Assembly: GCF_003061515.1 (NCBI RefSeq)
Contig: NZ_CP028924.1
Location: 1,426,001 to 1,490,000 of the forward strand
DNA: 64,000 nucleotides
DNA from: Colwellia sp. Arc7-D
GTDB lineage: Bacteria; Pseudomonadota; Gammaproteobacteria; Enterobacterales; Alteromonadaceae
Direction of reading: 5' to 3'
Shown one piece after another: positions 1 through 64,000 of this stretch. A program made the translations under genes and the position numbers. The number at the start of each line of letters is the position of its first letter. The stretch's first letter is position 1. A model generated the notes under the pieces. The model did not search any database. It was not told the origin of the DNA and saw nothing but the letters and a program-made list of their open reading frames with translations.

Positions 1-2
1 CA

Positions 3-1073
3 TATTACGGTCGTTGGACATATAAATATGAAGAGGCGAGCCGTCAAGGTGCTGAAGGCGCAATAATTATTCATGAAACTGCACCAGCATCATATGGTTG
101 GTCAGTAGTTGAGCACTCATGGACAGGTCCACAATTTGGTTTTGTTCGTGAAGATTTAAATAAAGATCGTGTTGCGGTTGAAGGTTGGGTTAATAGTGAT
201 GTTGCCAAAGAACTTTTTGCTAACGCAGGTTTAAACTTTAAGCAAGAAAAAGCAAAAGCTGCTAAGGGCAGTTATCATGTTGATATGGGTGATTTAACCG
301 CTTCTGTTGCGGTAAAAAATACCGTTAAAAAGTCTACATCATATAACTTTATTGCTACTTTACCCGGCAGCGTAACACCAGATGAGCACATTATTTATAC
401 CGCGCATTGGGACCATTTAGGTAAAGATACCAGTAAAGAGGGCGACCAAGTCTATAATGGCGCGGTAGATAATGCCTCAGGTACGGCAGCACTTATTGAA
501 GTAGCAGAAGCATTTTCAAAACTACCTGTGGCACCAGAACGTTCAATCACTATTATGGCAGTAACCGCTGAAGAGCAAGGATTATTGGGTTCTAAGTTTT
601 ATGCGGCAAACCCTGTTATACCTGCAGCTAAAACAGTGGCTAATATCAATATGGACGCATTAAATGTTAATGGTCGCAGTAAAGATGTTTCAGTTTATGG
701 TTTAGGGCAATCTGAACTCGATGATTACTTAATCGTAGCGGCTAAAAAGCAAGATCGTGTTATTTCAGGCGATCCTCGTCCAGCGGCCGGTATTTACTAC
801 CGTTCAGATCACTTTGCATTCGCCAATATTGGTATTCCAGCCCTTTATGCTAAGAGTGGTAAAGAACCTGTTGATGAAGCTACAAAAGCACTACGAGCGC
901 ATTTAGACCCTATTTTAGCCAAGTGTTACCACAATGCTTGTGATGAATATAGCGAGCAATGGGACCTTTCAGGTGCTGTCGAAGATATCCAAGCTTTCTT
1001 TGAAATTGGTTATGAATTATCACATCAAAATGTGTGGCCGCAGTGGAGCAAAACATCAGAATTTAAACGTTAA
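3..1073 (+). CDS. M28 family metallopeptidase, C-terminal part (5' end outside window)
   Basis: The reading frame is open from base 3, so the gene begins before the window; the first ATG at 285 is internal. The early part (YYGRW, AIIIHETAP, GWSVV) looks like a PA domain inserted in the peptidase fold. The catalytic domain shows the M28 zinc and catalytic motifs: HWDHLG (His ligand and Asp), DNASG (bridging Asp), EEQGLLG (Glu base and ligand), NMDALN, and a late YRSDHFAFA region containing the last His ligand. M28 enzymes are co-catalytic zinc aminopeptidases or carboxypeptidases, usually exported. A signal peptide cannot be judged because the start is missing. A rho-independent terminator follows 21 bases after the stop. 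Confidence 0.9.
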   Translation, partial: YYGRWTYKYEEASRQGAEGAIIIHETAPASYGWSVVEHSWTGPQFGFVREDLNKDRVAVEGWVNSDVAKELFANAGLNFKQEKAKAAKGSYHVDMGDLTASVAVKNTVKKSTSYNFIATLPGSVTPDEHIIYTAHWDHLGKDTSKEGDQVYNGAVDNASGTAALIEVAEAFSKLPVAPERSITIMAVTAEEQGLLGSKFYAANPVIPAAKTVANINMDALNVNGRSKDVSVYGLGQSELDDYLIVAAKKQDRVISGDPRPAAGIYYRSDHFAFANIGIPALYAKSGKEPVDEATKALRAHLDPILAKCYHNACDEYSEQWDLSGAVEDIQAFFEIGYELSHQNVWPQWSKTSEFKR

Positions 1074-1094
1074 TAAGCACATAGCTTAAAACCA

Positions 1095-1125
1095 AAGCAG
1101 CAATTAGTTAATTGCTGCTTTTTTT
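1095..1125 (+). terminator. Rho-independent terminator of the M28 peptidase gene
   Basis: A 10-bp perfect stem (arms 1095-1104 and 1111-1120) with a six-base loop runs into a tract of seven T residues, 21 bases after the stop codon. Confidence 0.9.
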
Positions 1126-1150
1126 GTTCTGAAACATAACACCTAAAAAA

Positions 1151-1172
1151 AAGTAGGGTCAGATACACATTA
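1151..1172 (+). repeat. REP-like repeat, left copy
   Basis: A 22-base unit containing AGTAGGGTCAGATACACATT lies about 95 bases before the REP-associated transposase. The same 22 bases recur at the end of that gene (1959-1980) and, inverted, at 2075-2096. Such units are the expected substrates or ends for REP-associated tyrosine transposases. Confidence 0.8.
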
Positions 1173-1267
1173 AAATTTATCTTTTCAATTCTATTATAAA
1201 GAGCAAATTATACTTTAAAAATTCTTGTTCTATACTAAGATCAATTTAAATAATAAGGATATTATTT

Positions 1268-1981
1268 ATGGCTCGCCTGCCCAGAATTCAGCTAATAGAC
1301 ATACCACAACATATTATTCAACGAGGAAATAATCGCAGTTTTTGCTTCACAGATGAGCAAGATTTTGCTGCTTACGCTCATTGGCTAACTGAGTACTCTA
1401 TTAAATATTGTGTTGATATACACGCGTGGGTTTTTATGACCAATCATGTACATTTACTTTGCACACCGCGGATACCAAACGCAATTAGTTTATTGATGCA
1501 AAGTTTAGGTCGCAGGTATGTGCAGTATTTTAATCATAAATATCGAAGAACTGGCACGCTCTGGGAAGGACGATTCAAATCTTGTTTGATAGAAGATGTT
1601 TCATATTTATTGCAAGTATATAAATATATTGAATTAAATCCAGTTAGGGCGAGAATGGTTGACGAACCATCGCAATATCTTTGGTCTAGCTATCAAATTA
1701 ATGCATTAGGAAAACAATCCCCATTATGTACACCTCATCCCGCATACGAGGATCTAGGCGCTGATTCATTTGTACGCCAAAAAACATATCAGTCTTTATT
1801 CAAATATCAAATAGCTCCTTTACTAATTGAAGATATCAGAACGTCATTAAATAAAGGCCTAGCATTGGGCAGCGAATGTTTTAAATCTAAAGTAGAGCAA
1901 TCAACAGGACGAAGAGTCAGAGAAGCGAAACTAGGCAGACCTTTAGGTAGATGTAAAAAAGTAGGGTCAGATACACATTAA
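1268..1981 (+). CDS. REP-associated tyrosine transposase (RAYT, Y1/HUH family)
   Basis: The 237-residue product has the IS200/IS605-like Y1 transposase layout: a conserved N-terminal MARLPRIQLIDIPQHIIQRGNNR block, the HUH metal-binding motif in MTNHVHLL, a GTLWEGRFKS block and a candidate catalytic tyrosine in YKYIELNPVRARMV. RAYTs are single-strand endonucleases that process REP hairpins and are normally single-copy and domesticated. The start at 1268 is preceded by AAGGA with normal spacing. The last eight codons (KKVGSDTH and stop) are themselves a copy of the flanking 22-base repeat, so the gene ends inside its own repeat. It appears intact. Confidence 0.93.
   Translation: MARLPRIQLIDIPQHIIQRGNNRSFCFTDEQDFAAYAHWLTEYSIKYCVDIHAWVFMTNHVHLLCTPRIPNAISLLMQSLGRRYVQYFNHKYRRTGTLWEGRFKSCLIEDVSYLLQVYKYIELNPVRARMVDEPSQYLWSSYQINALGKQSPLCTPHPAYEDLGADSFVRQKTYQSLFKYQIAPLLIEDIRTSLNKGLALGSECFKSKVEQSTGRRVREAKLGRPLGRCKKVGSDTH
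1959..1980 (+). repeat. REP-like repeat, copy inside the 3' end of the transposase gene
   Basis: This copy is identical over 22 bases to 1151-1172 and in direct orientation. It encodes the last residues VGSDTH and supplies the stop codon. Confidence 0.8.
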
Positions 1982-2074
1982 TTGATTTTAGTCGCTTTAC
2001 TAATTGTAAGAGGAGGATATTGATCTCAATACTTTTTGATGTTGCTCGTTTAGAAAGTACCAACAGGGCTATTA

Positions 2075-2096
2075 AATGTGTATCTGACCCTACTTT
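2075..2096 (-). repeat. REP-like repeat, inverted copy
   Basis: The reverse complement of the 22-base unit follows the transposase gene by about 95 bases. With 1959-1980 it forms a large inverted pair; with 1151-1172 it brackets the whole element. Confidence 0.8.
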
Positions 2097-2123
2097 ATTT
2101 TGGACCCAGCTTTATTTCAGACG

Positions 2124-2150
2124 AAAAAAAACCTGCTAAATAAGCAGGTT
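2124..2150 (-). terminator. Rho-independent terminator of the tRNA-Asn operon
   Basis: Read on the minus strand, a 7-bp stem (AACCTGC with its complement, seven-base loop) is followed by a run of seven to eight T residues. It lies ten bases beyond the last tRNA. Confidence 0.85.
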
Positions 2151-2159
2151 TCTTTAAGG

Positions 2160-2235
2160 TGGCTCCTCAACCTGGACTTGAACCAGGGACAAACGGATTA
2201 ACAGTCCGTTGCTCTACCAACTGAGCTATTGAGGA
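2160..2235 (-). tRNA. tRNA-Asn (anticodon GTT), copy 3 of the operon
   Basis: The 76-base cloverleaf has an encoded CCA end, a seven-base acceptor stem starting TCCTCAA, a D-loop with AGTTGGTAGAGC, the anticodon loop CTGTTAA giving GTT, and a T-loop GGTTCAAGTCC. The anticodon reads AAC/AAU. It is identical to the two upstream copies and is last in the transcription unit. Confidence 0.97.
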
Positions 2236-2292
2236 ATTGTTCTTTTTACTATAATCGCTGTTAATAAAATTAAAAGCCATTATTTAATAATG

Positions 2293-2368
2293 TGGCTCCT
2301 CAACCTGGACTTGAACCAGGGACAAACGGATTAACAGTCCGTTGCTCTACCAACTGAGCTATTGAGGA
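2293..2368 (-). tRNA. tRNA-Asn (anticodon GTT), copy 2 of the operon
   Basis: This 76-base tRNA is identical to its neighbours, with CCA encoded. The spacers on either side are AT-rich and partly similar (ATTGTTCT followed by ACTATAATCG), as expected of a tandem duplication. Confidence 0.97.
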
Positions 2369-2427
2369 ATTGTTCTGTACTACTATAATCGTTTTTACTT
2401 TAAAATAAAAACCATCACATTTTAATT

Positions 2428-2503
2428 TGGCTCCTCAACCTGGACTTGAACCAGGGACAAACGGATTAACAGTCCGTTGCTCTACCAACTGAGCTATTGA
2501 GGA
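2428..2503 (-). tRNA. tRNA-Asn (anticodon GTT), copy 1 of the operon
   Basis: This is the promoter-proximal member of three identical 76-base tRNA-Asn genes. Its 5' end lies about 30 bases downstream of the predicted start of transcription. Confidence 0.97.
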
Positions 2504-2539
2504 ATTGTTTTGAAAGCCGCTATTGGCTAACGGGGCGGA

Positions 2540-2568
2540 ATATTAAAGGCCGCATGTCAGACTGTCAA
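2540..2568 (-). promoter_or_regulatory. Sigma-70 promoter of the tRNA-Asn operon
   Basis: On the minus strand there is a perfect -35 box TTGACA (2563-2568), a 17-base spacer and a near-consensus -10 box TAATAT (2540-2545). A GC-rich discriminator (TCCGCCCCG) follows, typical of stringently controlled stable-RNA promoters. Confidence 0.88.
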
Positions 2569-3061
2569 TACAAAAATTACAAAAATATCATTTTATTGGT
2601 TGTTTGCTCAAATAGCAGGCATTGTTTGCCTTATTTTTGCTTTTGTTGATGATTTAATAATCAGAAGTTGATTTTGTTAATATAAAATATAGTTATCCAC
2701 TTAATCTGTGGATAACTATGTGAGTTAAAGTGTAACTTAACGTAATATGAACGGTAGAATGCGGCTTGCAGTCAAGTGTTGTTTTATTGCGCTGTTAGTT
2801 TACTTTGTTTTATAACAATAGGTTACATGCGTTATGTTGGCTTTATAGCCATGTGCGTTTGTTTTTTGTTCAAGCACTATTTTTTATACATTTGTTGTGC
2901 ATTTCTCTACAGAATAGTGTAATGCCAATTATTTCCATGATATTATTTTTTCTGAAAATATTGTTATTACTATCTTAAATAAAATATATACGTAGCGAGT
3001 CCTATCATGATCTTTTACAATGGTCGACGCATTCGATCTATCACTTATTTTGAAAAAATTA
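2569..3061. other. Non-coding region between tRNA promoter and MATE gene
   Basis: About 490 bases of AT-rich DNA without a credible gene. The only structure noted is the DnaA-box inverted pair at 2689-2719. No clear promoter for the MATE gene could be fixed. Confidence 0.6.
2689..2719. repeat. 12-bp perfect inverted repeat made of two DnaA-box-like sequences
   Basis: The arms 2689-2700 and 2708-2719 are perfectly complementary around a seven-base loop. The right arm with its flank contains TGTGGATAA, the exact complement of the consensus DnaA box TTATCCACA; the left has TTATCCACT, one mismatch. Confidence 0.7.
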
Positions 3062-4435
3062 ATGACTGAAACTAAACATATTCACCAAATTAACCTACTG
3101 AAAGATCCCGTAGCCCCCACATTAAAAACCATGACCATTCCGATGATTTACGGCATGATTTTATTGATGACTTTTAACTTGGTTGATACCTTTTTTGTCG
3201 GTTTATTAGGTACTCAGCCATTAGCGGCAATTAGCTTTACTTTTCCTATTACTTTTACCGTGATTAGTTTAACGATTGGTTTGGGTATCGGTACGTCTGC
3301 CGTTATTGCCAAAGCTTTAGGCAAAGGCGATAAAGAGTCCGCAAAAAGTTTAGCCACCAGTTCATTATACTTAGCAGCAATCATAGTCGGTATTCTTGCC
3401 GTAATTGGCTACTTACTGATTGATGAAACATTTTTACTTTTAGGGGCTAGCGAAGCACTCTTGCCTTTAATTCATCAATATATGGATTTATGGTTTATCG
3501 GTTGTATCTTGTTAATTGGCCCGATGATTGGTAACGCTATTTTACGTGCAGACGGCGACACTAAAACGCCCAGTATCATTATGGGTAGCGCAGGTTTAAT
3601 AAATGCCGTATTAGATCCTATTTTTATTTTTGGTTTTGGTCCTGTACCTGCCATGGGTATTCAAGGCGCCGCAATAGCGACATTAGTCTCTTGGGTATTT
3701 GGCTTAGGTTATGTTTTATATATTTTAGCGGCTAAACGTGGCTTAATTCATAGCCATTTAATGTCACTTAAAGACTTTATTTGCTCGTCACGCGAAATTT
3801 TACGTATTGGCTTACCTGCGGCAGGCGCGAATATGTTGACTCCGATTGCTTCAGCGGTGTTAACCGCTATTGTGGCTGAATACGGTGTATCAGCCGTTGC
3901 GGCATTTGGCGTAGGCTCAAGAATTGAATCTATTGCCTGTTTAGTCGTTTTAGCACTTTCAATGACCTTACCACCATTTATTAGCCAGAATTTTGGTGCC
4001 GGTAGCATGAGCCGTGTCGAGGAAGGTTATAAAACCTCGATAAAATTTGTGCTTATATGGCAAGTGCTCATTTATGTTGTACTGGTGTTAGCTGCTCCCT
4101 TAATTGCAGATATGTTCTCTAAAGAGCAAGCGGTAGCCGATATTATTAAGTTATTCATTTGGATTTTACCCTTAGGTTATGGTTTACAGGGCGTTATTAT
4201 TTTAACAAATTCATCTTTCAATGCCTTACATAAACCTATGGTTGCATTAGTATTAAGTGTTATTCGTTTATTTATTTGCTATGTACCTTTGTCATACCTT
4301 GGCAGCTTATGGTTTGGTTTAGAGGGCTTTTTTATCGGCGCATTACTCGGCAACGTAGTGATGGCGGCTATTTCATATAACCTGTTCAGTAAACAATGTG
4401 ATAAAGACCGCATAAATGTTGAGGTTACTGCTTAA
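3062..4435 (+). CDS. MATE family multidrug/sodium efflux transporter
   Basis: The 457-residue, very hydrophobic protein has about twelve predicted membrane helices and the MATE hallmark start ([19 protein letters not shown], then [20 protein letters not shown]). The duplicated second half begins near [18 protein letters not shown] proteins export cationic drugs or metabolites in exchange for Na+ or H+. An in-frame ATG at 3020 would add 14 residues; neither start has a good ribosome site. I chose 3062 because the family normally has about 30 residues before the first helix. The stop overlaps the uvrB start (TAATG), so the two are probably co-transcribed. The substrate cannot be predicted. Confidence 0.92.
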
Positions 4436-6435
4436 TGAAAGCGCTAAAAATACATTCAGATTATACCCCTAGCGGCGACCAACCAACGGCGATAGCAAAA
4501 TTGCTTGATGGTATTGACTCTGGGTTAGCGCATCAAACGTTATTGGGCGTAACGGGCTCAGGTAAAACTTATACCATTGCTAATGTAATTGAAAAACTCA
4601 ATCGTCCAACCATGATGTTAGCACCAAACAAAACCTTAGCAGCGCAACTATACGGAGAAATGAAAGACTTTTTCCCTGATAATGCGGTTGAGTATTTTGT
4701 TTCGTATTATGACTACTATCAGCCAGAAGCCTATGTGCCTACAACTGACACGTTTATTGAAAAAGATGCCTCGGTAAATGAACATATCGAGCAAATGCGC
4801 TTGTCGGCGACTAAGTCACTGTTAGAGCGCAAAGACGTTATTATCATCGCCTCAGTGTCTGCCATTTATGGTTTGGGTGACCCTGACTCTTATTTAAAAA
4901 TGATGTTGCATGTAAGTGTGGGCGACATTATTAATCAGCGCGACATATTAAGACGCTTAGCTGAGCTGCAATACACCCGAAATGACGTAGCGTTTCAGCG
5001 TGCAACGTATCGCGTACGTGGTGATGTAATTGATGTTTTTCCTGCTGAGTCAGACCGCATGGCGCTGCGCATTGAGTTATTCGATGAAGAAATTGAACGC
5101 ATTAGCATATTTGACCCCCTAACCGGCGAAGTTGAGCGTACCGTTGCTCGTGTTACCGTTTACCCAAAAACACATTATGCTACCCCACGTGAAAAAATAT
5201 TAGCCGCTGTTGATAAAATCAAAATTGAATTAAAAGACAGAGCAGCTCAGTTAAAAGAAAACAATAAACTCGTTGAAGAGCAGCGAATAGTGCAACGAAC
5301 TCAGTTCGATATTGAAATGATGACAGAGCTTGGCTATTGCTCAGGCATAGAAAACTATTCTCGTTATTTGTCTGGTCGTGGGCCTGGAGAAGCGCCGCCA
5401 ACATTATTTGATTACCTGCCCAGCGATGGCTTATTAATTATTGATGAATCGCATGTTACCGTGCCGCAAATTGGCGCTATGTACAAAGGTGACCGTTCAC
5501 GTAAAGAAAACCTTGTTGAATATGGTTTCAGATTACCTTCAGCGCTTGATAACCGCCCAATGAAATTTGAAGAGTTTGAAGCATTATCGCCACAAACTAT
5601 TTATGTTTCTGCAACACCAAGTAATTATGAACTGGAAAAATCTGCCGGTGAAATTGCTGAGCAAGTAGTGCGCCCAACGGGCTTACTTGATCCACAAATA
5701 GAAGTGCGCCCCGTTGATACACAAGTTGATGATCTACTTTCTGAAATTCGCAAACGCGTAAAAATTGATGAAAGGGTATTAGCCACCACATTAACTAAAC
5801 GTATGGCGGAAGATTTAACCGATTACTTAGACGAGCATCAAATAAAGGCGCGTTACTTACATTCTGATGTAGACACCGTTGAACGAGTAGAAATAATTCG
5901 AGATTTTCGTTTAGGTAAGTTTGACGTTTTAGTGGGTATTAACTTACTTCGTGAAGGGTTAGACATGCCAGAAGTATCGCTTGTTGCCATTCTTGATGCT
6001 GATAAAGAGGGCTTTTTGCGCTCAGAGCGTTCACTCATACAAACCATCGGCCGAGCGGCACGTAATATAAACGGTAGAGCCATTTTATATGCCGCAAAAA
6101 TTACTGGTTCAATGCGAAAAGCTATTGACGAAACTGACAGACGCCGTGCCAAACAGCATCAATACAACCTTGATAACAATATAACTCCACGTGGAGTAAG
6201 ACGTAATATTTCAGATGTTATGGATCTTGATGGTGGAAAAACTCGCGCGGCAGCAGCATTAAAAGCGGCAGAGCCAGCGTCAGAATATGAAACCTTAACC
6301 ACTAAACAGATTGATGTGAAAGTGCAGGAACTAGAAACGCAAATGTTTAATCATGCGCAAAATCTAGAGTTTGAATTGGCCGCGTCAGTACGAGATAAAA
6401 TCAAACAATTACGTGATTTACAGCTAGTAACCTAA
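4435..6435 (+). CDS. uvrB: UvrABC excinuclease subunit B
   Basis: The 666-residue protein is the normal length for UvrB, the damage-loading helicase-like subunit of nucleotide excision repair. It shows Walker A GVTGSGKT at residues 38-45, the beta-hairpin region with [12 protein letters not shown], the DEAD-type box IDESH, helicase motifs V/VI ([22 protein letters not shown]) and a C-terminal UVR motif ([17 protein letters not shown]) that contacts UvrC. Its ATG shares one base with the stop codon of the MATE gene. No SOS box was recognised between them. It is a typical core gene. Confidence 0.98.
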
Positions 6436-6522
6436 AGCGTGAATAGAGTAACTTTATAATCAAAGTAACCTCAACATTCACGCAAAATTTAATACCCAGC
6501 TAAAGACGCTTATAGCTTATAA

Positions 6523-6574
6523 GTATGGCTTGTATGTATGGTCTATAAATATAAGCTATACATATAGGCCATAC
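6523..6574 (+). repeat. Long hairpin: 19-bp stem, 14-base loop
   Basis: The arms 6523-6541 and 6556-6574 pair over all 19 positions if three G-U pairs are allowed as RNA on the plus strand. No T tract follows, so it is not a standard terminator. It lies in the 189-base gap between convergent uvrB and glutathione peroxidase. An outer 8-bp inverted repeat (6437-6444 with 6476-6483) lies just upstream. Confidence 0.6.
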
Positions 6575-6624
6575 AGATTGTACTTTAGCCCTTCAAGTAT
6601 CAAAGCTCTAAAGTACCCAGCTTA

Positions 6625-7107
6625 TTAAAGCATTGCTTCAATATCACTAGCAATATCTGCTGGCTTGGTGGTTGGGCTATATCGTTTAACCACTTTGCCT
6701 TGGTTATTCACCAAAAACTTAGTGAAGTTCCACTTAATGCTTTTACTACCTAATAAACCTGGCGCTTCGTTCTTCATATAATCAAATAATGGGTGGGAAT
6801 TTTCACCATTAACGTCAACTTTACTAAAAAGCGGGAACGATATATTAAAGTTAAGATCACAAAATTGTTTAATTTCGCTGTCGTCGCCTTTTTCTTGTTT
6901 ACCAAACTGGTTACAAGGAAAGGCTAATATTTCTAAACCCTTTGCTTGATACTGTTGATACAAAGCTTGTAAACCTTGATATTGCGGAGTGAAACCACAA
7001 GCACTAGCGGTATTAACCAACAGCATTACCTTACCTTGATAAGTAGATAGCGGCACAAGTTCGCCAAGATTGTTATTGGCACTAAACTGATAAATGTTGT
7101 TATTCAT
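6625..7107 (-). CDS. Glutathione/thioredoxin peroxidase, BtuE-like
   Basis: The 160-residue protein has the GPx layout: VNTASACGFTPQY with the peroxidatic Cys near residue 37 (selenocysteine in animal enzymes), LAFPCNQFGKQE with the conserved Gln and a second Cys, and KWNFTKFLV with the catalytic Trp and Asn. These enzymes reduce H2O2 and organic hydroperoxides in the cytoplasm, bacterial forms often using thioredoxin. The frame extends to an ATG at 7140, but I chose 7107 (MNNNIYQF) because it gives the usual family length and has AAGG just upstream. It converges on uvrB. Confidence 0.93.
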   Translation of the reverse strand: MNNNIYQFSANNNLGELVPLSTYQGKVMLLVNTASACGFTPQYQGLQALYQQYQAKGLEILAFPCNQFGKQEKGDDSEIKQFCDLNFNISFPLFSKVDVNGENSHPLFDYMKNEAPGLLGSKSIKWNFTKFLVNNQGKVVKRYSPTTKPADIASDIEAML

Positions 7108-7637
7108 AAAAAACCTTACAGCAATATTAATTGCACACAAATTTGCGACAATTTAATGTCAAATAAAGTAAGTGTTTTTTACCTGAAATGCAAAAATAAA
7201 TCCGCAAAAAGCAATTTCAAAAAAATTCGTAAAAATAAATAATACCCATTCTAATAAGTTTCTTACCACTGAGTGATATTTTACTTAACAGACTTGGTAT
7301 TAAACAAATTTTTCACAATAGTAGCTATCAAAATAAGGCTAATTTTATTAATATGGAACGCATAAAACAATGTGACTTCACAATTTATTAAGCTCATTGA
7401 CGCACGGCCTATAAACAAAAAAATAACAATGGCTACCACTGGTTCATCAGGTATGTAGAGTCAAAAATACAGAGGTCTAGCGCGTGATTCTGAGCAACTT
7501 TAGACTAAGCCAAACTAAATTATTCAAGTTAGGCTCATTCCAAGCAAGTTAAATTAAAAAAGCATAGTAAAATTAAACGTATACTTTCCCAAAATTAAAA
7601 CCGTTCAAACAAAACTGAAATAAGGTGTGTAATTTAC
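7108..7637. other. Non-coding region between glutathione peroxidase and hopJ-like gene
   Basis: About 530 AT-rich bases between divergent genes. I see no gene, RNA or convincing promoter, only the AAGGTG ribosome site just before 7638. Confidence 0.5.
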
Positions 7638-8003
7638 ATGAACAATATTGAAAACAGTAATTTAGATGACTTTCTCGCAAGCATTAAACAAGAACAGCAC
7701 TCGATAGAGTTTACCCAAGTCATGAAAGTTATTGCCGATAACTATCAATATCAACCTACAACGTTTACCAATGGTGAGCTTGTTAATGAAAGCGGAACAA
7801 ATGAAGGCTCTTGTAAAATATTTTACTTTGCTCAGCTAAATAACTTAAGTCCTGAACAAACACTGGCTTGTTTTGGACGTTATTATCGAGAAGATGTTTT
7901 AGCTAACCCTAAGGGTGATGATCACCAAAATATTCGAAATTTTATGCAAACTGGCTGGCAAGGTATTGATTTTAAATCAGTGGCTTTAACAGCTTTAAAA
8001 TAA
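7638..8003 (+). CDS. HopJ type III effector family protein
   Basis: The 121-residue soluble protein matches the HopJ family as I recall it: an N-terminal helix, FTQVMKVIADNYQYQPTTF, a central NESGTNEGSCKIFYFAQL block, LACFGRYYREDV, and a HQNIRNFMQTGWQGI C-terminus. The name comes from a Pseudomonas syringae effector, but homologues are widespread in free-living gammaproteobacteria without type III secretion, so a housekeeping role is more likely. Its function is not known. No secretion genes are nearby. It has an AAGGTG ribosome site ten bases before the ATG and no signal peptide. Confidence 0.85.
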   Translation: MNNIENSNLDDFLASIKQEQHSIEFTQVMKVIADNYQYQPTTFTNGELVNESGTNEGSCKIFYFAQLNNLSPEQTLACFGRYYREDVLANPKGDDHQNIRNFMQTGWQGIDFKSVALTALK

Positions 8004-8087
8004 GTATTAATAGCGCAAGCTATGCTGAACTAACTTCAACTCAATATCAGGTATTAATCAACTTGGTATTACATAAGGATTCGCTCG

Positions 8088-8951
8088 ATGAAAGTCGCAT
8101 TTATTGGTTTAGGTGTTATGGGATATCCCATGGCAGGGCATTTACAAAAAGCAGGTCATGAGGTTTGTGTTTTTAACCGTAGCCAAGCAAAAGCGGATAA
8201 ATGGCTGGCTGAATTTTCAGGTACTAGTGCTAAAACACCGGCAAATGCCGCGAAAGATTGTGAAATAGTGTTTTGCTGCGTAGGTAATGATGACGATCTT
8301 CGTCAAGTGGTACTAGGCGAAAACGGCATATTAGCAGGCATGCCAAAGGGCAGTATTTTAGTTGATCATACCACTGCATCGGCAGAAGTTGCTGTCGAGC
8401 TTGCCAGTATTGCCGCAAGCCAAGGGCAATACTTTTTAGACGCTCCCGTTTCAGGTGGTCAGGCTGGCGCTGAAAATGGTGTACTAACTGTAATGATTGG
8501 CGGTGACGAAACTATTTTTAATAAAGCTGAGCCAGTGATGGCCGCTTTCGCTAGATTTAGTCAATTAATGGGACCCGTTGGCTCAGGGCAATTAGCTAAA
8601 ATGGTAAACCAAATTTGTTTTGTAAATACCGTACAAGGCTTAGCTGAGGGATTAAACTTCGCCCAAAAAGCCGGGTTAAATATTGATAAGCTGCTAGATA
8701 CTATTGGTAAAGGCGCTGCTGGCTCTTGGCAAATGGATAACCGCGGTAAAACAATGTGTGCACGAGAATTTGACTTTGGCTTCGCTGTTGACTGGGTAAG
8801 AAAAGACCTTGCTATTGCGTTTGCAGAGGCTGATAAATTAGGTGCAGATTTAACCGTGACCAAAAAACTAGATGGTTATTATAAAGAAATTCAAGAAAGT
8901 GGTGGCAACCGCTGGGATACTTCAAGCTTAATAAGTCGCTTTAAAAAGTAA
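8088..8951 (+). CDS. NAD(P)-dependent beta-hydroxyacid dehydrogenase (3-hydroxyisobutyrate dehydrogenase family)
   Basis: The 287-residue protein has the N-terminal dinucleotide fold GLGVMGYPMAGHL at residues 7-19, with an Asn-Arg-Ser after the second strand suggesting NADP preference. The substrate-binding DAPVSGGQAGAENG motif and the catalytic lysine in GQLAKMVNQ follow. The family includes 3-hydroxyisobutyrate, tartronate semialdehyde and glyoxylate/succinic semialdehyde reductases; the exact substrate cannot be assigned. The ATG has an AAGGA ribosome site. The gene stands alone and converges on exonuclease I across a hairpin at 9018-9042. Confidence 0.9.
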   Translation: MKVAFIGLGVMGYPMAGHLQKAGHEVCVFNRSQAKADKWLAEFSGTSAKTPANAAKDCEIVFCCVGNDDDLRQVVLGENGILAGMPKGSILVDHTTASAEVAVELASIAASQGQYFLDAPVSGGQAGAENGVLTVMIGGDETIFNKAEPVMAAFARFSQLMGPVGSGQLAKMVNQICFVNTVQGLAEGLNFAQKAGLNIDKLLDTIGKGAAGSWQMDNRGKTMCAREFDFGFAVDWVRKDLAIAFAEADKLGADLTVTKKLDGYYKEIQESGGNRWDTSSLISRFKK

Positions 8952-9017
8952 AACATTAACGATGTATTGTTTTGTTATTTTGTAGCTGAATAGCTGTATT
9001 CTACTTCGATAAAAGTA

Positions 9018-9042
9018 GCCGACTTAATTTATATAAGTCGGC
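9018..9042. terminator. Bidirectional hairpin between convergent genes
   Basis: A 9-bp perfect stem (9018-9026 with 9034-9042, seven-base loop) sits between the stops at 8951 and 9049. T-rich sequence follows on the minus strand and, weakly, on the plus strand. Confidence 0.6.
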
Positions 9043-9048
9043 ATTATG

Positions 9049-10514
9049 TTAATTTTGCACGTACTCGTATAAAGCTTTAAGCACCGACATTTTACTTTGA
9101 TTCTGTTCATGTTGGTGCGCTAAGTCTTCAATTTTTATCATAAATTCATCAAGACTCAATAAGCCTTTTTTACCATGCTGAAGACGATTTTGACAATGCG
9201 CTTGCCATTTTTGTTGCTCGCCATCGTCAAGAGTATAAGGAAAATTACGCGCACGATAACTAAATAACAAGGTACTTAAACGCTCATCTTGAAACTGAAA
9301 CGGGTGCGTTCCTAATTGCTCAGGCGATAATTGATGCAAAATATCCATTTGCGCTTTATCACTATGCGAGAAAAACTTGCCACCATAAAGCGCAAACTCA
9401 GCTTCTACAGGTTCATCACCAAAATCACTTTTGGCAAAAACATCCGTCAACTTATCTCTAAGTTCAGTATATAGTTTAAGCCTTTTTAGGTTATCTAAAC
9501 AGAGGTCACGCGGAATGGCCAAGCGCTCAGCATTTTCAGGTAACAGCGTTTTTGCTGGCGCGACAATAGGGCACTTATTTAAGTGAATTAACTTAATTGG
9601 AATTGGTAATTCGCCTTCGTCTAATTCATCATAACGGGTATATAAACGCGCTTTAATCTCTTCGCTAGTCAGCTCAAATAACGGCGATGGATCTCGTGCT
9701 AAATCGACAGCGATAACCGCATTTTTATTAATCGGATGATAACAAACGGGTGCAAACCAACTCGTGCAACCGTGAACTGAAGACACCTTGCTAGAGGTGT
9801 GCACAATAGGCGTCATGTTATATACATCAATTAGCTCAGCTACTTGCTTCTTATTTTTTAAATTAAAAATAAACTCATATAACTTAGGCTGCTTTTCTTT
9901 AATCAGTTTTGCCATCGCGATAGTGGCATAAACATCACTCATGGCGTCATGTGCCGCTTCATGACTAATACCATTAGCTTGTGTCAGTAACTCTAAACGA
10001 AAACTCACCACTTGCTCACCATCGCGCTCAACCGTTGGCCATTCAATACCTTCAGGGCGCAAGGCATAGCAAGCACGCACCATATCAATAATATCCCAAC
10101 GACTATTACCATTTTGCCACTCACGCGCATAAGGGTCGTAAAAATTACGATAGAGCAAGTAGCGAGTCACTTCATCATCAAATCGAATGCTGTTATAACC
10201 TGCAACACAAGTATTAGGTTGGGTAAATAAGCCATGAATACGATCAGCAAACTCAGCTTCAGTTAATCCTTCACGCAAGGCTTTTTGCGGCGTAATACCG
10301 GTAACTAAACACGCCTCAGGTTGCGGCAAATAATCTTGTGGCGGCTGACAATAAAACATCTCAGGCTCACCAATAATGTTTAAATCAAGATCAGTGCGAA
10401 TACCGGCAAACTGCGAAGGCTTATCGAACTTTGGTGATATTCCCATGTCTCGTAGTCGTGCCAGAGAATAGTTGCTTGTTCTTGAGAGTGTTGAGATGAA
10501 GAGTTCTGGTTCAT
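9049..10514 (-). CDS. sbcB: Exodeoxyribonuclease I, with an apparent one-base deletion near its start
   Basis: From the ATG at 10446 the frame encodes 465 residues closely matching Exo I, a 3'-5' single-strand DNA exonuclease used in recombination and mismatch repair (GISPKFDKPSQFAGIRTD, GEPEMFYC, NSRWDIIDMVRACYALRPEG, SHEAAHDAMSDVYATIAMAKL with the DEDD HxAxxD motif, KALYEYVQN end). The expected first 20-odd residues, including the first catalytic DYE, lie upstream in another frame: from the ATG at 10514 one reads MNQNSSSQHSQEQ then LWHDYET, after which the frame is off by one at TGGGAA (10441-10446). One more G would give HDYETWGISPKF. The total length is one base short of a multiple of three. 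It is either a real inactivating frameshift or a sequence error in a G run. Confidence 0.85.
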
Positions 10515-10650
10515 TTTATCCATGTAAAACAACTTGTAGTTTTAATATCGCTATAGATTTCAAGCTATTGCTAAGCTAAAAATGCTAAGCCACGTTATGG
10601 CTCTGACTTTAGCACAGGCAAGGGATAAAATCCTACAAAAAGGGCGGTAG

Positions 10651-11211
10651 TTAAAAGCTGTTAAATTGTCTTTCGCATGGAATACCGTCTCTGTCACCAT
10701 CCATTTTAGTATTGGGGCAATTTTGAAGAAAGTAGACTGCTTCTTCAAAAGATGCCATTTGGCTACAGTGCTGGCGGCCATCACAGGAAAAGTGCTCTAG
10801 AGACTTAATCACAGTGCGAGCGGGTAATGATTTCACCTCTGGAACCGTTAGTTTTGGTGCAGGAATATGCACTGGTTTTGTGGTGAAACGCTGGTAAGCA
10901 AAAGCGCAAATAGCCAACACGGACAATAATATGACAAGTTTGCTTTTGGGTACTGAAGAATTTCTCGACACTCGTGGCTTATTGTTTTTTAAAGCTTTAG
11001 AAGCAACCCCTTCAATACGACAATTAGTGGCTCTGCTTTTACCATTGGCTTGTTGCTCTACCTCAAAATAGATGAAATCACCCACCTTGGGATTTCTACT
11101 CATTTCTTTTAAGGCAGAAATATGAATAAAGGTATCTTGTTTAAGCTCAGCCGATTTAATAAACCCAAAGCCTTTATCATGAATCCAGCTTGTTAATTGT
11201 CCTTTATGCAT
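10651..11211 (-). CDS. Cold-shock domain, membrane helix and excalibur calcium-binding domain fusion
   Basis: The 186-residue protein starts with a cold-shock domain (residues 1-68, RNP1-like KGFGFI at 13-18, DTFIHISAL as RNP2). A basic linker, one hydrophobic helix (about 91-107) and a C-terminal excalibur domain (about 140-182) with paired cysteines and the DGDRDGIPCE calcium-loop motif follow. A nucleic-acid-binding head in the cytoplasm and a calcium-binding tail in the periplasm is the likely topology if the helix spans the membrane. Related CSD-DUF1294 or CSD-excalibur proteins occur in proteobacteria; the role is unknown. The ATG at 11211 fits the cold-shock N-terminus exactly. Confidence 0.88.
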   Translation of the reverse strand: MHKGQLTSWIHDKGFGFIKSAELKQDTFIHISALKEMSRNPKVGDFIYFEVEQQANGKSRATNCRIEGVASKALKNNKPRVSRNSSVPKSKLVILLSVLAICAFAYQRFTTKPVHIPAPKLTVPEVKSLPARTVIKSLEHFSCDGRQHCSQMASFEEAVYFLQNCPNTKMDGDRDGIPCERQFNSF

Positions 11212-11571
11212 GACAGCTCCATTGTCGATGTCGTTTTAAAAATTTCTCATATAACAATCAATATTAAATCAGAACCGATGCCTAGATTTTATTGAAAAAT
11301 ATTATTAGTCATTATGTTTTTAAATGCAATTTACTATGTAGCATTGTCGCCCATACATTTACATTTTTCACCTAAAACAGACATTAATATTTATCGAAAT
11401 AAAACAAGCTAGCGCATTACTTTTAGGGCGCTAAAACCACCAGAGCACCTTAGAGACATGACTTTTTAATTAAAATTGATTTTAGCATTCTTGATTAATT
11501 GATATTAAAGATGTATCACCTGTTTGATATTATTAAAATAGAATACTACTCTTACCTAAAATACAAAGGGA
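11212..11571. other. Non-coding region upstream of the lipoprotein pair
   Basis: About 360 AT-rich bases between divergent genes. I see no gene; a weak 6-bp inverted pair (11410-11415 with 11428-11433) is the only structure. Confidence 0.5.
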
Positions 11572-11925
11572 ATGGAATGCTATGTGTTTTTTCATAATTT
11601 TAGCTTATTAATAAAATGTGCTTATGTGTCAATAATTATACTTTCAGTTTCTTCATGTGGCATAAAGCCTGTAGTTGTACATGATTCTAGTTTGTATTTA
11701 GGGGGATTTAAAAATAAGAAAGTTACGATTGAACAATGTGTTTTTTCTTCTGTTGAAGGTGTTGGAATTAAATTAGCTTTTTTGACCTTTAGCCTAGGTT
11801 ATTTTAACCACAATAAGCTCTACGTTAATATTGATGAAGGAGTTTGCGAAAGTGATATCGCTACAGTCCAAGTTATGCTCGATTCGAATATAGATAATAA
11901 AATTGATCCAAATATAGGGAAATGA
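11572..11925 (+). CDS. Small putative lipoprotein of unknown function
   Basis: The 117-residue product starts with a hydrophobic signal-like stretch ending in the lipobox-like LSVSSCG (Cys near residue 29), so a lipoprotein is likely. The rest is beta-rich with no family I recognise. The ATG at 11572 lies only one or two bases after AAAGGG; a GTG at 11584 would have a more normal ribosome spacing and still keep the whole signal sequence. It is followed one base later by a second lipoprotein gene, so the two probably form an operon. AT-rich composition and lack of recognisable relatives suggest accessory DNA. Confidence 0.6.
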   Translation: MECYVFFHNFSLLIKCAYVSIIILSVSSCGIKPVVVHDSSLYLGGFKNKKVTIEQCVFSSVEGVGIKLAFLTFSLGYFNHNKLYVNIDEGVCESDIATVQVMLDSNIDNKIDPNIGK

Positions 11926-11926
11926 T

Positions 11927-12865
11927 ATGAAAATATTTATATTAACTTTTACCTTAATGTTAACTGGTTGCGCATCTAATCATCACTTGGTGTTTTTTAC
12001 TAATACAACCATAGGACTAGAAGTTGGTTCTGAGCCTGCTAATGGTACTCCTGCCAAATTTATTTTAGGTTATAAACGTCAAGAAGGTGTTATTGATCCT
12101 TTAATCCCTGATTATATAATGTCTAAAGATAAAAATGCAGGAATTACAGAGCCGACAAATGGTGGAACTAATATAGTGTTAACCCCCAATGGCACTGCAA
12201 TTCCTAAAGGCTCATTAACTAGAGCTCATTCTGTTTTAGCAAAAATGAACTTCGGGGCAACTGGAGGAGGTACTGATGCTTCTGCTGCTCAGTTTTTTGC
12301 TACAGGGAAGGCTTCTGAATTATTAGCAGCATCTGATGGTATTACAGGTGCACTATCAGGCGACCCACAAAATAACGTCAGTCAGAAGTTGAATATTAAT
12401 GCCAAGATCAATAATACAATAAGCGCACACCTAGATGGTATATACCAGCTACTAACATTGGCAAATACAGATAGATCAAGGGAAATAAAAGTAAATATAG
12501 ATCAGATTGACAAAGGTTTATTTAAAGATGAGTTTATAGAATATTATTGGGTTGATGGAGCTAAAACCATATTATACAGTGGGAAATGGGATGTTAAAAC
12601 TGGAGTACATTCTTTTGATAATACTTATACTTATTTACAAGGTTTAAATAGTTCATTTAAAATAGTAAAAGAAGCAATCTTAAAAAAAGGAATTACAGAT
12701 GATAATGGTGTTGCATTAACGGATGCATCTAGAAAAACTATGCTTGATGCTATTGAGCAATATCCAAGGAAATATGAAAAAGGATCAAACATAATTTCTT
12801 CAAATCGAGATGTATTAGAAATGATTAATTATGTATACAACGATGTGCTTTTGGAATCAGAATAA
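11927..12865 (+). CDS. Putative lipoprotein of unknown function
   Basis: The 312-residue protein has a short signal peptide with the clear lipobox LTGCAS (Cys at residue 15). The mature part begins with a short beta-strand region (VFFTNTTIGLEVGSEP), continues through a Gly/Ala/Ser-rich segment (about residues 105-155) and ends in a helical C-terminal half. I recognise no enzyme motif. It starts one base after the stop of the preceding lipoprotein and is followed by a 54-codon gene with its own ribosome site. Export to the inner leaflet of the outer membrane is likely, since no Asp follows the lipidated Cys. Confidence 0.7.
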   Translation: MKIFILTFTLMLTGCASNHHLVFFTNTTIGLEVGSEPANGTPAKFILGYKRQEGVIDPLIPDYIMSKDKNAGITEPTNGGTNIVLTPNGTAIPKGSLTRAHSVLAKMNFGATGGGTDASAAQFFATGKASELLAASDGITGALSGDPQNNVSQKLNINAKINNTISAHLDGIYQLLTLANTDRSREIKVNIDQIDKGLFKDEFIEYYWVDGAKTILYSGKWDVKTGVHSFDNTYTYLQGLNSSFKIVKEAILKKGITDDNGVALTDASRKTMLDAIEQYPRKYEKGSNIISSNRDVLEMINYVYNDVLLESE

Positions 12866-12882
12866 AACAATAAGGAATAATT

Positions 12883-13047
12883 ATGTTTATTGAAGATGAT
12901 AAAGTGTATGCAAACGACAAAGATAAAAATAGGCGTTTATCTGAGTTGTTAAGAACAAGTGTTCGAGATAAAAAAATCATTAACATAACTAGAGTAGATG
13001 GCGATACGAATGGATGGATGTTTAATTTTTATGAAAATAAAGCTTAA
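12883..13047 (+). CDS. Small orphan protein, 54 residues
   Basis: The ATG at 12883 is preceded by AAGGA at seven bases, which is the best support for translation. The product is very polar (starting MFIEDDKVYANDKDK, ending WMFNFYENKA), without a membrane segment or signal. It follows the lipoprotein gene by 17 bases and could be its third operon member. I know no family for it; it could also be a chance frame. Confidence 0.5.
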   Translation: MFIEDDKVYANDKDKNRRLSELLRTSVRDKKIINITRVDGDTNGWMFNFYENKA

Positions 13048-13425
13048 AGTGGCTGGTAGGAATAAAATCTAAACGTCAAATTGTTGAACAGTCTCAATAT
13101 CATGGTAAGAGATGTTATTAATCAGATATTATAGAGAAAGCTATCGCTAATAAATTTCTATAATAACACTGTGTTTTTTTTAGCATATTTTATAAGAGCT
13201 TAAAAATTGAAAATATAATTTTTTGTTGATGTTAGTTAAAATAATGTAGTTTTTTAATAATTATCAGGTGTTTCTAAATGAGTAATTCGAAGTTTCTCCC
13301 TCGAAAATGATAGCGTTTTTACTTCATCTTTAAATTGAATTTAATGGACACTCTCCCAAATTGAAAACCTTAAATACTGCACTAAACTAAACTAAAATAA
13401 TCCACTACTTTATCTCAGGTGAGTT
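13048..13425. other. Non-coding region
   Basis: About 380 very AT-rich bases between the orphan gene and a transposase remnant. I see nothing in it that I can name. Confidence 0.5.
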
Positions 13426-13602
13426 ATGGCTACGCCAAGGAAACAACAAATCAGTTTAGTAGAAACCCCGTATTACCATTGTGTGGCGCGTTGTGTACGT
13501 TGCGCCTTTTTATGTGGTGAAGATGCGCTTAGTGATTACTGCTTTTATCAGCAGTTTAAACGACGTCAAAACTTAAGCTTCTGCAATGAACTCTTTGCGT
13601 AA
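13426..13602 (+). pseudogene. Truncated REP-type (Y1) transposase remnant
   Basis: The first 30 codons (MATPRKQQISLVETPYYHC followed by VARCVRCAFLCGED) match the N-terminus of a large transposase group common in marine gammaproteobacteria, different from the intact one at 1268. The similarity stops abruptly; the frame then continues with about 28 unrelated or rearranged residues to a stop. The HUH motif and catalytic tyrosine are absent, so it cannot be active. It sits just before the phosphorothioation island. Confidence 0.8.
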
Positions 13603-14210
13603 ACACACGACTTACTATTCAAAAAATCTACAAGCATAACTGTCGTTGCTTAAGAGTAATACTTGCCATAAAATTTATGTTTTATAATAAGTTGGGAGGA
13701 TAAATTGCTGATTTTCTATTACAGATATCAAATATCGTTATTTGTTCATAACAGCAGGCAAATATTTAAATATCAATAATATCTAGTTAGAATGAGTGTC
13801 ATTTTAAATTCATTGAAAGTATAAAAAGGCGTTTATAGCGCTAAACCTTCACGTAGAGTTCAAAAACCTATCTTACTGATTGCAAGTTCAGAAAAACTAT
13901 CGATATATGTTTATATACAGTTTTTCTGTTTACTCGACGATAGAACCCAGAAAACATGATTTCTGAGTAAATACTATTCAGATTAAACTAGAAACGTGTT
14001 GATTTAATAGAATTTGTTGACATTTTGTAACAACTACTTCATCTTTGTTTTCGTAATATAGAGAGCTGATAAGCTCAATGTTAAGGAAAACATCTTGTAC
14101 ATATTTTCAAATCTGAAAAAAATTACATTCAAGTCAGTCGTACCTGCGGCAATAATCTTTATTTTTAAGCAAAAAACTTCATACAATAAACACCCATTGG
14201 TGAATAAATT
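13603..14210. other. Non-coding left flank of the phosphorothioation island
   Basis: About 600 AT-rich bases. It contains a 10-bp perfect inverted repeat (13889-13898 with 13919-13928, 20-base loop) and a TTGACA (14017-14022) without a good -10 at the right distance. No gene was found. The dptF promoter must lie here. Confidence 0.5.
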
Positions 14211-15815
14211 ATGCAAGAAGCATTAAACTTAAGAGAAGTACTTTCAGTACTTTCGAAGGCATCTCCTTATGCTGTATCGACAGAGCGGAATAGCACTAGT
14301 CAGTCCTTACTTGATGAAATAAAATCTTATCTCTATATTCAAATGCCAATTGAGACAGCGGTAAATGAAACTATTTCCTCATTTGGTGCTAACGAGAAAA
14401 AAGTATTATTTTTATGTGGGAGCAGCGGAGACGGTAAGTCTGAGTTATTAACTAGAGCAAAAGTAAAATATGGTCAACGAGTTAATTTTCATTTAGACGC
14501 TACCCATAGTTTTGATCCACAAGAAAATGCAATTCAAACGTTAGATAATCTTTTTAATGAATTTGAAAATCAATCAAGACCGCTTGTTGTCGGTATTAAT
14601 ACGGGCATGTTAGGTAATTATGCGGAAGAAGGTAGTAACGAATTTTTCAGAAAGGTAATAAAAAACTACTTAGACAATGTTGAAGACACAGCAAATGTGA
14701 CATTTATTAACTTTGAAGACTATCCGAAGTTTGATATTGATGAAGTTGGTTACACATCAGAATTTGTTCAATTACTTTTAGAACGCCTAACTGCAGTTTC
14801 AGGGAATTTGATCAGACAAATTTATGATAAAGATAAATTAAATAATTTAGATGAAGAAAGTAAAAAACTCCATGCTAATTATGAGTTGTTATGCCTTCCT
14901 TTGGTTCAAAAGACTATTATTGAACTATTATTCAAAGCTCGTTTAATGCGAGATCAATTTTTAACTGCACGTTCGCTGTTAGACTTTATTCTTACATTAG
15001 TTGCGGGGCCTAATTATTTGTTTGATAACTTATTTGCTGGTGGTGATAACGAACTTGCGAACAAAATCATTGAATTTGATCCAGCACATTTGAGAACTAA
15101 AAAAATAGATCGTTTTATTTTATCTAATGATTTGTTACTTCCTGATGAAGACTTTCAAGAGTTTAAAAGCTATTTAACATCAATTGGAATTGTGAATCAG
15201 TTAAATAGTCAATCCTACTTGCGATTGTTTTACATTCTTAAAAATGGTGAGTTTGCTAATAATTATCACCAAAAATTTGTTAAAGACTTTAATGAATCAC
15301 TAATTGAACGTTATGTAGATATTTTCCAGTTACATCGTGATTTTGACAATAGCATAGAGCAAAAGAAGCGAATTAAAGAGTTTTATAACAATATATTACG
15401 TGCAGCGATTCGTAAATATAACAACCGTAATGCACCTAATTTAGATAAAAGTCATTATTTGATATCAGAGTTAAATGGTTTTCAGCTAGTAGCTAAGTTA
15501 GAAATCAAAGCGGATTTAAAAAATATTCTAAATTATCCAGCAAAATCATCTTCAAGTTTTACTGCTTGTTTAAAAGTTGAAGACCATAGTTTGACAATAC
15601 CAATAAACATCAACCTATTAAACTTGATGACAAAAATCGTTGATGGGTACAGACCAAATAAACATGATAAAAATACAGTCGTGCTTTTAGATGAATTGCT
15701 TGAGGATATTGCTCAAGTTGCAAATCATTCAAAAACCTTACATATCTTCAAAGAACACCATCAAATTACAGTCAAAAACGTTGATGACGAAGAATTTGAA
15801 GTGAGTGGAATGTAA
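14211..15815 (+). CDS. dptF: DNA phosphorothioation-dependent restriction protein DptF
   Basis: The 534-residue protein is a predicted P-loop NTPase with Walker A GSSGDGKS at about residues 70-77 and the family's opening layout (LREVLSVLSKASPYAVSTERNS). It is the first gene of the dptFGH restriction set; DptFGH (also called DndFGH) causes double-strand damage to DNA lacking phosphorothioate at the host's sites. A GGTGA ribosome site lies about eight bases before the ATG. It is followed by dptG with only a base or so between. The length and order agree with known dptF genes, and I rely on order plus the P-loop for the name. Confidence 0.9.
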   Translation: MQEALNLREVLSVLSKASPYAVSTERNSTSQSLLDEIKSYLYIQMPIETAVNETISSFGANEKKVLFLCGSSGDGKSELLTRAKVKYGQRVNFHLDATHSFDPQENAIQTLDNLFNEFENQSRPLVVGINTGMLGNYAEEGSNEFFRKVIKNYLDNVEDTANVTFINFEDYPKFDIDEVGYTSEFVQLLLERLTAVSGNLIRQIYDKDKLNNLDEESKKLHANYELLCLPLVQKTIIELLFKARLMRDQFLTARSLLDFILTLVAGPNYLFDNLFAGGDNELANKIIEFDPAHLRTKKIDRFILSNDLLLPDEDFQEFKSYLTSIGIVNQLNSQSYLRLFYILKNGEFANNYHQKFVKDFNESLIERYVDIFQLHRDFDNSIEQKKRIKEFYNNILRAAIRKYNNRNAPNLDKSHYLISELNGFQLVAKLEIKADLKNILNYPAKSSSSFTACLKVEDHSLTIPININLLNLMTKIVDGYRPNKHDKNTVVLLDELLEDIAQVANHSKTLHIFKEHHQITVKNVDDEEFEVSGM

Positions 15816-15816
15816 A

Positions 15817-17127
15817 ATGATAAAAATACCTTTAACCCCGCCAAGCAATAATACTTTAAGTACTTACTTACCATTAAGAACAAAAGATAAACATTATAAA
15901 TTTTGTTGGGAGACCGTGCTCGGATACTTTGTTCACGTTCTTTATAGAAAGTCACTAGCCACCAGCACTATCGATGAATTTAAAGTTCATTGCCAAAATC
16001 GATTTTCAAAAAAATTAGACGAGCCTGATTTTTGGTCTGTATTAGAAAAAATGTATTTTGAAAATAATCAACTTTTTAAAATTTCACCAGAGCTACTTAT
16101 TTTTAAAGCAGTAAAAGGTGAGATAGACACAAACAGTAAAAAATTAGGGGATATGTACTTAAGCTTACTGAACGGCTTTACCGTCTCTTGCTCGCCCAGC
16201 ACCCAATTAAACTTTTTAGAAAAAGAAATTAAAGAGGTGTTTGATGGCTTTTATGTCTCAGATAAACCTAAAAAGGAATTAAATAACGGAACACCATACC
16301 TTCCTTTTTTGACTCAGCATTTTCAGCAAGATCTACTGTTTTTAAATAAAAGACCGCATTACTTACTAAATAACTTTAATGCGGTTATTCGTTTATACGG
16401 CTTTTTGTATGTTTCTCAAATGGCGCTAAACATTAAAGATTGGAGTCAGGGAGAACCAAGGAGTAAGCCTTGCTTTTTTATTATTGATAACGAAAAAGCG
16501 AGTGATGAACGCTCACAAATTAAAAACTATGGTTACACCCAACTACATGACTATTTAGAGTATTTATTTCCATATTTAGTGATGAATGAAACGCTGCAAG
16601 ATAAAGGTGCCGTAGAGCCTATATGGAAATTATTTGAAAATTTAACTGAGAAAAATGTAACTGATTTAAATAAATTTGGTAGTGATTTCACTCAAGATCG
16701 TAATGACAGAAAGTGGTATAACTCAAACCAAGAATGGAATATTACAGAAGATAAAAAAGAACTTCTGACCCAACTGTTAGATGTGTCACATGCACAGTTC
16801 GAAAAGAAGAAAGGTCGACTTATTAAGTATAACGAAACAGTCGTTAAAGGACTACTAGGTAATGTTTGTGAACCCTTTATTCAGCGGCGTGGACGAGCAG
16901 GGCAAGTTCTTACTTTTAATCAAGACTATATTGTACTACTCACTAACTTAGCGATAGGTGAAAAAGAAAAGCTCCGATTACACGAACTTATAAAAGCGTT
17001 TGAATCCCGAGGTATATTTTTCGATAAACAAAGTCAGCAGAGTTTAATCGACTTTTATGAACGTATGGGCAATGTTGAAAGAATGAGTGATAGCGGGGAT
17101 GCAGTTTATGTTAAAAAAACAGTTTGA
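15817..17127 (+). CDS. dptG: DNA phosphorothioation-dependent restriction protein DptG
   Basis: The 436-residue protein has no motif that I can tie to catalysis. It is assigned by its position between dptF and dptH, its length and its N-terminal pattern (MIKIPLTPPSNNTLSTYLPLRTK). It is probably a structural or DNA-contacting subunit of the DptFGH restriction complex. A GTG at 15805 would add four residues and overlap the dptF stop; the ATG at 15817 follows the dptF TAA by one base and is the more likely start. The 3' end overlaps the dptH start, so translation is probably coupled. Confidence 0.88.
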   Translation: MIKIPLTPPSNNTLSTYLPLRTKDKHYKFCWETVLGYFVHVLYRKSLATSTIDEFKVHCQNRFSKKLDEPDFWSVLEKMYFENNQLFKISPELLIFKAVKGEIDTNSKKLGDMYLSLLNGFTVSCSPSTQLNFLEKEIKEVFDGFYVSDKPKKELNNGTPYLPFLTQHFQQDLLFLNKRPHYLLNNFNAVIRLYGFLYVSQMALNIKDWSQGEPRSKPCFFIIDNEKASDERSQIKNYGYTQLHDYLEYLFPYLVMNETLQDKGAVEPIWKLFENLTEKNVTDLNKFGSDFTQDRNDRKWYNSNQEWNITEDKKELLTQLLDVSHAQFEKKKGRLIKYNETVVKGLLGNVCEPFIQRRGRAGQVLTFNQDYIVLLTNLAIGEKEKLRLHELIKAFESRGIFFDKQSQQSLIDFYERMGNVERMSDSGDAVYVKKTV

Positions 17128-20100
17128 AGAATTTTTAGTTACCCACTTTAATACTTGGGCAGAAAATGAGCTACAAGCAGGATATCGTTATCAATTTAAA
17201 ACACCTGATGGTGATAAAGGCTTCAACCTATTTAAAGCCTTTATAAAGTTTACTAATGGCAGTATTCAAGTAAAAAATATTGAACTACAAACAATTCAAT
17301 ATGGCAAAACTAAGTTAATCCCTGTTTATCATGGTAAAACTGAAACTGGTTTTACTGAAAATTTCATATCACATTTGCGTGATGAAATTTCAGCACAACA
17401 AGGAGAACTTAAAGGCACATCGTTACTCATTATTCATAATTCGATGCTTGATACATTAATTAATTCAACTGAGGATATTGCTCAACTTGGTTTTGTTTGG
17501 CATCCAAAAAATATAAAACACCTATTGCATGCCGAGATAAACCAGGCAGATGATAAAGCTAAAATCTCTGAATGCTTACTTGATTATCACTTCGACGACA
17601 TTATTGATGATGGCGCTACAATGTTCGGCTTTGAAAAGCTGTACTATGCAATTGCTGACGGAGATTTACAATTTCACGAATTAGGCCTTTTAACGGATGA
17701 TCAGTTATCAAAGGAAGGCTGGAAAGGTGATCAGATAAGTGAACGAATTAAAGAAAATAAAGAATTAAGTGAAAAGCTTGATTTTATAACTCATCATTTC
17801 CCAAATGAATTAGAAGATAAGTTGGCGCGTTTAGACTTGAGTGAAAAATTTATAAAAGAGCATTTTCCTGATGGCGACGTTGAAAAATATAAAGAGCAAT
17901 TAGATTTAGGTGCGTGTTTTGCAGAGCAACAAAAAAACCGCACAAATTTACTTGAACTAGAAAGTGAAACTGCGCCTGATATTGAATTACTTAAAAAAGC
18001 TAAATCTGAAAAAGGAGCAGGTGTACGTGATCGGCACTTGATCTTATTATTAGAACCGGAACAGCATACTTTTGAATTAGAGTTATGTTTTTTAAATCAA
18101 AAGTTAAAAGATAGTTTTTGTAAAATTCAGCACAATCTGCATAAACCTGACGTACAAATAACGCTTAAAAATCCTGGTGGTGTCAGAAGCCGCGCGGTGT
18201 TAACAAGTAGTTTTGATGGTAGTGCCCGTTACTTCACTTTTCAGGTAAAAACAGACAAACCTAAAGAAACTCATCGCTTCAAAGTATTAGTTATTGGAAA
18301 AAATGATTTTTATATTGAGGGCTTTAAAAATACTTACTTAGTTGAACCAGCCAAACAATGGCTTACATTACAAACTGATGAACAATCTTTACAAATTAGC
18401 GACTTAAGTAATACGAGTATATTAAATTCCAACGAACAAGTTTTTGATGCTACTGAAATAGGTATTGTTGACTTTAAAAAACTCGCGAGTGAATCAGATG
18501 AAATATGCTTTGCCGTGCAAGGTTTAAATAGTTCGTTAACTTTTAATGTAGAAGGTGAAGTAGCTACAGATTCGCTTTTTTTACCCTTGATGCTAGATCA
18601 AGGGCGTTTTAATCATTTATTTAAAGATAGTTACTACGGACAATTCAATCGTAGTAAAAACAAAGTACTAATTGACGGAAAAGAAGTAGCCCCCAAAGGT
18701 AAGCGTTTAATGTTACTTCAAAATGAAGTGGAGTTAGTCGATTCTAGATTACTTGCGAAATTTAGCGCAGAAAACGACATAAACTTAGCTGATTTAGAAA
18801 TTAATTTTCCAGATTTATTCTTTGCTTATCGTAGCTTGTTTGATTATTTAGAGTTCCATAAAACACTATTAAGCATTGCTGGCTGGGGAGCAAAACTTAG
18901 AGGTTTAGTCGAACAAATCGTTATGGCTTATCAGGTAGCTATAGATGACATACCTTATCATGCACCTTTGTTAGATGAACATAAATTACTTGTAAATATC
19001 GGTTTTACAGAGTTTGATGAACAGGTTTATATCAGTCCTTTCCATCCTTTAGTTTTGGCGTACAACGTAAATTTAGCAAACAGCTTGAGTGAAGACAAAG
19101 AAGCAACAAGTAGCTTTAAGAATCTTCCTACAGTAACTATTCAACGTTTAACTGCACAAGGGTTATTACCATTTGTATATAACCCAGAATGTGATTTTTC
19201 CTATAATCATGCTGAAAAAGAGAATGTTTTTTGGTCTAAGTTAATTCCACAACAAGAAAGCAGTTACGATTATGTCCGCACGTTAGTTAAAGATAAAGTG
19301 GGCAAGTTTACCGCCGCGTTTAAGCATTTGTTTGTTACAGGCAGCAAAACTACATTGCTCATTAATTCTGTTAATAATCAGCAAAATAAAGAATTATTTC
19401 TAGGCTTAATTGATTTTATTAAACTCAAAAAAGATAAAGTAACAAACATACATGTAAATCTATATGATGAAACTGAATGTTATAACTGGTTTGATAAATT
19501 TGCTGATATGGCAAGTTATGACGATTTAAAAGAATTATGTGAACTCAATAAAGGTGCTGTACGTGAGCAAGCCGACACTATTATCGATCTGCTAAGAACG
19601 CGCTTAACCTACAGTAAGTATGAGCACGAAAAAGGTAATAAAGAGCAAGTTTATGCGCATATGTCATTTTTTAAAAATAATGAACGTGTACAAGCTGTAG
19701 ATGTTGATATATTAAAACAAAAAAGTGGTGTTGTTTGTCATGGTCTAATGCCAGGTGAGTCAGCATCAAATAAAAATGGTAGTTACTATACTTCTTTTGG
19801 CTTACAAGGTGTTGATGTTGAAAGCGCGCCTCACTTAAAACTCATCTCTACTTATAGTGGGTTAGTTAAACCAGCTAAACGCTCCCATGAAGAATACAGT
19901 GCATCCAAATCACAAGCATTAGTAGTAACAGAAAACTTTAAAACGCTACTTGAACGTTCTTATGAAAATTCAATTTGGACAACCATCATCGATCCAAAAG
20001 TAACGCTAGAATTTTTTGAAAACCAAAAAAACATGGTGCTAATTCATTACTCAGATAATTACACCAATTCAGTTAACTACGATGCGATTACTGTTACCAA

Positions 20101-22168
20101 ACAAACCGATTTGTACCATAAAGTATTGGAAAATGATGATGGCGGCATCATTGAAGAGTTTAATGCCTTTAATGGTGAGTGGTTATTAAATTTAGTTACT
20201 GCAAAAGATAATGAGCGTAAAGAAAAGCGAGGCATTATTGGCGCATATAAATACGTAAACTGTTTAGTTGCTAACTCTGACATAACGTGGGTTCCGCTTT
20301 CAATCGCTGAAATTGTGAGGGTTGCTGGAAATCTCGGTTTAAATATGAGCGATAGTGATTTATCACGTCATTCACAAGGTTTTAAAAAAGGTGCTATTTC
20401 AGACGATATATTGTTTGTAGGCTTTAAAGAGCAACAAATGATTTTGCTACCTGTTGAAGTTAAAACAGGTAAGCGTCAAACGCATAGTAAAGGCGTAGAA
20501 CAAGCTAAAGAGCTAAAGCGTTATTTTGAATCATTACTAGGGCAACAAACGTTAGCCGGTAATTTATATCGCGGATTATTTATGCGCCAAGTACTTATGC
20601 AAATAGATAAGTACAAACTTTATAAAGTATATGAAGATGGTTATTTCAATAATATTGAAAACAATAGCTCAGAATGGTTACAAGGTGATTACCAGTTAGC
20701 TGAGTTAGCAAACTATCCAGAAGGTATTCTATTTGTAAATGTAGAGGATAGCGATTTTACTAAAGCTTCCTTTTTACAAGTGCAAAATATTCTCAAAATT
20801 GAGTTACCCGCAGGTAATTTAGGTTATTGGGTGAAAACGCCGATGCAAACATTGGTAAACGATTTAACTCCAGCTAAATTACATCACATAGATGAGCAAT
20901 ATATTTTAAAAAATAATTGTTTAGTGAATACATTACAAAGTGCTGATGATGAATTAGAAGTGGCTGCAGAAGAAAATTCTCAGTCCATATCACCAAGTAG
21001 TATTGAAGCAAATAATGAAACTAGTAAAGAACAACCTGATACCACAGCACAAATGGAAGGTGTAACTGAACAGTCCGCTAATCATTCTGTACGTAAAAAA
21101 ATGCCAATTGAAGCATTACAGGCTATTTATCAGCAGATCATTGATTGTTATTACAGTCATAATATAACGGTAACTAAACCTAATGATGAAGAAGCCTTTG
21201 TTGAAGGCCCTGCCTCAATATTATTTAGAATTGAATTAAATCCAGGCACTGATCCCAAACGTGTATTTGAACGCTCTCAAGCACTCAAGTTAGCACTGAA
21301 ACTGGGCCAAGAACAAGAAGTTGGTTTTGGTATTGATAAAGGCTGTGTAACTATTGATGTACCTAAAAGCCAAGAACAACGTTACTTTGTAGACCAAAAT
21401 GATATCTGGCCGCATTGGCAACGACCTGATAACGCACTTGAAGTGCCGCTAGGTGAAGATCGATTTGGTGATGTTATCAAACTAAACTTTTCATCGTCAA
21501 ATTGCCCGCATTTATTAATTGGTGGCACAACAGGTAGTGGTAAATCTGAAGCCCTTAATACTATTTTATACGGAATGGTAGAGCATTATAGTGATGCAGA
21601 ATTAAAGTTAATGCTTATCGATCCTAAAGGTACAGAGCTTAATGACTTTGAACGCTATCCACATTTAATTGGCCGCATAGGTTTTGATGATGAAGATGCT
21701 TTAGTGCTATTAACGCAAGCCGTTGCTGAAATGCAGTCACGGTATGCACAGTTTAAGGCACAAGGTGTGCGCTCATTACCTGATTACAATGCTAAGGTAA
21801 GCAAAGAAGAACGCATTCCTTGGTGGGTACTTGTGCTTGACGAATATGCCGATTTAACCTCAGACAAAGACATGAAAAAGGATATTGAAGCCGAGCTTAA
21901 ACGCCTTGCGCAAAAAGCCCGTGCCGCAGGTATCCATTTAATTATTGCCACACAAAAGCCAAGTGGCGATGTAATCAGCACAAACTTACGTTCTAACTTA
22001 CCTGCTCAATTAGCACTACGCGTAAAAAATGGTACCGAAAGTCGAGTAATACTTGATGAACAAGGTGCCGAAGTACTTAATGGTAAAGGTGATGCTTATC
22101 TTAAATCAGAGGGTAAGTTGGTTAGGATTCAGTGTGCTAGGGTCTATGAAATAAGTTTAGGAAAATAG
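17108..22168 (+). CDS. dptH: DNA phosphorothioation-dependent restriction protein DptH, ATPase with nuclease-like core
   Basis: The 1,686-residue protein is the largest Dpt restriction subunit. The last 230 residues form an FtsK/HerA-type translocase ATPase with Walker A GGTTGSGKS at about 1472-1480 and Walker B VLVLDEYAD with Asp-Glu at about 1578-1579. About 350 residues earlier, SDDILFVGF then LLPVEVKTGK (Asp near 1099-1100, Glu 1117, Lys 1119) followed by GVEQAKEL looks like a PD-(D/E)XK nuclease core. An acidic low-complexity linker separates the two. The N-terminal 1,000 residues have no motif I recognise. The chosen ATG has GCGGGGA eight bases upstream; GTG at 17087 and ATG at 17099 are alternatives. 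The gene overlaps dptG. Confidence 0.92.
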   Translation: MLKKQFEEFLVTHFNTWAENELQAGYRYQFKTPDGDKGFNLFKAFIKFTNGSIQVKNIELQTIQYGKTKLIPVYHGKTETGFTENFISHLRDEISAQQGELKGTSLLIIHNSMLDTLINSTEDIAQLGFVWHPKNIKHLLHAEINQADDKAKISECLLDYHFDDIIDDGATMFGFEKLYYAIADGDLQFHELGLLTDDQLSKEGWKGDQISERIKENKELSEKLDFITHHFPNELEDKLARLDLSEKFIKEHFPDGDVEKYKEQLDLGACFAEQQKNRTNLLELESETAPDIELLKKAKSEKGAGVRDRHLILLLEPEQHTFELELCFLNQKLKDSFCKIQHNLHKPDVQITLKNPGGVRSRAVLTSSFDGSARYFTFQVKTDKPKETHRFKVLVIGKNDFYIEGFKNTYLVEPAKQWLTLQTDEQSLQISDLSNTSILNSNEQVFDATEIGIVDFKKLASESDEICFAVQGLNSSLTFNVEGEVATDSLFLPLMLDQGRFNHLFKDSYYGQFNRSKNKVLIDGKEVAPKGKRLMLLQNEVELVDSRLLAKFSAENDINLADLEINFPDLFFAYRSLFDYLEFHKTLLSIAGWGAKLRGLVEQIVMAYQVAIDDIPYHAPLLDEHKLLVNIGFTEFDEQVYISPFHPLVLAYNVNLANSLSEDKEATSSFKNLPTVTIQRLTAQGLLPFVYNPECDFSYNHAEKENVFWSKLIPQQESSYDYVRTLVKDKVGKFTAAFKHLFVTGSKTTLLINSVNNQQNKELFLGLIDFIKLKKDKVTNIHVNLYDETECYNWFDKFADMASYDDLKELCELNKGAVREQADTIIDLLRTRLTYSKYEHEKGNKEQVYAHMSFFKNNERVQAVDVDILKQKSGVVCHGLMPGESASNKNGSYYTSFGLQGVDVESAPHLKLISTYSGLVKPAKRSHEEYSASKSQALVVTENFKTLLERSYENSIWTTIIDPKVTLEFFENQKNMVLIHYSDNYTNSVNYDAITVTKQTDLYHKVLENDDGGIIEEFNAFNGEWLLNLVTAKDNERKEKRGIIGAYKYVNCLVANSDITWVPLSIAEIVRVAGNLGLNMSDSDLSRHSQGFKKGAISDDILFVGFKEQQMILLPVEVKTGKRQTHSKGVEQAKELKRYFESLLGQQTLAGNLYRGLFMRQVLMQIDKYKLYKVYEDGYFNNIENNSSEWLQGDYQLAELANYPEGILFVNVEDSDFTKASFLQVQNILKIELPAGNLGYWVKTPMQTLVNDLTPAKLHHIDEQYILKNNCLVNTLQSADDELEVAAEENSQSISPSSIEANNETSKEQPDTTAQMEGVTEQSANHSVRKKMPIEALQAIYQQIIDCYYSHNITVTKPNDEEAFVEGPASILFRIELNPGTDPKRVFERSQALKLALKLGQEQEVGFGIDKGCVTIDVPKSQEQRYFVDQNDIWPHWQRPDNALEVPLGEDRFGDVIKLNFSSSNCPHLLIGGTTGSGKSEALNTILYGMVEHYSDAELKLMLIDPKGTELNDFERYPHLIGRIGFDDEDALVLLTQAVAEMQSRYAQFKAQGVRSLPDYNAKVSKEERIPWWVLVLDEYADLTSDKDMKKDIEAELKRLAQKARAAGIHLIIATQKPSGDVISTNLRSNLPAQLALRVKNGTESRVILDEQGAEVLNGKGDAYLKSEGKLVRIQCARVYEISLGK

Positions 22169-22172
22169 TAGC

Positions 22173-22895
22173 ATGGAAGAAGAGATAGCAGAAAAAAATG
22201 CTTTAGGAATGAAAAAAAAGCTCGGTACTTTAATTGTTATTGTTTTAATTATAATAACTTTGGTAATAAGCTTATACATATATCAATTCAATAGTTATGC
22301 AATATCTGATAAACCTCAGGATTGGGGTCCATTTGGAGATTTTTTTGGTGGTGTGCTTAATCCTATATTGGCTTTTTGCTCATTTATAGCTTTACTTTAC
22401 ACAATCCATATTCAGCAAAATGAGTTAGCCTTAACAAGGATAGAACTAAAACGAAGTGTAGAAGCTCAGAAGCTGACGGCCACATTTACGAAAAAACAGA
22501 ATGAAGTAGCAAATAAACAACTCCATGATTTTACTATCCGAGAAAAGAAAAATGACGTATATCAGTTGATAAAATCGATTGATTCTAAGACTAAATATAT
22601 TTTAGATGTCAAGTGCCATAAAGTTATAGGTGGCCAAGGCAGTACATTAAAAGAAGCTATAAGATATATTACAAAAAATAAGGATACCTTATTGGCTACT
22701 GACTTTGCTGAAATAAGTAAACGAGTTGGTGTACAGTTGACAGAATTAGCAAAAGAAGTAGATTACCTTAAACTGCTTTTGAAAGACTTTGACGAGCTAG
22801 CCAAACATCAATATCTCAGTAAATATTACAATACCGTTTACGAGGATACTATCCAAGCTATTCAAATAATGAGAGTTTATCTAGATGAATCTTGA
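22173..22895 (+). CDS. Two-helix membrane protein resembling putative phage abortive infection proteins
   Basis: The 240-residue protein has two N-terminal membrane helices (about 17-37 and 57-79) around a short loop containing WGPFGDFFGGVLNPILAF, then a coiled-coil-prone cytoplasmic tail. This WGxFGDFxGGxLNP arrangement is what I recall from proteins annotated as putative phage abortive infection proteins, mostly in defence islands; no catalytic motif is visible. It starts four bases after dptH and overlaps the next gene by 11 bases, so it is part of the dpt transcription unit. A role as membrane effector or anchor of the defence system is inference. Confidence 0.65.
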   Translation: MEEEIAEKNALGMKKKLGTLIVIVLIIITLVISLYIYQFNSYAISDKPQDWGPFGDFFGGVLNPILAFCSFIALLYTIHIQQNELALTRIELKRSVEAQKLTATFTKKQNEVANKQLHDFTIREKKNDVYQLIKSIDSKTKYILDVKCHKVIGGQGSTLKEAIRYITKNKDTLLATDFAEISKRVGVQLTELAKEVDYLKLLLKDFDELAKHQYLSKYYNTVYEDTIQAIQIMRVYLDES

Positions 22896-23592
22896 TGTAA
22901 AAACCTTTTTTAATCGTTATGAAACAGATGGTTTTGACGATATTTCAGAATCCCCTGGAATATATTGCTGGTATGCCGAATTAAAAATTGAACCGGTTGA
23001 TTGGAAATATAATGATGGTTCAATAATTAGAGCTCTCAATGAAAGTCTACAAAAGCACCGAGCGAATGCTTTAACAACCAGTATTAAAAGCAATTTTGGA
23101 TTAAAGTGGGAGAAGACAATCCATGCTAATGAAAACATAAGGTGGGTAGATCAACTTGAAAGTATATTTGAAGAAGAGAATGAAGTGCACAAATTCTCGG
23201 CTCTAAATAATTTACTTGAACTAGATCAAAATAGAGAACTCATATCAACTGTTTTAAATGAAGTATCTCCATTATTTAATGTTCCTCTCTATATTGGTAA
23301 AGCTTACAATTTACAAAAAAGATTGAAAGAACATAAAAGAGAACTTGATTATTACGCAGACTCTACTCCTGACAACGCAGATCAATTATTTTCAAATGGG
23401 GAAAGCTTTGTAGAAAGAGCTATAGGAGCTGGTTTCGCTGTTGAAGAACTTGTTGTTTATACATTAGATCTTGTAAGTTTTGTTAAGGAAAGATCTATTT
23501 CAAATGTTTCTAATGATGACTTAAAGCAAGTAGCTTTGTTGGTCGAATATGTACTTAATAGAAGGCTACGACCTTCATTTGGAAAAATATAA
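22885..23592 (+). CDS. GIY-YIG nuclease domain protein
   Basis: The 235-residue protein carries split GIY-YIG hallmarks: SPGIYCWY at about residues 24-31 and, after an insertion of about 100 residues, VPLYIGKAYNLQKRLKEH with the conserved YIG and a basic arginine-type motif. The C-terminus EYVLNRRLRPSFGK resembles the family's closing Glu/Pro block. GIY-YIG enzymes cut DNA with a single metal ion. It overlaps both neighbours (11 bases upstream; TAATG downstream), so it is translationally coupled to the dpt operon and could be an additional nuclease of this restriction system. The large insertion between the GIY and YIG elements is unusual. Confidence 0.8.
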   Translation: MNLDVKTFFNRYETDGFDDISESPGIYCWYAELKIEPVDWKYNDGSIIRALNESLQKHRANALTTSIKSNFGLKWEKTIHANENIRWVDQLESIFEEENEVHKFSALNNLLELDQNRELISTVLNEVSPLFNVPLYIGKAYNLQKRLKEHKRELDYYADSTPDNADQLFSNGESFVERAIGAGFAVEELVVYTLDLVSFVKERSISNVSNDDLKQVALLVEYVLNRRLRPSFGKI

Positions 23593-25754
23593 TGAAAGAT
23601 ACTATTTTAGGGAATTTTGAGAAAACTAACACTAAATGGGAACATAATATTGTTGGAACTAAAGGGACTTTTTGGAGTTCAGCTGGAAAAATCGAATACA
23701 TAATGACCAGTGCTGGTTTGTCTATGGATGAACATGAGACTTCAGAGAAATTAACACGACAGTTATACCCGGTTAGAGAAATCTTAGACTTTGATAAAAT
23801 GGATTTTGATCAATTATTACAACGAGACTTAGATGATCACCGGGTAGCAACTGAACTAATCCCTTATTTATTAGAGAACTCTCATCGTGGTTTATCTTTT
23901 TTTCCACCGATTGTTGCTGCACTCTTGCCGTTTAGAAAAACTACACCTAAAGAAGCATTTGAAAAAGAAATCAGCACGGATATAGAAAGTGATGAAGATG
24001 GTTTATCTTGGAAAGGTACTATTAGCGGAAAGGCATATAAATACCAAGATCTTGTAACCCCGCAAGGCGGTGCTGCTCCATTTCCAATTTCTAAAATATC
24101 ATGGAATGAAGGAGGTGCAAGGTTAGTTGTTCTTGATGGGCAGCATAGAGCTATGGCTATGCTTGCAATAGCAAGAACTATTACAGGTAGCTGGCAAGAT
24201 AGCGGAGAAAAGTATAAATATTTTTATGAGTCTAGAATTAATAAAATAATAGATGAACTTGGTGGTGAAGCTTGGTTAGAAGAAAACATTTCGAAAATAG
24301 AATTCCCTGTTTGCATTATAAAGTTTAACAGTGAGAATGAATTAATTGATCAGCACGAAAGTGCTAGGAAGTTATTTGTCGATGTGAACCAAAACGCAAG
24401 AAGACCATCGGAGAGTAGGATTATATTACTTTCCGATAATGATTTACTAAATATTTTTACAAGAAAAACTCTTAACGAAATTAGAACTCCGCGATGTAGC
24501 TTTCCAATTAGTGCTGTAGAATATGACTACCCAGGCTCTGGTGCAGGAAAAGTACAATCGTCAAAGCCTATAAAATGGAGCTCAATCATAAATATTGAGA
24601 TGTTGCGTGCAGCAGTTTTGAGAACTGTTTTTGGACCATCCAAATTCATTGATAGTGTACGAAACAAGGTAAATGGGAAACCTAATTGGACGGATAAAAA
24701 TAAATATATGCGTGAAACACTTCGACTAAATGAGTGGTTTCCACGTTCACTTGAACATGAAGGCAGCGTTTTTGAGAGGAATAAAATAAAAAAAGATTAT
24801 TTTCCTAAAAGCAAAATTGATGAGTTCATCGAGCAGTATCAAAAATCCTGGGGTGAAAGTATTTTAATTGTACTAGAGAACTTTATTCCATTTAAAGCTC
24901 ATTCGGTTGCTTTAGAAAAGTTGTTAGCTGATTGGGGGACAATTGAGGTATATGCTTCACTTGCTAAAGAAGCTATTAGTCAAGGTCAAGGGATGTATTG
25001 GACTTTAAAAGATAGTTATCAGCATTGGAAGGATAATGGTGCAAAGGGTAGTGATGATACTTACAGAGCATGGGAAGCAATTAACTTCAAAAAGAAAGAT
25101 TTTGATAAGTTATTAGCAGAAGAATATTTGGGAAAAACTTCTGATAAAGCCATTAGTGATACGAAAAACTTCTATGAAATATTTAATACTTATGCATCAT
25201 TTGTAGGGTTATTTTTAGCTTTTAGTAGTTTAGCTAGAAAGCATGGGTATCAAGGTGAACAAATTCCTAAGTTTATTTCAGAAGTCATCAGCGTCATGAA
25301 TCAAGCTTTATTAGCGAAGAATAATAAATTAAGTCTGTTTATAAATCGAGATATAGAAGAGCCATTAAATCGAATCAAGGGAATGGATACGCCAGATTCG
25401 ACTTATTTTAGATATTTTTGGCTTGAATTAATCAATTATGGTATTGATAAAGATGCTGTTCTGATTCAAAAAGAAATCGTTAATGAACTAACTTCAGAAA
25501 CTAGGTTTTTATATTTTAATTACCTTAAAATGCAGTATATAAGCAGCCTCAAGAGTGAGAAATCAACTAAAGAATGGAATGATAATAAAGAAGACCTTGA
25601 AGAACTTGCTTTAAAGAGCTCGAAAGAACGAATTTCTCGCTCCTTAAAGAAGTGGTTTAATTTAAATAAACATGACTTTGATATTTGGTATCAAAAATAT
25701 ACTTCTCAGCAAGTAATTCAAGATGAGATTGACGAGAATAGTGAAGAAGTATAA
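23592..25754 (+). CDS. DGQHR domain protein, large DndB-like paralogue
   Basis: The 720-residue protein contains LVVLDGQHRAMAML (DGQHR at about residues 181-186), preceded by an FFPPIVAALLPF block and followed by VCIIKF and LFVDVNQNARRPS, the core pattern of the DndB/DGQHR family. It is twice the length of the true dndB at 29679-30770 and has an additional C-terminal region of about 400 residues, mostly helical. DGQHR proteins occur with phosphorothioation and other modification systems; DndB is a regulator or partner. Its ATG shares a base with the stop codon of the GIY-YIG gene. It converges on dndE with a 37-base overlap of coding ends. Confidence 0.82.
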   Translation: MKDTILGNFEKTNTKWEHNIVGTKGTFWSSAGKIEYIMTSAGLSMDEHETSEKLTRQLYPVREILDFDKMDFDQLLQRDLDDHRVATELIPYLLENSHRGLSFFPPIVAALLPFRKTTPKEAFEKEISTDIESDEDGLSWKGTISGKAYKYQDLVTPQGGAAPFPISKISWNEGGARLVVLDGQHRAMAMLAIARTITGSWQDSGEKYKYFYESRINKIIDELGGEAWLEENISKIEFPVCIIKFNSENELIDQHESARKLFVDVNQNARRPSESRIILLSDNDLLNIFTRKTLNEIRTPRCSFPISAVEYDYPGSGAGKVQSSKPIKWSSIINIEMLRAAVLRTVFGPSKFIDSVRNKVNGKPNWTDKNKYMRETLRLNEWFPRSLEHEGSVFERNKIKKDYFPKSKIDEFIEQYQKSWGESILIVLENFIPFKAHSVALEKLLADWGTIEVYASLAKEAISQGQGMYWTLKDSYQHWKDNGAKGSDDTYRAWEAINFKKKDFDKLLAEEYLGKTSDKAISDTKNFYEIFNTYASFVGLFLAFSSLARKHGYQGEQIPKFISEVISVMNQALLAKNNKLSLFINRDIEEPLNRIKGMDTPDSTYFRYFWLELINYGIDKDAVLIQKEIVNELTSETRFLYFNYLKMQYISSLKSEKSTKEWNDNKEDLEELALKSSKERISRSLKKWFNLNKHDFDIWYQKYTSQQVIQDEIDENSEEV

Positions 25755-26077
25755 AAACTAATCCCGCGATTCAAGTGTAACTTAAAAAAATCAGCAAAAG
25801 GCACACCAATTAGGTGTGCTTTTTGCTTTTGGTAAGTTTCACGTAATAGCGCCAAATACACCTCTGAATACTCGCCAGAAAATACTTTCCAGCTCATCTC
25901 AACATTGCTGTTTGAAGGGATATCTTCATAGGCAGGCGCGGTTTCTTCTGCTAATGACATACAAAGTGCCCACCGACATAAGACATTCCAGTTTTCGATA
26001 CCTGTTTTTCGTTTTAAAGTGCTTAGTTGTTGCTTTTGCTTTTCAGAAAGACGGATAGTCTCAATTGTAAGTTCCAT
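25718..26077 (-). CDS. dndE: DNA sulfur modification protein DndE
   Basis: The 119-residue protein matches DndE: an N-terminal MELTIETIRLSEKQKQQLSTLKRKTGI block, a NWNVLCRWALCMSLAEE segment and a C-terminal FADFFKLHLNRGISF motif. DndE forms a tetramer that binds nicked DNA in the DndCDE modification complex. Its ATG shares a base with the dndD stop codon. Its last 12 codons overlap the end of the convergent DGQHR gene, and a long terminator-like hairpin (25793-25827) lies within its coding sequence. Confidence 0.92.
   Translation of the reverse strand: MELTIETIRLSEKQKQQLSTLKRKTGIENWNVLCRWALCMSLAEETAPAYEDIPSNSNVEMSWKVFSGEYSEVYLALLRETYQKQKAHLIGVPFADFFKLHLNRGISFYTSSLFSSISS
25793..25827. terminator. 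Bidirectional terminator-like hairpin inside dndE
   Basis: A 15-position stem (25793-25807 with 25813-25827, five-base loop) pairs completely on the plus strand with one G-U pair. A T-rich stretch follows on the plus strand and a run of seven T on the minus strand. It would end transcription of the convergent dpt operon 40-70 bases past its stop, while lying within the dndE reading frame. Confidence 0.6.
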
Positions 26078-28035
26078 TAAAAGTACCCCTCAGTGAATGC
26101 TGAACTTTGTTGTTGTTCGTTATATTGAATGTGATATTCACGGCAAATAGACGGGCTTAATTGCTTATAATATTCCCCGTTTATTTCTTCATCGGTAGAT
26201 AACAAAATGACTTGCTGACTGGCATTAGGGAAGTAGTTATTAATCAACTTATTACGATGCTTACCATCTAAACGCCCTAGAGGTGTGTCAATAACCGTAG
26301 GAATTTCTTTACCTGAAGCTTCAGCTAATCCCCATAAAACAGCGATTGCCAATAATTGACGTTCACCAGCTGATAAGCGACTTGGCGACATTGCTTGATC
26401 GTTATTATCTTGTAACGTTAATTCAAAGCTAGTTGGGCAAATAATGATACCGTTAATTAGTTTTTCTTTACGTGATAGCGCATGAAATTTTTTGCTGATA
26501 TGGGTTTGTAAATACTCAACATTTTCAATGACTAACTTTTCAGCAAAGCTTTGCATGGTGTTTTTTAACTTACCAATATGATCAGCAACTTGTATGGCGC
26601 GTTTTTGTTCAAAAGTGTCTTTACTTTGTTGTGTCAGTAAATTTGAATAACGTTGGTTAAGCACATCTAGCTTGGCTGTTGATTGTTCAAGTAATGCTTG
26701 TTTCTGTTTTTTCAGTATTTGACTGTTTTTGAACATGACTTCATGTTCAGCAAGCTCGTTTAACAAATGTTGTACTGTTTCATAATCGGGCACGCTTTCT
26801 AGTTTTTTATCAAACAGTGCTTGAGCTTCTAATAATTCTTCTCGTTCTTGGCTCAGTTGTTTACGCTCAATTGCATCAGCGATTAACTTTTCATCTAAGC
26901 CATTAAAAATAGCTATGTCTGAGTTAATGTAACAATCAGTTCCTGCTATTTGCTGACGATCAGCAGCTAAGCTTTGCATTGTTTCTGTTACTTTACTAAA
27001 AGCTTTTTTATCAATACCTGCATGGGTAAGAGAAGCTTTAATAACTTCTTCATAGCCACTAATAGCCTCTTCAATGACTTTTGCTTGAGTCGCTTGTTTC
27101 TCAAGGTTAATTTGCTTTTTAGTTTGTGTTATTAAATTTGTAACCAAAGCAAGTGGACCACAACCTGCGTCTAACTTTACGCGGTTACTTTGATTAGCTT
27201 TTAGTTTTTGTTCAATAGCACCTAGCTCAAATTTAATAGAATCTCGCTCTTCAATTAAATGTGCGCCAGCGTTTCTCACTTTTTGACGAGATTTGTTAAT
27301 ATTTAAATTATATTCACTGGCTTTTTTATCAAGGCTAGCTATTTCAGTTCTTAGTTCGTGTACAACGGTGTTCTGTTCACTGATATCAGTTTCACAAAAT
27401 GTTACTTTTTTCATGACTGTATCGTCAATGTTGGCGCTTTTACGTTTGCGCTCGACATTACCTAAGTCAATTTGTAATTGGCTAAGTAGGTCTAAACCTA
27501 ATAAATTCTCTATGCCTGTGCGAATCAGTTCTGAACTTCTGTCAGGATTCGCTAAGTTTTCAATTTTTTCACCATCAAAGAAAAACAGATCTGATAATGA
27601 AAGAGGGATAAATTCATTTACAAATTCATCCCAATATTGGCTTAAATGACGATCTTCTTCACCATTACAAAATACTTTAACTTTATCGCGTGTTTCTACG
27701 GCAACTTTCCAATAACGTTGCACTTTAAATTCTTTTGTTTCAGTACCGGTAGAATGGCTGAAAGTAATTGAAAGCTCCACTTGCTCATCTTTCTTGGCAT
27801 ACCGATTCTTTGCATTAGCTAAATAAGTACTAAAAGACTCCATTCCGCGGTTTGAGCATTTAGCATGCTTGCCATATAAAACAAGCTGTAGGGCATCTAA
27901 AAATGTCGTTTTACCGCCACCGTTTAACCCACCAAATAAGATAACAGGTTTATCTTTAGTTACGGTTAGGTCTATTTCATGAAAGCCTTTGTAAATACCA
28001 AAATTTTCAATAGTTAATTGCTTAATAATCATCAC
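26077..28035 (-). CDS. dndD: DNA sulfur modification protein DndD, SMC/Rad50-like ATPase
   Basis: The 652-residue protein is an SMC-like ATPase: Walker A GLNGGGKT at residues 36-43, a long central coiled-coil region (about 200-500) and a C-terminal signature LSAGERQLLAIAVLWGLAEASG followed by Walker B and D-loop VIDTPLGRLDGKHR. DndD provides ATP hydrolysis, probably to handle DNA during sulfur incorporation. No obvious CxxC zinc hook is seen in the coil. It overlaps the dndC end by 14 bases and the dndE start by one base, so dndB-C-D-E is one tightly coupled operon. Confidence 0.95.
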   Translation of the reverse strand: MMIIKQLTIENFGIYKGFHEIDLTVTKDKPVILFGGLNGGGKTTFLDALQLVLYGKHAKCSNRGMESFSTYLANAKNRYAKKDEQVELSITFSHSTGTETKEFKVQRYWKVAVETRDKVKVFCNGEEDRHLSQYWDEFVNEFIPLSLSDLFFFDGEKIENLANPDRSSELIRTGIENLLGLDLLSQLQIDLGNVERKRKSANIDDTVMKKVTFCETDISEQNTVVHELRTEIASLDKKASEYNLNINKSRQKVRNAGAHLIEERDSIKFELGAIEQKLKANQSNRVKLDAGCGPLALVTNLITQTKKQINLEKQATQAKVIEEAISGYEEVIKASLTHAGIDKKAFSKVTETMQSLAADRQQIAGTDCYINSDIAIFNGLDEKLIADAIERKQLSQEREELLEAQALFDKKLESVPDYETVQHLLNELAEHEVMFKNSQILKKQKQALLEQSTAKLDVLNQRYSNLLTQQSKDTFEQKRAIQVADHIGKLKNTMQSFAEKLVIENVEYLQTHISKKFHALSRKEKLINGIIICPTSFELTLQDNNDQAMSPSRLSAGERQLLAIAVLWGLAEASGKEIPTVIDTPLGRLDGKHRNKLINNYFPNASQQVILLSTDEEINGEYYKQLSPSICREYHIQYNEQQQSSAFTEGYF

Positions 28036-29689
28036 TTAATTCCTCTGTTTCAATAAGTAATGAGCTATAACCTTCTTCTTTAATAGATTTTGTAACCATT
28101 ATTATTTTTTCTTCAATTGCCTGTTTCTCTTCATCTTCTAAATTTGGAGAGTTATTCAAATGTATTTGTAAACGATGACGCTCGCGTTCTAAAGCAAATT
28201 GTTTTGCTTCAAACAGGGTGTTAAATGCGCCGGTATCTAAACTTTTATTCAATTCATCGGATAAATTTGCGCGGCGTAATTGGTTTCTATGTTTGTTTGC
28301 AATTGACATCACTGCACGCATTTGTTGATAAAGTAGGCCGTCTTCATCGCCTTGTTCTTTGCAATGTGCTTTTAATTTATCAAGTACATCTAAATTTAAA
28401 ATAGGGTGGTGTGCACGTTTTTTACCTGGGTAGCTTTGCTTAAGTGCTTTTTCATAAATTCTAGGCACGTTGTCTTCAACTTCATGTTTTTCTTCAAGCC
28501 AAATACGACGGATTTCTTCTAAATCTTCTAATGTTAATAGCTCTAAGTTTTTTACTTCTTCTGGACCTAATTCCTGAACCGCAATTTGTGCTTCTAACAC
28601 CTTCGCTAATAAGTGCTCACGAAAAGATTGAATATAAGGGCCTGGTACTAAGTCTGCACCGTGCTTTGAAACATGTACGGTTAGGTTGCCTTTCATGCGT
28701 CTAAAGTCACGGTTGGCTTTATCTCGTGTTAGTTTCTCTATTTTTTTTGCTCTATTAGAATCGTTAACTTCAATTTCATTACGAAGTGAAACAAGTGGGT
28801 ACATCCACTCTTTTTCTTCATCGTTAGCTATCATGGCATTCATCGATTTATCTTCAGATACCATGGTACATACATAACAACCAAAGCGGCTATCACCACA
28901 ACTTTGTGTACTTTTGTCAACGACTAAAGGACATTCCCCACCTTCAGTGGCACCTTGATACATGCCCATTAAATCGTGATTTGGAAATCCCCAAGGGTTT
29001 TTAACACTATTAAGATAAACCCACACATCATCATTACTCCAATTTGCAATTGGCGTATAAACCCATACACGTTCAAGAGAGTCATTCTCGGTTAAGCCTT
29101 GGGCTTTACGAGTATTTGTTTCAGAGTTTTCAAATCTGTCCATGCTGGCTGCACGCGCTGTACTTTCAGCTTTTCTTGTACCAAGTACTAAAATAGCTTC
29201 GCCACTTTTGTTTGCCATATTTTGAATGAAAGTATTCGAAGGTGATATTTTTAATCGGTCGGTGCACCAACGGAATTTGTAACGTGGAGCAGGGTAACCT
29301 TTACCAATTAAGTTGACCCAAAATCTATCTTTAACTTCGGGTGTTAAGCGATGCGGCGTAATAGGTAAACCTTGTTCATCAGCTTGTTCTTTCATTTTAC
29401 TTAATGATTTACCAACCCACATTGCAACAATTGGGTTTTCTACAAGGGTGTCAGTGCTAATAACATGTACTTTCTTTTCACATTCACCTTCTTCTTTTAA
29501 CTCTTGTAATGCATACCAAATAAGTTGCAAAATTGCTGTTGAATCTTTACCGCCACTGTAACCAATTACCCATGGTATTTGGTCACTTTTATAAAGTGTT
29601 TTTACGTGATCGATTGATGCTCTTATTACTTCTTTTACCCCTTTTTGGGTAAATGCAGAGTTGTTCTGTGAAACTGGATCAGAACTCAT
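28022..29689 (-). CDS. dndC: DNA sulfur modification protein DndC, PAPS-reductase-like ATP pyrophosphatase
   Basis: The 555-residue protein has the PP-loop SGGKDS at residues 45-50, as in PAPS reductases and ATP pyrophosphatases, and cysteines suited to a [4Fe-4S] cluster (FRWCTDRLK, GGECPL, STQSCGDSRFGCYVCTMV). DndC activates the backbone with ATP and carries sulfur delivered by DndA. The C-terminal part is a helical extension. It overlaps dndB by 11 bases upstream and dndD by 14 downstream. Confidence 0.96.
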   Translation of the reverse strand: MSSDPVSQNNSAFTQKGVKEVIRASIDHVKTLYKSDQIPWVIGYSGGKDSTAILQLIWYALQELKEEGECEKKVHVISTDTLVENPIVAMWVGKSLSKMKEQADEQGLPITPHRLTPEVKDRFWVNLIGKGYPAPRYKFRWCTDRLKISPSNTFIQNMANKSGEAILVLGTRKAESTARAASMDRFENSETNTRKAQGLTENDSLERVWVYTPIANWSNDDVWVYLNSVKNPWGFPNHDLMGMYQGATEGGECPLVVDKSTQSCGDSRFGCYVCTMVSEDKSMNAMIANDEEKEWMYPLVSLRNEIEVNDSNRAKKIEKLTRDKANRDFRRMKGNLTVHVSKHGADLVPGPYIQSFREHLLAKVLEAQIAVQELGPEEVKNLELLTLEDLEEIRRIWLEEKHEVEDNVPRIYEKALKQSYPGKKRAHHPILNLDVLDKLKAHCKEQGDEDGLLYQQMRAVMSIANKHRNQLRRANLSDELNKSLDTGAFNTLFEAKQFALERERHRLQIHLNNSPNLEDEEKQAIEEKIIMVTKSIKEEGYSSLLIETEELSDDY

Positions 29690-30770
29690 TTTTTGCCTCT
29701 ATGAATGTTTTTTCAGTCAATACTTCTTTGTCTGTTAATTGTGAGCCAATTAACAGTTTGATTTTAATTGCAGTAAGTTGTGCTGCTTTAGGATTGTTAT
29801 GCATACTCCCATTGATGACACATCGCCCATCCCAATTTTTATTTTTTCTACTCCAATCAACTTTTTTTAACTCTTTTAGTGTTTTTTTCCAGTTTTTATC
29901 ATTTTCTAAAAGATAACGACCAACAATACCTAAAGCTTGAAAAGTCACAGAATGAGCGTGAATTGATTCATCGCGTAGTTCCCCACCGGATATTTCATCT
30001 TGGCAAACTAATAACCAAGCAGGAATGTTCTTTACCACTTGTTCCCAGTAGTTAGCAGCAATAGGAATTAGTTTTTTATGATTATCGTAGTTTATAGTTC
30101 CACATAATAACTTTGTGGCTCTATTCACAGCACTATGACTGATTAATTTCTTAGAGCGAGGGCCTAAGTTACTACTTTCCATATGCACTAACTTGGTTAG
30201 CCGAGGGCTATTAAGTATGATCGTCTTAGATACTATGGCATCAGGCTTATCATCATAGGTAATACTTAATGAACCATCTGTTTTTACCGAATAATAATTA
30301 AGATCTTTAAATATCCTCTGTCTTTCATCTAATGTTTTGTTTGCAAAAAATACGACTGATATTGTTTCATCTGCAAGAGATGGGTCTTCTTTTAATGCTT
30401 CTAGAATTGCGGCATTTCGATGTTGACCATCTGTTATATAAATTTCAGCGTCTTCATCAATTATTAGTGTACCAATACGCTGTTCATGTTTTGATTTTCC
30501 AATTGAAATAAATTCACAGCTACCGTCAATACAAGCTGTAATTGAAGAAAATACATATTTCTCTCTTTGTTCCAGGATATAGTTGGTTATATCTGGGATA
30601 CGAGCTTCATTAATTAGTCGTTGTGCGCGTTTATCTACTGAAAATTGTGATTGGTCGGTAGTAAATATTTTTGATAGTCTTTTTAAAGGGCACATTACTG
30701 TATAATACTCAGCGTTTGCTTGTATGCCTTTAATTGCAGGGAATGATGTGCCAGATATTATTGATTGCAT
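29679..30770 (-). CDS. dndB: DNA sulfur modification protein DndB (DGQHR family)
   Basis: The 363-residue protein has ITDGQHRNAAIL with DGQHR at about residues 113-117, after an FEFISIG-like strand region, and the usual DndB length and order. DndB is not essential for sulfur insertion but controls modification density and, in Salmonella, has been reported to repress dnd transcription by binding the promoter. Here it is first in the dndBCDE operon, divergent from dndA, next to a palindromic operator at 30816-30829. The start ATG fits the family N-terminus (GTSFPAIKGIQANAEYY). Confidence 0.92.
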   Translation of the reverse strand: MQSIISGTSFPAIKGIQANAEYYTVMCPLKRLSKIFTTDQSQFSVDKRAQRLINEARIPDITNYILEQREKYVFSSITACIDGSCEFISIGKSKHEQRIGTLIIDEDAEIYITDGQHRNAAILEALKEDPSLADETISVVFFANKTLDERQRIFKDLNYYSVKTDGSLSITYDDKPDAIVSKTIILNSPRLTKLVHMESSNLGPRSKKLISHSAVNRATKLLCGTINYDNHKKLIPIAANYWEQVVKNIPAWLLVCQDEISGGELRDESIHAHSVTFQALGIVGRYLLENDKNWKKTLKELKKVDWSRKNKNWDGRCVINGSMHNNPKAAQLTAIKIKLLIGSQLTDKEVLTEKTFIEAKNEF

Positions 30771-30791
30771 ATTTAATTTCGTTTAATTAAT

Positions 30792-30829
30792 GTTCTGTTC
30801 GTGGTTTTTTGATTTTGTTCGTACGAACA
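30792..30829. promoter_or_regulatory. dndB/dndA divergent operator: palindrome with four GTTC/GAAC sites
   Basis: The 14-base sequence TGTTCGTACGAACA (30816-30829) is a perfect palindrome. Four GTTC/GAAC tetranucleotides lie at 30792-30795, 30797-30800, 30817-30820 and 30825-30828. TACG at 30822 and CGTA at 30835 form a dyad with a nine-base gap. A plausible dndA promoter (TTGTTC 30815-30820, 16 bases, TATCAT 30837-30842) overlaps the palindrome. Confidence 0.65.
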
Positions 30830-30897
30830 TTTCGCGTATCATACATAATTATAATAATAATGTCTTCCGTTTAACGTTTTTCTATTGGTATTTTTAA

Positions 30898-32025
30898 ATG
30901 ACAATCTATCTTGACTCTAATGCTACTACCCAAGTTCTCAAACCAGTCGCCGACTTAGTTTATAAGTTAATGCTTGAAGAGTATGGCAACTCGGGTAGTC
31001 GTACTCATGAATTTGGCGTTAAAGCCAAACAAGCCACTGAAAAAGCGAGAGCTCAGGTTGCTGATGTTGTTGAAGCGGACAAAACTGAAGTTATTTTTAC
31101 TAGTGGTGCAACAGAGAGTAATAATATTGCAATACTAGGACTTGAGAGCTTTGGAATTAAGGAAAATAGAAAACATATTATTACGACTAAGATTGAGCAC
31201 AAGGCTGTTTTGGAACCTTGTGCTCACTTAGAAGGTAAAGGTTTTGAAGTAACGTATTTGAATGTAGGTGTAAGTGGTTTAATTGATATTGAGGAATTGA
31301 AATCATCGTTACGTGAAGACACTCTATTGGTGTCAATAATGCACGTGAATAATGAAACAGGGAGTATTCAACCATTAAGTGAAATTTGTTCAGCTCTCGC
31401 TGATAGCGAAGCATATTTTCATGTTGATGCAGCCCAAAGCTTTGCAAAGCTGACGGGGGATCTTGTTAATAAACGGATAGATCTTATTAGTGCTAGCGGT
31501 CATAAGGTTTATGCGCCTAAAGGCGTTGGTGCACTTGTTATGCGTAAAAGGGGCTTTATTCGTCCGCCTCTGAAACCTATATTTTTTGGGGGTGGTCAAG
31601 AAAAGGGTCTTCGACCAGGAACTTTAGCTGTCCCTCTAATTGCTGGGTTTGGTTTAGCGTGTGAAATAGCTTTAAAAAACCAAGTGAAATGGCAACTACA
31701 TGCTCATAAATTAAAGACTGACTTAATTGATAAGCTTCAGCCTTTAGGGATAATAGAAAATGGTGAGAACAGCTCCCCGTTTGTTTTAAATTTTACTATT
31801 CCAGGCGTGAACTCTGAAGCTGCCATGGTTATGCTAAAAGGGATTGCTGCCGTTTCTAATGGCTCAGCATGTACATCGAATAGTTATAAACCATCGCATG
31901 TATTATCAGCGATGGGGTTTGATGAAGATAGAATAAATGGTGCAATAAGAATGTCTTGGAGTCATATGACTGAAGAGTTACCATTAGAAAAATTAGTATC
32001 GACTTTGGCACAATTAAAATTATGA
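30898..32025 (+). CDS. dndA: Cysteine desulfurase DndA (IscS-like)
   Basis: The 375-residue class V aminotransferase fold enzyme removes sulfur from cysteine using PLP and supplies it to DndC. It shows the TSGATESNN cofactor motif, HVDAAQS, the PLP lysine in SASGHKVYAPKG (about residue 203) and the persulfide cysteine in NGSACTSNS (about residue 325). In many hosts a housekeeping iscS replaces dndA; here a dedicated copy is present, divergent from dndB. Its stop overlaps the next small gene (ATGA). Confidence 0.95.
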   Translation: MTIYLDSNATTQVLKPVADLVYKLMLEEYGNSGSRTHEFGVKAKQATEKARAQVADVVEADKTEVIFTSGATESNNIAILGLESFGIKENRKHIITTKIEHKAVLEPCAHLEGKGFEVTYLNVGVSGLIDIEELKSSLREDTLLVSIMHVNNETGSIQPLSEICSALADSEAYFHVDAAQSFAKLTGDLVNKRIDLISASGHKVYAPKGVGALVMRKRGFIRPPLKPIFFGGGQEKGLRPGTLAVPLIAGFGLACEIALKNQVKWQLHAHKLKTDLIDKLQPLGIIENGENSSPFVLNFTIPGVNSEAAMVMLKGIAAVSNGSACTSNSYKPSHVLSAMGFDEDRINGAIRMSWSHMTEELPLEKLVSTLAQLKL

Positions 32026-32282
32026 CCAAATTTAGAATTGTTGAACAATTAAAAATTATCTGGACATCTCAAGGGTATACGCCGCATGCTATTGCGACTC
32101 ATCCACGAGTAAATGTTGATATTCGTCAAAAACTACTTGCTGGTTTTTTAGCTGTTGCGAAGTCTGAAAAAGCCAGTGAATTGCTTATTCTTTTACTTAT
32201 GAAAGGTTTTACCATGGCAGAAGATAAAGATTGGAATGATGTGCGTAGTTTAAATATTCAGTTGATGCTTGGGCAGAATTAA
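32022..32282 (+). CDS. Small protein translationally coupled to dndA
   Basis: The 86-residue product is probably all helical (FRIVEQLKIIWTSQGYTP, then ASELLILLLMKGFTMAED). It has no signal peptide, cysteine cluster or enzyme motif that I recognise. The ATGA overlap with dndA strongly suggests that it is translated and works with DndA or the Dnd complex. It marks the right end of the island. Confidence 0.7.
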   Translation: MTKFRIVEQLKIIWTSQGYTPHAIATHPRVNVDIRQKLLAGFLAVAKSEKASELLILLLMKGFTMAEDKDWNDVRSLNIQLMLGQN

Positions 32283-32355
32283 TCAGGTTCGTTGTGTTAA
32301 ATTCATTTACTCAGTTTATTAAACATTCATCAGTAGCGAACAGTAGGTCTAATAA

Positions 32356-33360
32356 ATGTTATCACTTTATCCCGCCATTGAGCCTTTTGAGCATTATTAT
32401 CTTTCTGTCGCTAATAACATAGCGGCTAAAGCATTACCTAACGACACAATATCAGATAAAGATTCAGCACAAACACACCAACTTTATATCGAGCAATGTG
32501 GCAACCCTGATGGAATTCCTGTTATTTTTTTGCATGGCGGGCCAGGCTCAGGTTGTAGGCCCTCGCATCGCTGCTTTTTCGATCCTACTTTGTATCATAT
32601 TATTTTGTTTGATCAGCGCGGCTGTGGTCGCTCTCGTCCTAAAGGGTTGTTAGCTAATAACACCACTGCCCACCTTATAGAAGACATTGAGTTAATTCGT
32701 CAACATTTAGCTATTGAAAAATGGTTGGTTTTTGGCGGCTCTTGGGGAACTACGTTAGCGTTAACTTACGCGCAGCACTTTGCTGATAAAGTTACTGGCT
32801 TAATATTACGCGGGATATTTCTGGCTCGACAACAAGATATTGATTGGTTCTATCGCGAAAAGGGTGCGGCTAAAGCTTACCCAGAGGCTTGGAATTACTT
32901 AGTTGAGCACTTACCTATTTCGCAACAAGCTCAGCCAATATCAACAATATACCAACAGCTTTCTAGTGATGATAGCCAATTATCAAACGCTATGCTTAAG
33001 AGAATACAATTTTGGGAAGCTAGCCTGGTTTATTGGCAAAAGCGACTTACTCTCGACGATATTTCTATAACAGAAGATGAAAAAACAGCAGCAATTATTC
33101 AGCTTTATTACTCAATTAATCAATGTTTTATTGAAGATAATCCGATACTTGAACATATTGATAACATTCGACATATTCCGACAAGAATAATTCATGGTCG
33201 TCACGATATGGTGTGTTCTGTTGAGCAAGCGTGGTTATTAAAGCAAAGTTGGCCCGAAGCTGAGCTGTTAATTATTGAAATGGCGGGGCATGTTGCCAGC
33301 GAGCCTAAAATTATTGATGCGCTTATTAATGCCACTAATGACTTTGCAAAGCTTAACTAA
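32356..33360 (+). CDS. pip: Prolyl aminopeptidase (proline iminopeptidase)
   Basis: The 334-residue alpha/beta hydrolase removes N-terminal proline from peptides. Motifs are HGGPGSG (oxyanion hole), DQRGCGRS, the nucleophile elbow GGSWGTTLAL, a late Asp in IIHGRHDMVC and the catalytic His in MAGHVAS. All three triad members are present. A 25-residue insertion near the N-terminus (NIAAKALPNDT region) makes it slightly longer than the usual 315-320. It lies between the Dnd island and pqqA, 227 bases before the latter, and is probably a separate transcript. Confidence 0.94.
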   Translation: MLSLYPAIEPFEHYYLSVANNIAAKALPNDTISDKDSAQTHQLYIEQCGNPDGIPVIFLHGGPGSGCRPSHRCFFDPTLYHIILFDQRGCGRSRPKGLLANNTTAHLIEDIELIRQHLAIEKWLVFGGSWGTTLALTYAQHFADKVTGLILRGIFLARQQDIDWFYREKGAAKAYPEAWNYLVEHLPISQQAQPISTIYQQLSSDDSQLSNAMLKRIQFWEASLVYWQKRLTLDDISITEDEKTAAIIQLYYSINQCFIEDNPILEHIDNIRHIPTRIIHGRHDMVCSVEQAWLLKQSWPEAELLIIEMAGHVASEPKIIDALINATNDFAKLN

Positions 33361-33460
33361 ATATGCTCGAATAGTAATTGGTAATAATAGTGTTGAACGT
33401 TGAATTAAGCGGGTTAGCCTATAACATCAAACCCTTGTAACTGCTTTTATCTTGGCGCTG

Positions 33461-33466
33461 TATAAT
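33461..33466 (+). promoter_or_regulatory. Candidate -10 box of the pqq operon
   Basis: A consensus TATAAT preceded by TTGTAA at 33435-33440 with a long 20-base spacer. It would give a leader of about 115 bases before pqqA. The spacing is not ideal, so an activator would be expected. Confidence 0.35.
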
Positions 33467-33497
33467 TATCCATACATGCTCCTATGCTTTTCCATCT

Positions 33498-33507
33498 AAA
33501 GTATGAT
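33498..33507 (+). promoter_or_regulatory. AGTATGA element upstream of pqqA
   Basis: AAAGTATGAT, also present (minus strand) before the aldehyde dehydrogenase gene. Related to the TTAGTATGAGT copies at 49541 and 51018. Confidence 0.4.
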
Positions 33508-33587
33508 TTTTTATTAAATGGAAATTAAATAGAGTAACTAGGTAAGCAATATTACAGTAAGTTTTACTAACCAAAGAGGAATAAATT

Positions 33588-33659
33588 ATGTGGATTAAGC
33601 CTAATTTTGAAGAAATGCGTTTAGGATTTGAAGTAACGCTTTACATCAATAATCGCTAA
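33588..33659 (+). CDS. pqqA: PQQ precursor peptide PqqA
   Basis: The 23-residue peptide is the substrate from which PQQ is built. The conserved glutamate (E15) and tyrosine (Y19) that PqqE cross-links are present in FEVTLYINNR. A strong ribosome site AGAGGA lies nine bases upstream. A 13-bp hairpin (33680-33722) follows before pqqB, consistent with much higher expression of pqqA than of the downstream enzymes. Confidence 0.95.
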   Translation: MWIKPNFEEMRLGFEVTLYINNR

Positions 33660-33679
33660 TAATAATTACGCCATTAATA

Positions 33680-33722
33680 AATTACTTCAGTTAGCTTTAA
33701 TTTTTAAAAAACTGGGGTAATT
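33680..33722 (+). terminator. Hairpin between pqqA and pqqB, probable attenuator
   Basis: Arms 33680-33692 and 33710-33722 pair at all 13 positions (two G-U) around a 16-base AT-rich loop, followed by AATTTT. A partial terminator or mRNA-end stabiliser after pqqA is the likely role. Confidence 0.6.
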
Positions 33723-33775
33723 AATTTTCACTGTTTAATTTCTCCCTTCCCACTTGTTTTAATTTCGAGGCACAT

Positions 33776-34693
33776 ATGCAAATTTTAGTGCTAGGCTCAG
33801 CTGCAGGTGGCGGATTTCCACAATGGAATTGTCACTGTACTAACTGTAAAGGTTTACGCGACGGAACTATTAAAGCCACTGCGCGTACACAATCGTCAAT
33901 TGCGGTTAGCCCTAATGGCAAAAATTGGGTGTTAATCAACGCATCTCCAGATATTCGTCAACAAATTAATCAATCACCACAACTTTGGCCTGAGCAGGGC
34001 AGTCGTGGTACTAACATTCGTGCTGCAATTTTAACTGATAGCCAGATAGATCACACTACGGGGTTACTAACCTTGCGTGAAGGTTTGCCATTAGAAGTTT
34101 ATTGCAGCGATGTAGTTTATGAAGATTTATCCACCGTGTTTCCCGTGTTTAATTTGTTAGAACACTGGCATGGTGGACTTAAATTTAATGCTATAGATAC
34201 TGAAAAACGACCACCATTTAGTGTTAAAGGTGTCGAAGATATAGTATTTGAACCGGTTATTATTGAGTCAAATGCGCCGCCATATTCACGCTATCGCGAT
34301 AAAGTAGTCGACGGTAATAACATTGGCTTAAAAATTATTGATAAAAGCACGGACAAATATTTGTTCTACTTACCCGGTATTGTTGAAAGTAATGCTGAAG
34401 TTGAAGCCATATTGGCTGAAGCCAGTTGTGTACTTATTGACGGCACATTATGGCTAGATGATGAAATGATTGCGCTAGGTGTGGGCAAAAAATTAGGCTC
34501 AGAAATGGGGCATATGCCGGTTAATGGTGAGTTTGGCACGGTTGCCTTGTTGAATAAATTTCCGATAGATCGAAAAATTCTTATTCACATAAACAACACT
34601 AACCCCATTTTGAATGAAGAATCTGAACAGCATCAATTTGTTTTAGACAATGGCGTTGAAATTGCCACTGATGGCATGGAAATAACGATTTAA
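33776..34693 (+). CDS. pqqB: PQQ biosynthesis protein PqqB (metallo-beta-lactamase fold)
   Basis: The 305-residue protein starts with the family block VLGSAAGGGFPQWNCHC.NC, includes TDSQIDHTTGLLTLREG (the DxxH metal site of the MBL fold) and ends with ILIHINNTNPIL. PqqB hydroxylates the tyrosine part of the cross-linked intermediate. Length and motifs are normal. A purine-rich TTCGAGG ribosome site precedes the ATG. It is followed by pqqC after 23 bases. Confidence 0.97.
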   Translation: MQILVLGSAAGGGFPQWNCHCTNCKGLRDGTIKATARTQSSIAVSPNGKNWVLINASPDIRQQINQSPQLWPEQGSRGTNIRAAILTDSQIDHTTGLLTLREGLPLEVYCSDVVYEDLSTVFPVFNLLEHWHGGLKFNAIDTEKRPPFSVKGVEDIVFEPVIIESNAPPYSRYRDKVVDGNNIGLKIIDKSTDKYLFYLPGIVESNAEVEAILAEASCVLIDGTLWLDDEMIALGVGKKLGSEMGHMPVNGEFGTVALLNKFPIDRKILIHINNTNPILNEESEQHQFVLDNGVEIATDGMEITI

Positions 34694-34716
34694 CCTCATT
34701 TTAAAGGATCCATTTT

Positions 34717-35484
34717 ATGCAGGCTTGGACCAAAGAACAGTTTGAAAAAAAATTAAAAGATAAAGGTCAGCTTTACCATATTCATCATCCATTCCATATC
34801 GCTATGCATAAAGGCGAATGTAGTAAAGAAGAAATACAAGGCTGGGTTGCTAATCGGTTTTATTATCAAGCTAATATATCGATTAAAGACGCCGCCATTA
34901 TGGCCAATTGTCGTGATATAGAAACTAGGCGTTTGTGGATACAGCGTATTCTTGATCATGATGGCAGCGTGGGTGACGATACCTTAGGCGGTATTGAAGC
35001 TTGGTTGCGTTTAGGTGAGGCAGTTGGACTAAATCGTCAAGACTTACTTGATGAAAAGTTTGTATTGCCTGGGGTGCGTTTTGCGGTTGACGCTTATGTA
35101 AACTTTGCGCGCAGAGCTAACTGGCAACAAGCAGCTTGTTCGTCTTTAACTGAAATTTTTGCGCCTGAAATACATCAAAGCCGACTTGACTCTTGGCCAA
35201 CCAATTACCCGTGGGTAAAACCTGAAGGGCTAAGTTATTTTCAAATGCGTTTATCGCAAGCTCGTCGAGACGTAAATCATGGTTTGCAAATAACATTAGA
35301 TTATTTTACTAGCCGCGAAGCACAAGAAGAAGCCTTGAACATTTTACAATTTAAGCTCGATATTCTTTGGAGCATGTTAGATTCAATTTCATTAGCTTAT
35401 CAACAAGGCAAGGCTCCGTATCAAGCTATACTGGGTGAAGATGCCGTATTAAATCCTATTTACCACAAAGGAATTTTTAAGTGA
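34717..35484 (+). CDS. pqqC: Pyrroloquinoline-quinone synthase PqqC
   Basis: The 255-residue helical oxidase catalyses the last step, ring closure and eight-electron oxidation to PQQ, without metal cofactor. Conserved features are [31 protein letters not shown] and the active-site blocks [16 protein letters not shown] and [17 protein letters not shown]. It has AAAGGA before the ATG and overlaps pqqD by four bases. Confidence 0.97.
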
Positions 35485-35759
35485 GTACATTAGCCGATAA
35501 CAAAATTCCCTCACTTAATGCCATGTTTAGGTTTCAATGGGAAAAAGCGCAAAATTGTTTTGTACTCTTGTTTCCTGAAGGTATGGTGAAACTGAACGGT
35601 GGTGCTGGCGAAATTATGCAGCTTATCGATGGTAAAAAAAGTGTACAAGAAATTACCAATACCTTAAATGAAAAATTCCCCGATGCGGGTGATTTATCTG
35701 CCGATGTGAATGAATTTATCAGCACAGCGATTGAAAAAAAGTGGCTCTATTATGAATAA
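35481..35759 (+). CDS. pqqD: PqqA-binding chaperone PqqD
   Basis: The 92-residue protein is a RiPP recognition element that presents PqqA to PqqE. It shows the family patterns [23 protein letters not shown] and a C-terminal [11 protein letters not shown] helix. It starts with GTG in a GTGA overlap with the pqqC stop, and its end overlaps the pqqE start by eight bases. Confidence 0.94.
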
Positions 35760-36969
35760 TCAAAGCGCTTCTCACGACCCCTTAAGCGAAGTAACAACCG
35801 AATCGCCAAGCGAAATTTCAGCTGAAAGCGTAACCGCTGTTGGCCCACCGCTTTGGTTACTTGCCGAGTTAACTTACGACTGTCCATTACATTGTCCTTA
35901 TTGTTCAAACCCAACACAATTAACTGAAACCAAAGATGAGCTAAGTACCGAGCAATGGTGTCAGGTATTTACCGAGGCCCGAGATATGGGCGCGGTGCAA
36001 CTAGGTTTTTCTGGTGGCGAGCCGCTACTACGAAAAGACTTAGAAGTACTGGTTAAACACTCGAGAGATTTAGGTTTCTATACTAACTTAATTACCTCGG
36101 GTATTGGCTTAACTGAAAAGCGCATTGCTAAGTTAAAAGTAGCGGGATTAGATCATATTCAAATAAGTTTTCAAGGGGCTGACCCTGAAGTTAACGATGC
36201 TATTGCCGGCAAAGGTAACGCTTACAAGCAAAAATTTAAAATGGCTAAATCAGTTAAAGCACAAGGTTATCCTATGGTGCTTAACTTTGTTATTTCTAAA
36301 CAAAACATTAATCAAATTGCTGAAGTTATGCGCTTAAGCTGTGAGTTAGAGGCTGATTATGTTGAATTAGCCACCGCGCAATATTACGGTTGGGCATATC
36401 AAAATCGTGATCATTTACTTCCTACTCAAGCAGAGTTAGTTGAAGCTGAGCGAATTGTTAACGAGTTTAGAGAACAGCAACAAGGTAAAGGACCGCACTT
36501 TATTTTTGTAACCCCTGATTATTATGAAACACGCCCTAAAGCTTGTATGAATGGTTGGGGCACTACGTTTTTAACCGTTACGCCTGATGGTTCAGCTTTG
36601 CCTTGTCATAGCGCAAAAATGTTACCGCTGACGTTCCCTAATGTTAAAGACAAGTCGATTGCCGATATATGGCAGCAAGACTTTTCATTTGAATACTTTC
36701 GTGGCGACGACTGGATGCCGCAACCTTGTAAAGGCTGTGATGAAAAAGAAAAAGATTTCGGCGGTTGTCGTTGTCAGGCCTTTATGTTGACGGGCGACAT
36801 GCATAAAACGGATCCCGTGTGTAGCAAGTCTGAAGATCATCATCTCATTCAAAAAGCTATTGAAAATGCAGTTAAGCCTTCTAAAGCTATTGTTGATCGC
36901 ATTAATCAAAGTACCGCGATGAAACATGCTAAAAATGCTGAGTTAAATATTGTAACGGTTAAAGTATAA
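35752..36969 (+). CDS. pqqE: PqqA peptide cyclase PqqE (radical SAM, SPASM)
   Basis: The 405-residue radical SAM enzyme forms the Glu-Tyr carbon-carbon bond in PqqA. The N-terminal CPLHCPYC supplies the SAM-binding cluster; GFSGGEPLL binds SAM; the C-terminal SPASM cysteines ([39 protein letters not shown]) hold two auxiliary clusters. The ATG at 35752 overlaps pqqD; an upstream ATG at 35710 is inside pqqD and gives an unlikely extension. All ligands are present. A Ser/Glu-rich segment of about 25 residues precedes the conserved start. Confidence 0.96.
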
Positions 36970-36992
36970 GCTTGGCTGCTTCATTGTCGTCC

Positions 36993-38570
36993 ATGAAAAC
37001 AGCGATGTATCGCCATGAAAATGGTTTAAAGCATATCAATATTATTAATAATGAAGGCTTTAGCGCTCTCTTTGTGGTCAACACCCCAATATTTGATAAT
37101 AGCGGGGTCGCACATGGCGTTGAACATGGCGTTTTTCGACGTAGCTCGTCTTTTGCACAGCCTGAAACGTTATTTCAACTCACCTCACTCACCGACGCAA
37201 AAATTAATGCCTCAACCTTTGCTGACAGTACTTATTTTCATTGCCAAAGCCAGTGCGCAGATACCTTCAATTTAGCCATTGAGTATTTATTAAGTGGCTT
37301 ATTTACGCCGATATTCGATAAAGAATATTTAAGCTGTGAAGTTTATGATGGCCAGAGTAAGGATAAGGATAAAGCTAAAGGCGTTATTTATCGTGAACTT
37401 ATTGGAATAGAGCAAGCCAGTAAAGCCAGTGCTAAAAGTGACGAGAGCGATAACAGCGAGAACAGTGAAGAAAACGATACTAAAGAAGAGTTTAATTATG
37501 GTGGTGTTAGCAGCACTATTGGTGAATTAACACTTAAGGAGTTAACCGCATTTCATCAACGCTTTTATCAAGCAAGTAATATGACCTTAGTGACCGCTAA
37601 TGCCGATATTGAAAAAATATCAAGATTGATCTCTTTATTACCTGTGCCAACTGTTCGAGAAAAAACTAGCCAAGCAGAGTCGTTAAAAAACCAACCTATC
37701 ACTCAGATAAAAAATGCTACTGACATTAACGATAATGATAACGAAACCGAACGTTATCAAGCAAAGTATTCTCCAGCAATTAATACGCTTATAAATGCTT
37801 ATTATTTAACTTTGCAAACGCCTAATCACCTTCATGTTGATAACTACACAAGTTTAGAAGATGTCGCATTAGAAAACATGGCTCAGGCGAAACCTAAAGC
37901 AGATAACGCAGGGTTAATTGCAACTTTAGTATCTTTATCGGATAAACACCTTGAAGCAGCTAATAACGAGAAGAAAATTGATATTAGCGATAAAGCTAAA
38001 ACAGTAAGTCAGACACTACTGCCTAAATTATTTAACGCACTCTGCCTAGAGGCAAAAGAACGCTTTGAGCTAAACGACGTACCAGGGGGAAACTTAAATA
38101 GAATTGAGCTTTGTGAAGAAGAATTAAGAAAAAGAGAGTTAAGTCAAAGTAAGGACAAAATTAAGAAGCTTGAAACCGTTAGCGTTTGTAATCAGCATAA
38201 TGCCTTATGGTTAACAAAAATTAGCAAAGCTGAACATGCCATTGCCAATATCGCCAGTTATATTGTTAGTGCTTACCCAGCGTTTTTGGCGCGTCGTTGT
38301 CAAGGTTTTTGCTATGCAACTCAAGCATTAACGATTGAAAATTCGACTTACTTTGCGGTTTATAGCGCTTTCGATGTTGCCCCAGATGAACAATTAAACA
38401 CAATTACACCGTGTTTGTTGGCTCTAAGTGAAGATAAAGGCTTTATTCGTGTGAGCCTAGCGCTTGCTAAAGCAAAATACTGCCGAGTTCATCAAGTAAA
38501 TAGCAGTAATATTAATGATATAAGCCAGAAAGATATTTCCGGCTACTTGCAAAGAATCGCTGAAAATTAA
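36993..38570 (+). CDS. M16 family zinc metallopeptidase, PqqF-like
   Basis: The protein is about 525 residues with an N-terminal M16 domain: inverted zinc motif HGVEH in GVAHGVEHGVFRRS, the second Glu region GVIYRELIG, and SSTIGELTLKELTAFHQRFYQASN. The usual pair of large M16 halves is shortened; the C-terminal 280 residues are degenerate. It follows pqqE by 23 bases (or two, if the TTG at 36972 is used), so it is probably in the pqq operon and is a good candidate for the protease that trims PqqA, as PqqF does elsewhere. The HxxEH is intact, suggesting activity. A Ser/Asp/Glu-rich insert near residues 135-165 is unusual. Confidence 0.8.
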   Translation: MKTAMYRHENGLKHINIINNEGFSALFVVNTPIFDNSGVAHGVEHGVFRRSSSFAQPETLFQLTSLTDAKINASTFADSTYFHCQSQCADTFNLAIEYLLSGLFTPIFDKEYLSCEVYDGQSKDKDKAKGVIYRELIGIEQASKASAKSDESDNSENSEENDTKEEFNYGGVSSTIGELTLKELTAFHQRFYQASNMTLVTANADIEKISRLISLLPVPTVREKTSQAESLKNQPITQIKNATDINDNDNETERYQAKYSPAINTLINAYYLTLQTPNHLHVDNYTSLEDVALENMAQAKPKADNAGLIATLVSLSDKHLEAANNEKKIDISDKAKTVSQTLLPKLFNALCLEAKERFELNDVPGGNLNRIELCEEELRKRELSQSKDKIKKLETVSVCNQHNALWLTKISKAEHAIANIASYIVSAYPAFLARRCQGFCYATQALTIENSTYFAVYSAFDVAPDEQLNTITPCLLALSEDKGFIRVSLALAKAKYCRVHQVNSSNINDISQKDISGYLQRIAEN

Positions 38571-38615
38571 GGGGTAATTAAAGCCCAATAGATTAGTGAT
38601 TAGTGATTAGTTAGT

Positions 38616-38649
38616 GAGTTGACTAATACAGGCTATTATCAGTCAACTC
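38616..38649. terminator. Hairpin between convergent pqq operon and hydrolase
   Basis: Perfect 9-bp stem (38616-38624 with 38641-38649) and a 16-base loop, in the 94-base gap between stops. No clear T tract. A tandem GATTAGT repeat (three copies, 38591-38611) precedes it. Confidence 0.45.
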
Positions 38650-38664
38650 CGTGCGAATGTATGT

Positions 38665-39555
38665 TTAAACTAACTTTTCTGCGAAAAATGCTAATGTACG
38701 ATCCCAGGCAAGATCTGCATTTTCTTTATCATAACGTCCTGTTGAGTCGTTATGAAAACCATGATTAGCATTTTTATACATGTGCATTTTATAAGAGACT
38801 CCCGCTTGTTTTAAGTCGCTTTCATACTCAGGCCAAGATTTGTTCACTCGTTCATCAAGCTCACCTAATTGCACAAGTAACGATGCTTTAATATTTTTCC
38901 TCAGCTCTTTTGAAGCAGGCGTGCCATAAAAAGGGACGCCAGCGATAATAAGATCAGACTCAATCGCGGCTAAGTAATTAACCATGTAACCGCCAAAACA
39001 AAAGCCAACAGCGCCGAGTTTACCGTTACTGCTTGGGTGCTGTTTAATAAATTTTGCAGCTGCTACAAAGTCATGTTGAATTTTAGCGCGATCCATTGTC
39101 TTTTGCATGGCTCTGCCTTCATCGTCATTACCTGGGTAGCCACCCAGCGGAAACAAGGCGTCGGGTGCAAAGGCAAGATAACCCGCTTTAGCCAACCGAC
39201 GAGCTACATCTTTTACGTATGGGTTTAGACCTCTATTTTCATGAATAACGAGCACAACAGGCAGAGGGCCTGTTTTATTGGTTGGCGTAACTAAATAGCC
39301 TGCGCCTTTGCCGTAACCATGCGGGGAATCAAAAGATTCATAAGTTGCTTTTATGTCTGCATCATTAAAAGAGACTTGCTCAGCTAAAGCATAATTAGGT
39401 AAAAGTGCCGATGTGAGCACGGCCATTGAATAACCTACAGCAACTAAGGTGCCGAGTTTAGTCATAAATGTTCTACGATCCATGCCGCCGTGTGCATAAG
39501 AGTCGTACCAGTCAAATGCTTCTTGCGGGATATCATTGTTCAGTTTTTTTGACAT
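38665..39555 (-). CDS. Dienelactone hydrolase family protein, Tat-exported
   Basis: The 296-residue protein has a twin-arginine-like signal (DRRTFMTKLG at 26-35 followed by a hydrophobic stretch ending NYALA). The alpha/beta hydrolase domain has the DLH-type nucleophile GFCFGGYM (Cys instead of Ser), the acid in LGELDERVN and the His in ANHGFHND. Dienelactone hydrolases open cyclic dienelactones in aromatic degradation, but exported members of this group have unknown substrates. The N-terminal 25 residues before the twin arginine are unusually long but typical for this subgroup. Confidence 0.9.
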   Translation of the reverse strand: MSKKLNNDIPQEAFDWYDSYAHGGMDRRTFMTKLGTLVAVGYSMAVLTSALLPNYALAEQVSFNDADIKATYESFDSPHGYGKGAGYLVTPTNKTGPLPVVLVIHENRGLNPYVKDVARRLAKAGYLAFAPDALFPLGGYPGNDDEGRAMQKTMDRAKIQHDFVAAAKFIKQHPSSNGKLGAVGFCFGGYMVNYLAAIESDLIIAGVPFYGTPASKELRKNIKASLLVQLGELDERVNKSWPEYESDLKQAGVSYKMHMYKNANHGFHNDSTGRYDKENADLAWDRTLAFFAEKLV

Positions 39556-39781
39556 TTTAATCTCACTTATGAATGTAGCAGTTTTGAAACATTACAAATG
39601 CTTTACCTAGCTATAAAGTAGAATAATTTATAGCGCTTCACAACTTAATATTTGGCTATTTGAATGTGCGCTATTTAATACTCAGATAGTTTAAAAATAA
39701 ATAGTTGCAGTAGACCGTAACGCCAGTAAACCATTATTTTAATATGCTATGGCTTAAACATGCTATGACTTGAATAAGTTA

Positions 39782-42346
39782 TTATTTCAACAAGTAAAGC
39801 ATCGAGGTTTTCAATTTCATCGGTTTAACGGGTTTATTCAACAATAAAACATCGTTGGCTTTTACTTCATTCTTCAACTCTTTACTGTAATTGGCGGTGA
39901 TCATAATTACCGGAAGTATATTATCGCGTAATTGGTTAATTTCATTTGAAACATCTAAACCATTTACGCCGTCATCAAGATGATAATCAACAATGAGTAT
40001 GTCCGCATGATCATCCACTATATTTACTTGTTGTTGCAAATGTTTGAGGCTAGTTGCGGTAGTTACAATGAAATCCCAGCCGCCTAATAGCTCAGCCATA
40101 CCTGCACAAACGGTAGCGTCGTTATCAATAATCCATATTTTACGCTTAGCTAAAGCCGTGTTATCAAGGATGTAATTTTGTGGATTTACTGTTTGAGGTA
40201 AGTCGCTTATTTTACCCAAAGGCACTTTTACCGAAAAAACTGAGCCTTTACCTAACGTAGAGTTAACCATAATAGGTTGTTCTAATACGGTTGAAATTTT
40301 ATCGACTATCGCAAGCCCTAAGCCTAAGCCATTTCGAAATGCTGATTGAGACGATTTAAGGCGTTTAAACTCTTTAAATATTTCTTGAAGTTGGTCTTGG
40401 GCGATACCCATACCATTATCCCATACTTCAATTGAAACATGATCTCCTTGGCGTCTGCAGCCAAGTAATACCTTACCATTACTTGCATATCTAAAGGCAT
40501 TGGAGAGAAAGTTACGTAAAATACGTGCTAATAAAACACTGTCGGAATTTACCACTAAATCGCTACTAACATAGTGTAATTTTACTTTGAATTGAGCACT
40601 GGTTTGTTGGTATTCACTGGCTAAGTTGTTAAGTAATTCTGATAATTTAAATGAGCTTTTATCCGCCTTTACAACACCAGCATCTAGTTTTGAAATATCA
40701 ACCAAGGTACAAATTAAGTTCTCTAAATCGTCTAACGAATTTATCACTGAACCTAGCAGTTTTTTAGTGTGGGTTTCTAAGGTTTTTTCCATTAAAGAGC
40801 TGGTGAACAACTGCGCCGCATTTAGGGGTTGCAGTAAGTCATGGCTAACAGCCGCTAGGAATTTGGTTTTGGTACTGTTAGCAAACTCGGCTTCACTTTT
40901 AGCTTTATGTAAATTGACTTGTGCCTGGCTTCGCTCTGCTACTTCAACAATTAATTTATCGTTTAATCCTTGTAATTGAACTGTTCTTTCTTGCACTCTG
41001 ATTTCAAGTTGATCATGAGCTTTTTGTAACGCTAGGGCATCTTTTCTACGCGCGGTAATATCGCGAATAAGAACGAAAAATCCAAGAACATGTCCCTTAC
41101 TGTCTCGATTAGGTACGTAAGATTTTAAAAGGTAGCAGGGCTCACCTTGTTTGTTCTTTTCTTCCATGGCAAAGCTGACACTTTCACCTTTTAAGGCGCG
41201 GTCAACATAAGATTTTAGTTCAGTGAAGTTGGTATGTACGCGACTTTGTTCTAACTCTAAGCCATTGAGTCCACCTTGAGGTAAGCCATACCAATCAACA
41301 TACACTTGATTTGTGAACTGGTATTTTAGGTCTTCGCCAATATAGGCGATCATCGCGGGCACGTTATCGGTGATTAATCGTAACCAACTTTCACTTTTTC
41401 TTAATGATTCAGCGTAGCGATGACGTTCTGTAATATCGCTGTAGGTTTTAATAATTTTGCCATTATTTAAACGGTGATCACGTATCTCTAAAACCGTACC
41501 GTTCATCAGCGTTTGGGTATAATAATAATTATCGGTGCTAGATTTTGGCGCTAGATCAAGCTCGGTCAAATTTTGCACATTATTGGTGCTGGGCATTGCG
41601 CGTAAAAGATTGGGCGATAACTGGCTGATTTGCGCAAATCGCATGTTCCACACTTCAATTTTGTTTTGACTGCTGATCAAAACAACACCTTGTGACAGGT
41701 TGTCAATTAAGTTTTGCAGTAACAAAGATTTTTGCGCCATACCGCGCTCGTATCGGGCACTTTCTGCGTTTTTAATGGCGGTAATGTCAGTATAAATCAT
41801 TACCCAACCACCTTCGCTAGTACGATGCTCGTTAAGTTGAAACCAGCGATCGTCTGACAGTTGATACACAGGGCTAGCAAAATTATCACCCGGTGATGCT
41901 CGGCGAATGATACCGCGTGTTTTTGCTAACTCTTTTAAGTCTTTAAGGTTGGCACCTTCAACAATAGGTAAGCCTGACTCACTCCAAAAACTGGCAAAAT
42001 TACTGTTCTGTAAAATAATGCGACCATCGCTATCGAGTAAAACAAAGGCTTCTGTAATGCTTTCAATGGCATCTATAAAACGTTGTTTAAATAAGTTGGC
42101 TGTGTCATTCGCTTGTTTAAGTGCGCGGTTACTCGACTCTAGTTTTGCCAGCGTTTCATTAAGTGTCTGCGTTTTTTCTCTAACCTGTTCGGCTAAGTGC
42201 ACGGAATGTTCAAAAGCCGTGTAGGGCGCATATTGATTTTCGCCACTGTCTTCAACACGTTGCATTAAGGCATTGTTAATTTTGATAAGTTTAGCGTTTT
42301 GCTTTTTTAGCAAGGCTAACTCATCTTCTAAAGCCTGCTCACTCAT
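39782..42346 (-). CDS. PAS hybrid sensor histidine kinase/response regulator (NahK/ErcS' type)
   Basis: The 854-residue soluble protein has an N-terminal coiled coil, three PAS-like domains (about 75-200, 205-310, 320-435), a second coil, a HisKA dimer with AAVSHDLLQPLNAAQ (phospho-His), an HATPase_c domain (NAFRYAS, DNGMGI, GLGLGLAIV) and a C-terminal receiver (IVDYHLDDG, phospho-Asp). Order and the LLQPLNAA motif match NahK/ErcS' of Pseudomonas, which acts in NO sensing and in control of PQQ-dependent ethanol oxidation. It is transcribed with a FIST protein, with starts and stops overlapping by eight bases, as in the nosP-nahK pair. No transmembrane helix is seen. Confidence 0.92.
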   Translation of the reverse strand: MSEQALEDELALLKKQNAKLIKINNALMQRVEDSGENQYAPYTAFEHSVHLAEQVREKTQTLNETLAKLESSNRALKQANDTANLFKQRFIDAIESITEAFVLLDSDGRIILQNSNFASFWSESGLPIVEGANLKDLKELAKTRGIIRRASPGDNFASPVYQLSDDRWFQLNEHRTSEGGWVMIYTDITAIKNAESARYERGMAQKSLLLQNLIDNLSQGVVLISSQNKIEVWNMRFAQISQLSPNLLRAMPSTNNVQNLTELDLAPKSSTDNYYYTQTLMNGTVLEIRDHRLNNGKIIKTYSDITERHRYAESLRKSESWLRLITDNVPAMIAYIGEDLKYQFTNQVYVDWYGLPQGGLNGLELEQSRVHTNFTELKSYVDRALKGESVSFAMEEKNKQGEPCYLLKSYVPNRDSKGHVLGFFVLIRDITARRKDALALQKAHDQLEIRVQERTVQLQGLNDKLIVEVAERSQAQVNLHKAKSEAEFANSTKTKFLAAVSHDLLQPLNAAQLFTSSLMEKTLETHTKKLLGSVINSLDDLENLICTLVDISKLDAGVVKADKSSFKLSELLNNLASEYQQTSAQFKVKLHYVSSDLVVNSDSVLLARILRNFLSNAFRYASNGKVLLGCRRQGDHVSIEVWDNGMGIAQDQLQEIFKEFKRLKSSQSAFRNGLGLGLAIVDKISTVLEQPIMVNSTLGKGSVFSVKVPLGKISDLPQTVNPQNYILDNTALAKRKIWIIDNDATVCAGMAELLGGWDFIVTTATSLKHLQQQVNIVDDHADILIVDYHLDDGVNGLDVSNEINQLRDNILPVIMITANYSKELKNEVKANDVLLLNKPVKPMKLKTSMLYLLK

Positions 42347-43487
42347 TTACGCCTCCAGCGATAAAAACGCCGGTAAAAGTTTGGTTTAAGTGAATGCCAT
42401 TAGTATGCTCACCATAAGTATTAAAACCGACAATATTGTATTGCGCATTTAAGCTTCTTACGCGTGCCTCTAGGCCTTTTTGCTCTATTTCTAGTCGTCT
42501 TAAAAAGCAATCACAGGTAAGTACTAATTCAGGATCACCGTAGCGTTGTGAAATTTCGCCAAGTTGGTCTGTTACAGGGGAAAATATATCGCCCATTTCT
42601 ACTGCGGTAAGCACAATGCCCACATCAACCGCACAGTAAAACGTTAGGCTTAAGTCTGCTTCGTTTACTTTTTGAATGGAGCGAATATAGTAGTCACCGC
42701 CCACTTTTACCGCCAACGGATTAAGCGAAAATACTTCAGGGCTTAAATCTTTAAGATCGACATTAAGTAATTTTGCATATTCTAATGCCGCAGGTTCTGC
42801 ATTTAATTCGTAAACTGTTCTGTTAGCCGCATCAGCATCGGTCACAACTAACTTTTCTATTGGACGCTTTATGTGATGACACGTGAAAACTTCAAAAGGC
42901 AATATCGTGTTAACCATAATAACAATCGCGGCGTTTTGATAAAATTTTCCGTGATAATAAACATGGGTTTTAGTTAAATTTATGTCGTCGCCCGCAGAGC
43001 CACCAAAGTGAGGGATGGCTCTAGCAGCAGAGTTAAGGGTTACCAAAAATTGTTCTTCGCTTGAAGAAAGGCCGTCGAGTAAAGTGAGTAAAAAGCTGTT
43101 GTTTTTTATCTCTGTTAACTCTTTAGATTGGCAGTTTTCAACTAGCTCATTAATGGTGGACTGCGCATTAATCGTATCGAACTTTTCCATCGACTCAATC
43201 AAGGTAGCGCAAATAGCAAAGTATTGGCTAGAAAAGCCTATGGCAACAATAGAGTGTTGCTCGTAACCTTGGTTTGTTACTTCGCCGGCGGTAGTGCAGC
43301 CAACAATGTCGACATCAGTAAAGGTGCTTTCCATGGTTTGTGCTAGGGTATCTAGCGCATAAGTAGAAGAACAATAAAACAGCACAAAACTGATGTTAGC
43401 TTTATTTAATTGTTGATAAAGCTCTTGGCTTGCAATTGCAGGGTCGATGGCTTTACTAACTGCCGTAATCGTTTTTATATCATGCAT
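42339..43487 (-). CDS. FIST domain sensor protein (NosP-like)
   Basis: The 382-residue cytoplasmic protein has FIST_N (VDIVGCTTAGEVTNQGY, HFGGSAGDD) and FIST_C (CDCFLRRLEIEQKG, NIVGFNTYGEHTNGIHLNQTFTGVFIAG) motifs. FIST proteins sense small ligands; NosP members bind haem and nitric oxide and control the partner kinase NahK. It overlaps the downstream hybrid kinase by eight bases and lies 39 bases after a NosR-like gene. The haem-ligand histidine cannot be identified with certainty from the sequence alone. Confidence 0.9.
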   Translation of the reverse strand: MHDIKTITAVSKAIDPAIASQELYQQLNKANISFVLFYCSSTYALDTLAQTMESTFTDVDIVGCTTAGEVTNQGYEQHSIVAIGFSSQYFAICATLIESMEKFDTINAQSTINELVENCQSKELTEIKNNSFLLTLLDGLSSSEEQFLVTLNSAARAIPHFGGSAGDDINLTKTHVYYHGKFYQNAAIVIMVNTILPFEVFTCHHIKRPIEKLVVTDADAANRTVYELNAEPAALEYAKLLNVDLKDLSPEVFSLNPLAVKVGGDYYIRSIQKVNEADLSLTFYCAVDVGIVLTAVEMGDIFSPVTDQLGEISQRYGDPELVLTCDCFLRRLEIEQKGLEARVRSLNAQYNIVGFNTYGEHTNGIHLNQTFTGVFIAGGVNE

Positions 43488-43526
43488 AAATTCGGCTCAT
43501 ATTTTGATAGATACCCATCATATAGT

Positions 43527-45665
43527 TTACTCGTTACAGTTCAATACCTTTATCTGCGAAGGCTTTGTTTTATTTGCATATTTGTTTACAACACACAACT
43601 TAGGACTTTCAATAACCACAACACATTCTAAACATTGAATACATTCGCCGTAGTCAATAGCGCCACTAGGTTTAATGGCGTCTATACCACATTTTTTATT
43701 ACGACAAAGTTGACAAGGTGAGCCACATTCATCACGACGTCTTAACCATTTAAATATGGGATATCGACCAATAATCGCTAATCCTGCACCTAACGGACAC
43801 AAATAACGACAATAGAACTTATGAATTTTTAAACTCAACAGCAGTAATAAAACAGCGTATAAAACAAACGGCCAATAGCGTACAAAGTTCAGTGTTATGC
43901 TGGTTTTAAATGGCTCTATTTCGGCTAATTGCTCTGCCAATGTTAGTGAATAAAAAGAGCAAGCAACTAATAGTATTAACAATACATATTTTACTTTTTG
44001 TCCCGCTTTATGATGTTGAGGCTTAATTTTAATTTGTTTTATTTTCAGCTTAGTTGCGATCAAAGCCATTATTTCTTGTAGCGCGCCAAAAGGGCATAGC
44101 CAACCACAGAACAAACCTCGCCCCCATAAAAATAGGGTAATAAAAACAAATACCCATAAAATAAATATCACGGGATCAAGCAAGAACACTTCAATGTTAA
44201 AACCTTGTTGGATTGACAATAATAAGGTGTAAATGTTGACAACAGATAGCTGGCCTTGTGAATAAAAACCGATAAAACCGATAACAAAAATTAATGATAT
44301 AAAGCGTACTTGGTGGGTTAACTTTTCATTTTTTGCCAAGGTGTCTTGTTTAATAAAGACTAGCGTTAAGGCGATAAGATATAGACAAAGTATGATTATT
44401 TCAGTGCTACGTTGTAGCCAAAGCTTTAGCCAGAGCGGTTGAGCTTTTTCAGGCTGAACTAACGGTGTTTTATCAAGGAATAAAATTTCAGGCAATGTAC
44501 TGGCAAAGCTAAAGTTGTGTTGATTTTTAGATAAAAATGATTGGTTGTAGGTAACAGCTAAAGACAGCGTTAACTCTTTATTGAGCTCAAAACCAGATTG
44601 GGATTTTATTCGAAATACTTTAATTTCATTATAGTCAGGTATTTCAAGTGCAAATCTAGGGTTAAAATAGCTATAAAAGTCGACATCGCGCATATCGACA
44701 GGCAGTGAAGCTTGCGTTGCACTTAAGCGGCTAGGGACGGTTTGAGGAATAAATTCTTCGCTGACAAAAGCATAGTTGCCGCGATTTAATACCATTAAAG
44801 CATGTTCACCCGGGATTAAACTCTCGAGTAAGCGGTTGTATTCTGTTTCACCCAATAAATTTTTACCAATAATAGGAATGTTAGCGAAACCAAAATATAA
44901 ATCGATAAAGTCATTGGTATCTTCGCTTAACTTTTTAATTGTATTTGTTAGAGATGGTGATGAGCTTTCAGTTAAGGCGAGTGCTTGATCGCGTGTTAAC
45001 TGCCAGTGCTGTACGTACTTTTTCTCAACCAATTGTTCAAAAGTTAATGTTTCAAAAAAGTCAGGATTAACCACGAAATTTGAAGGTGCAACAAAACCGG
45101 ATAACTTTTCGCGCGCTACTTTAAGCGCTGAAGCAATAATGGTGTCGTTAACCACTAATACTGAAATGGTGGCGCGAGTTATTCCGTCAAAATATGTGGC
45201 ATCTTTTGATGACTTATCGCGAGCGTTAATAATAAAACGTTCTTTAATTGAATGGTGTTGATATTGGTTAATAAAATCAAATAATGGCGGTTCGCCTAAG
45301 CCGTGTAAAAATATCGGTTCATGATGATTTAGTATTTTTAAACCGGTAATAACACCTTGGGTATCAATACCAATGAGAATATTGATGGTTTGGCCTGAAA
45401 AACCGATGAAATTTGTAAAGTCGTCTGATTCAAATACATAACCGAGTAAATCACCTAATTGATAAACGGGCGTTACGGCAATTTTTTTATCAACAGGACC
45501 TAAACGTGTTGCACTGGGGAATATTTCGGCAATATTAGCAGAAATTGAAGTTGTATTTTGAGCCTCAACAGGAGCGAAGGCAAAAGAATAAAAAGAGGGT
45601 GATAGCATAAAGACAAGAATGTAAATCATCCTTGTCTTTAGGAAGTTGAGTATATGTAAATGCAT
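43527..45665 (-). CDS. NosR/NirI-like membrane protein with FMN-binding and 4Fe-4S domains
   Basis: The 712-residue protein has a signal peptide, a periplasmic FMN-binding domain with the flavinylation motif DGITRATIS, about six membrane helices, CxxxCP motifs on the membrane side (CGWLCPFGALQE, CRYLCPLGAG) and a C-terminal ferredoxin-like cluster set (CGSPCQLCRNKKCG, CIQCLECVV). This is the NosR/NirI layout, which passes electrons across the membrane or regulates periplasmic oxidoreductases. No nos or nir genes are nearby; the context is PQQ alcohol oxidation. I chose the ATG at 45665, with GAGGG upstream, over 45725. It begins an operon with the FIST protein and kinase. Confidence 0.88.
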   Translation of the reverse strand: MHLHILNFLKTRMIYILVFMLSPSFYSFAFAPVEAQNTTSISANIAEIFPSATRLGPVDKKIAVTPVYQLGDLLGYVFESDDFTNFIGFSGQTINILIGIDTQGVITGLKILNHHEPIFLHGLGEPPLFDFINQYQHHSIKERFIINARDKSSKDATYFDGITRATISVLVVNDTIIASALKVAREKLSGFVAPSNFVVNPDFFETLTFEQLVEKKYVQHWQLTRDQALALTESSSPSLTNTIKKLSEDTNDFIDLYFGFANIPIIGKNLLGETEYNRLLESLIPGEHALMVLNRGNYAFVSEEFIPQTVPSRLSATQASLPVDMRDVDFYSYFNPRFALEIPDYNEIKVFRIKSQSGFELNKELTLSLAVTYNQSFLSKNQHNFSFASTLPEILFLDKTPLVQPEKAQPLWLKLWLQRSTEIIILCLYLIALTLVFIKQDTLAKNEKLTHQVRFISLIFVIGFIGFYSQGQLSVVNIYTLLLSIQQGFNIEVFLLDPVIFILWVFVFITLFLWGRGLFCGWLCPFGALQEIMALIATKLKIKQIKIKPQHHKAGQKVKYVLLILLVACSFYSLTLAEQLAEIEPFKTSITLNFVRYWPFVLYAVLLLLLSLKIHKFYCRYLCPLGAGLAIIGRYPIFKWLRRRDECGSPCQLCRNKKCGIDAIKPSGAIDYGECIQCLECVVVIESPKLCVVNKYANKTKPSQIKVLNCNE

Positions 45666-45767
45666 GCTAACGCCCTCATAAATCGTTACAAACTGATTAG
45701 TATTCGCTGAATAAAAAGGTGTCAACCTCGTTAAAGAAAGACACCCTTGTATACATTGAGGGTTAGG

Positions 45768-47288
45768 TTAAAAGAAACCTAAAGGACTCGTGCTATAGCT
45801 AACTAGTAAGTTTTTAGTTTGCTGATAATGGTCGAGCATCATCTTGTGGTTTTCACGACCGATACCTGATTTTTTATAGCCACCAAATGCTGCGTGAGCT
45901 GGGTATAAGTGGTAACAGTTAGTCCATACGCGACCCGCTTGAATACCTCGACCCATTCGATGTGCAAGGTTAGCATCACGTGTCCATAAACCCGCACCTA
46001 AACCATAAACTGAGTCGTTAGCTATTGCTAGCGCTTCCGCTTCATCTTTAAAAGTAGTTACTGCGACAACCGGTCCAAAAATTTCTTCTTGGAAGATGCG
46101 CATTTTGTTATTACCTTTTAGAATAGTCGGTTGAATGTAAAAACCTGTTTCTAAAGAGTCACCTAAGCTTTCTTTATGACCGCCGGTTAATAGCTCTGCA
46201 CCTTCATCTTTACCAATAGTTAAATAACTCATGATTTTCTCAAATTGTTCTTGAGAGGCTTGAGCACCGACCATAGTTTCAGTATCTAATGGGTTACCAC
46301 GAATAATTTTGTTCGCTTTAGCAATAACTTTTTCCATAAATTCGTCGAAAATATCTTCTTGAATTAAGGCACGAGACGGACAAGTACAAACCTCACCTTG
46401 GTTGAAAAAGCCTAAAACAAACCCTTCAGCACATTTATCTAAATAGTCGTCTTCAAATTGTGTAATGTCTTTAAAGAAGATGTTTGGAGATTTACCACCA
46501 AGCTCAACCGTTGAAGGAATTAGGTTTTCAGCTGCACACTTAAGAATGTGTCCACCAATAGCCGTAGAACCTGTAAAGGCAATTTTACCAATACGTGTGC
46601 TTGTTGCTAGAGCTTCACCCGCTTCTTTACCATAACCGTTAACTATGTTTAATACGCCAGGAGGAAGTAAATCGCCAATAATTTCCATTAGTACCAAAAT
46701 ACTTACAGGCGTTTGCTCAGCTGGTTTTAATATTACACAGTTACCCGCAGCAAGTGCTGGAGCAAGTTTCCATGCCGCCATTAATATTGGGAAGTTCCAA
46801 GGGATTATTTGACCGACAACACCAATGGGCTCATGAAAGTGATACGCAACTGTATCGTTATCTATTTGAGAAAGAGAACCTTCTTGTGAGCGAATACAAC
46901 CGGCAAAGTAGCGAAAGTGATCAGCACATAATGGAATGTCAGCTGCAAGCGTTTCGCGAACTGGCTTACCGTTGTCCCATGTTTCAGCTACCGCAATTTT
47001 TTCAAGGTTTTCTTCAATACGGTCAGCAATTTTCAGTAAGACTCTAGAGCGGTCTTGAACTGATGTTTTGCCCCATGCTTCTTTAGCGCCATGAGCTGCA
47101 TCAAGCGCTAATTCAATGTCTTCGCTGCTTGAACGAGGAATTTCACAAATGACTTCACCAGTAACGGGTGTGGTGTTGGTAAAATAATTTCCCTTAACAG
47201 GAGCTACCCATTGACCATTGATGTAGTTTTCATATTTAGGTTTAAAAGAAACGACAGAACCTTCACTGCCTGGGTATGCATAGATCAT
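45768..47288 (-). CDS. NAD-dependent aldehyde dehydrogenase (ExaC/AldB type)
   Basis: The 506-residue enzyme has the ALDH cofactor motifs [14 protein letters not shown] and KPAEQTPVS, the general base in ELGGKSPNI and the catalytic cysteine in [12 protein letters not shown]. The GEVCTCPSR form and the length are typical of ExaC/PedI-type acetaldehyde dehydrogenases that work after quinoprotein alcohol dehydrogenases. Its neighbours are the PQQ alcohol dehydrogenase (upstream on the same strand) and the NosR-like operon (downstream). An AAAGTATGAT element lies 150 bases upstream. It would convert the aldehyde to the acid in the cytoplasm. Confidence 0.95.
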
Positions 47289-47436
47289 ATATCACCTCGT
47301 GTCGAGACCAGCCAGAGTAATACTCTTTCCATGGCCCTGTTTATGTTTGCTCTAGTAATTACTAAAGCGTTTTTTTCGTGTATCTATAATAGTGCGGGGC
47401 AAGCAATTGAAACTATTACCCATAGGCTTTAAAAAC

Positions 47437-47446
47437 ATCATACTTT
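47437..47446 (-). promoter_or_regulatory. AGTATGA element upstream of the aldehyde dehydrogenase gene
   Basis: Minus-strand AAAGTATGAT, the same ten bases as before pqqA, about 150 bases before the start codon. Confidence 0.4.
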
Positions 47447-47493
47447 GGGACGAGTTGCTCGATTTTCATAGGGCTGTAACAAATTTAAACGAT

Positions 47494-47528
47494 AAAAAAA
47501 AGCTTTTGAAAAATTTCAAAAGCTTTTT
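47494..47528 (-). terminator. Rho-independent terminator of the PQQ alcohol dehydrogenase gene
   Basis: A strong stem built on AAAAGCTTTTGAAA and its complement with a short loop. On the minus strand it runs into eight T residues. It begins about 70 bases after the dehydrogenase stop. Confidence 0.85.
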
Positions 47529-47596
47529 AAATGCAAGGAGCGTGGTCTGATGTTACGTCGCTATGGGAGTAGCGTTGTCATTAGACCAATGTTTAA

Positions 47597-49360
47597 TTAC
47601 TTAGGTAATTTAAACGTCCAAACACTGCCACCTTGGTTAAAGTGTTTAATACGTTCTGCAACGTCACCGCCCCATAAAGGAACTGCGCCACCCCAACCAG
47701 AAAGTACTGACAAGTATTGCTCGCCATCCATTTCCCAAGTAATAGGAGAACCTACGATGCCTGAACCCGTGTTAAATTTATATTTTACTTCACCTGTTTT
47801 AGCGTTAAGACCTAATAGATAACCTTCTGGCGTACCCGTAAATACTAAGTTACCCGCAGTCGCTAGAACACCACCCCATAAAGGAGAGTAGTTATTATAA
47901 CGCCAAATAACTTTACCGGTTTTAGGGTCGATTGCTTTTAGTACGCCAATATAGTCTTCGTTAATGGCTTTAATAGTGAAACCAGCACCTAAGTATGCAG
48001 CACCTTTTTTATAGGCTGTAGGCTCATTCCAAATATCCATTTGCCATTCGTTTGAAGGCACATAGAATAATTCAGTATCTTGGCTGTAAGCCATAGGCAT
48101 CCAGTTTTTTGCACCTAAGAAGGCTGGCGCTGAAACAACAGTACTACCTTTATTACCGTCTTTAGATTTACTCGGATCACTAGGTCTGTTGCTATCAACA
48201 AAGATTGGACGACCTTTATCAGTAAGCCCTGAAGCCCAAGTAATTTTATCTACAAATGGGAAACCACGAATAAAGTCACCATTTTCACGATTAAGTACGT
48301 AGAAGAAGCCGTTTCTGTCAGCTGTAGCAGCTGCTTTAATCGTTTTGCCTTTTTCTTTGTAATCGAAAGAGATAAGTTCGTTTACACCATCAAAGTCCCA
48401 ACCATCATGCGGCGTTGTTTGGAAATGCCATACAATTTTGCCAGTATCTGGGTCGATAGCTAAACGTGAAGATGAGAAAAGGTTATCACCTGGACGTAAA
48501 TGAGAGTTCCAAGGTGCCGGGTTACCCGTACCAAAGAAAAGTAAATCAACGTCAGCATCATAAGTACCGCCTAACCATGGCGCGGCGCCACCTGATTTCC
48601 AAAGCTCTGCTGGCCATGTTTGGCCTGGTTTGCCACCAGAAATGCCATTTTCTATTTTTTTGCCATCTTTCCAGATGTAGCCCATATGGCCTTCAACGGT
48701 TGGACGTTCCCAAACTAACTTGCCATTAATAGCATCGTAAGCTCTCACTTTACCGACTACGCCAAATTCACCACCGGCAACACCTGTGATGACTTTACCT
48801 TTAACTATAATAGGGGCAGCAGTAATCGAATAACCTGCTTTATAATCTTCTACTTTCTTTTTCCAAACCACTTTACCAGTGTCTTTGTGTAGCGCGACAA
48901 GTTTTGCATCTAGCGTACCAAAAATGACTAAGTCATCGAAAAGCGCAACACCACGGTTAATAACATCACAACACGGCATAATGCCATCAGGTAATCTTGC
49001 ATCGTATTGCCAAAGTTCGTCACCGGTATGTACGTTGATCGCATATACACGAGAGTATGAACCGGTAATGTACATAACGCCGTCTTTAACCATAGGCTGT
49101 GATTCTTGACCACGTTGCTTCTCGCCGCCTAATGAAAAAGACCAAACGGGATGCATTTGTTTTACTGTTTCGGTATTTATTTTATCAAGTGGACTGTAAC
49201 GCTGACCTTTTAGGCCAAGTCCGTAGGTCACTACGTCATTAGTTGTCATTTGGTCATTAGCAATGTCTTTATCGGTTACACCAGCTTGTACTAGGCTTGT
49301 AAACGTTAAAGACATGACAATAGATAATGACAATATTTTATTTTTACCTGCTGTTATCAT
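47597..49360 (-). CDS. PQQ-dependent alcohol dehydrogenase, lanthanide-type (PedH/XoxF-like)
   Basis: The 587-residue periplasmic quinoprotein has a signal peptide (cut near SLVQA), eight-bladed propeller tryptophan-docking repeats ([30 protein letters not shown]) and the vicinal disulfide C130-C131. Metal ligands are Glu198 in GGEFG and Asn280 in GTGNPAPWN, with catalytic Asp322. Residue 324 in WDFDGVNE is a second Asp; in Ca-dependent enzymes that position is Ala or Ser, in lanthanide enzymes it is Asp. The enzyme oxidises primary alcohols to aldehydes and passes electrons to a cytochrome c, here probably the PedF-like protein at 50462. It has a good AGAGGA ribosome site. Confidence 0.95.
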
Positions 49361-49540
49361 TGTTATTTCCTCTTGGGGTTTAAATATACTTAACGATATT
49401 TTGTCTTTTTATCTTCCTGTAGGCTTGGTTAGATTCAAAGTGTTCAATTGTTCGAATCAATGCATTTTTACAGTCTACAGCCATGTTATATTCTGGTTTT
49501 TTTATTGACTATCACTCAGCGGTCGAATTTTTTTCATCAC

Positions 49541-49551
49541 TTAGTATGAGT
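49541..49551. promoter_or_regulatory. TTAGTATGAGT element upstream of the alcohol dehydrogenase
   Basis: Eleven bases identical to 51018-51028. It lies 181 bases before the dehydrogenase start, in inverted orientation relative to that gene. Confidence 0.4.
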
Positions 49552-49572
49552 AAAGGGATGAAAAAAAGTGTG

Positions 49573-50475
49573 TTATTGAGGCGACTCCATAGCAACCGAG
49601 TACAAACCAGGAAGTTGATAAACAGCATGATGATCTTCGAAAAGTTTTTTCATTTTTCCTGAAGCAATCATTTCTTCAACAATGTCAGTAACCGCATAAC
49701 CTAGTTGGCGATAGTCACTTTTAACCGCCATGCCAATATCCCATTGTTGTTTACCAATATTAGGAAAGGCATTTGACGCTAATTGATAATTGGGTGATGC
49801 AAGTTGGTGCTGGTAATAACTTACCTGACTTCTTAACCCCATTACCGCATCAATTTTTTGTTCATGCATGGCTGAAACAGCTAATTCCACCGAATTAAAT
49901 TGTTTGGTTCTTTTACTCATTCGACCGTTAAAAACCGACATTAAGTAAAACTGGGGAATTGAATCTACTTCTACACCGATATCGTGATATTGAAACACAG
50001 CCATGGTACTTACATCTTCAATCTTTTGATTATTGAAAATTATTTTCCACGATTCAGTATGGTAGGGCGCGAACATGTGTACTTGTTCATGCACCAGTTC
50101 ACCAATATCATCTCGAAGTTGAGAATATGCTTTGTCGTAAGGAACGCGCAGCATTAAGTCTGCTACAGTGCGCTTGAGAAAATGTCCTTTCCAAAGGTTA
50201 TTACGTAAGTCGCCTTCTACGTTTTCATCAGCGGTTACCCACCTAAAGCGAACTTCGACACCTAATTTTTTGGCAATATGCTTTGCTAATGCAACGTCAA
50301 TACCCTTAGCTTCGCCATTTTCTTGATACGAAAATGGGATGTAGTCACGATATACCGCGACAACAATTTCATTACTTTCAATAATGTCATCGTAGGATCG
50401 AGCAAAAGTTGTTGTGCAAAAAATGCCACAACAACTTAGCCAAAAAATTAACGCGTTAAAGTTATTCTTTTTCAC
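49573..50475 (-). CDS. Quinoprotein-associated periplasmic binding protein (XoxJ/MoxJ-like)
   Basis: The 300-residue protein has a signal peptide (cleavage near TTFAR) and the solute-binding family 3 fold (ESNEIVVAVYRDYIPFSYQENGEAKGIDVALAKHIAKKLGV). Members next to quinoprotein dehydrogenases are thought to help activate or assemble the apo-enzyme rather than to feed a transporter. It starts with GTG overlapping the cytochrome gene by 14 bases, so both are in one operon upstream of the dehydrogenase. No ABC permease for uptake is adjacent. Confidence 0.88.
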   Translation of the reverse strand: MKKNNFNALIFWLSCCGIFCTTTFARSYDDIIESNEIVVAVYRDYIPFSYQENGEAKGIDVALAKHIAKKLGVEVRFRWVTADENVEGDLRNNLWKGHFLKRTVADLMLRVPYDKAYSQLRDDIGELVHEQVHMFAPYHTESWKIIFNNQKIEDVSTMAVFQYHDIGVEVDSIPQFYLMSVFNGRMSKRTKQFNSVELAVSAMHEQKIDAVMGLRSQVSYYQHQLASPNYQLASNAFPNIGKQQWDIGMAVKSDYRQLGYAVTDIVEEMIASGKMKKLFEDHHAVYQLPGLYSVAMESPQ

Positions 50476-50902
50476 TGACTGACTCTAACCATGTGCGAAT
50501 AGACCAAAGCGCTTCTTGATTTAAGTGCTCTGTCATTTTCGGCATATAAACAGCGCCGTTGCGCACTGCGCCGTTTTGTACACGGTAAACATACCACTCA
50601 TCACCGTCATAATCGCTTGCAAGTTCACGTAAGTCAGGAGCAATACCACCTGAAATACCTTCTAAACCATGACAGCGAGCACAATTTTGGTTATACGCTG
50701 ATGCGCCAACACGTAAAATTTCTTCGCGGATGTCACCTTCTGATTCGCGATATGGGTTAGTTTCACTCCACTCTTCGCCTAAGGCGGGCAGTGTTGAGGT
50801 ATCAATTGATTGCGGTGTTACTGGGCCATGAGCCGCAATGCCGAATGAACAAATTGATATGAATGCAATTAAATAGCAGCGGCCTTTATTAAGTTTTATC
50901 AT
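50462..50902 (-). CDS. pedF: Cytochrome c-550, PedF-like
   Basis: The 146-residue periplasmic protein has a signal peptide ending near GIAAHG and one haem site NCARCHG. The axial Met is probably in VYMPKMTEHL. The HGPVTPQSIDTSTLPALGEEW start is characteristic of the PedF group, the electron acceptor of quinoprotein alcohol dehydrogenases. A GAGG ribosome site precedes the ATG. It leads the operon with the periplasmic binding protein and is divergent from the ABC module. Confidence 0.93.
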   Translation of the reverse strand: MIKLNKGRCYLIAFISICSFGIAAHGPVTPQSIDTSTLPALGEEWSETNPYRESEGDIREEILRVGASAYNQNCARCHGLEGISGGIAPDLRELASDYDGDEWYVYRVQNGAVRNGAVYMPKMTEHLNQEALWSIRTWLESVSEKE

Positions 50903-51017
50903 TGTTGAGTACCTCGTGTTCTATGTAAATTATTCGTGGAGTTTAATTTTTATAGCCTAATGATAAGGTTGTGTGCAAGCTTCAAGAATTATACTTTAGC
51001 GCGTTAGGTCTCCTCCT

Positions 51018-51028
51018 TTAGTATGAGT
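51018..51028. promoter_or_regulatory. TTAGTATGAGT element between divergent pedF and ABC genes
   Basis: Eleven bases identical to 49541-49551, 116 bases before pedF. Candidate binding site for the PQQ-regulon activator, which is not encoded in this window. Confidence 0.4.
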
Positions 51029-51170
51029 TTATCGTATGCGTTGAGTGTAATTTGTTGTTATAGTTATAAAAATCAGTGCTTTGTCTTTGTTTTTAGTGAG
51101 TGCTTATGATTTTAAATTTAAGTGATTATTCTATATGCTAAGAGTTATTAATTCGATTTAACCTTTATTC

Positions 51171-51194
51171 GACTATATATATAACTATATAGTC
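51171..51194. repeat. 9-bp perfect inverted repeat before the ABC module
   Basis: GACTATATA (51171-51179) and its complement (51186-51194) around six bases, 75 bases before the chosen start at 51270. Possible operator. Confidence 0.4.
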
Positions 51195-51269
51195 TTGGGA
51201 CATTTGCAAATGTTTGAGTTCGCTATGTTTATTGTTGTTATTTTTACCGTGTTTATATTTACTCAATCT

Positions 51270-52457
51270 ATGTCTACGATGGTAAACATAAGTGCTAAAA
51301 AACAGCTATTTGCTGTCGGTTTGTCACTATTTTGTTTAACATCTTTGGCACAACCCCAGTCCATTACACTGGAAATAAGCTATGTTAAGTTTGATCAACA
51401 ACAACCTAGCAATGCGCTGAATATTTTTAAAACACCTGAAAATAGTGGTTTTATGGGTGCTAAACTCGCGATTAATGATTCCAATACTACGGGTAAATTT
51501 TTAAAACAACATTTTACGTTAAGCCATTTCACTAGCGCTAAAAGCGATGAATTTTTACATTACTTAGATGCGCAATATTTACAAGGTCGACAAGTATTTA
51601 TTCTTGATGCACCCTTAGCTGAGTTAATAAAGGTTGATCGCTGGGCGAAAAATAAGTCAGTGTTACTCTTTAATGCGAACGAGTCGGCAGACGTTCTGCG
51701 CTCTACTCAGTGTTTAGCTAAGTTATTTCATACCAGTGCGAGTAACGCGATGAAGTCTGACGCGCTTGCGCAGTGGTTATTGTATCGTCGTATGAATAAG
51801 GTGTTATTAGTTCAGGGCAGTAAAGTAGAAGATATTGAGTTGGCGAATTCTTTTAAACGCTCAGCGAAACGTTTTGGCATAAAACTTATTGATGAAAAAC
51901 AATGGGACTTTAATACTGACCTTAGACGCAGCACTCAACAAGAAATTCCACTATTTACCCAAACGGTACAAGATTATGATGCCGTTTATGTCGCTGATAA
52001 AAGCAAAGACTTTGCCGAGTTCATTCCTTTTAATACTTATTTACCTCGTCCCGTTATCGGCTCCGCGGGTTTAGAGGCTTTAGCTTGGCATGGCGCAATT
52101 GAACAGTGGGGCGCAACACAATTGCAAAACCGTTTTACAGACTTAGCGGGTCGTGCAATGAATGAAACTGACTTTTCAGGATACTTAGCCGTAAGAAGTG
52201 TTGCCCAATCGGTACATAAATTACATTCAAAAGACAGCAAAAAATTAACCGATTATATTAGTTCAGATAAATTTGAACTCGCTGCATACAAAGGTCGTAA
52301 GCTTAGTTTTAGGTCTTGGAACCGACAGTTAAGAATGCCGCTTGCGCTGGTGCATCCTCATGCTTTGGTGTCGCAATCACCTCAGCCTGGTATGTTACAT
52401 CCGATCACTGAACTTGATACGCTTGGCTTTGATGCCCAAGAATCTCACTGTAAATAA
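51270..52457 (+). CDS. PQQ-system ABC transporter substrate-binding protein
   Basis: The protein (395 residues from this ATG) is a periplasmic branched-chain-amino-acid-type binding protein of the group found only with PQQ alcohol dehydrogenase clusters (QSITLEISYVKFDQ, GAKLAINDSNTTGKFLKQHF, VLLFNANESADVLRSTQC, YLAVRSVAQSV). The signal peptide starts at KKQLFAVGLSLFCLTSLAQ; an upstream TTG at 51195 would add 25 hydrophobic residues and is less likely, ATG 51279 is also possible. It starts a four-gene operon with the propeller protein and the ABC exporter. The ligand is unknown. Confidence 0.88.
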   Translation: MSTMVNISAKKQLFAVGLSLFCLTSLAQPQSITLEISYVKFDQQQPSNALNIFKTPENSGFMGAKLAINDSNTTGKFLKQHFTLSHFTSAKSDEFLHYLDAQYLQGRQVFILDAPLAELIKVDRWAKNKSVLLFNANESADVLRSTQCLAKLFHTSASNAMKSDALAQWLLYRRMNKVLLVQGSKVEDIELANSFKRSAKRFGIKLIDEKQWDFNTDLRRSTQQEIPLFTQTVQDYDAVYVADKSKDFAEFIPFNTYLPRPVIGSAGLEALAWHGAIEQWGATQLQNRFTDLAGRAMNETDFSGYLAVRSVAQSVHKLHSKDSKKLTDYISSDKFELAAYKGRKLSFRSWNRQLRMPLALVHPHALVSQSPQPGMLHPITELDTLGFDAQESHCK

Positions 52458-52472
52458 GGCTCACCATTACTT

Positions 52473-53453
52473 ATGAAAAATATAAACTTTGTTAGCTTAT
52501 TATGCTTCGCTTCGGCTTTATGTATCAGCACTAGTAATGCCGCTGAACTTGCTTATGTTACCAATGAGAAAGACGATAATATTTCGGTGATCGACTTAAG
52601 CCAAAATAAAGTCATCAAAACCATACCTGTTGGTGAGCGACCGCGCGGCATTATTTTTAATAAACAACACACGCTTGCCTACATTTGTGCCAGCGAGTCA
52701 GACCGAATTCAAATTTTAGACCTTAATACTGAGCAAATTGTTGGTGAATTGCCTTCAGGTGAAGACCCTGAAACTATCGCATTACACCCAAACGGTAAAA
52801 TTATTTATACCTCGAATGAAGATGATGCGCTACTTACTGTTATTGATATTGAAACAGCAACCGTTATTGCTCAAATTGATGTCGGGGTTGAGCCTGAGGG
52901 TTTAGCGGTTAGTCCTGATGGAAAAATTGTGGTGGTTACCTCAGAAACCACCAATATGGTGCATTGGATACACACTGAAAATAATACCAACTTTGCCAAC
53001 ACGTTAGTTGGCGCTCGGCCTCGTTCGGCTAAATTTACTGACGACGGAAAGTTTCTATGGGTTAGCTCTGAAATTGGCGGGGCAGTGGTGGTGCTTGACG
53101 TGAATACACAAGAAATTGTTAAAGAGTTTACTTTTGCTATTCGCGGCATTCACCGTGACCGAGTGCAACCTGTGGGCATAGAATTATCAAGCGATGGTCG
53201 TTACGCTTTTGTGGCGCTTGGCCCAGCAAATCATGTGGCGGTTATCGACCGTAAAACCATGGAAGTCGATAAATATTTGTTAGTAGGTCGCCGTGTTTGG
53301 CAATTGGCCTTTAATGATGATCAAAGCCAATTGTTAACAACCAATGGCATTAGTGGTGATGTTTCGGTGATAGATGTTAAACAAATGAAGGTGACTAAAT
53401 CCATCAAAGTAGGGCGTTATCCGTGGGGCGTAGTGATACGAAGCGTGCCATGA
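52473..53453 (+). CDS. PQQ-associated YVTN beta-propeller protein
   Basis: The 326-residue protein has a signal peptide (cleaved near SNAAE) and repeated YVTN/NHL-like blades (AYVTNEKDDNISVIDL, AYICASESDRIQILDL, IYTSNEDDALLTVIDI, LTTNGISGDVSVIDV), forming a seven-bladed propeller. It belongs to the group linked to PQQ-dependent catabolism and exporter genes. It is probably periplasmic and binds a ligand or protein rather than acting as an enzyme. The stop overlaps the next gene start (ATGA). Confidence 0.92.
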   Translation: MKNINFVSLLCFASALCISTSNAAELAYVTNEKDDNISVIDLSQNKVIKTIPVGERPRGIIFNKQHTLAYICASESDRIQILDLNTEQIVGELPSGEDPETIALHPNGKIIYTSNEDDALLTVIDIETATVIAQIDVGVEPEGLAVSPDGKIVVVTSETTNMVHWIHTENNTNFANTLVGARPRSAKFTDDGKFLWVSSEIGGAVVVLDVNTQEIVKEFTFAIRGIHRDRVQPVGIELSSDGRYAFVALGPANHVAVIDRKTMEVDKYLLVGRRVWQLAFNDDQSQLLTTNGISGDVSVIDVKQMKVTKSIKVGRYPWGVVIRSVP

Positions 53454-54178
53454 GTATAGTTACTCATCAACTTAGTTTTCATTATGGTAAAAAAACGGCA
53501 ATTGATAATTTAAGCCTAAAAATTAACAGTGGTTTTAACGTGTTACTTGGGCCAAATGGAGCTGGGAAAAGTACCTTATTTTCAATGTTAACAGGCCTTT
53601 CTCAAGCAGGTACTGGTAGTGTTAATATTAATGGTTATGACCTTAAAGAAAATCGCTCTAAAATCATGCGTTCGATGGGCGTGGTTTTTCAGCAAAGTAC
53701 GCTAGATTTAGATTTATCTGTAAAACAAAATTTAGTTTATTATGCCGCGTTGCATGGCATTTCAGCATCGCAAGCATTAAACAATATCAGCGATATATTA
53801 TCGCAATTACAATTAACGCAGCGACTTAATGACAAAGTACGTTCATTAAATGGTGGTCATCGTCGTCGAGTTGAAATTGCCCGCGCGTTAATTCATCAAC
53901 CCAAAGTCTTGTTGTTAGATGAAGCTACCGTTGGCTTAGACATTGATAGCAGAAAAATGATCACTGAATATGTAGGCAAACTCTGCAAAGATTTAGATAT
54001 TTGCGTGTTATGGGCTACTCATTTAATTGATGAAATAGCCGAGAATGATCAACTTATACTGATCAACGAAGGAAAAATCACCGCACAGGGTTTAAGTCGA
54101 GAGTTATGTAATACGCATAACGTTGACGATATATATCAGCTGTATCGCCGATTAACTACTAGTACGGAGCTTATCTAA
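53450..54178 (+). CDS. ABC exporter ATP-binding protein of the PQQ alcohol dehydrogenase system
   Basis: The 242-residue ATPase has Walker A GPNGAGKST, Q-loop VVFQQSTLDLDL, a signature region SLNGGHRRRVEIARAL (LNGGH in place of the usual LSGGQ, typical of this subgroup), Walker B VLLLDEAT and the switch His in WATHLIDE. The ATG at 53450 overlaps the propeller stop; an upstream in-frame start at 53423 is inside that gene and unlikely. With the next gene it forms an ABC-2 type exporter; the cargo is unknown, possibly a product or co-factor of alcohol oxidation. Confidence 0.93.
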   Translation: MSIVTHQLSFHYGKKTAIDNLSLKINSGFNVLLGPNGAGKSTLFSMLTGLSQAGTGSVNINGYDLKENRSKIMRSMGVVFQQSTLDLDLSVKQNLVYYAALHGISASQALNNISDILSQLQLTQRLNDKVRSLNGGHRRRVEIARALIHQPKVLLLDEATVGLDIDSRKMITEYVGKLCKDLDICVLWATHLIDEIAENDQLILINEGKITAQGLSRELCNTHNVDDIYQLYRRLTTSTELI

Positions 54179-54960
54179 TGAGCAGCCAATATCTGTATTG
54201 TTTTAATGGCATTGTTAAACGTGAAGTTTTACGCTTTTTTCAACAACGTTCTCGCTTACTTAGCGCACTCGTTAGGCCTTTATTGTGGTTAGTAGTATTT
54301 GCAGCAGGTTTCAGGGCAGCACTAGGTGTGTCAATTATGGAACCTTACGGCACTTATATTACCTATCAACAATATATTACCCCTGGTCTTTGCTGCATGA
54401 TCATTTTATTTAACGGCATGCAAAGCTCGCTTTCTATGGTTTATGATCGCGAAATGGGTAGCATGAAAGTGCTATTAATGAGCCCATTACCACGCCCATA
54501 CCTATTGTGTTGTAAGTTAATTGCCAGTGCTTTGTTGTCGCTTTTACAAGTTGTTATTTTTTTACTTTTTGCCCAATTAGTTGATGTAGATATTCCACTG
54601 CTAGGTTATTTGAGTGCAATACCCGCTATTTTCTTGATTGCGTTTTTTCTTGGCGCGTTGGGGCTGATGTTGTCTAACTTGATTAAACAATTAGAGAACT
54701 TTGCTGGCGTGATGAATTTTGTTATTTTCCCAATGTTTTTTCTATCTAGTGCTTTGTACCCGCTTTGGAAAATGAAAGAAGCGAGCATTTGGCTATATTG
54801 GCTTTGCCAGTTTAACCCTTTTACAGCCTGTGTTGAGTTATTAAGATTTGCACTTTATGGGCAATTGAATTTTTCGGCACTGTTAACGGTATTAATTGCC
54901 ACCAGCATTGCATCATTTTTTGCGCTGATGAGTTTTAAGCCACAGCTTGGGCGTAAGTAA
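54178..54960 (+). CDS. pedC: ABC-2 type permease of the PQQ alcohol dehydrogenase system (PedC-like)
   Basis: The 260-residue inner-membrane protein has about six helices and the ABC-2 pattern (KREVLRFFQQRSRLLSALVRPLLWLVVFAAGF, GMQSSLSMVYDREMGSMKVLLMSPLPR). It starts at the last base of the ATPase stop codon (TAATG), so the pair is translationally coupled. It is the last gene of the operon and converges on merA. No clear terminator was found in the 96-base gap. Confidence 0.92.
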   Translation: MSSQYLYCFNGIVKREVLRFFQQRSRLLSALVRPLLWLVVFAAGFRAALGVSIMEPYGTYITYQQYITPGLCCMIILFNGMQSSLSMVYDREMGSMKVLLMSPLPRPYLLCCKLIASALLSLLQVVIFLLFAQLVDVDIPLLGYLSAIPAIFLIAFFLGALGLMLSNLIKQLENFAGVMNFVIFPMFFLSSALYPLWKMKEASIWLYWLCQFNPFTACVELLRFALYGQLNFSALLTVLIATSIASFFALMSFKPQLGRK

Positions 54961-55056
54961 AAATTAATTAAAATCACCATACTTAAGCTCAAGGTTGACG
55001 TTGGCATTGTGTTTTTAACGTAAACGATGAGCCTAAATTAACCGTGAACTATGGGA

Positions 55057-56670
55057 CTAACCTGCACAACATGAAAGTTCAGAGACATCCTTACTAAATG
55101 TTTGTGCACATAATTTTAGTCCTTCTACCATAGTTAAGTATGGAAATAGCTGTCCTGCAAGGTCATCAACTGTCATGTTATTATGCATAGCGAGTGCGGC
55201 ACTTTGTATCAACTCCCCACCTTCATGAGCAAGTATTTGTGCGCCAAGAATTTTACCTGTTGGCTTATCCGCTACTAGTTTAATGAACCCGTCCGTTTCA
55301 AAATTGGCTAATGCGCGTGGCACGTTTTCCATGTCTAATACTCGACTAATGACATTAAACCCATCTTTATTGGCTTGCTCTTCGGTTAAGCCTACGGTGG
55401 CAACTTGTGGATCGGTAAAGATAACAGCTGGCATTGTTGATAGGTCGAGCCTAGTATCCCCACCCGTCATATTTATACCCGCTCTACTACCCGCAGCGGC
55501 AGCAACATAAACAAATTGAGGCATAGTAGAGCAATCACCAGCGGCATAAATATTTGCCGTTGACGTTTCCATTTTATCATTGACTACGATGGCACCATTT
55601 CTTTGTGTTTCAACACCAACATTTTCTAGGCCAAGCTGAGCCGTATTTGCATGACGGCCAGTCGAGATAAGTAATTTGTCTGCTTTTAAAGTCCCTTCAT
55701 TAGTCTCTAATGAGAATGTACTTCCATCATGACTAACCTTATTCGCTTGTGTGTTATTAAGTACGCGAATGCCTTCTTTTTCAAAACACTCAGTTAACTT
55801 TTCGCCTAACAATGAGTCTTCTGCATACAATAAGGTATGACGTGCTAATACGGTAACATTGCTACCTAAACGTACATAAGCTTGGGCAATCTCTAAAGCG
55901 ATAACAGACGAGCCTATTACGATTAAACTCGCAGGTAACGCTTCAGCAAATAGTGCTTCTGTTGATATCCAATAGGGAGTCTCGGCTAATCCATTAATAG
56001 GCGGAATAGAAGGCGTAGATCCCGTTGCAATTAAGATACGATCTGCAATCAGTTCTTCATCACTTCCATCTGATTTTTTAACCAGTAAAGTATTTTCATT
56101 TTTAAAGCGTGCGTAACCTTTCAATAAGGTTAATGCTGGGTTGTTATCTAAGATTTTTTGATACTTAGCACCTCGCAACTCTTCAACACGTGATGTTTGT
56201 TGAAGCGCTAGTAACGAGCGGTTAATTTGAGGCTGACTATTTTCAAGACCATCAAATGGATTTTTGCGTTGCTGATGAGCCAATTGCGCAGCACGGATAA
56301 GTATCTTAGATGGCACGCACCCAACATTGACGCAACAGCCACCGATAATGTCTGCACCTTCGATCATGGTGACTCTTGCGCCACCTTCCGCAGCTTTAAT
56401 AGCACAAGCAAATGCTCCGGAGCCAGTACCGATAATAGCGACATGCAATTGTTTTGTTGTTGCAGCATCTAATTCCGAAACTGTATAGCCTAAAGCTTCA
56501 ATAGCATCAACAATTTCACACCGCTTAATGTCATCTACAGTTTCAATTTCAGCCATTGCATCAGGATATGAAATATTAATTGTCCATACTCCATCAATAG
56601 CTTTAACTGCTTTTTTAATCTGGTCGGCACAACGACTACAAGTCATACCCTTAATCGATAAAGTTATCAT
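55057..56670 (-). CDS. merA: Mercuric reductase MerA with one N-terminal HMA domain
   Basis: The 537-residue flavoenzyme reduces Hg(II) to volatile Hg(0) with NADPH. It shows an N-terminal metal-binding HMA domain (GMTCSRC, Cys 11 and 14), FAD-binding GTGSGAFACA, the redox pair in GGCCVNVGCVPSK (Cys 113 and 118), NADPH-binding VIGSSVIALE, FAD-binding NIYAAGDC and the C-terminal Cys pair 534-535 that accepts mercury from the solvent. All catalytic cysteines are present. It is the last gene of the mer operon. Confidence 0.97.
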   Translation of the reverse strand: MITLSIKGMTCSRCADQIKKAVKAIDGVWTINISYPDAMAEIETVDDIKRCEIVDAIEALGYTVSELDAATTKQLHVAIIGTGSGAFACAIKAAEGGARVTMIEGADIIGGCCVNVGCVPSKILIRAAQLAHQQRKNPFDGLENSQPQINRSLLALQQTSRVEELRGAKYQKILDNNPALTLLKGYARFKNENTLLVKKSDGSDEELIADRILIATGSTPSIPPINGLAETPYWISTEALFAEALPASLIVIGSSVIALEIAQAYVRLGSNVTVLARHTLLYAEDSLLGEKLTECFEKEGIRVLNNTQANKVSHDGSTFSLETNEGTLKADKLLISTGRHANTAQLGLENVGVETQRNGAIVVNDKMETSTANIYAAGDCSTMPQFVYVAAAAGSRAGINMTGGDTRLDLSTMPAVIFTDPQVATVGLTEEQANKDGFNVISRVLDMENVPRALANFETDGFIKLVADKPTGKILGAQILAHEGGELIQSAALAMHNNMTVDDLAGQLFPYLTMVEGLKLCAQTFSKDVSELSCCAG

Positions 56671-56708
56671 GCTAATACTTCCAATAATTATAAGTTAAAT
56701 TTCTCGTG

Positions 56709-57128
56709 TTATGCCGGGCATGAATCATCATCACAGCGACGACTTGCCGGAGAGGCCATATCCCATATCGACACAGCAACCATTAGCCCTAGCCCTGTAT
56801 AAGTTGCGTATGAACTCCAACCGTATTGAAACCATGGATATAATGATAATAAGACTAAAATCGGCCCAACTGATCCGAGCAAACTACGATGCCACTGGCG
56901 GTGACTAAACCAAGCTAGAATATTCACCACCAAAGCTAATGAAGCAAATAGTGGAAATAATGTGTTAACGAACAATCCTTCCCACTGTCCTAAAAAACCC
57001 ATACCTAAAGCGGCCGCAATATTGGCAATAGCAGGAAAACACATGGCACATCCCATCGCTGATACAACGGCTCCTAACGATCCAGCTTTGTCGCCAACAC
57101 GAGTAAGTAATTTCAAAGGATTAAACAT
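56709..57128 (-). CDS. merC: Mercury transporter MerC
   Basis: The 139-residue inner-membrane protein has four hydrophobic segments and the MerC pattern RVGDKAGSLGAVVSAMGCAMCFPAIA, with the Hg-binding Cys pair in the first helix (GCAMC), and GFLGQWEGLFVNTLFPLFA. A C-terminal cysteine pair (RRCDDDSC) is also present. MerC moves Hg(II) into the cytoplasm for MerA. It sits between merP and merA on the same strand. Confidence 0.93.
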   Translation of the reverse strand: MFNPLKLLTRVGDKAGSLGAVVSAMGCAMCFPAIANIAAALGMGFLGQWEGLFVNTLFPLFASLALVVNILAWFSHRQWHRSLLGSVGPILVLLSLYPWFQYGWSSYATYTGLGLMVAVSIWDMASPASRRCDDDSCPA

Positions 57129-57137
57129 AATTCCCCT

Positions 57138-57458
57138 CTATTTCTTTAATGTAGCTGGATAGCCAATATTGGTTGATGCTAACGCTATAGCTTCAATGTC
57201 AGTTTTTTTAGGGTCAAATGTAACGGTGGCTGTTTTATTCTCATAATTAACAGTCGCTTTTACAACACCTTCAACTTTCTCCATCGCTTTGCGTACAGTG
57301 ATGTGACACATTTTGCAGGTCATCTTTTCAATATTGAATAACTTTTCCGACATTACTGGAGCAGCTATAAAATTATCTTTTTCACTTACCGTTGCCACTG
57401 CATTCCCAAGAATAAATAGGGAGCTTAAAAGTAGGGTAATGCTAATAATATTTTTCAT
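57138..57458 (-). CDS. merP: Periplasmic mercury-binding protein MerP
   Basis: The 106-residue protein has a signal peptide (cut near NAVATV) and one HMA domain with KMTCKMCHITVRKAM, the two cysteines binding Hg(II). It passes mercury to MerT or MerC. The mature linker before the HMA domain is about 20 residues, slightly longer than in Tn501. The spacing to merC is nine bases. Confidence 0.93.
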   Translation of the reverse strand: MKNIISITLLLSSLFILGNAVATVSEKDNFIAAPVMSEKLFNIEKMTCKMCHITVRKAMEKVEGVVKATVNYENKTATVTFDPKKTDIEAIALASTNIGYPATLKK

Positions 57459-57512
57459 TTTTTATTCCTCTTCAAATTTAAATATACAAATATAAATTTA
57501 CTTATAGTCTTA

Positions 57513-57866
57513 TTATTCAACTATGTAATCTGCATAATATGGAAAACTCATCATTGCGATGAGGATAATACTGACTATCCAAAAAATGATGCGCTGTTTT
57601 TTTACTATCTTTGGATTAGCGCAAACTGCACCTTCTTCACATTTTTGTTCAGCAACATATAGTTTATGAAAAACAACAGCCAAGATAAGGAGGGTTATAG
57701 CGGAAAAATAGCCACTATAAGGTGCCATTGCCGTAAGGTTTCCGACCCATGCACCACCGAAACCGAGTGATAATAGTAGCAACGGACCGATGCAGCAGGC
57801 AGATGCACCAAGACCTGCTGTAATAGCTAACAATAAAGAACGATTTGATGTTGATGAATTTGACAT
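57513..57866 (-). CDS. merT: Mercury transporter MerT
   Basis: The 117-residue inner-membrane protein has three helices; the first contains the vicinal Cys pair in GASACCIGPLLLLSLG, and the loop between helices two and three holds a second pair (EQKCEEGAVCANP). It takes Hg(II) from MerP. The open frame extends to 57929, but that stretch contains the mer promoter and operator, so the start is MSNSSTSN at 57866. Confidence 0.94.
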   Translation of the reverse strand: MSNSSTSNRSLLLAITAGLGASACCIGPLLLLSLGFGGAWVGNLTAMAPYSGYFSAITLLILAVVFHKLYVAEQKCEEGAVCANPKIVKKQRIIFWIVSIILIAMMSFPYYADYIVE

Positions 57867-57897
57867 AACTAGATCCCATATAAAGATAATATGAGAT

Positions 57898-57929
57898 AGC
57901 TTAAACTCTGGGGTGTAGTCCAGAGTCAA
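57898..57929 (-). promoter_or_regulatory. mer operator-promoter (MerR type)
   Basis: On the minus strand there is TTGACT (57924-57929), a 20-base spacer and TAAGCT (57898-57903). The spacer and -35 hold the dyad ACTCTGG-N8-CCAGAGT (57905-57926). The long spacer with a central dyad is the hallmark of MerR-activated promoters. It drives merTPCA from within the merR-merT gap. Confidence 0.88.
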
Positions 57930-57964
57930 TAGGTAATTTAAATTAATTTATGATGGTGTTAATA

Positions 57965-58384
57965 TTAATTTTCCAGAAAACCTTTCTGAGATAATCCTTC
58001 GATAAAGCCGCACTGCTCTTCTTCAATGTCACTATGGCAGGTTGATATTAACTCGTCTAAAGCTGTTTGAATGGTAAGTAATCCCAATATTTGTTGTGCT
58101 ATTTTATTTCGTTTTTCTTGTGCTAGCGTTTGTACATCTCCGCAATTTTTATCACCTAAATTTAACAATTGCTTTATTTCTTCTAATGAAAAGCCAATTT
58201 GCTGAGCACGTTTTATAAAACGAATTCTATCTATACTCGAAGTGGGATAATGACGAAAACCACCCAGAGGCTTTTCAGGCTCAATGATTAAATTCTTACG
58301 TTGATAATGCCGTATTGTTTCAATATTTACATTAGCAGCTTTTGCTAACCGACCTATGGTTAAAGGTGAGTTCTTTCTATTCAT
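57965..58384 (-). CDS. merR: Mercury-responsive regulator MerR
   Basis: The 139-residue regulator has an N-terminal winged helix (LTIGRLAKAANVNIETIRHYQRKNL), the long dimer helix and three Hg-binding cysteines (GDKNCGD, STCHSD, EEQCGF) at the expected positions. MerR twists the long-spacer mer promoter to activate transcription when Hg(II) binds. It lies upstream of merT on the same strand rather than divergent as in Tn21/Tn501. Confidence 0.95.
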   Translation of the reverse strand: MNRKNSPLTIGRLAKAANVNIETIRHYQRKNLIIEPEKPLGGFRHYPTSSIDRIRFIKRAQQIGFSLEEIKQLLNLGDKNCGDVQTLAQEKRNKIAQQILGLLTIQTALDELISTCHSDIEEEQCGFIEGLSQKGFLEN

Positions 58385-58885
58385 ATGTATCAGATCTTTA
58401 TTGTAGACTGTTCTTATAGTACAGACTTAATATAGGCATGTATATTCAACCTCCTTAATGTCAACTAAGGAATGGCTACTTGTTTATGACTATTTTGTTA
58501 TCTTTAGTTGCCTATCAAGGCGAAGATAGAATTATGTCTTCTGAACATTGAAAAATAGCAAAAATAAATTGATGCTAAACCATGAACATATCTAGGGCAG
58601 TGCTAATCAAAATTTAATACTTTTTTGTTGGAGGGGATAATCCCGTTGCTTTCGTCCATATTCTATTTTTTAACAATAACTATGTGCTAAACCAAACTCG
58701 GTGAGTATCTTTATTTCGATACTAAAGCTTACTCAAAGAATGAAGCTCACTGCGACATCTGAGACTATTTTGAACTACTGTCAAAATAAACCCATAAACT
58801 TACTTTATTTAAGCATAAATTCAGTGAAACTTAAGTTTGGTTTGCTAACTTATTATTATTAAAAATAAAGTGGGCAATCTATAAA
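58385..58885. other. Non-coding region between divergent merR and response regulator
   Basis: About 500 AT-rich bases. I find no gene. It must contain promoters for merR and for the two-component operon, but none could be fixed with confidence. Confidence 0.5.
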
Positions 58886-59560
58886 TTGAAAGTATTAATT
58901 ATTGAAGATTCAACTTCATTGAGAAGAAGTTTAAAAATAGGCTTATCAAATTTAGGTTTCACTGTTGATGATACTGGTGATGGTTCTGAAGGGCTTAGTA
59001 TGGTGTTATCTGGTAAATATTCCTTATTAATTCTTGATTTGATGCTGCCATCTGTTGATGGAACAACTATTTTAAAAGCTATTAGAAAGGCCAATATTGA
59101 TATTCGTGTACTCATTTTATCAGCTAGAGATCTCACTGAAGATAAAATTGATGGATTATTAAATGGTGCAGATGATTACTTAACAAAACCGTTTTCATTT
59201 GATGAACTACATGTGCGCCTTCTATGCTTGATGCGCAGAGGTAGTTTAAACATCAATGACAGTAAAGTGTGTATTGGTTCGTTCACATTAGATATTCACT
59301 TAAAACAATTACATTGTAATAAGATAGATACGAATTTGACACCTAATGAATATAAATTAGTTGAGTGTTTATTTACAAATCAAGGTAAAGTTTTTTCGTC
59401 TGAAAAGTTAAGTGAGTATTTAGCTGGACAATATGATGCTGTTGCGAAAAATTCAATTGAAGCACATTTATCCTCTACTAGAAAAAAAATAAAAAGCTTG
59501 GGATATGAGCTGCCTATTAAAACCAAGCGCGGATTTGGATACTTTATTGAGACTAAATAA
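58886..59560 (+). CDS. OmpR/PhoB family response regulator
   Basis: The 224-residue regulator has a receiver domain (acidic pair near residues 7-8, phospho-Asp51 in LLILDLMLP, Lys in LTKPFSF) and a C-terminal winged helix (LTPNEYKLVECLF, SIEAHLSSTRKKIKSLGYELPIKTKRGFGY). The start is TTG: no ATG lies upstream in frame, and the protein begins exactly at the receiver's first strand (KVLIIED). Its stop overlaps the histidine kinase start (TAATG), giving a coupled two-component pair. Confidence 0.95.
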   Translation: MKVLIIEDSTSLRRSLKIGLSNLGFTVDDTGDGSEGLSMVLSGKYSLLILDLMLPSVDGTTILKAIRKANIDIRVLILSARDLTEDKIDGLLNGADDYLTKPFSFDELHVRLLCLMRRGSLNINDSKVCIGSFTLDIHLKQLHCNKIDTNLTPNEYKLVECLFTNQGKVFSSEKLSEYLAGQYDAVAKNSIEAHLSSTRKKIKSLGYELPIKTKRGFGYFIETK

Positions 59561-60981
59561 TGAATTCTATTAAGAAAAGGCTGAGTAGATATATTTCAAT
59601 TTCTATATCTATATTACTCGTAGGTATATTTCTTATTACAGATATCTTGGTAGATACATGGATTAGCAATGAGTTTGACCGTTCGATGAAAACTAAAGTC
59701 GGGTTACTCACAACACTTATTAGTGAAGATTTAGAAGGTGTTGATTTCGACTTCGCTGGTGAATTCATGCCTGAGTTTGAAGGGAAGAATGATCCTGAGT
59801 ACTACCAATTATGGCGTGAAAATAAAATATTTGAACGTTCCGACACCCTTGATTTATTTGAACTTCATGATCTGCCTAAAATAAATGTAAAGCTAAATGA
59901 AACAACAATACAAAACATTACATTACCCGATGGACGCTCTGGAAGAATGCTATTTATTAAGTTTATACCACAAGTAGACAGTGATATAAGAGAAGATTAT
60001 GGTGTTACAAAAGATGAATTTAGCAAAACACAAAAACCAATGGAGCTTGCTTACGCAATAAGTAATGAAGGACTAAACCAAATACTTTGGTTTGTAGATG
60101 TTATATTCATAATTACATCATTATTATCAATTTTTTCCGTTAAAATCATCGTCTCAAAAGTAGTTACAAGTGGATTAAAGCCGCTCGTGAAATTAAATAG
60201 AGAGCTGAAACAGATAAGCTTAAATTCTGACGTATCTTCCTTATCAACCGATAATTTACCTGATGAACTTATTGATATTGCAAACGGAATAAATGGCTTT
60301 ATCAGTGAAAATAAAAAGCTTTATTCCAGAGAAAAGAGGATAACGTCTGATATTGCCCATGAACTTAAAACGCCTATTGCAGAACTATTGAATTTAGCCG
60401 AAGTCGCCATAAAGTTCCCACATGAAAAGCAAATAACAGAGACTTTCCACCAAGACGTTTTTGAAATTTCTGAACGTTTAAAAAACATAGTTAACGGTAT
60501 TTTGTTACTGCAAAAAAGTAGCAACGCTGCCGAATTAGAGAAAAGGGAGTTAAATCTAAAAGAACTTATTCAGACTATTATTAAACGAGAAAATAAATCA
60601 GGAAGAAAAATAGATCAAACCTATGATGATTCACCATTAATGATTTTTACCAATGAAATAGCTATTGATACCATCCTTTCAAACTTAATTAATAACGCCA
60701 TTTACTACAGTCCTGATAATTCAATAATATCAATATCAGTGCTTGTTAACTCTGAACACAACTTAAATATTAAAATATGTAATACAAGTACTCATCAATA
60801 CGATAATGATGATTTAAATTCGTTTTTTGAGCCTTTATGGCAAAAAGATGAATCAAGAACATCATCACAACGCTTTGGACTTGGTTTAGCTATCGTAAAG
60901 TCATATAGTGAGAAAATTGGTGGCACTATATCTGTATCTAAAGAACAGGATCTGTTAATAACATTCACTTTAACATTATGA
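59560..60981 (+). CDS. Membrane sensor histidine kinase
   Basis: The 473-residue kinase has two membrane helices (about 13-33 and 164-190) around a periplasmic domain of about 130 residues rich in acidic residues. A HAMP-like linker, HisKA with SDIAHELKTPIAE (phospho-His near 267) and HATPase_c (NNAIYYS, FGLGLAIVKSYSE) follow. It is paired with the preceding OmpR-type regulator. Its stop overlaps the next gene start (ATGA), so the outer-membrane protein gene is co-expressed with its regulators. The signal sensed is unknown. Confidence 0.93.
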   Translation: MNSIKKRLSRYISISISILLVGIFLITDILVDTWISNEFDRSMKTKVGLLTTLISEDLEGVDFDFAGEFMPEFEGKNDPEYYQLWRENKIFERSDTLDLFELHDLPKINVKLNETTIQNITLPDGRSGRMLFIKFIPQVDSDIREDYGVTKDEFSKTQKPMELAYAISNEGLNQILWFVDVIFIITSLLSIFSVKIIVSKVVTSGLKPLVKLNRELKQISLNSDVSSLSTDNLPDELIDIANGINGFISENKKLYSREKRITSDIAHELKTPIAELLNLAEVAIKFPHEKQITETFHQDVFEISERLKNIVNGILLLQKSSNAAELEKRELNLKELIQTIIKRENKSGRKIDQTYDDSPLMIFTNEIAIDTILSNLINNAIYYSPDNSIISISVLVNSEHNLNIKICNTSTHQYDNDDLNSFFEPLWQKDESRTSSQRFGLGLAIVKSYSEKIGGTISVSKEQDLLITFTLTL

Positions 60982-63197
60982 AGCACTCTCTATTTATCCC
61001 TTTATTACTGCTGAGCATTATATTTTCCTATAATGGGTATACTGCTGAGATAATTATTAACGGTATATTAAACCCTACTGAATGGGAAAGTGCCCAAGAG
61101 AATAATGTAAATTATCAGGTGGACCCTCAAACATTTAATATCGAAAACGATAATTTTACTTATCGTATTATTACCACTGAAATGGGTATTTATTTAGGCT
61201 TAACCGCTCATATTAAAGAAACTTTAAGAATACGCACCCAAGAAAATGATAAGACATTTTCGAATGATCATTTTCAAATTATGTTAGATATGAATAATAA
61301 CTCCTCGGAAAGCTATGTATTTTCAGTTAATCATCAAGGGAATTATTTTGACGGTAAATATGATGTAAATAATGAACTCAATACCGATTGGAATAATCAA
61401 TGGCAATATGAAGTCAAATTAAACAATGATAATTGGGTAGCTGAGGTATTTATTCCATGGAGTTCCATGGCGTTTAGGATAGGTAATCAAAATGAGTTTG
61501 GCTTTTATATTAGTCGATTTGATGAATTCACTAATGCGACTTATGCCTCTAGTCCTACCAATGAAAGAATGAATAATTTTTTCCAACAATTCTCAAAATT
61601 ATCAACCTCGGTGGTTAATAAATCTAGTTTTGATTTATTTCCTTATATTTCGACTAATAGAGATATATTAGAAAATAAAAATAATGTATCCCTAGGTGCT
61701 GATTTATTTTGGCAACCAACTAAAAATCAGCGATTGAGTGCCACTATTAACCCCGATTTTGGACAAGTGGAATCAGATGAGTTAATTGTTAATTTCTCTG
61801 CAATAGAAAGTTTTTTTTCTGAAAAAAGACCATTTTTTAGTGATAACCAAAGCCTATTTGAAGTCACTGGGCCCGAGTCACTTACAGTTCTACACACGCC
61901 ACGAATTGGTGGCGATTCATACTATGATGATAATTATAAAAGTGAGTTAAGTTCAGCATTAAAATACACATATAATCATTCAAGTTATGACATTGGAATT
62001 CTTTCCGCCTTTGAAGATTCAACAAACAATGGAGAGGGGCGTGATTTTATTTCTTTACGCACTCAAAAATCCTTCGGTGCAAATAAATTAGGTGTATCAG
62101 TAAATCATGTAAATACTCCAACAATTGCTCGAAAAGCTATGATCCTATCATCTGATCTTCATTATAAATTATCTGAAAACAGTGAACTTAATGTTGGGAT
62201 AATCCAATCAAGAATTGAACAGAACCTAGATAATACTAATGATATAGGTTGGTGGGTAACAGGCAGTTTGGATATTAATGACCATCATAATCATGAATAT
62301 AGCTTATTTACTTATGGTGAAGACTTACAACTTAATGATATTGGCTATGTAAAACGTGTAAACAGAAAACAATTTGAGTATGAGTATGAATACCAGACAT
62401 CAAATGTAGACTCTTTATATATTAGAGATATTGCTATAGGGCTTGAAACAGAACTAAAAACAAATTTTCAAAATGAAAAGCTCCCACACCTTATTGGAGC
62501 GGGGATCGAAATAGTCACTCATAATGAGTTTGAGTATCAGGCTTCATTAGAGATGCTATCATCAGGATTTGATGACCTTGTTACTCGTGGTAACAATTCA
62601 TTGTGGTTACCTTCTTCTTATAATATAGAGTTTGGCGTTTCTTCTCCTGAATATCTTTGGGGAAAATATAGTACGGAGTTATCTCTTGGAACAGAAGGGT
62701 GGAAAGGTGATTTTTACAATATTAATGGCAGTATTGAACAACAGTTCAATGACAAGCTCCATGTAAGCCTTTCTGTTTCTCAATATAACAGTGACAGCTG
62801 GATTGAGTGGAATGAGGGTAACTCTGTTGATGAGTTCAACTTTACAGAACAAGGCGTTGAATTAAATATAGATTTTAAAATCAGTGATAATCAAGAGTTA
62901 AGGATTAAATTTGAAGCAATCATTGGTAAAGCCCAAAACCTATCAAATTACATAGTAGACAGCTACGGTTTCGCTGAACCTACAGAAAAAAGTGATGATT
63001 TTTCTTTTTCTGAAAATGCATTCCAACTACGTTATAAGTATTCTCTTTCTAAATTAACTGCTTTTTATCTGAGTTACGGTTTCGGTGGAGAATACGAGGA
63101 TGAAATTGCTAAGTTTGGTAAACGAAACCTTTATAAATATGCCCTCAAAGAAAAAGCTGCACATAATATCTTTGCTAAGTTGCGTTTAAGCTTTTAA
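60978..63197 (+). CDS. CBM9-like/DUF5916 outer-membrane protein
   Basis: The 739-residue protein has a signal peptide (cut near YTAEI), a CBM9-like beta-sandwich at residues 22-210 (GILNPTEWESAQ, GIYLGLTAHI, WVAEVFIPWSSMAFR) and a DUF5916-type part with LSATINPDFGQVESDELIVNFSAIESFFSEKRPFF, then beta-barrel-like strands ending in aromatic LRLSF. Such proteins are outer-membrane and often near peptidase or sugar-uptake genes; their function is unknown. Here the gene is locked into the two-component operon by an ATGA overlap. Confidence 0.85.
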   Translation: MKHSLFIPLLLLSIIFSYNGYTAEIIINGILNPTEWESAQENNVNYQVDPQTFNIENDNFTYRIITTEMGIYLGLTAHIKETLRIRTQENDKTFSNDHFQIMLDMNNNSSESYVFSVNHQGNYFDGKYDVNNELNTDWNNQWQYEVKLNNDNWVAEVFIPWSSMAFRIGNQNEFGFYISRFDEFTNATYASSPTNERMNNFFQQFSKLSTSVVNKSSFDLFPYISTNRDILENKNNVSLGADLFWQPTKNQRLSATINPDFGQVESDELIVNFSAIESFFSEKRPFFSDNQSLFEVTGPESLTVLHTPRIGGDSYYDDNYKSELSSALKYTYNHSSYDIGILSAFEDSTNNGEGRDFISLRTQKSFGANKLGVSVNHVNTPTIARKAMILSSDLHYKLSENSELNVGIIQSRIEQNLDNTNDIGWWVTGSLDINDHHNHEYSLFTYGEDLQLNDIGYVKRVNRKQFEYEYEYQTSNVDSLYIRDIAIGLETELKTNFQNEKLPHLIGAGIEIVTHNEFEYQASLEMLSSGFDDLVTRGNNSLWLPSSYNIEFGVSSPEYLWGKYSTELSLGTEGWKGDFYNINGSIEQQFNDKLHVSLSVSQYNSDSWIEWNEGNSVDEFNFTEQGVELNIDFKISDNQELRIKFEAIIGKAQNLSNYIVDSYGFAEPTEKSDDFSFSENAFQLRYKYSLSKLTAFYLSYGFGGEYEDEIAKFGKRNLYKYALKEKAAHNIFAKLRLSF

Positions 63198-63223
63198 CCC
63201 TTAGTTATATTGAAATATTTGCC

Positions 63224-63239
63224 AATATTCTAGAATATT
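63224..63239. repeat. 16-bp perfect palindrome
   Basis: AATATTCTAGAATATT lies 27 bases after the DUF5916 gene and 90 bases before the next start codon. Candidate operator; not followed by a T tract. Confidence 0.45.
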
Positions 63240-63297
63240 CAGTTTAACTTACTTCAAATATCAGTTTTAATTCAGCGAGTCTTAAGTCTAGTTTTTT

Positions 63298-63333
63298 AAC
63301 ATATAAACACTTAATAAAAGGTGTTTATATGTT
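63298..63333 (+). promoter_or_regulatory. 13-bp perfect hairpin covering a start codon
   Basis: Arms 63298-63310 and 63321-63333 are exactly complementary, with a ten-base loop (63311-63320). The ATG at 63329-63331 is in the right arm; the AAAAGG ribosome site spans the loop and stem base. Folding would block initiation. Confidence 0.6.
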
Positions 63334-64000
63334 CCCTTATATCAAATTTATTACCGTCACTTCCTTTTTAATACCTATGGTAGTTTTAGCAGAGGAAGAC
63401 ATTAAATGTAATCAAGCAATAAACATAAACTTTGTTAGAAATGACATCTTTGATCTTTCCGATAACGATACGATATTTCTGCATGAATGGGCCAACTTTC
63501 TTCATATAAAAACAAAAGAAATTACTGTCATAAATGAATCTGCTTTTTTTATTGGAAAGTGCCAAATTTCCGATGAAGATCAGCAAGAACTTGAACGTCA
63601 TCTTCGTAGTAAAAAATATATAAGAAGTGCTGAGGTCACTAAAGACAACGATATTATTAAGGTAGAAACCTGGGACAATTGGTCTTTAATGCCAACTTTT
63701 GATTTTGGTAGAAAGGGTGGGAAAAACAAATATGCTATCGGTATAAAAGACAGGAATCTACTAGGCTTAGGCATTGATGCTGAGTTTGAATATTTTAGTA
63801 ATGATCAACGTACCGGCTATAAAATTGATACGCAATTCCCATTGTTTTTACAAAACAATATTAGTGCGAGCATTCGACTAACAGATAATGATGATGGTGG
63901 AAGCCAAGCGGTATTCTTAACAAAGAAATTTGTCAGCTTTGATACTAAAAATGCTTTTCAAATTGGTTTTGATAATTTTGAACAACAAGATACGCAATAC
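63329..64000 (+). CDS. Probable outer-membrane protein with POTRA-like N-terminus (3' end outside window)
   Basis: The frame is open from the ATG at 63329 to the window end (224 codons). It begins with a signal peptide (hydrophobic stretch ending MVVLAEED), then a domain with FFIGKCQISDEDQQELERHL and KKYIRSAEVTKDNDIIKVETWD, which resembles a POTRA unit of BamA/TamA-type proteins. This is followed by barrel-like strands (FDFGRKGGKNKYAIGIKDRNLLGLG, YKIDTQFPLFL). A surface antigen or small BamA-like protein is likely. It lies 131 bases after the DUF5916 gene and may be a separate transcript controlled at translation by the hairpin over its start. Confidence 0.75.
   Translation, partial: MFPYIKFITVTSFLIPMVVLAEEDIKCNQAININFVRNDIFDLSDNDTIFLHEWANFLHIKTKEITVINESAFFIGKCQISDEDQQELERHLRSKKYIRSAEVTKDNDIIKVETWDNWSLMPTFDFGRKGGKNKYAIGIKDRNLLGLGIDAEFEYFSNDQRTGYKIDTQFPLFLQNNISASIRLTDNDDGGSQAVFLTKKFVSFDTKNAFQIGFDNFEQQDTQY

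Follow-up and report, generated by a model that had tools for sequence, protein, structure and literature searches.

A candidate nuclease-DGQHR effector pair between the dpt and dnd operons of Colwellia sp. Arc7-D

Described partners of dnd genes and layout of the locus

Two described effectors of DNA phosphorothioation (PT) are the closest precedents for the locus reported here: DndI, which is co-transcribed with dndFGH, acts as a PT-stimulated ATPase and nickase and, with dndBCDE, protects against phages (PMC11662687); and SspE, which links PT recognition with hydrolysis of GTP and cleavage by HNH (PMC13251355). Satellite DGQHR proteins of dnd, recognised by the model TIGR04172, were published in 2011 (PMC3226654), a 2024 study listed URI (GIY-YIG) nuclease genes flanking Dnd loci and read them as stand-alone backups (PMC10853773), and PbeABCD is a dnd partner other than DndFGH (PMC6459918). 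The initial annotation of our locus had taken known loci to hold dndBCDE and dptFGH only, a view superseded by the published accounts of DndI and TIGR04172. A 2025 survey of the ParB fold names, in its excerpted text, DndB-like proteins and not GIY-YIG (PMC12704722), and our literature search (titles and openings of abstracts, with supplements and most subscription papers outside its scope) did not find a description of a GIY-YIG/large-DGQHR pair. Many dnd loci lack DndFGH: among 3416 taxa with an endonuclease linked to Dnd, no more than 806 are reported to have it (PMC10853773), although another study places it near 340 of 568 dndBCD genomes (PMC11662687).

We analysed a 64,000-nucleotide stretch of the Colwellia sp. 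Arc7-D genome (hereafter, the window), in which DptF, DptG, DptH and DndB to DndE were identified around three further genes by NCBIfam and PADLOC. The restriction subunit gene dptF (14211..15815; TIGR03238, 658.9 bits), dptG (15805..17127; TIGR03236, 468 bits) and dptH (17087..22168; TIGR03237, 1916 bits) all lie on the plus strand and exceed their NCBIfam cut-offs, and DptH ends in an FtsK-type ATPase domain (PF01580, residues 1443-1626). They are followed on the same strand by open reading frames for a membrane protein (22173..22895; 240 aa), a GIY-YIG protein (22885..23592; 235 aa) and a large DGQHR protein (23592..25754; 720 aa). The ORF coordinates confirm the spacing that had been read from this DNA, with 4 bases between dptH and the membrane protein gene, an 11-base overlap at the next junction and a 1-base overlap at the last; by eye, a Shine-Dalgarno-like stretch stands upstream of each of the three ATGs and a TAATG junction precedes the DGQHR gene. 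The three were previously called fused to the dptFGH operon, which holds in that the genes touch and run in the same direction, but there is no gene fusion. On the minus strand follow dndE (25718..26077; TIGR03184, 121.8 bits), dndD (26077..28035; TIGR03185, 734.1 bits), dndC (28022..29689; TIGR03183, 686.8 bits) and dndB (29679..30770; TIGR03233, 489.9 bits), again all above cut-off. The last 37 bases of the DGQHR gene are shared, tail-to-tail, with dndE, and therefore the dpt and dndBCDE operons converge exactly at the new genes. An open reading frame for a dndA-like cysteine desulfurase (30898..32025, plus strand) lies beyond dndB, and its relatives adjoin dndBCDE in many loci of the genome_contigs collection. 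The only tRNA genes in the window are three Asn genes at 2160-2503, away from the locus.

The three proteins encoded after dptH

The membrane protein is hydrophobic in its N-terminal part (by eye), where it carries the motif GDFFGGVLNPI, and has a soluble tail; relatives occur in Vibrio. The abortive-infection look ascribed to it earlier is confined to one N-terminal stretch: residues 21-109 are the only part that aligns well with a member of putAbiC (PF16872), annotated as a putative phage abortive infection protein, with identity in 41 of 89 alignment columns. The protein has nothing above cut-off in Pfam, and PF16872 itself gave no match at E ≤ 1.

The second protein has the motif tyrosines, arginine and glutamate and the predicted fold of the GIY-YIG superfamily, making it a predicted nuclease. 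In an alignment of 31 sequences Y27, Y136 and E221 are invariant and R146 nearly so, and we take these four to be the catalytic positions; H150, four residues past R146, presumably corresponds to the histidine so placed in R.Eco29kI. Foldseek alone gave no structure match of significance, and the matches of the predicted structure to the GIY-YIG fold come from a second look with VIA. Although fold and motif positions are held in common with the GIY-YIG domains of R.Eco29kI and UvrC, the window protein differs from them in that a long insertion keeps the two motif strands apart, with about 108 residues separating the motif tyrosines, and in having an NTPase-like protein as partner.

The DGQHR motif is invariant in the family of the 720-aa protein. 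Its N-domain (about residues 27-269) is most like SspE/ParB, and the C-terminal remainder is mostly helical. By VIA, the three best-ranked structures for the N-domain are all of SspE, and as the match is modest, so is the likeness to SspE that we read from this model; the putative NTPase motif is of similar type, and no sequence match between SspE and the window protein was found. The protein had been described as a DndB-like reader, a label we withdraw: it is no DndB equivalog, having no match to TIGR03233 at E ≤ 0.1, and the structure closest to its N-domain, by a modest match, is that of SspE. Nor did it match TIGR04172 (DGQHR_dnd_1) at E ≤ 0.1.

A distant DndB-family similarity is nevertheless present, with PF14072 scoring 25.2 bits against the 720-aa protein alone (cut-off 29.1) and 30.8 bits in the genome search with neighbours in frame. 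It would fit a regulator, in which a large DndB paralogue adjusts how much PT is made or how strongly dnd is transcribed, while DNA is repaired or trimmed during modification by the GIY-YIG protein. We regard this as improbable, since a true dndB is already in the locus, the equivalog model is unmatched, and the closest structural neighbour, by a modest match, is an effector.

Compared with the described effectors, the two proteins share with DndI the position of an extra gene of the dndFGH operon, the combination of a ParB-superfamily NTPase domain, here a putative one, with a nuclease, here predicted, and dndBCDE as partners, with or without dndFGH. DndI, however, is a single protein with DUF262 and HNH (DUF1524), whereas here DGQHR and GIY-YIG are two proteins; the 720-aa protein does not combine DUF262 and HNH in one chain as SspE and DndI do, and neither PF03235 nor PF07510 matches it at E ≤ 1. 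SspE differs in carrying its HNH nuclease in cis and in its partner, SspABCD rather than DndABCDE. The URI nucleases, as the excerpted account has it, act alone and are not coupled with a DGQHR protein (PMC10853773). PbeABCD, in its excerpted description, comprises a helicase, an ABC ATPase and small proteins (PMC6459918), which are absent from the window cassette; we found its cluster in 14 fetched loci, with PbeA identified in L048.

The interval between dptH and dndE in other dpt loci

We compared the window with 21 other dpt loci, from 17 of 18 same-order genomes (the remaining one, with dptG on contig ends, was left out), three records of the plasmid collection and E. coli H240. An operon containing dndD faces dptH across the interval in 18 of the 21. 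In nine, the interval holds a membrane protein gene and then a DGQHR_dnd_1-like gene. Two of these, L056 and L057, score 270-276 bits with TIGR04172, below its cut-off of 450 and above the general DGQHR cut-off; for the remaining seven the call rests on resemblance to the L057 protein, which for L082 reaches only 45 bits. The E. coli H240 gene is split in two, and the protein encoded beside it was recognised as a membrane protein by eye. The TIGR04172-matching proteins thus resemble ours in lying between dptH and dndE behind a membrane protein gene, but they are about 350-430 aa long and a window-type GIY-YIG gene was not detected beside them. The window DGQHR profile gave no meaningful alignment with the DGQHR protein of L057, and the GIY-YIG profile is unrelated to the membrane protein of L056. 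The recurrence of membrane genes here hints, as no more than a guess, that the DptFGH-linked versions act at the membrane.

The other intervals are varied. L081 holds a GHKL ATPase and a GIY-YIG gene, and L085 a GHKL gene and a methyltransferase-like gene, with a DndB-family gene and a weak GIY-YIG-like gene on the opposite strand. L088 and L097 each encode a protein distantly related to the 720-aa one, together with a partner of 413-415 aa. A DndI-like GmrSD_N-GmrSD_C protein is found in L095, HNH, weakly ParB-like and Mrr genes in L089, a weakly GmrSD-like gene in L094, AIPR in L087, and in L090 an ABC ATPase next to a protein of 711 aa, PbeA-like by eye. PIN-like genes occur in four dpt loci (PF18476 in L056, similar proteins in L083, L084 and L097), and no recognised cassette was seen among the ORFs scanned in L086, L092 and L058. 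With the weak cases of L089 and L094 counted, a ParB-superfamily-like protein is present in 15 of the 21 intervals. The dptH-dndE interval is a cassette slot, and the three genes of the window are one version of a recurrent arrangement. As the pair sits in this accessory slot, it is probably co-expressed with DptFGH.

The nuclease-DGQHR pair across genomes and its proposed role

Scanning the genome_contigs collection by pattern and by tblastn with the DGQHR family profile yielded 48 loci from actinobacteria, proteobacteria, cyanobacteria, one myxobacterial bin and one poribacterial bin, of which L047 and L050 are distant (29% identity). A window-type GIY-YIG gene precedes the DGQHR gene in 25 of the 48, and in 24 of these its frame ends at most 60 bases from where the DGQHR match begins; in the remaining one, L049, the DGQHR gene is fragmented. 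In another 14 loci the DGQHR gene is preceded instead by a GHKL ATPase gene and a GIY-YIG gene of a different kind, three have the GHKL gene only, and six have neither, one of these being cut at a contig end. The membrane protein gene was not detected by profile in any of the 48, so that its supposed membership in a conserved block is not borne out.

At least one dnd gene lies within the fetched stretch in 40 of the 48 loci, and dndC (TIGR03183) was found in 44 of the 47 carrier genomes searched (L021 was left out; those of L007, L046 and L047 lack it), against one of 295 genomes drawn from the phylum to which a Streptomyces carrier belongs, centre excluded, a baseline unmatched for genome size while the carriers span several phyla. 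In contrast, dptG (TIGR03236) was detected in none of the 47, although a diverged DptG of other phyla could escape the model; the same model is positive in 19 of 394 genomes of the window's order. The window, having both the pair and dptG, is therefore unusual among the genomes searched. Thus a search of the kind suggested with the initial annotation ties a two-gene core to dnd and does not place it mostly away from dnd/dpt genes, but the idea of an add-on to dpt in general is not upheld. The reverse test in Actinomycetota rests on too few genomes, since only two of 296 have dndC; one is the centre, and the other shows no DGQHR or GIY-YIG in positions 2500-24602 of its 24.6-kb contig.

These counts also bear on whether the pair is a passenger, with no more to it than that an unrelated cassette for defence inserted at a hotspot within the dnd/dpt locus. 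The very different cassettes filling the interval in the 21 other dpt loci would suit such an origin, yet dndC accompanies nearly all carriers and dptG was detected in none, a link with dnd specifically, and we hold this explanation to be highly improbable.

Pairwise distances were then correlated over the 17 loci having all four genes (16 of the 25 GIY-YIG loci and L059) plus the window; eight loci without dndC or dndD in their stretch by the cut-off used and the broken L049 were left out. GIY-YIG correlates with DGQHR at r = 0.961 and DndC with DndD at r = 0.952, while correlations between the two pairs are 0.768-0.793 and the partial r of GIY-YIG and DGQHR given DndC is 0.90 (p = 0.0005 for all the pairwise correlations, 1999 permutations). 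By these sequence distances, the pair co-varies as the subunits of a single complex would, and its movement is in part independent of dnd. A suicide backup, in which the GIY-YIG protein is an indiscriminate abortive-infection effector restrained by DGQHR and membrane protein and freed when a phage disables Dnd/Dpt, has a precedent in the same proposal by Rakesh et al. (2024) for stand-alone URI nucleases at Dnd edges, as excerpted (PMC10853773), and draws on the N-terminal stretch that our membrane protein has in common with a putative abortive-infection protein. Since the nuclease is not stand-alone but co-varies with DGQHR as tightly as DndC with DndD, and the membrane protein is missing by profile from the wider loci, we consider this account unlikely, if less so than the regulator.

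The suggestion of a second effector arm on the PT system remains the best reading, as the pair is conserved and tied to dnd; likely it is an extra arm whose usual partner is dnd and whose core is two genes, with related additions already known. By analogy with DndI and SspE, a PT-gated restriction effector working with DndABCDE would have the 720-aa protein as its sensor-NTPase and the GIY-YIG protein as its nuclease, an assignment that we think somewhat better than evenly supported. The two would form a physical complex in which the DGQHR subunit reads the PT state of DNA and uses its SspE-like N-domain to hydrolyse a nucleotide. The GIY-YIG subunit would respond by nicking or cutting DNA, sparing PT-marked self DNA; the pair is probably a DNA-cutting system, not described before, that discriminates between self and foreign DNA. 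DndI and SspE each unite sensor and HNH nuclease in one protein, and the pair would be their split counterpart. We give about an even chance to a broader scheme, a split PT-sensing system in which an SspE-like DGQHR protein works with exchangeable GIY-YIG nucleases: normally it would be the restriction arm of dnd without DptFGH, here it would be joined to DptFGH and a membrane anchor, and the interval would be an effector-swapping slot. The exchangeable partners would be a direct GIY-YIG in some phyla and a GHKL ATPase with the other GIY-YIG in many actinobacteria, and the small membrane protein, added in front, may position the effector where DNA enters. The pair is a direct candidate for the restriction arm of dnd loci that lack DndFGH. 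If the reading is true, PT sensing is separated from cutting, unlike in the one-chain design of SspE and DndI, and a single operon is able to carry two restriction arms.

Among near relatives the pair is nearly confined to its own genome: GIY-YIG was found there only among 196 relatives' genomes, as was DGQHR among 369 genomes of the class (E 1e-20), and 394 genomes of the order (E 1e-6) added one partial DGQHR match (6.4e-9). The three-gene block is consequently not traceable by genome in the closest group, and a DNA-level search of E. coli genomes for the window gene gave no match. We rejected the pair as phage- or plasmid-borne. The DGQHR protein matched none of 50,697 phage records, and viral contigs gave no GIY-YIG match and two DGQHR loci (L054 and L055), the GIY2-GHKL-DGQHR coordinates of L054 being those of L013. 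Among 72,556 plasmid records, DGQHR matched seven and GIY-YIG one; the membrane protein had matches in 31 plasmid records, in no case over as much as 80% of the protein. The only record with both, side by side, is from Nonomuraea gerenzanensis and at 11.85 Mb is hardly a plasmid; the other six DGQHR matches have 28-33% identity over 39-64% of the protein and no GIY-YIG match. In the protein collection, three Vibrio coralliilyticus proteins (P0005, P0126 and P0136) are each listed with a longest contig of 673,844 bases, which suggests, short of proof, that they are neighbours.

Genes preceding DGQHR-family genes in actinobacteria

In many actinobacteria, the gene of the DGQHR family is preceded by genes for a GHKL ATPase, whose N-terminal part is weakly MzaB-like, and for a small GIY-YIG protein of a type other than that of the window. 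Among the loci from our scan of genome contigs, this arrangement is seen at L005 (7524-12151), L013 (7514-12130) and L019 (7509-12184), as well as in others, and it frequently lies downstream of dndE and a gene for a 200-aa protein. One Streptomyces locus (L010, 6076-9953) carries both the GHKL/second GIY-YIG pair and, on the opposite strand, a direct pair in which a GIY-YIG nuclease gene of the window's type immediately precedes a DGQHR-family gene.

Gene content of other dpt loci

The GHKL/GIY-YIG pair also occurs alone, since the dptH-dndE interval of L081, from a genome of the window's order, holds both genes without a DGQHR gene (8078-10209, -). Distant relatives of the 720-aa DGQHR protein of the window, 687-688 aa in length, are encoded after dptH in two further dpt loci (L088, 9768-13026; L097, 5792-9100, -), where the partner is a 413-415 aa protein that gave no Pfam match above the cut-off. 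Fragmented genes were observed for a DGQHR1-like protein in E. coli H240 (L102, 19612-20769), for dptF and dptG in the L097 record and for dptG in the L056 record; unbroken copies occur elsewhere.

Sigma-70 region 4 proteins in dnd loci

Some dnd loci encode large, weakly MzaA-like proteins that contain a sigma-70 region 4 domain, as recognized by domain scan in L036 (6808-9114, -) and L090 (14311-17148) and by BLAST membership of the same cluster in L048 (12310-14301). Their genes adjoin ABC-ATPase genes and genes of the PbeA cluster or of PbeA-like appearance, PbeA belonging to the dnd partner PbeABCD.

Other genes in the window

Three tandem tRNA-Asn genes (window 2160-2503, -) lie away from the dnd/dpt locus rather than bordering it. 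By eye, we take window 33776-38570 to be a PQQ biosynthesis-like cluster, 45768-49360 to hold an aldehyde dehydrogenase gene and a PQQ-dependent alcohol dehydrogenase-like gene, and 55057-58384 (-) to carry a mercuric-reductase-like gene accompanied by genes for small membrane proteins and for a regulator of the MerR type.
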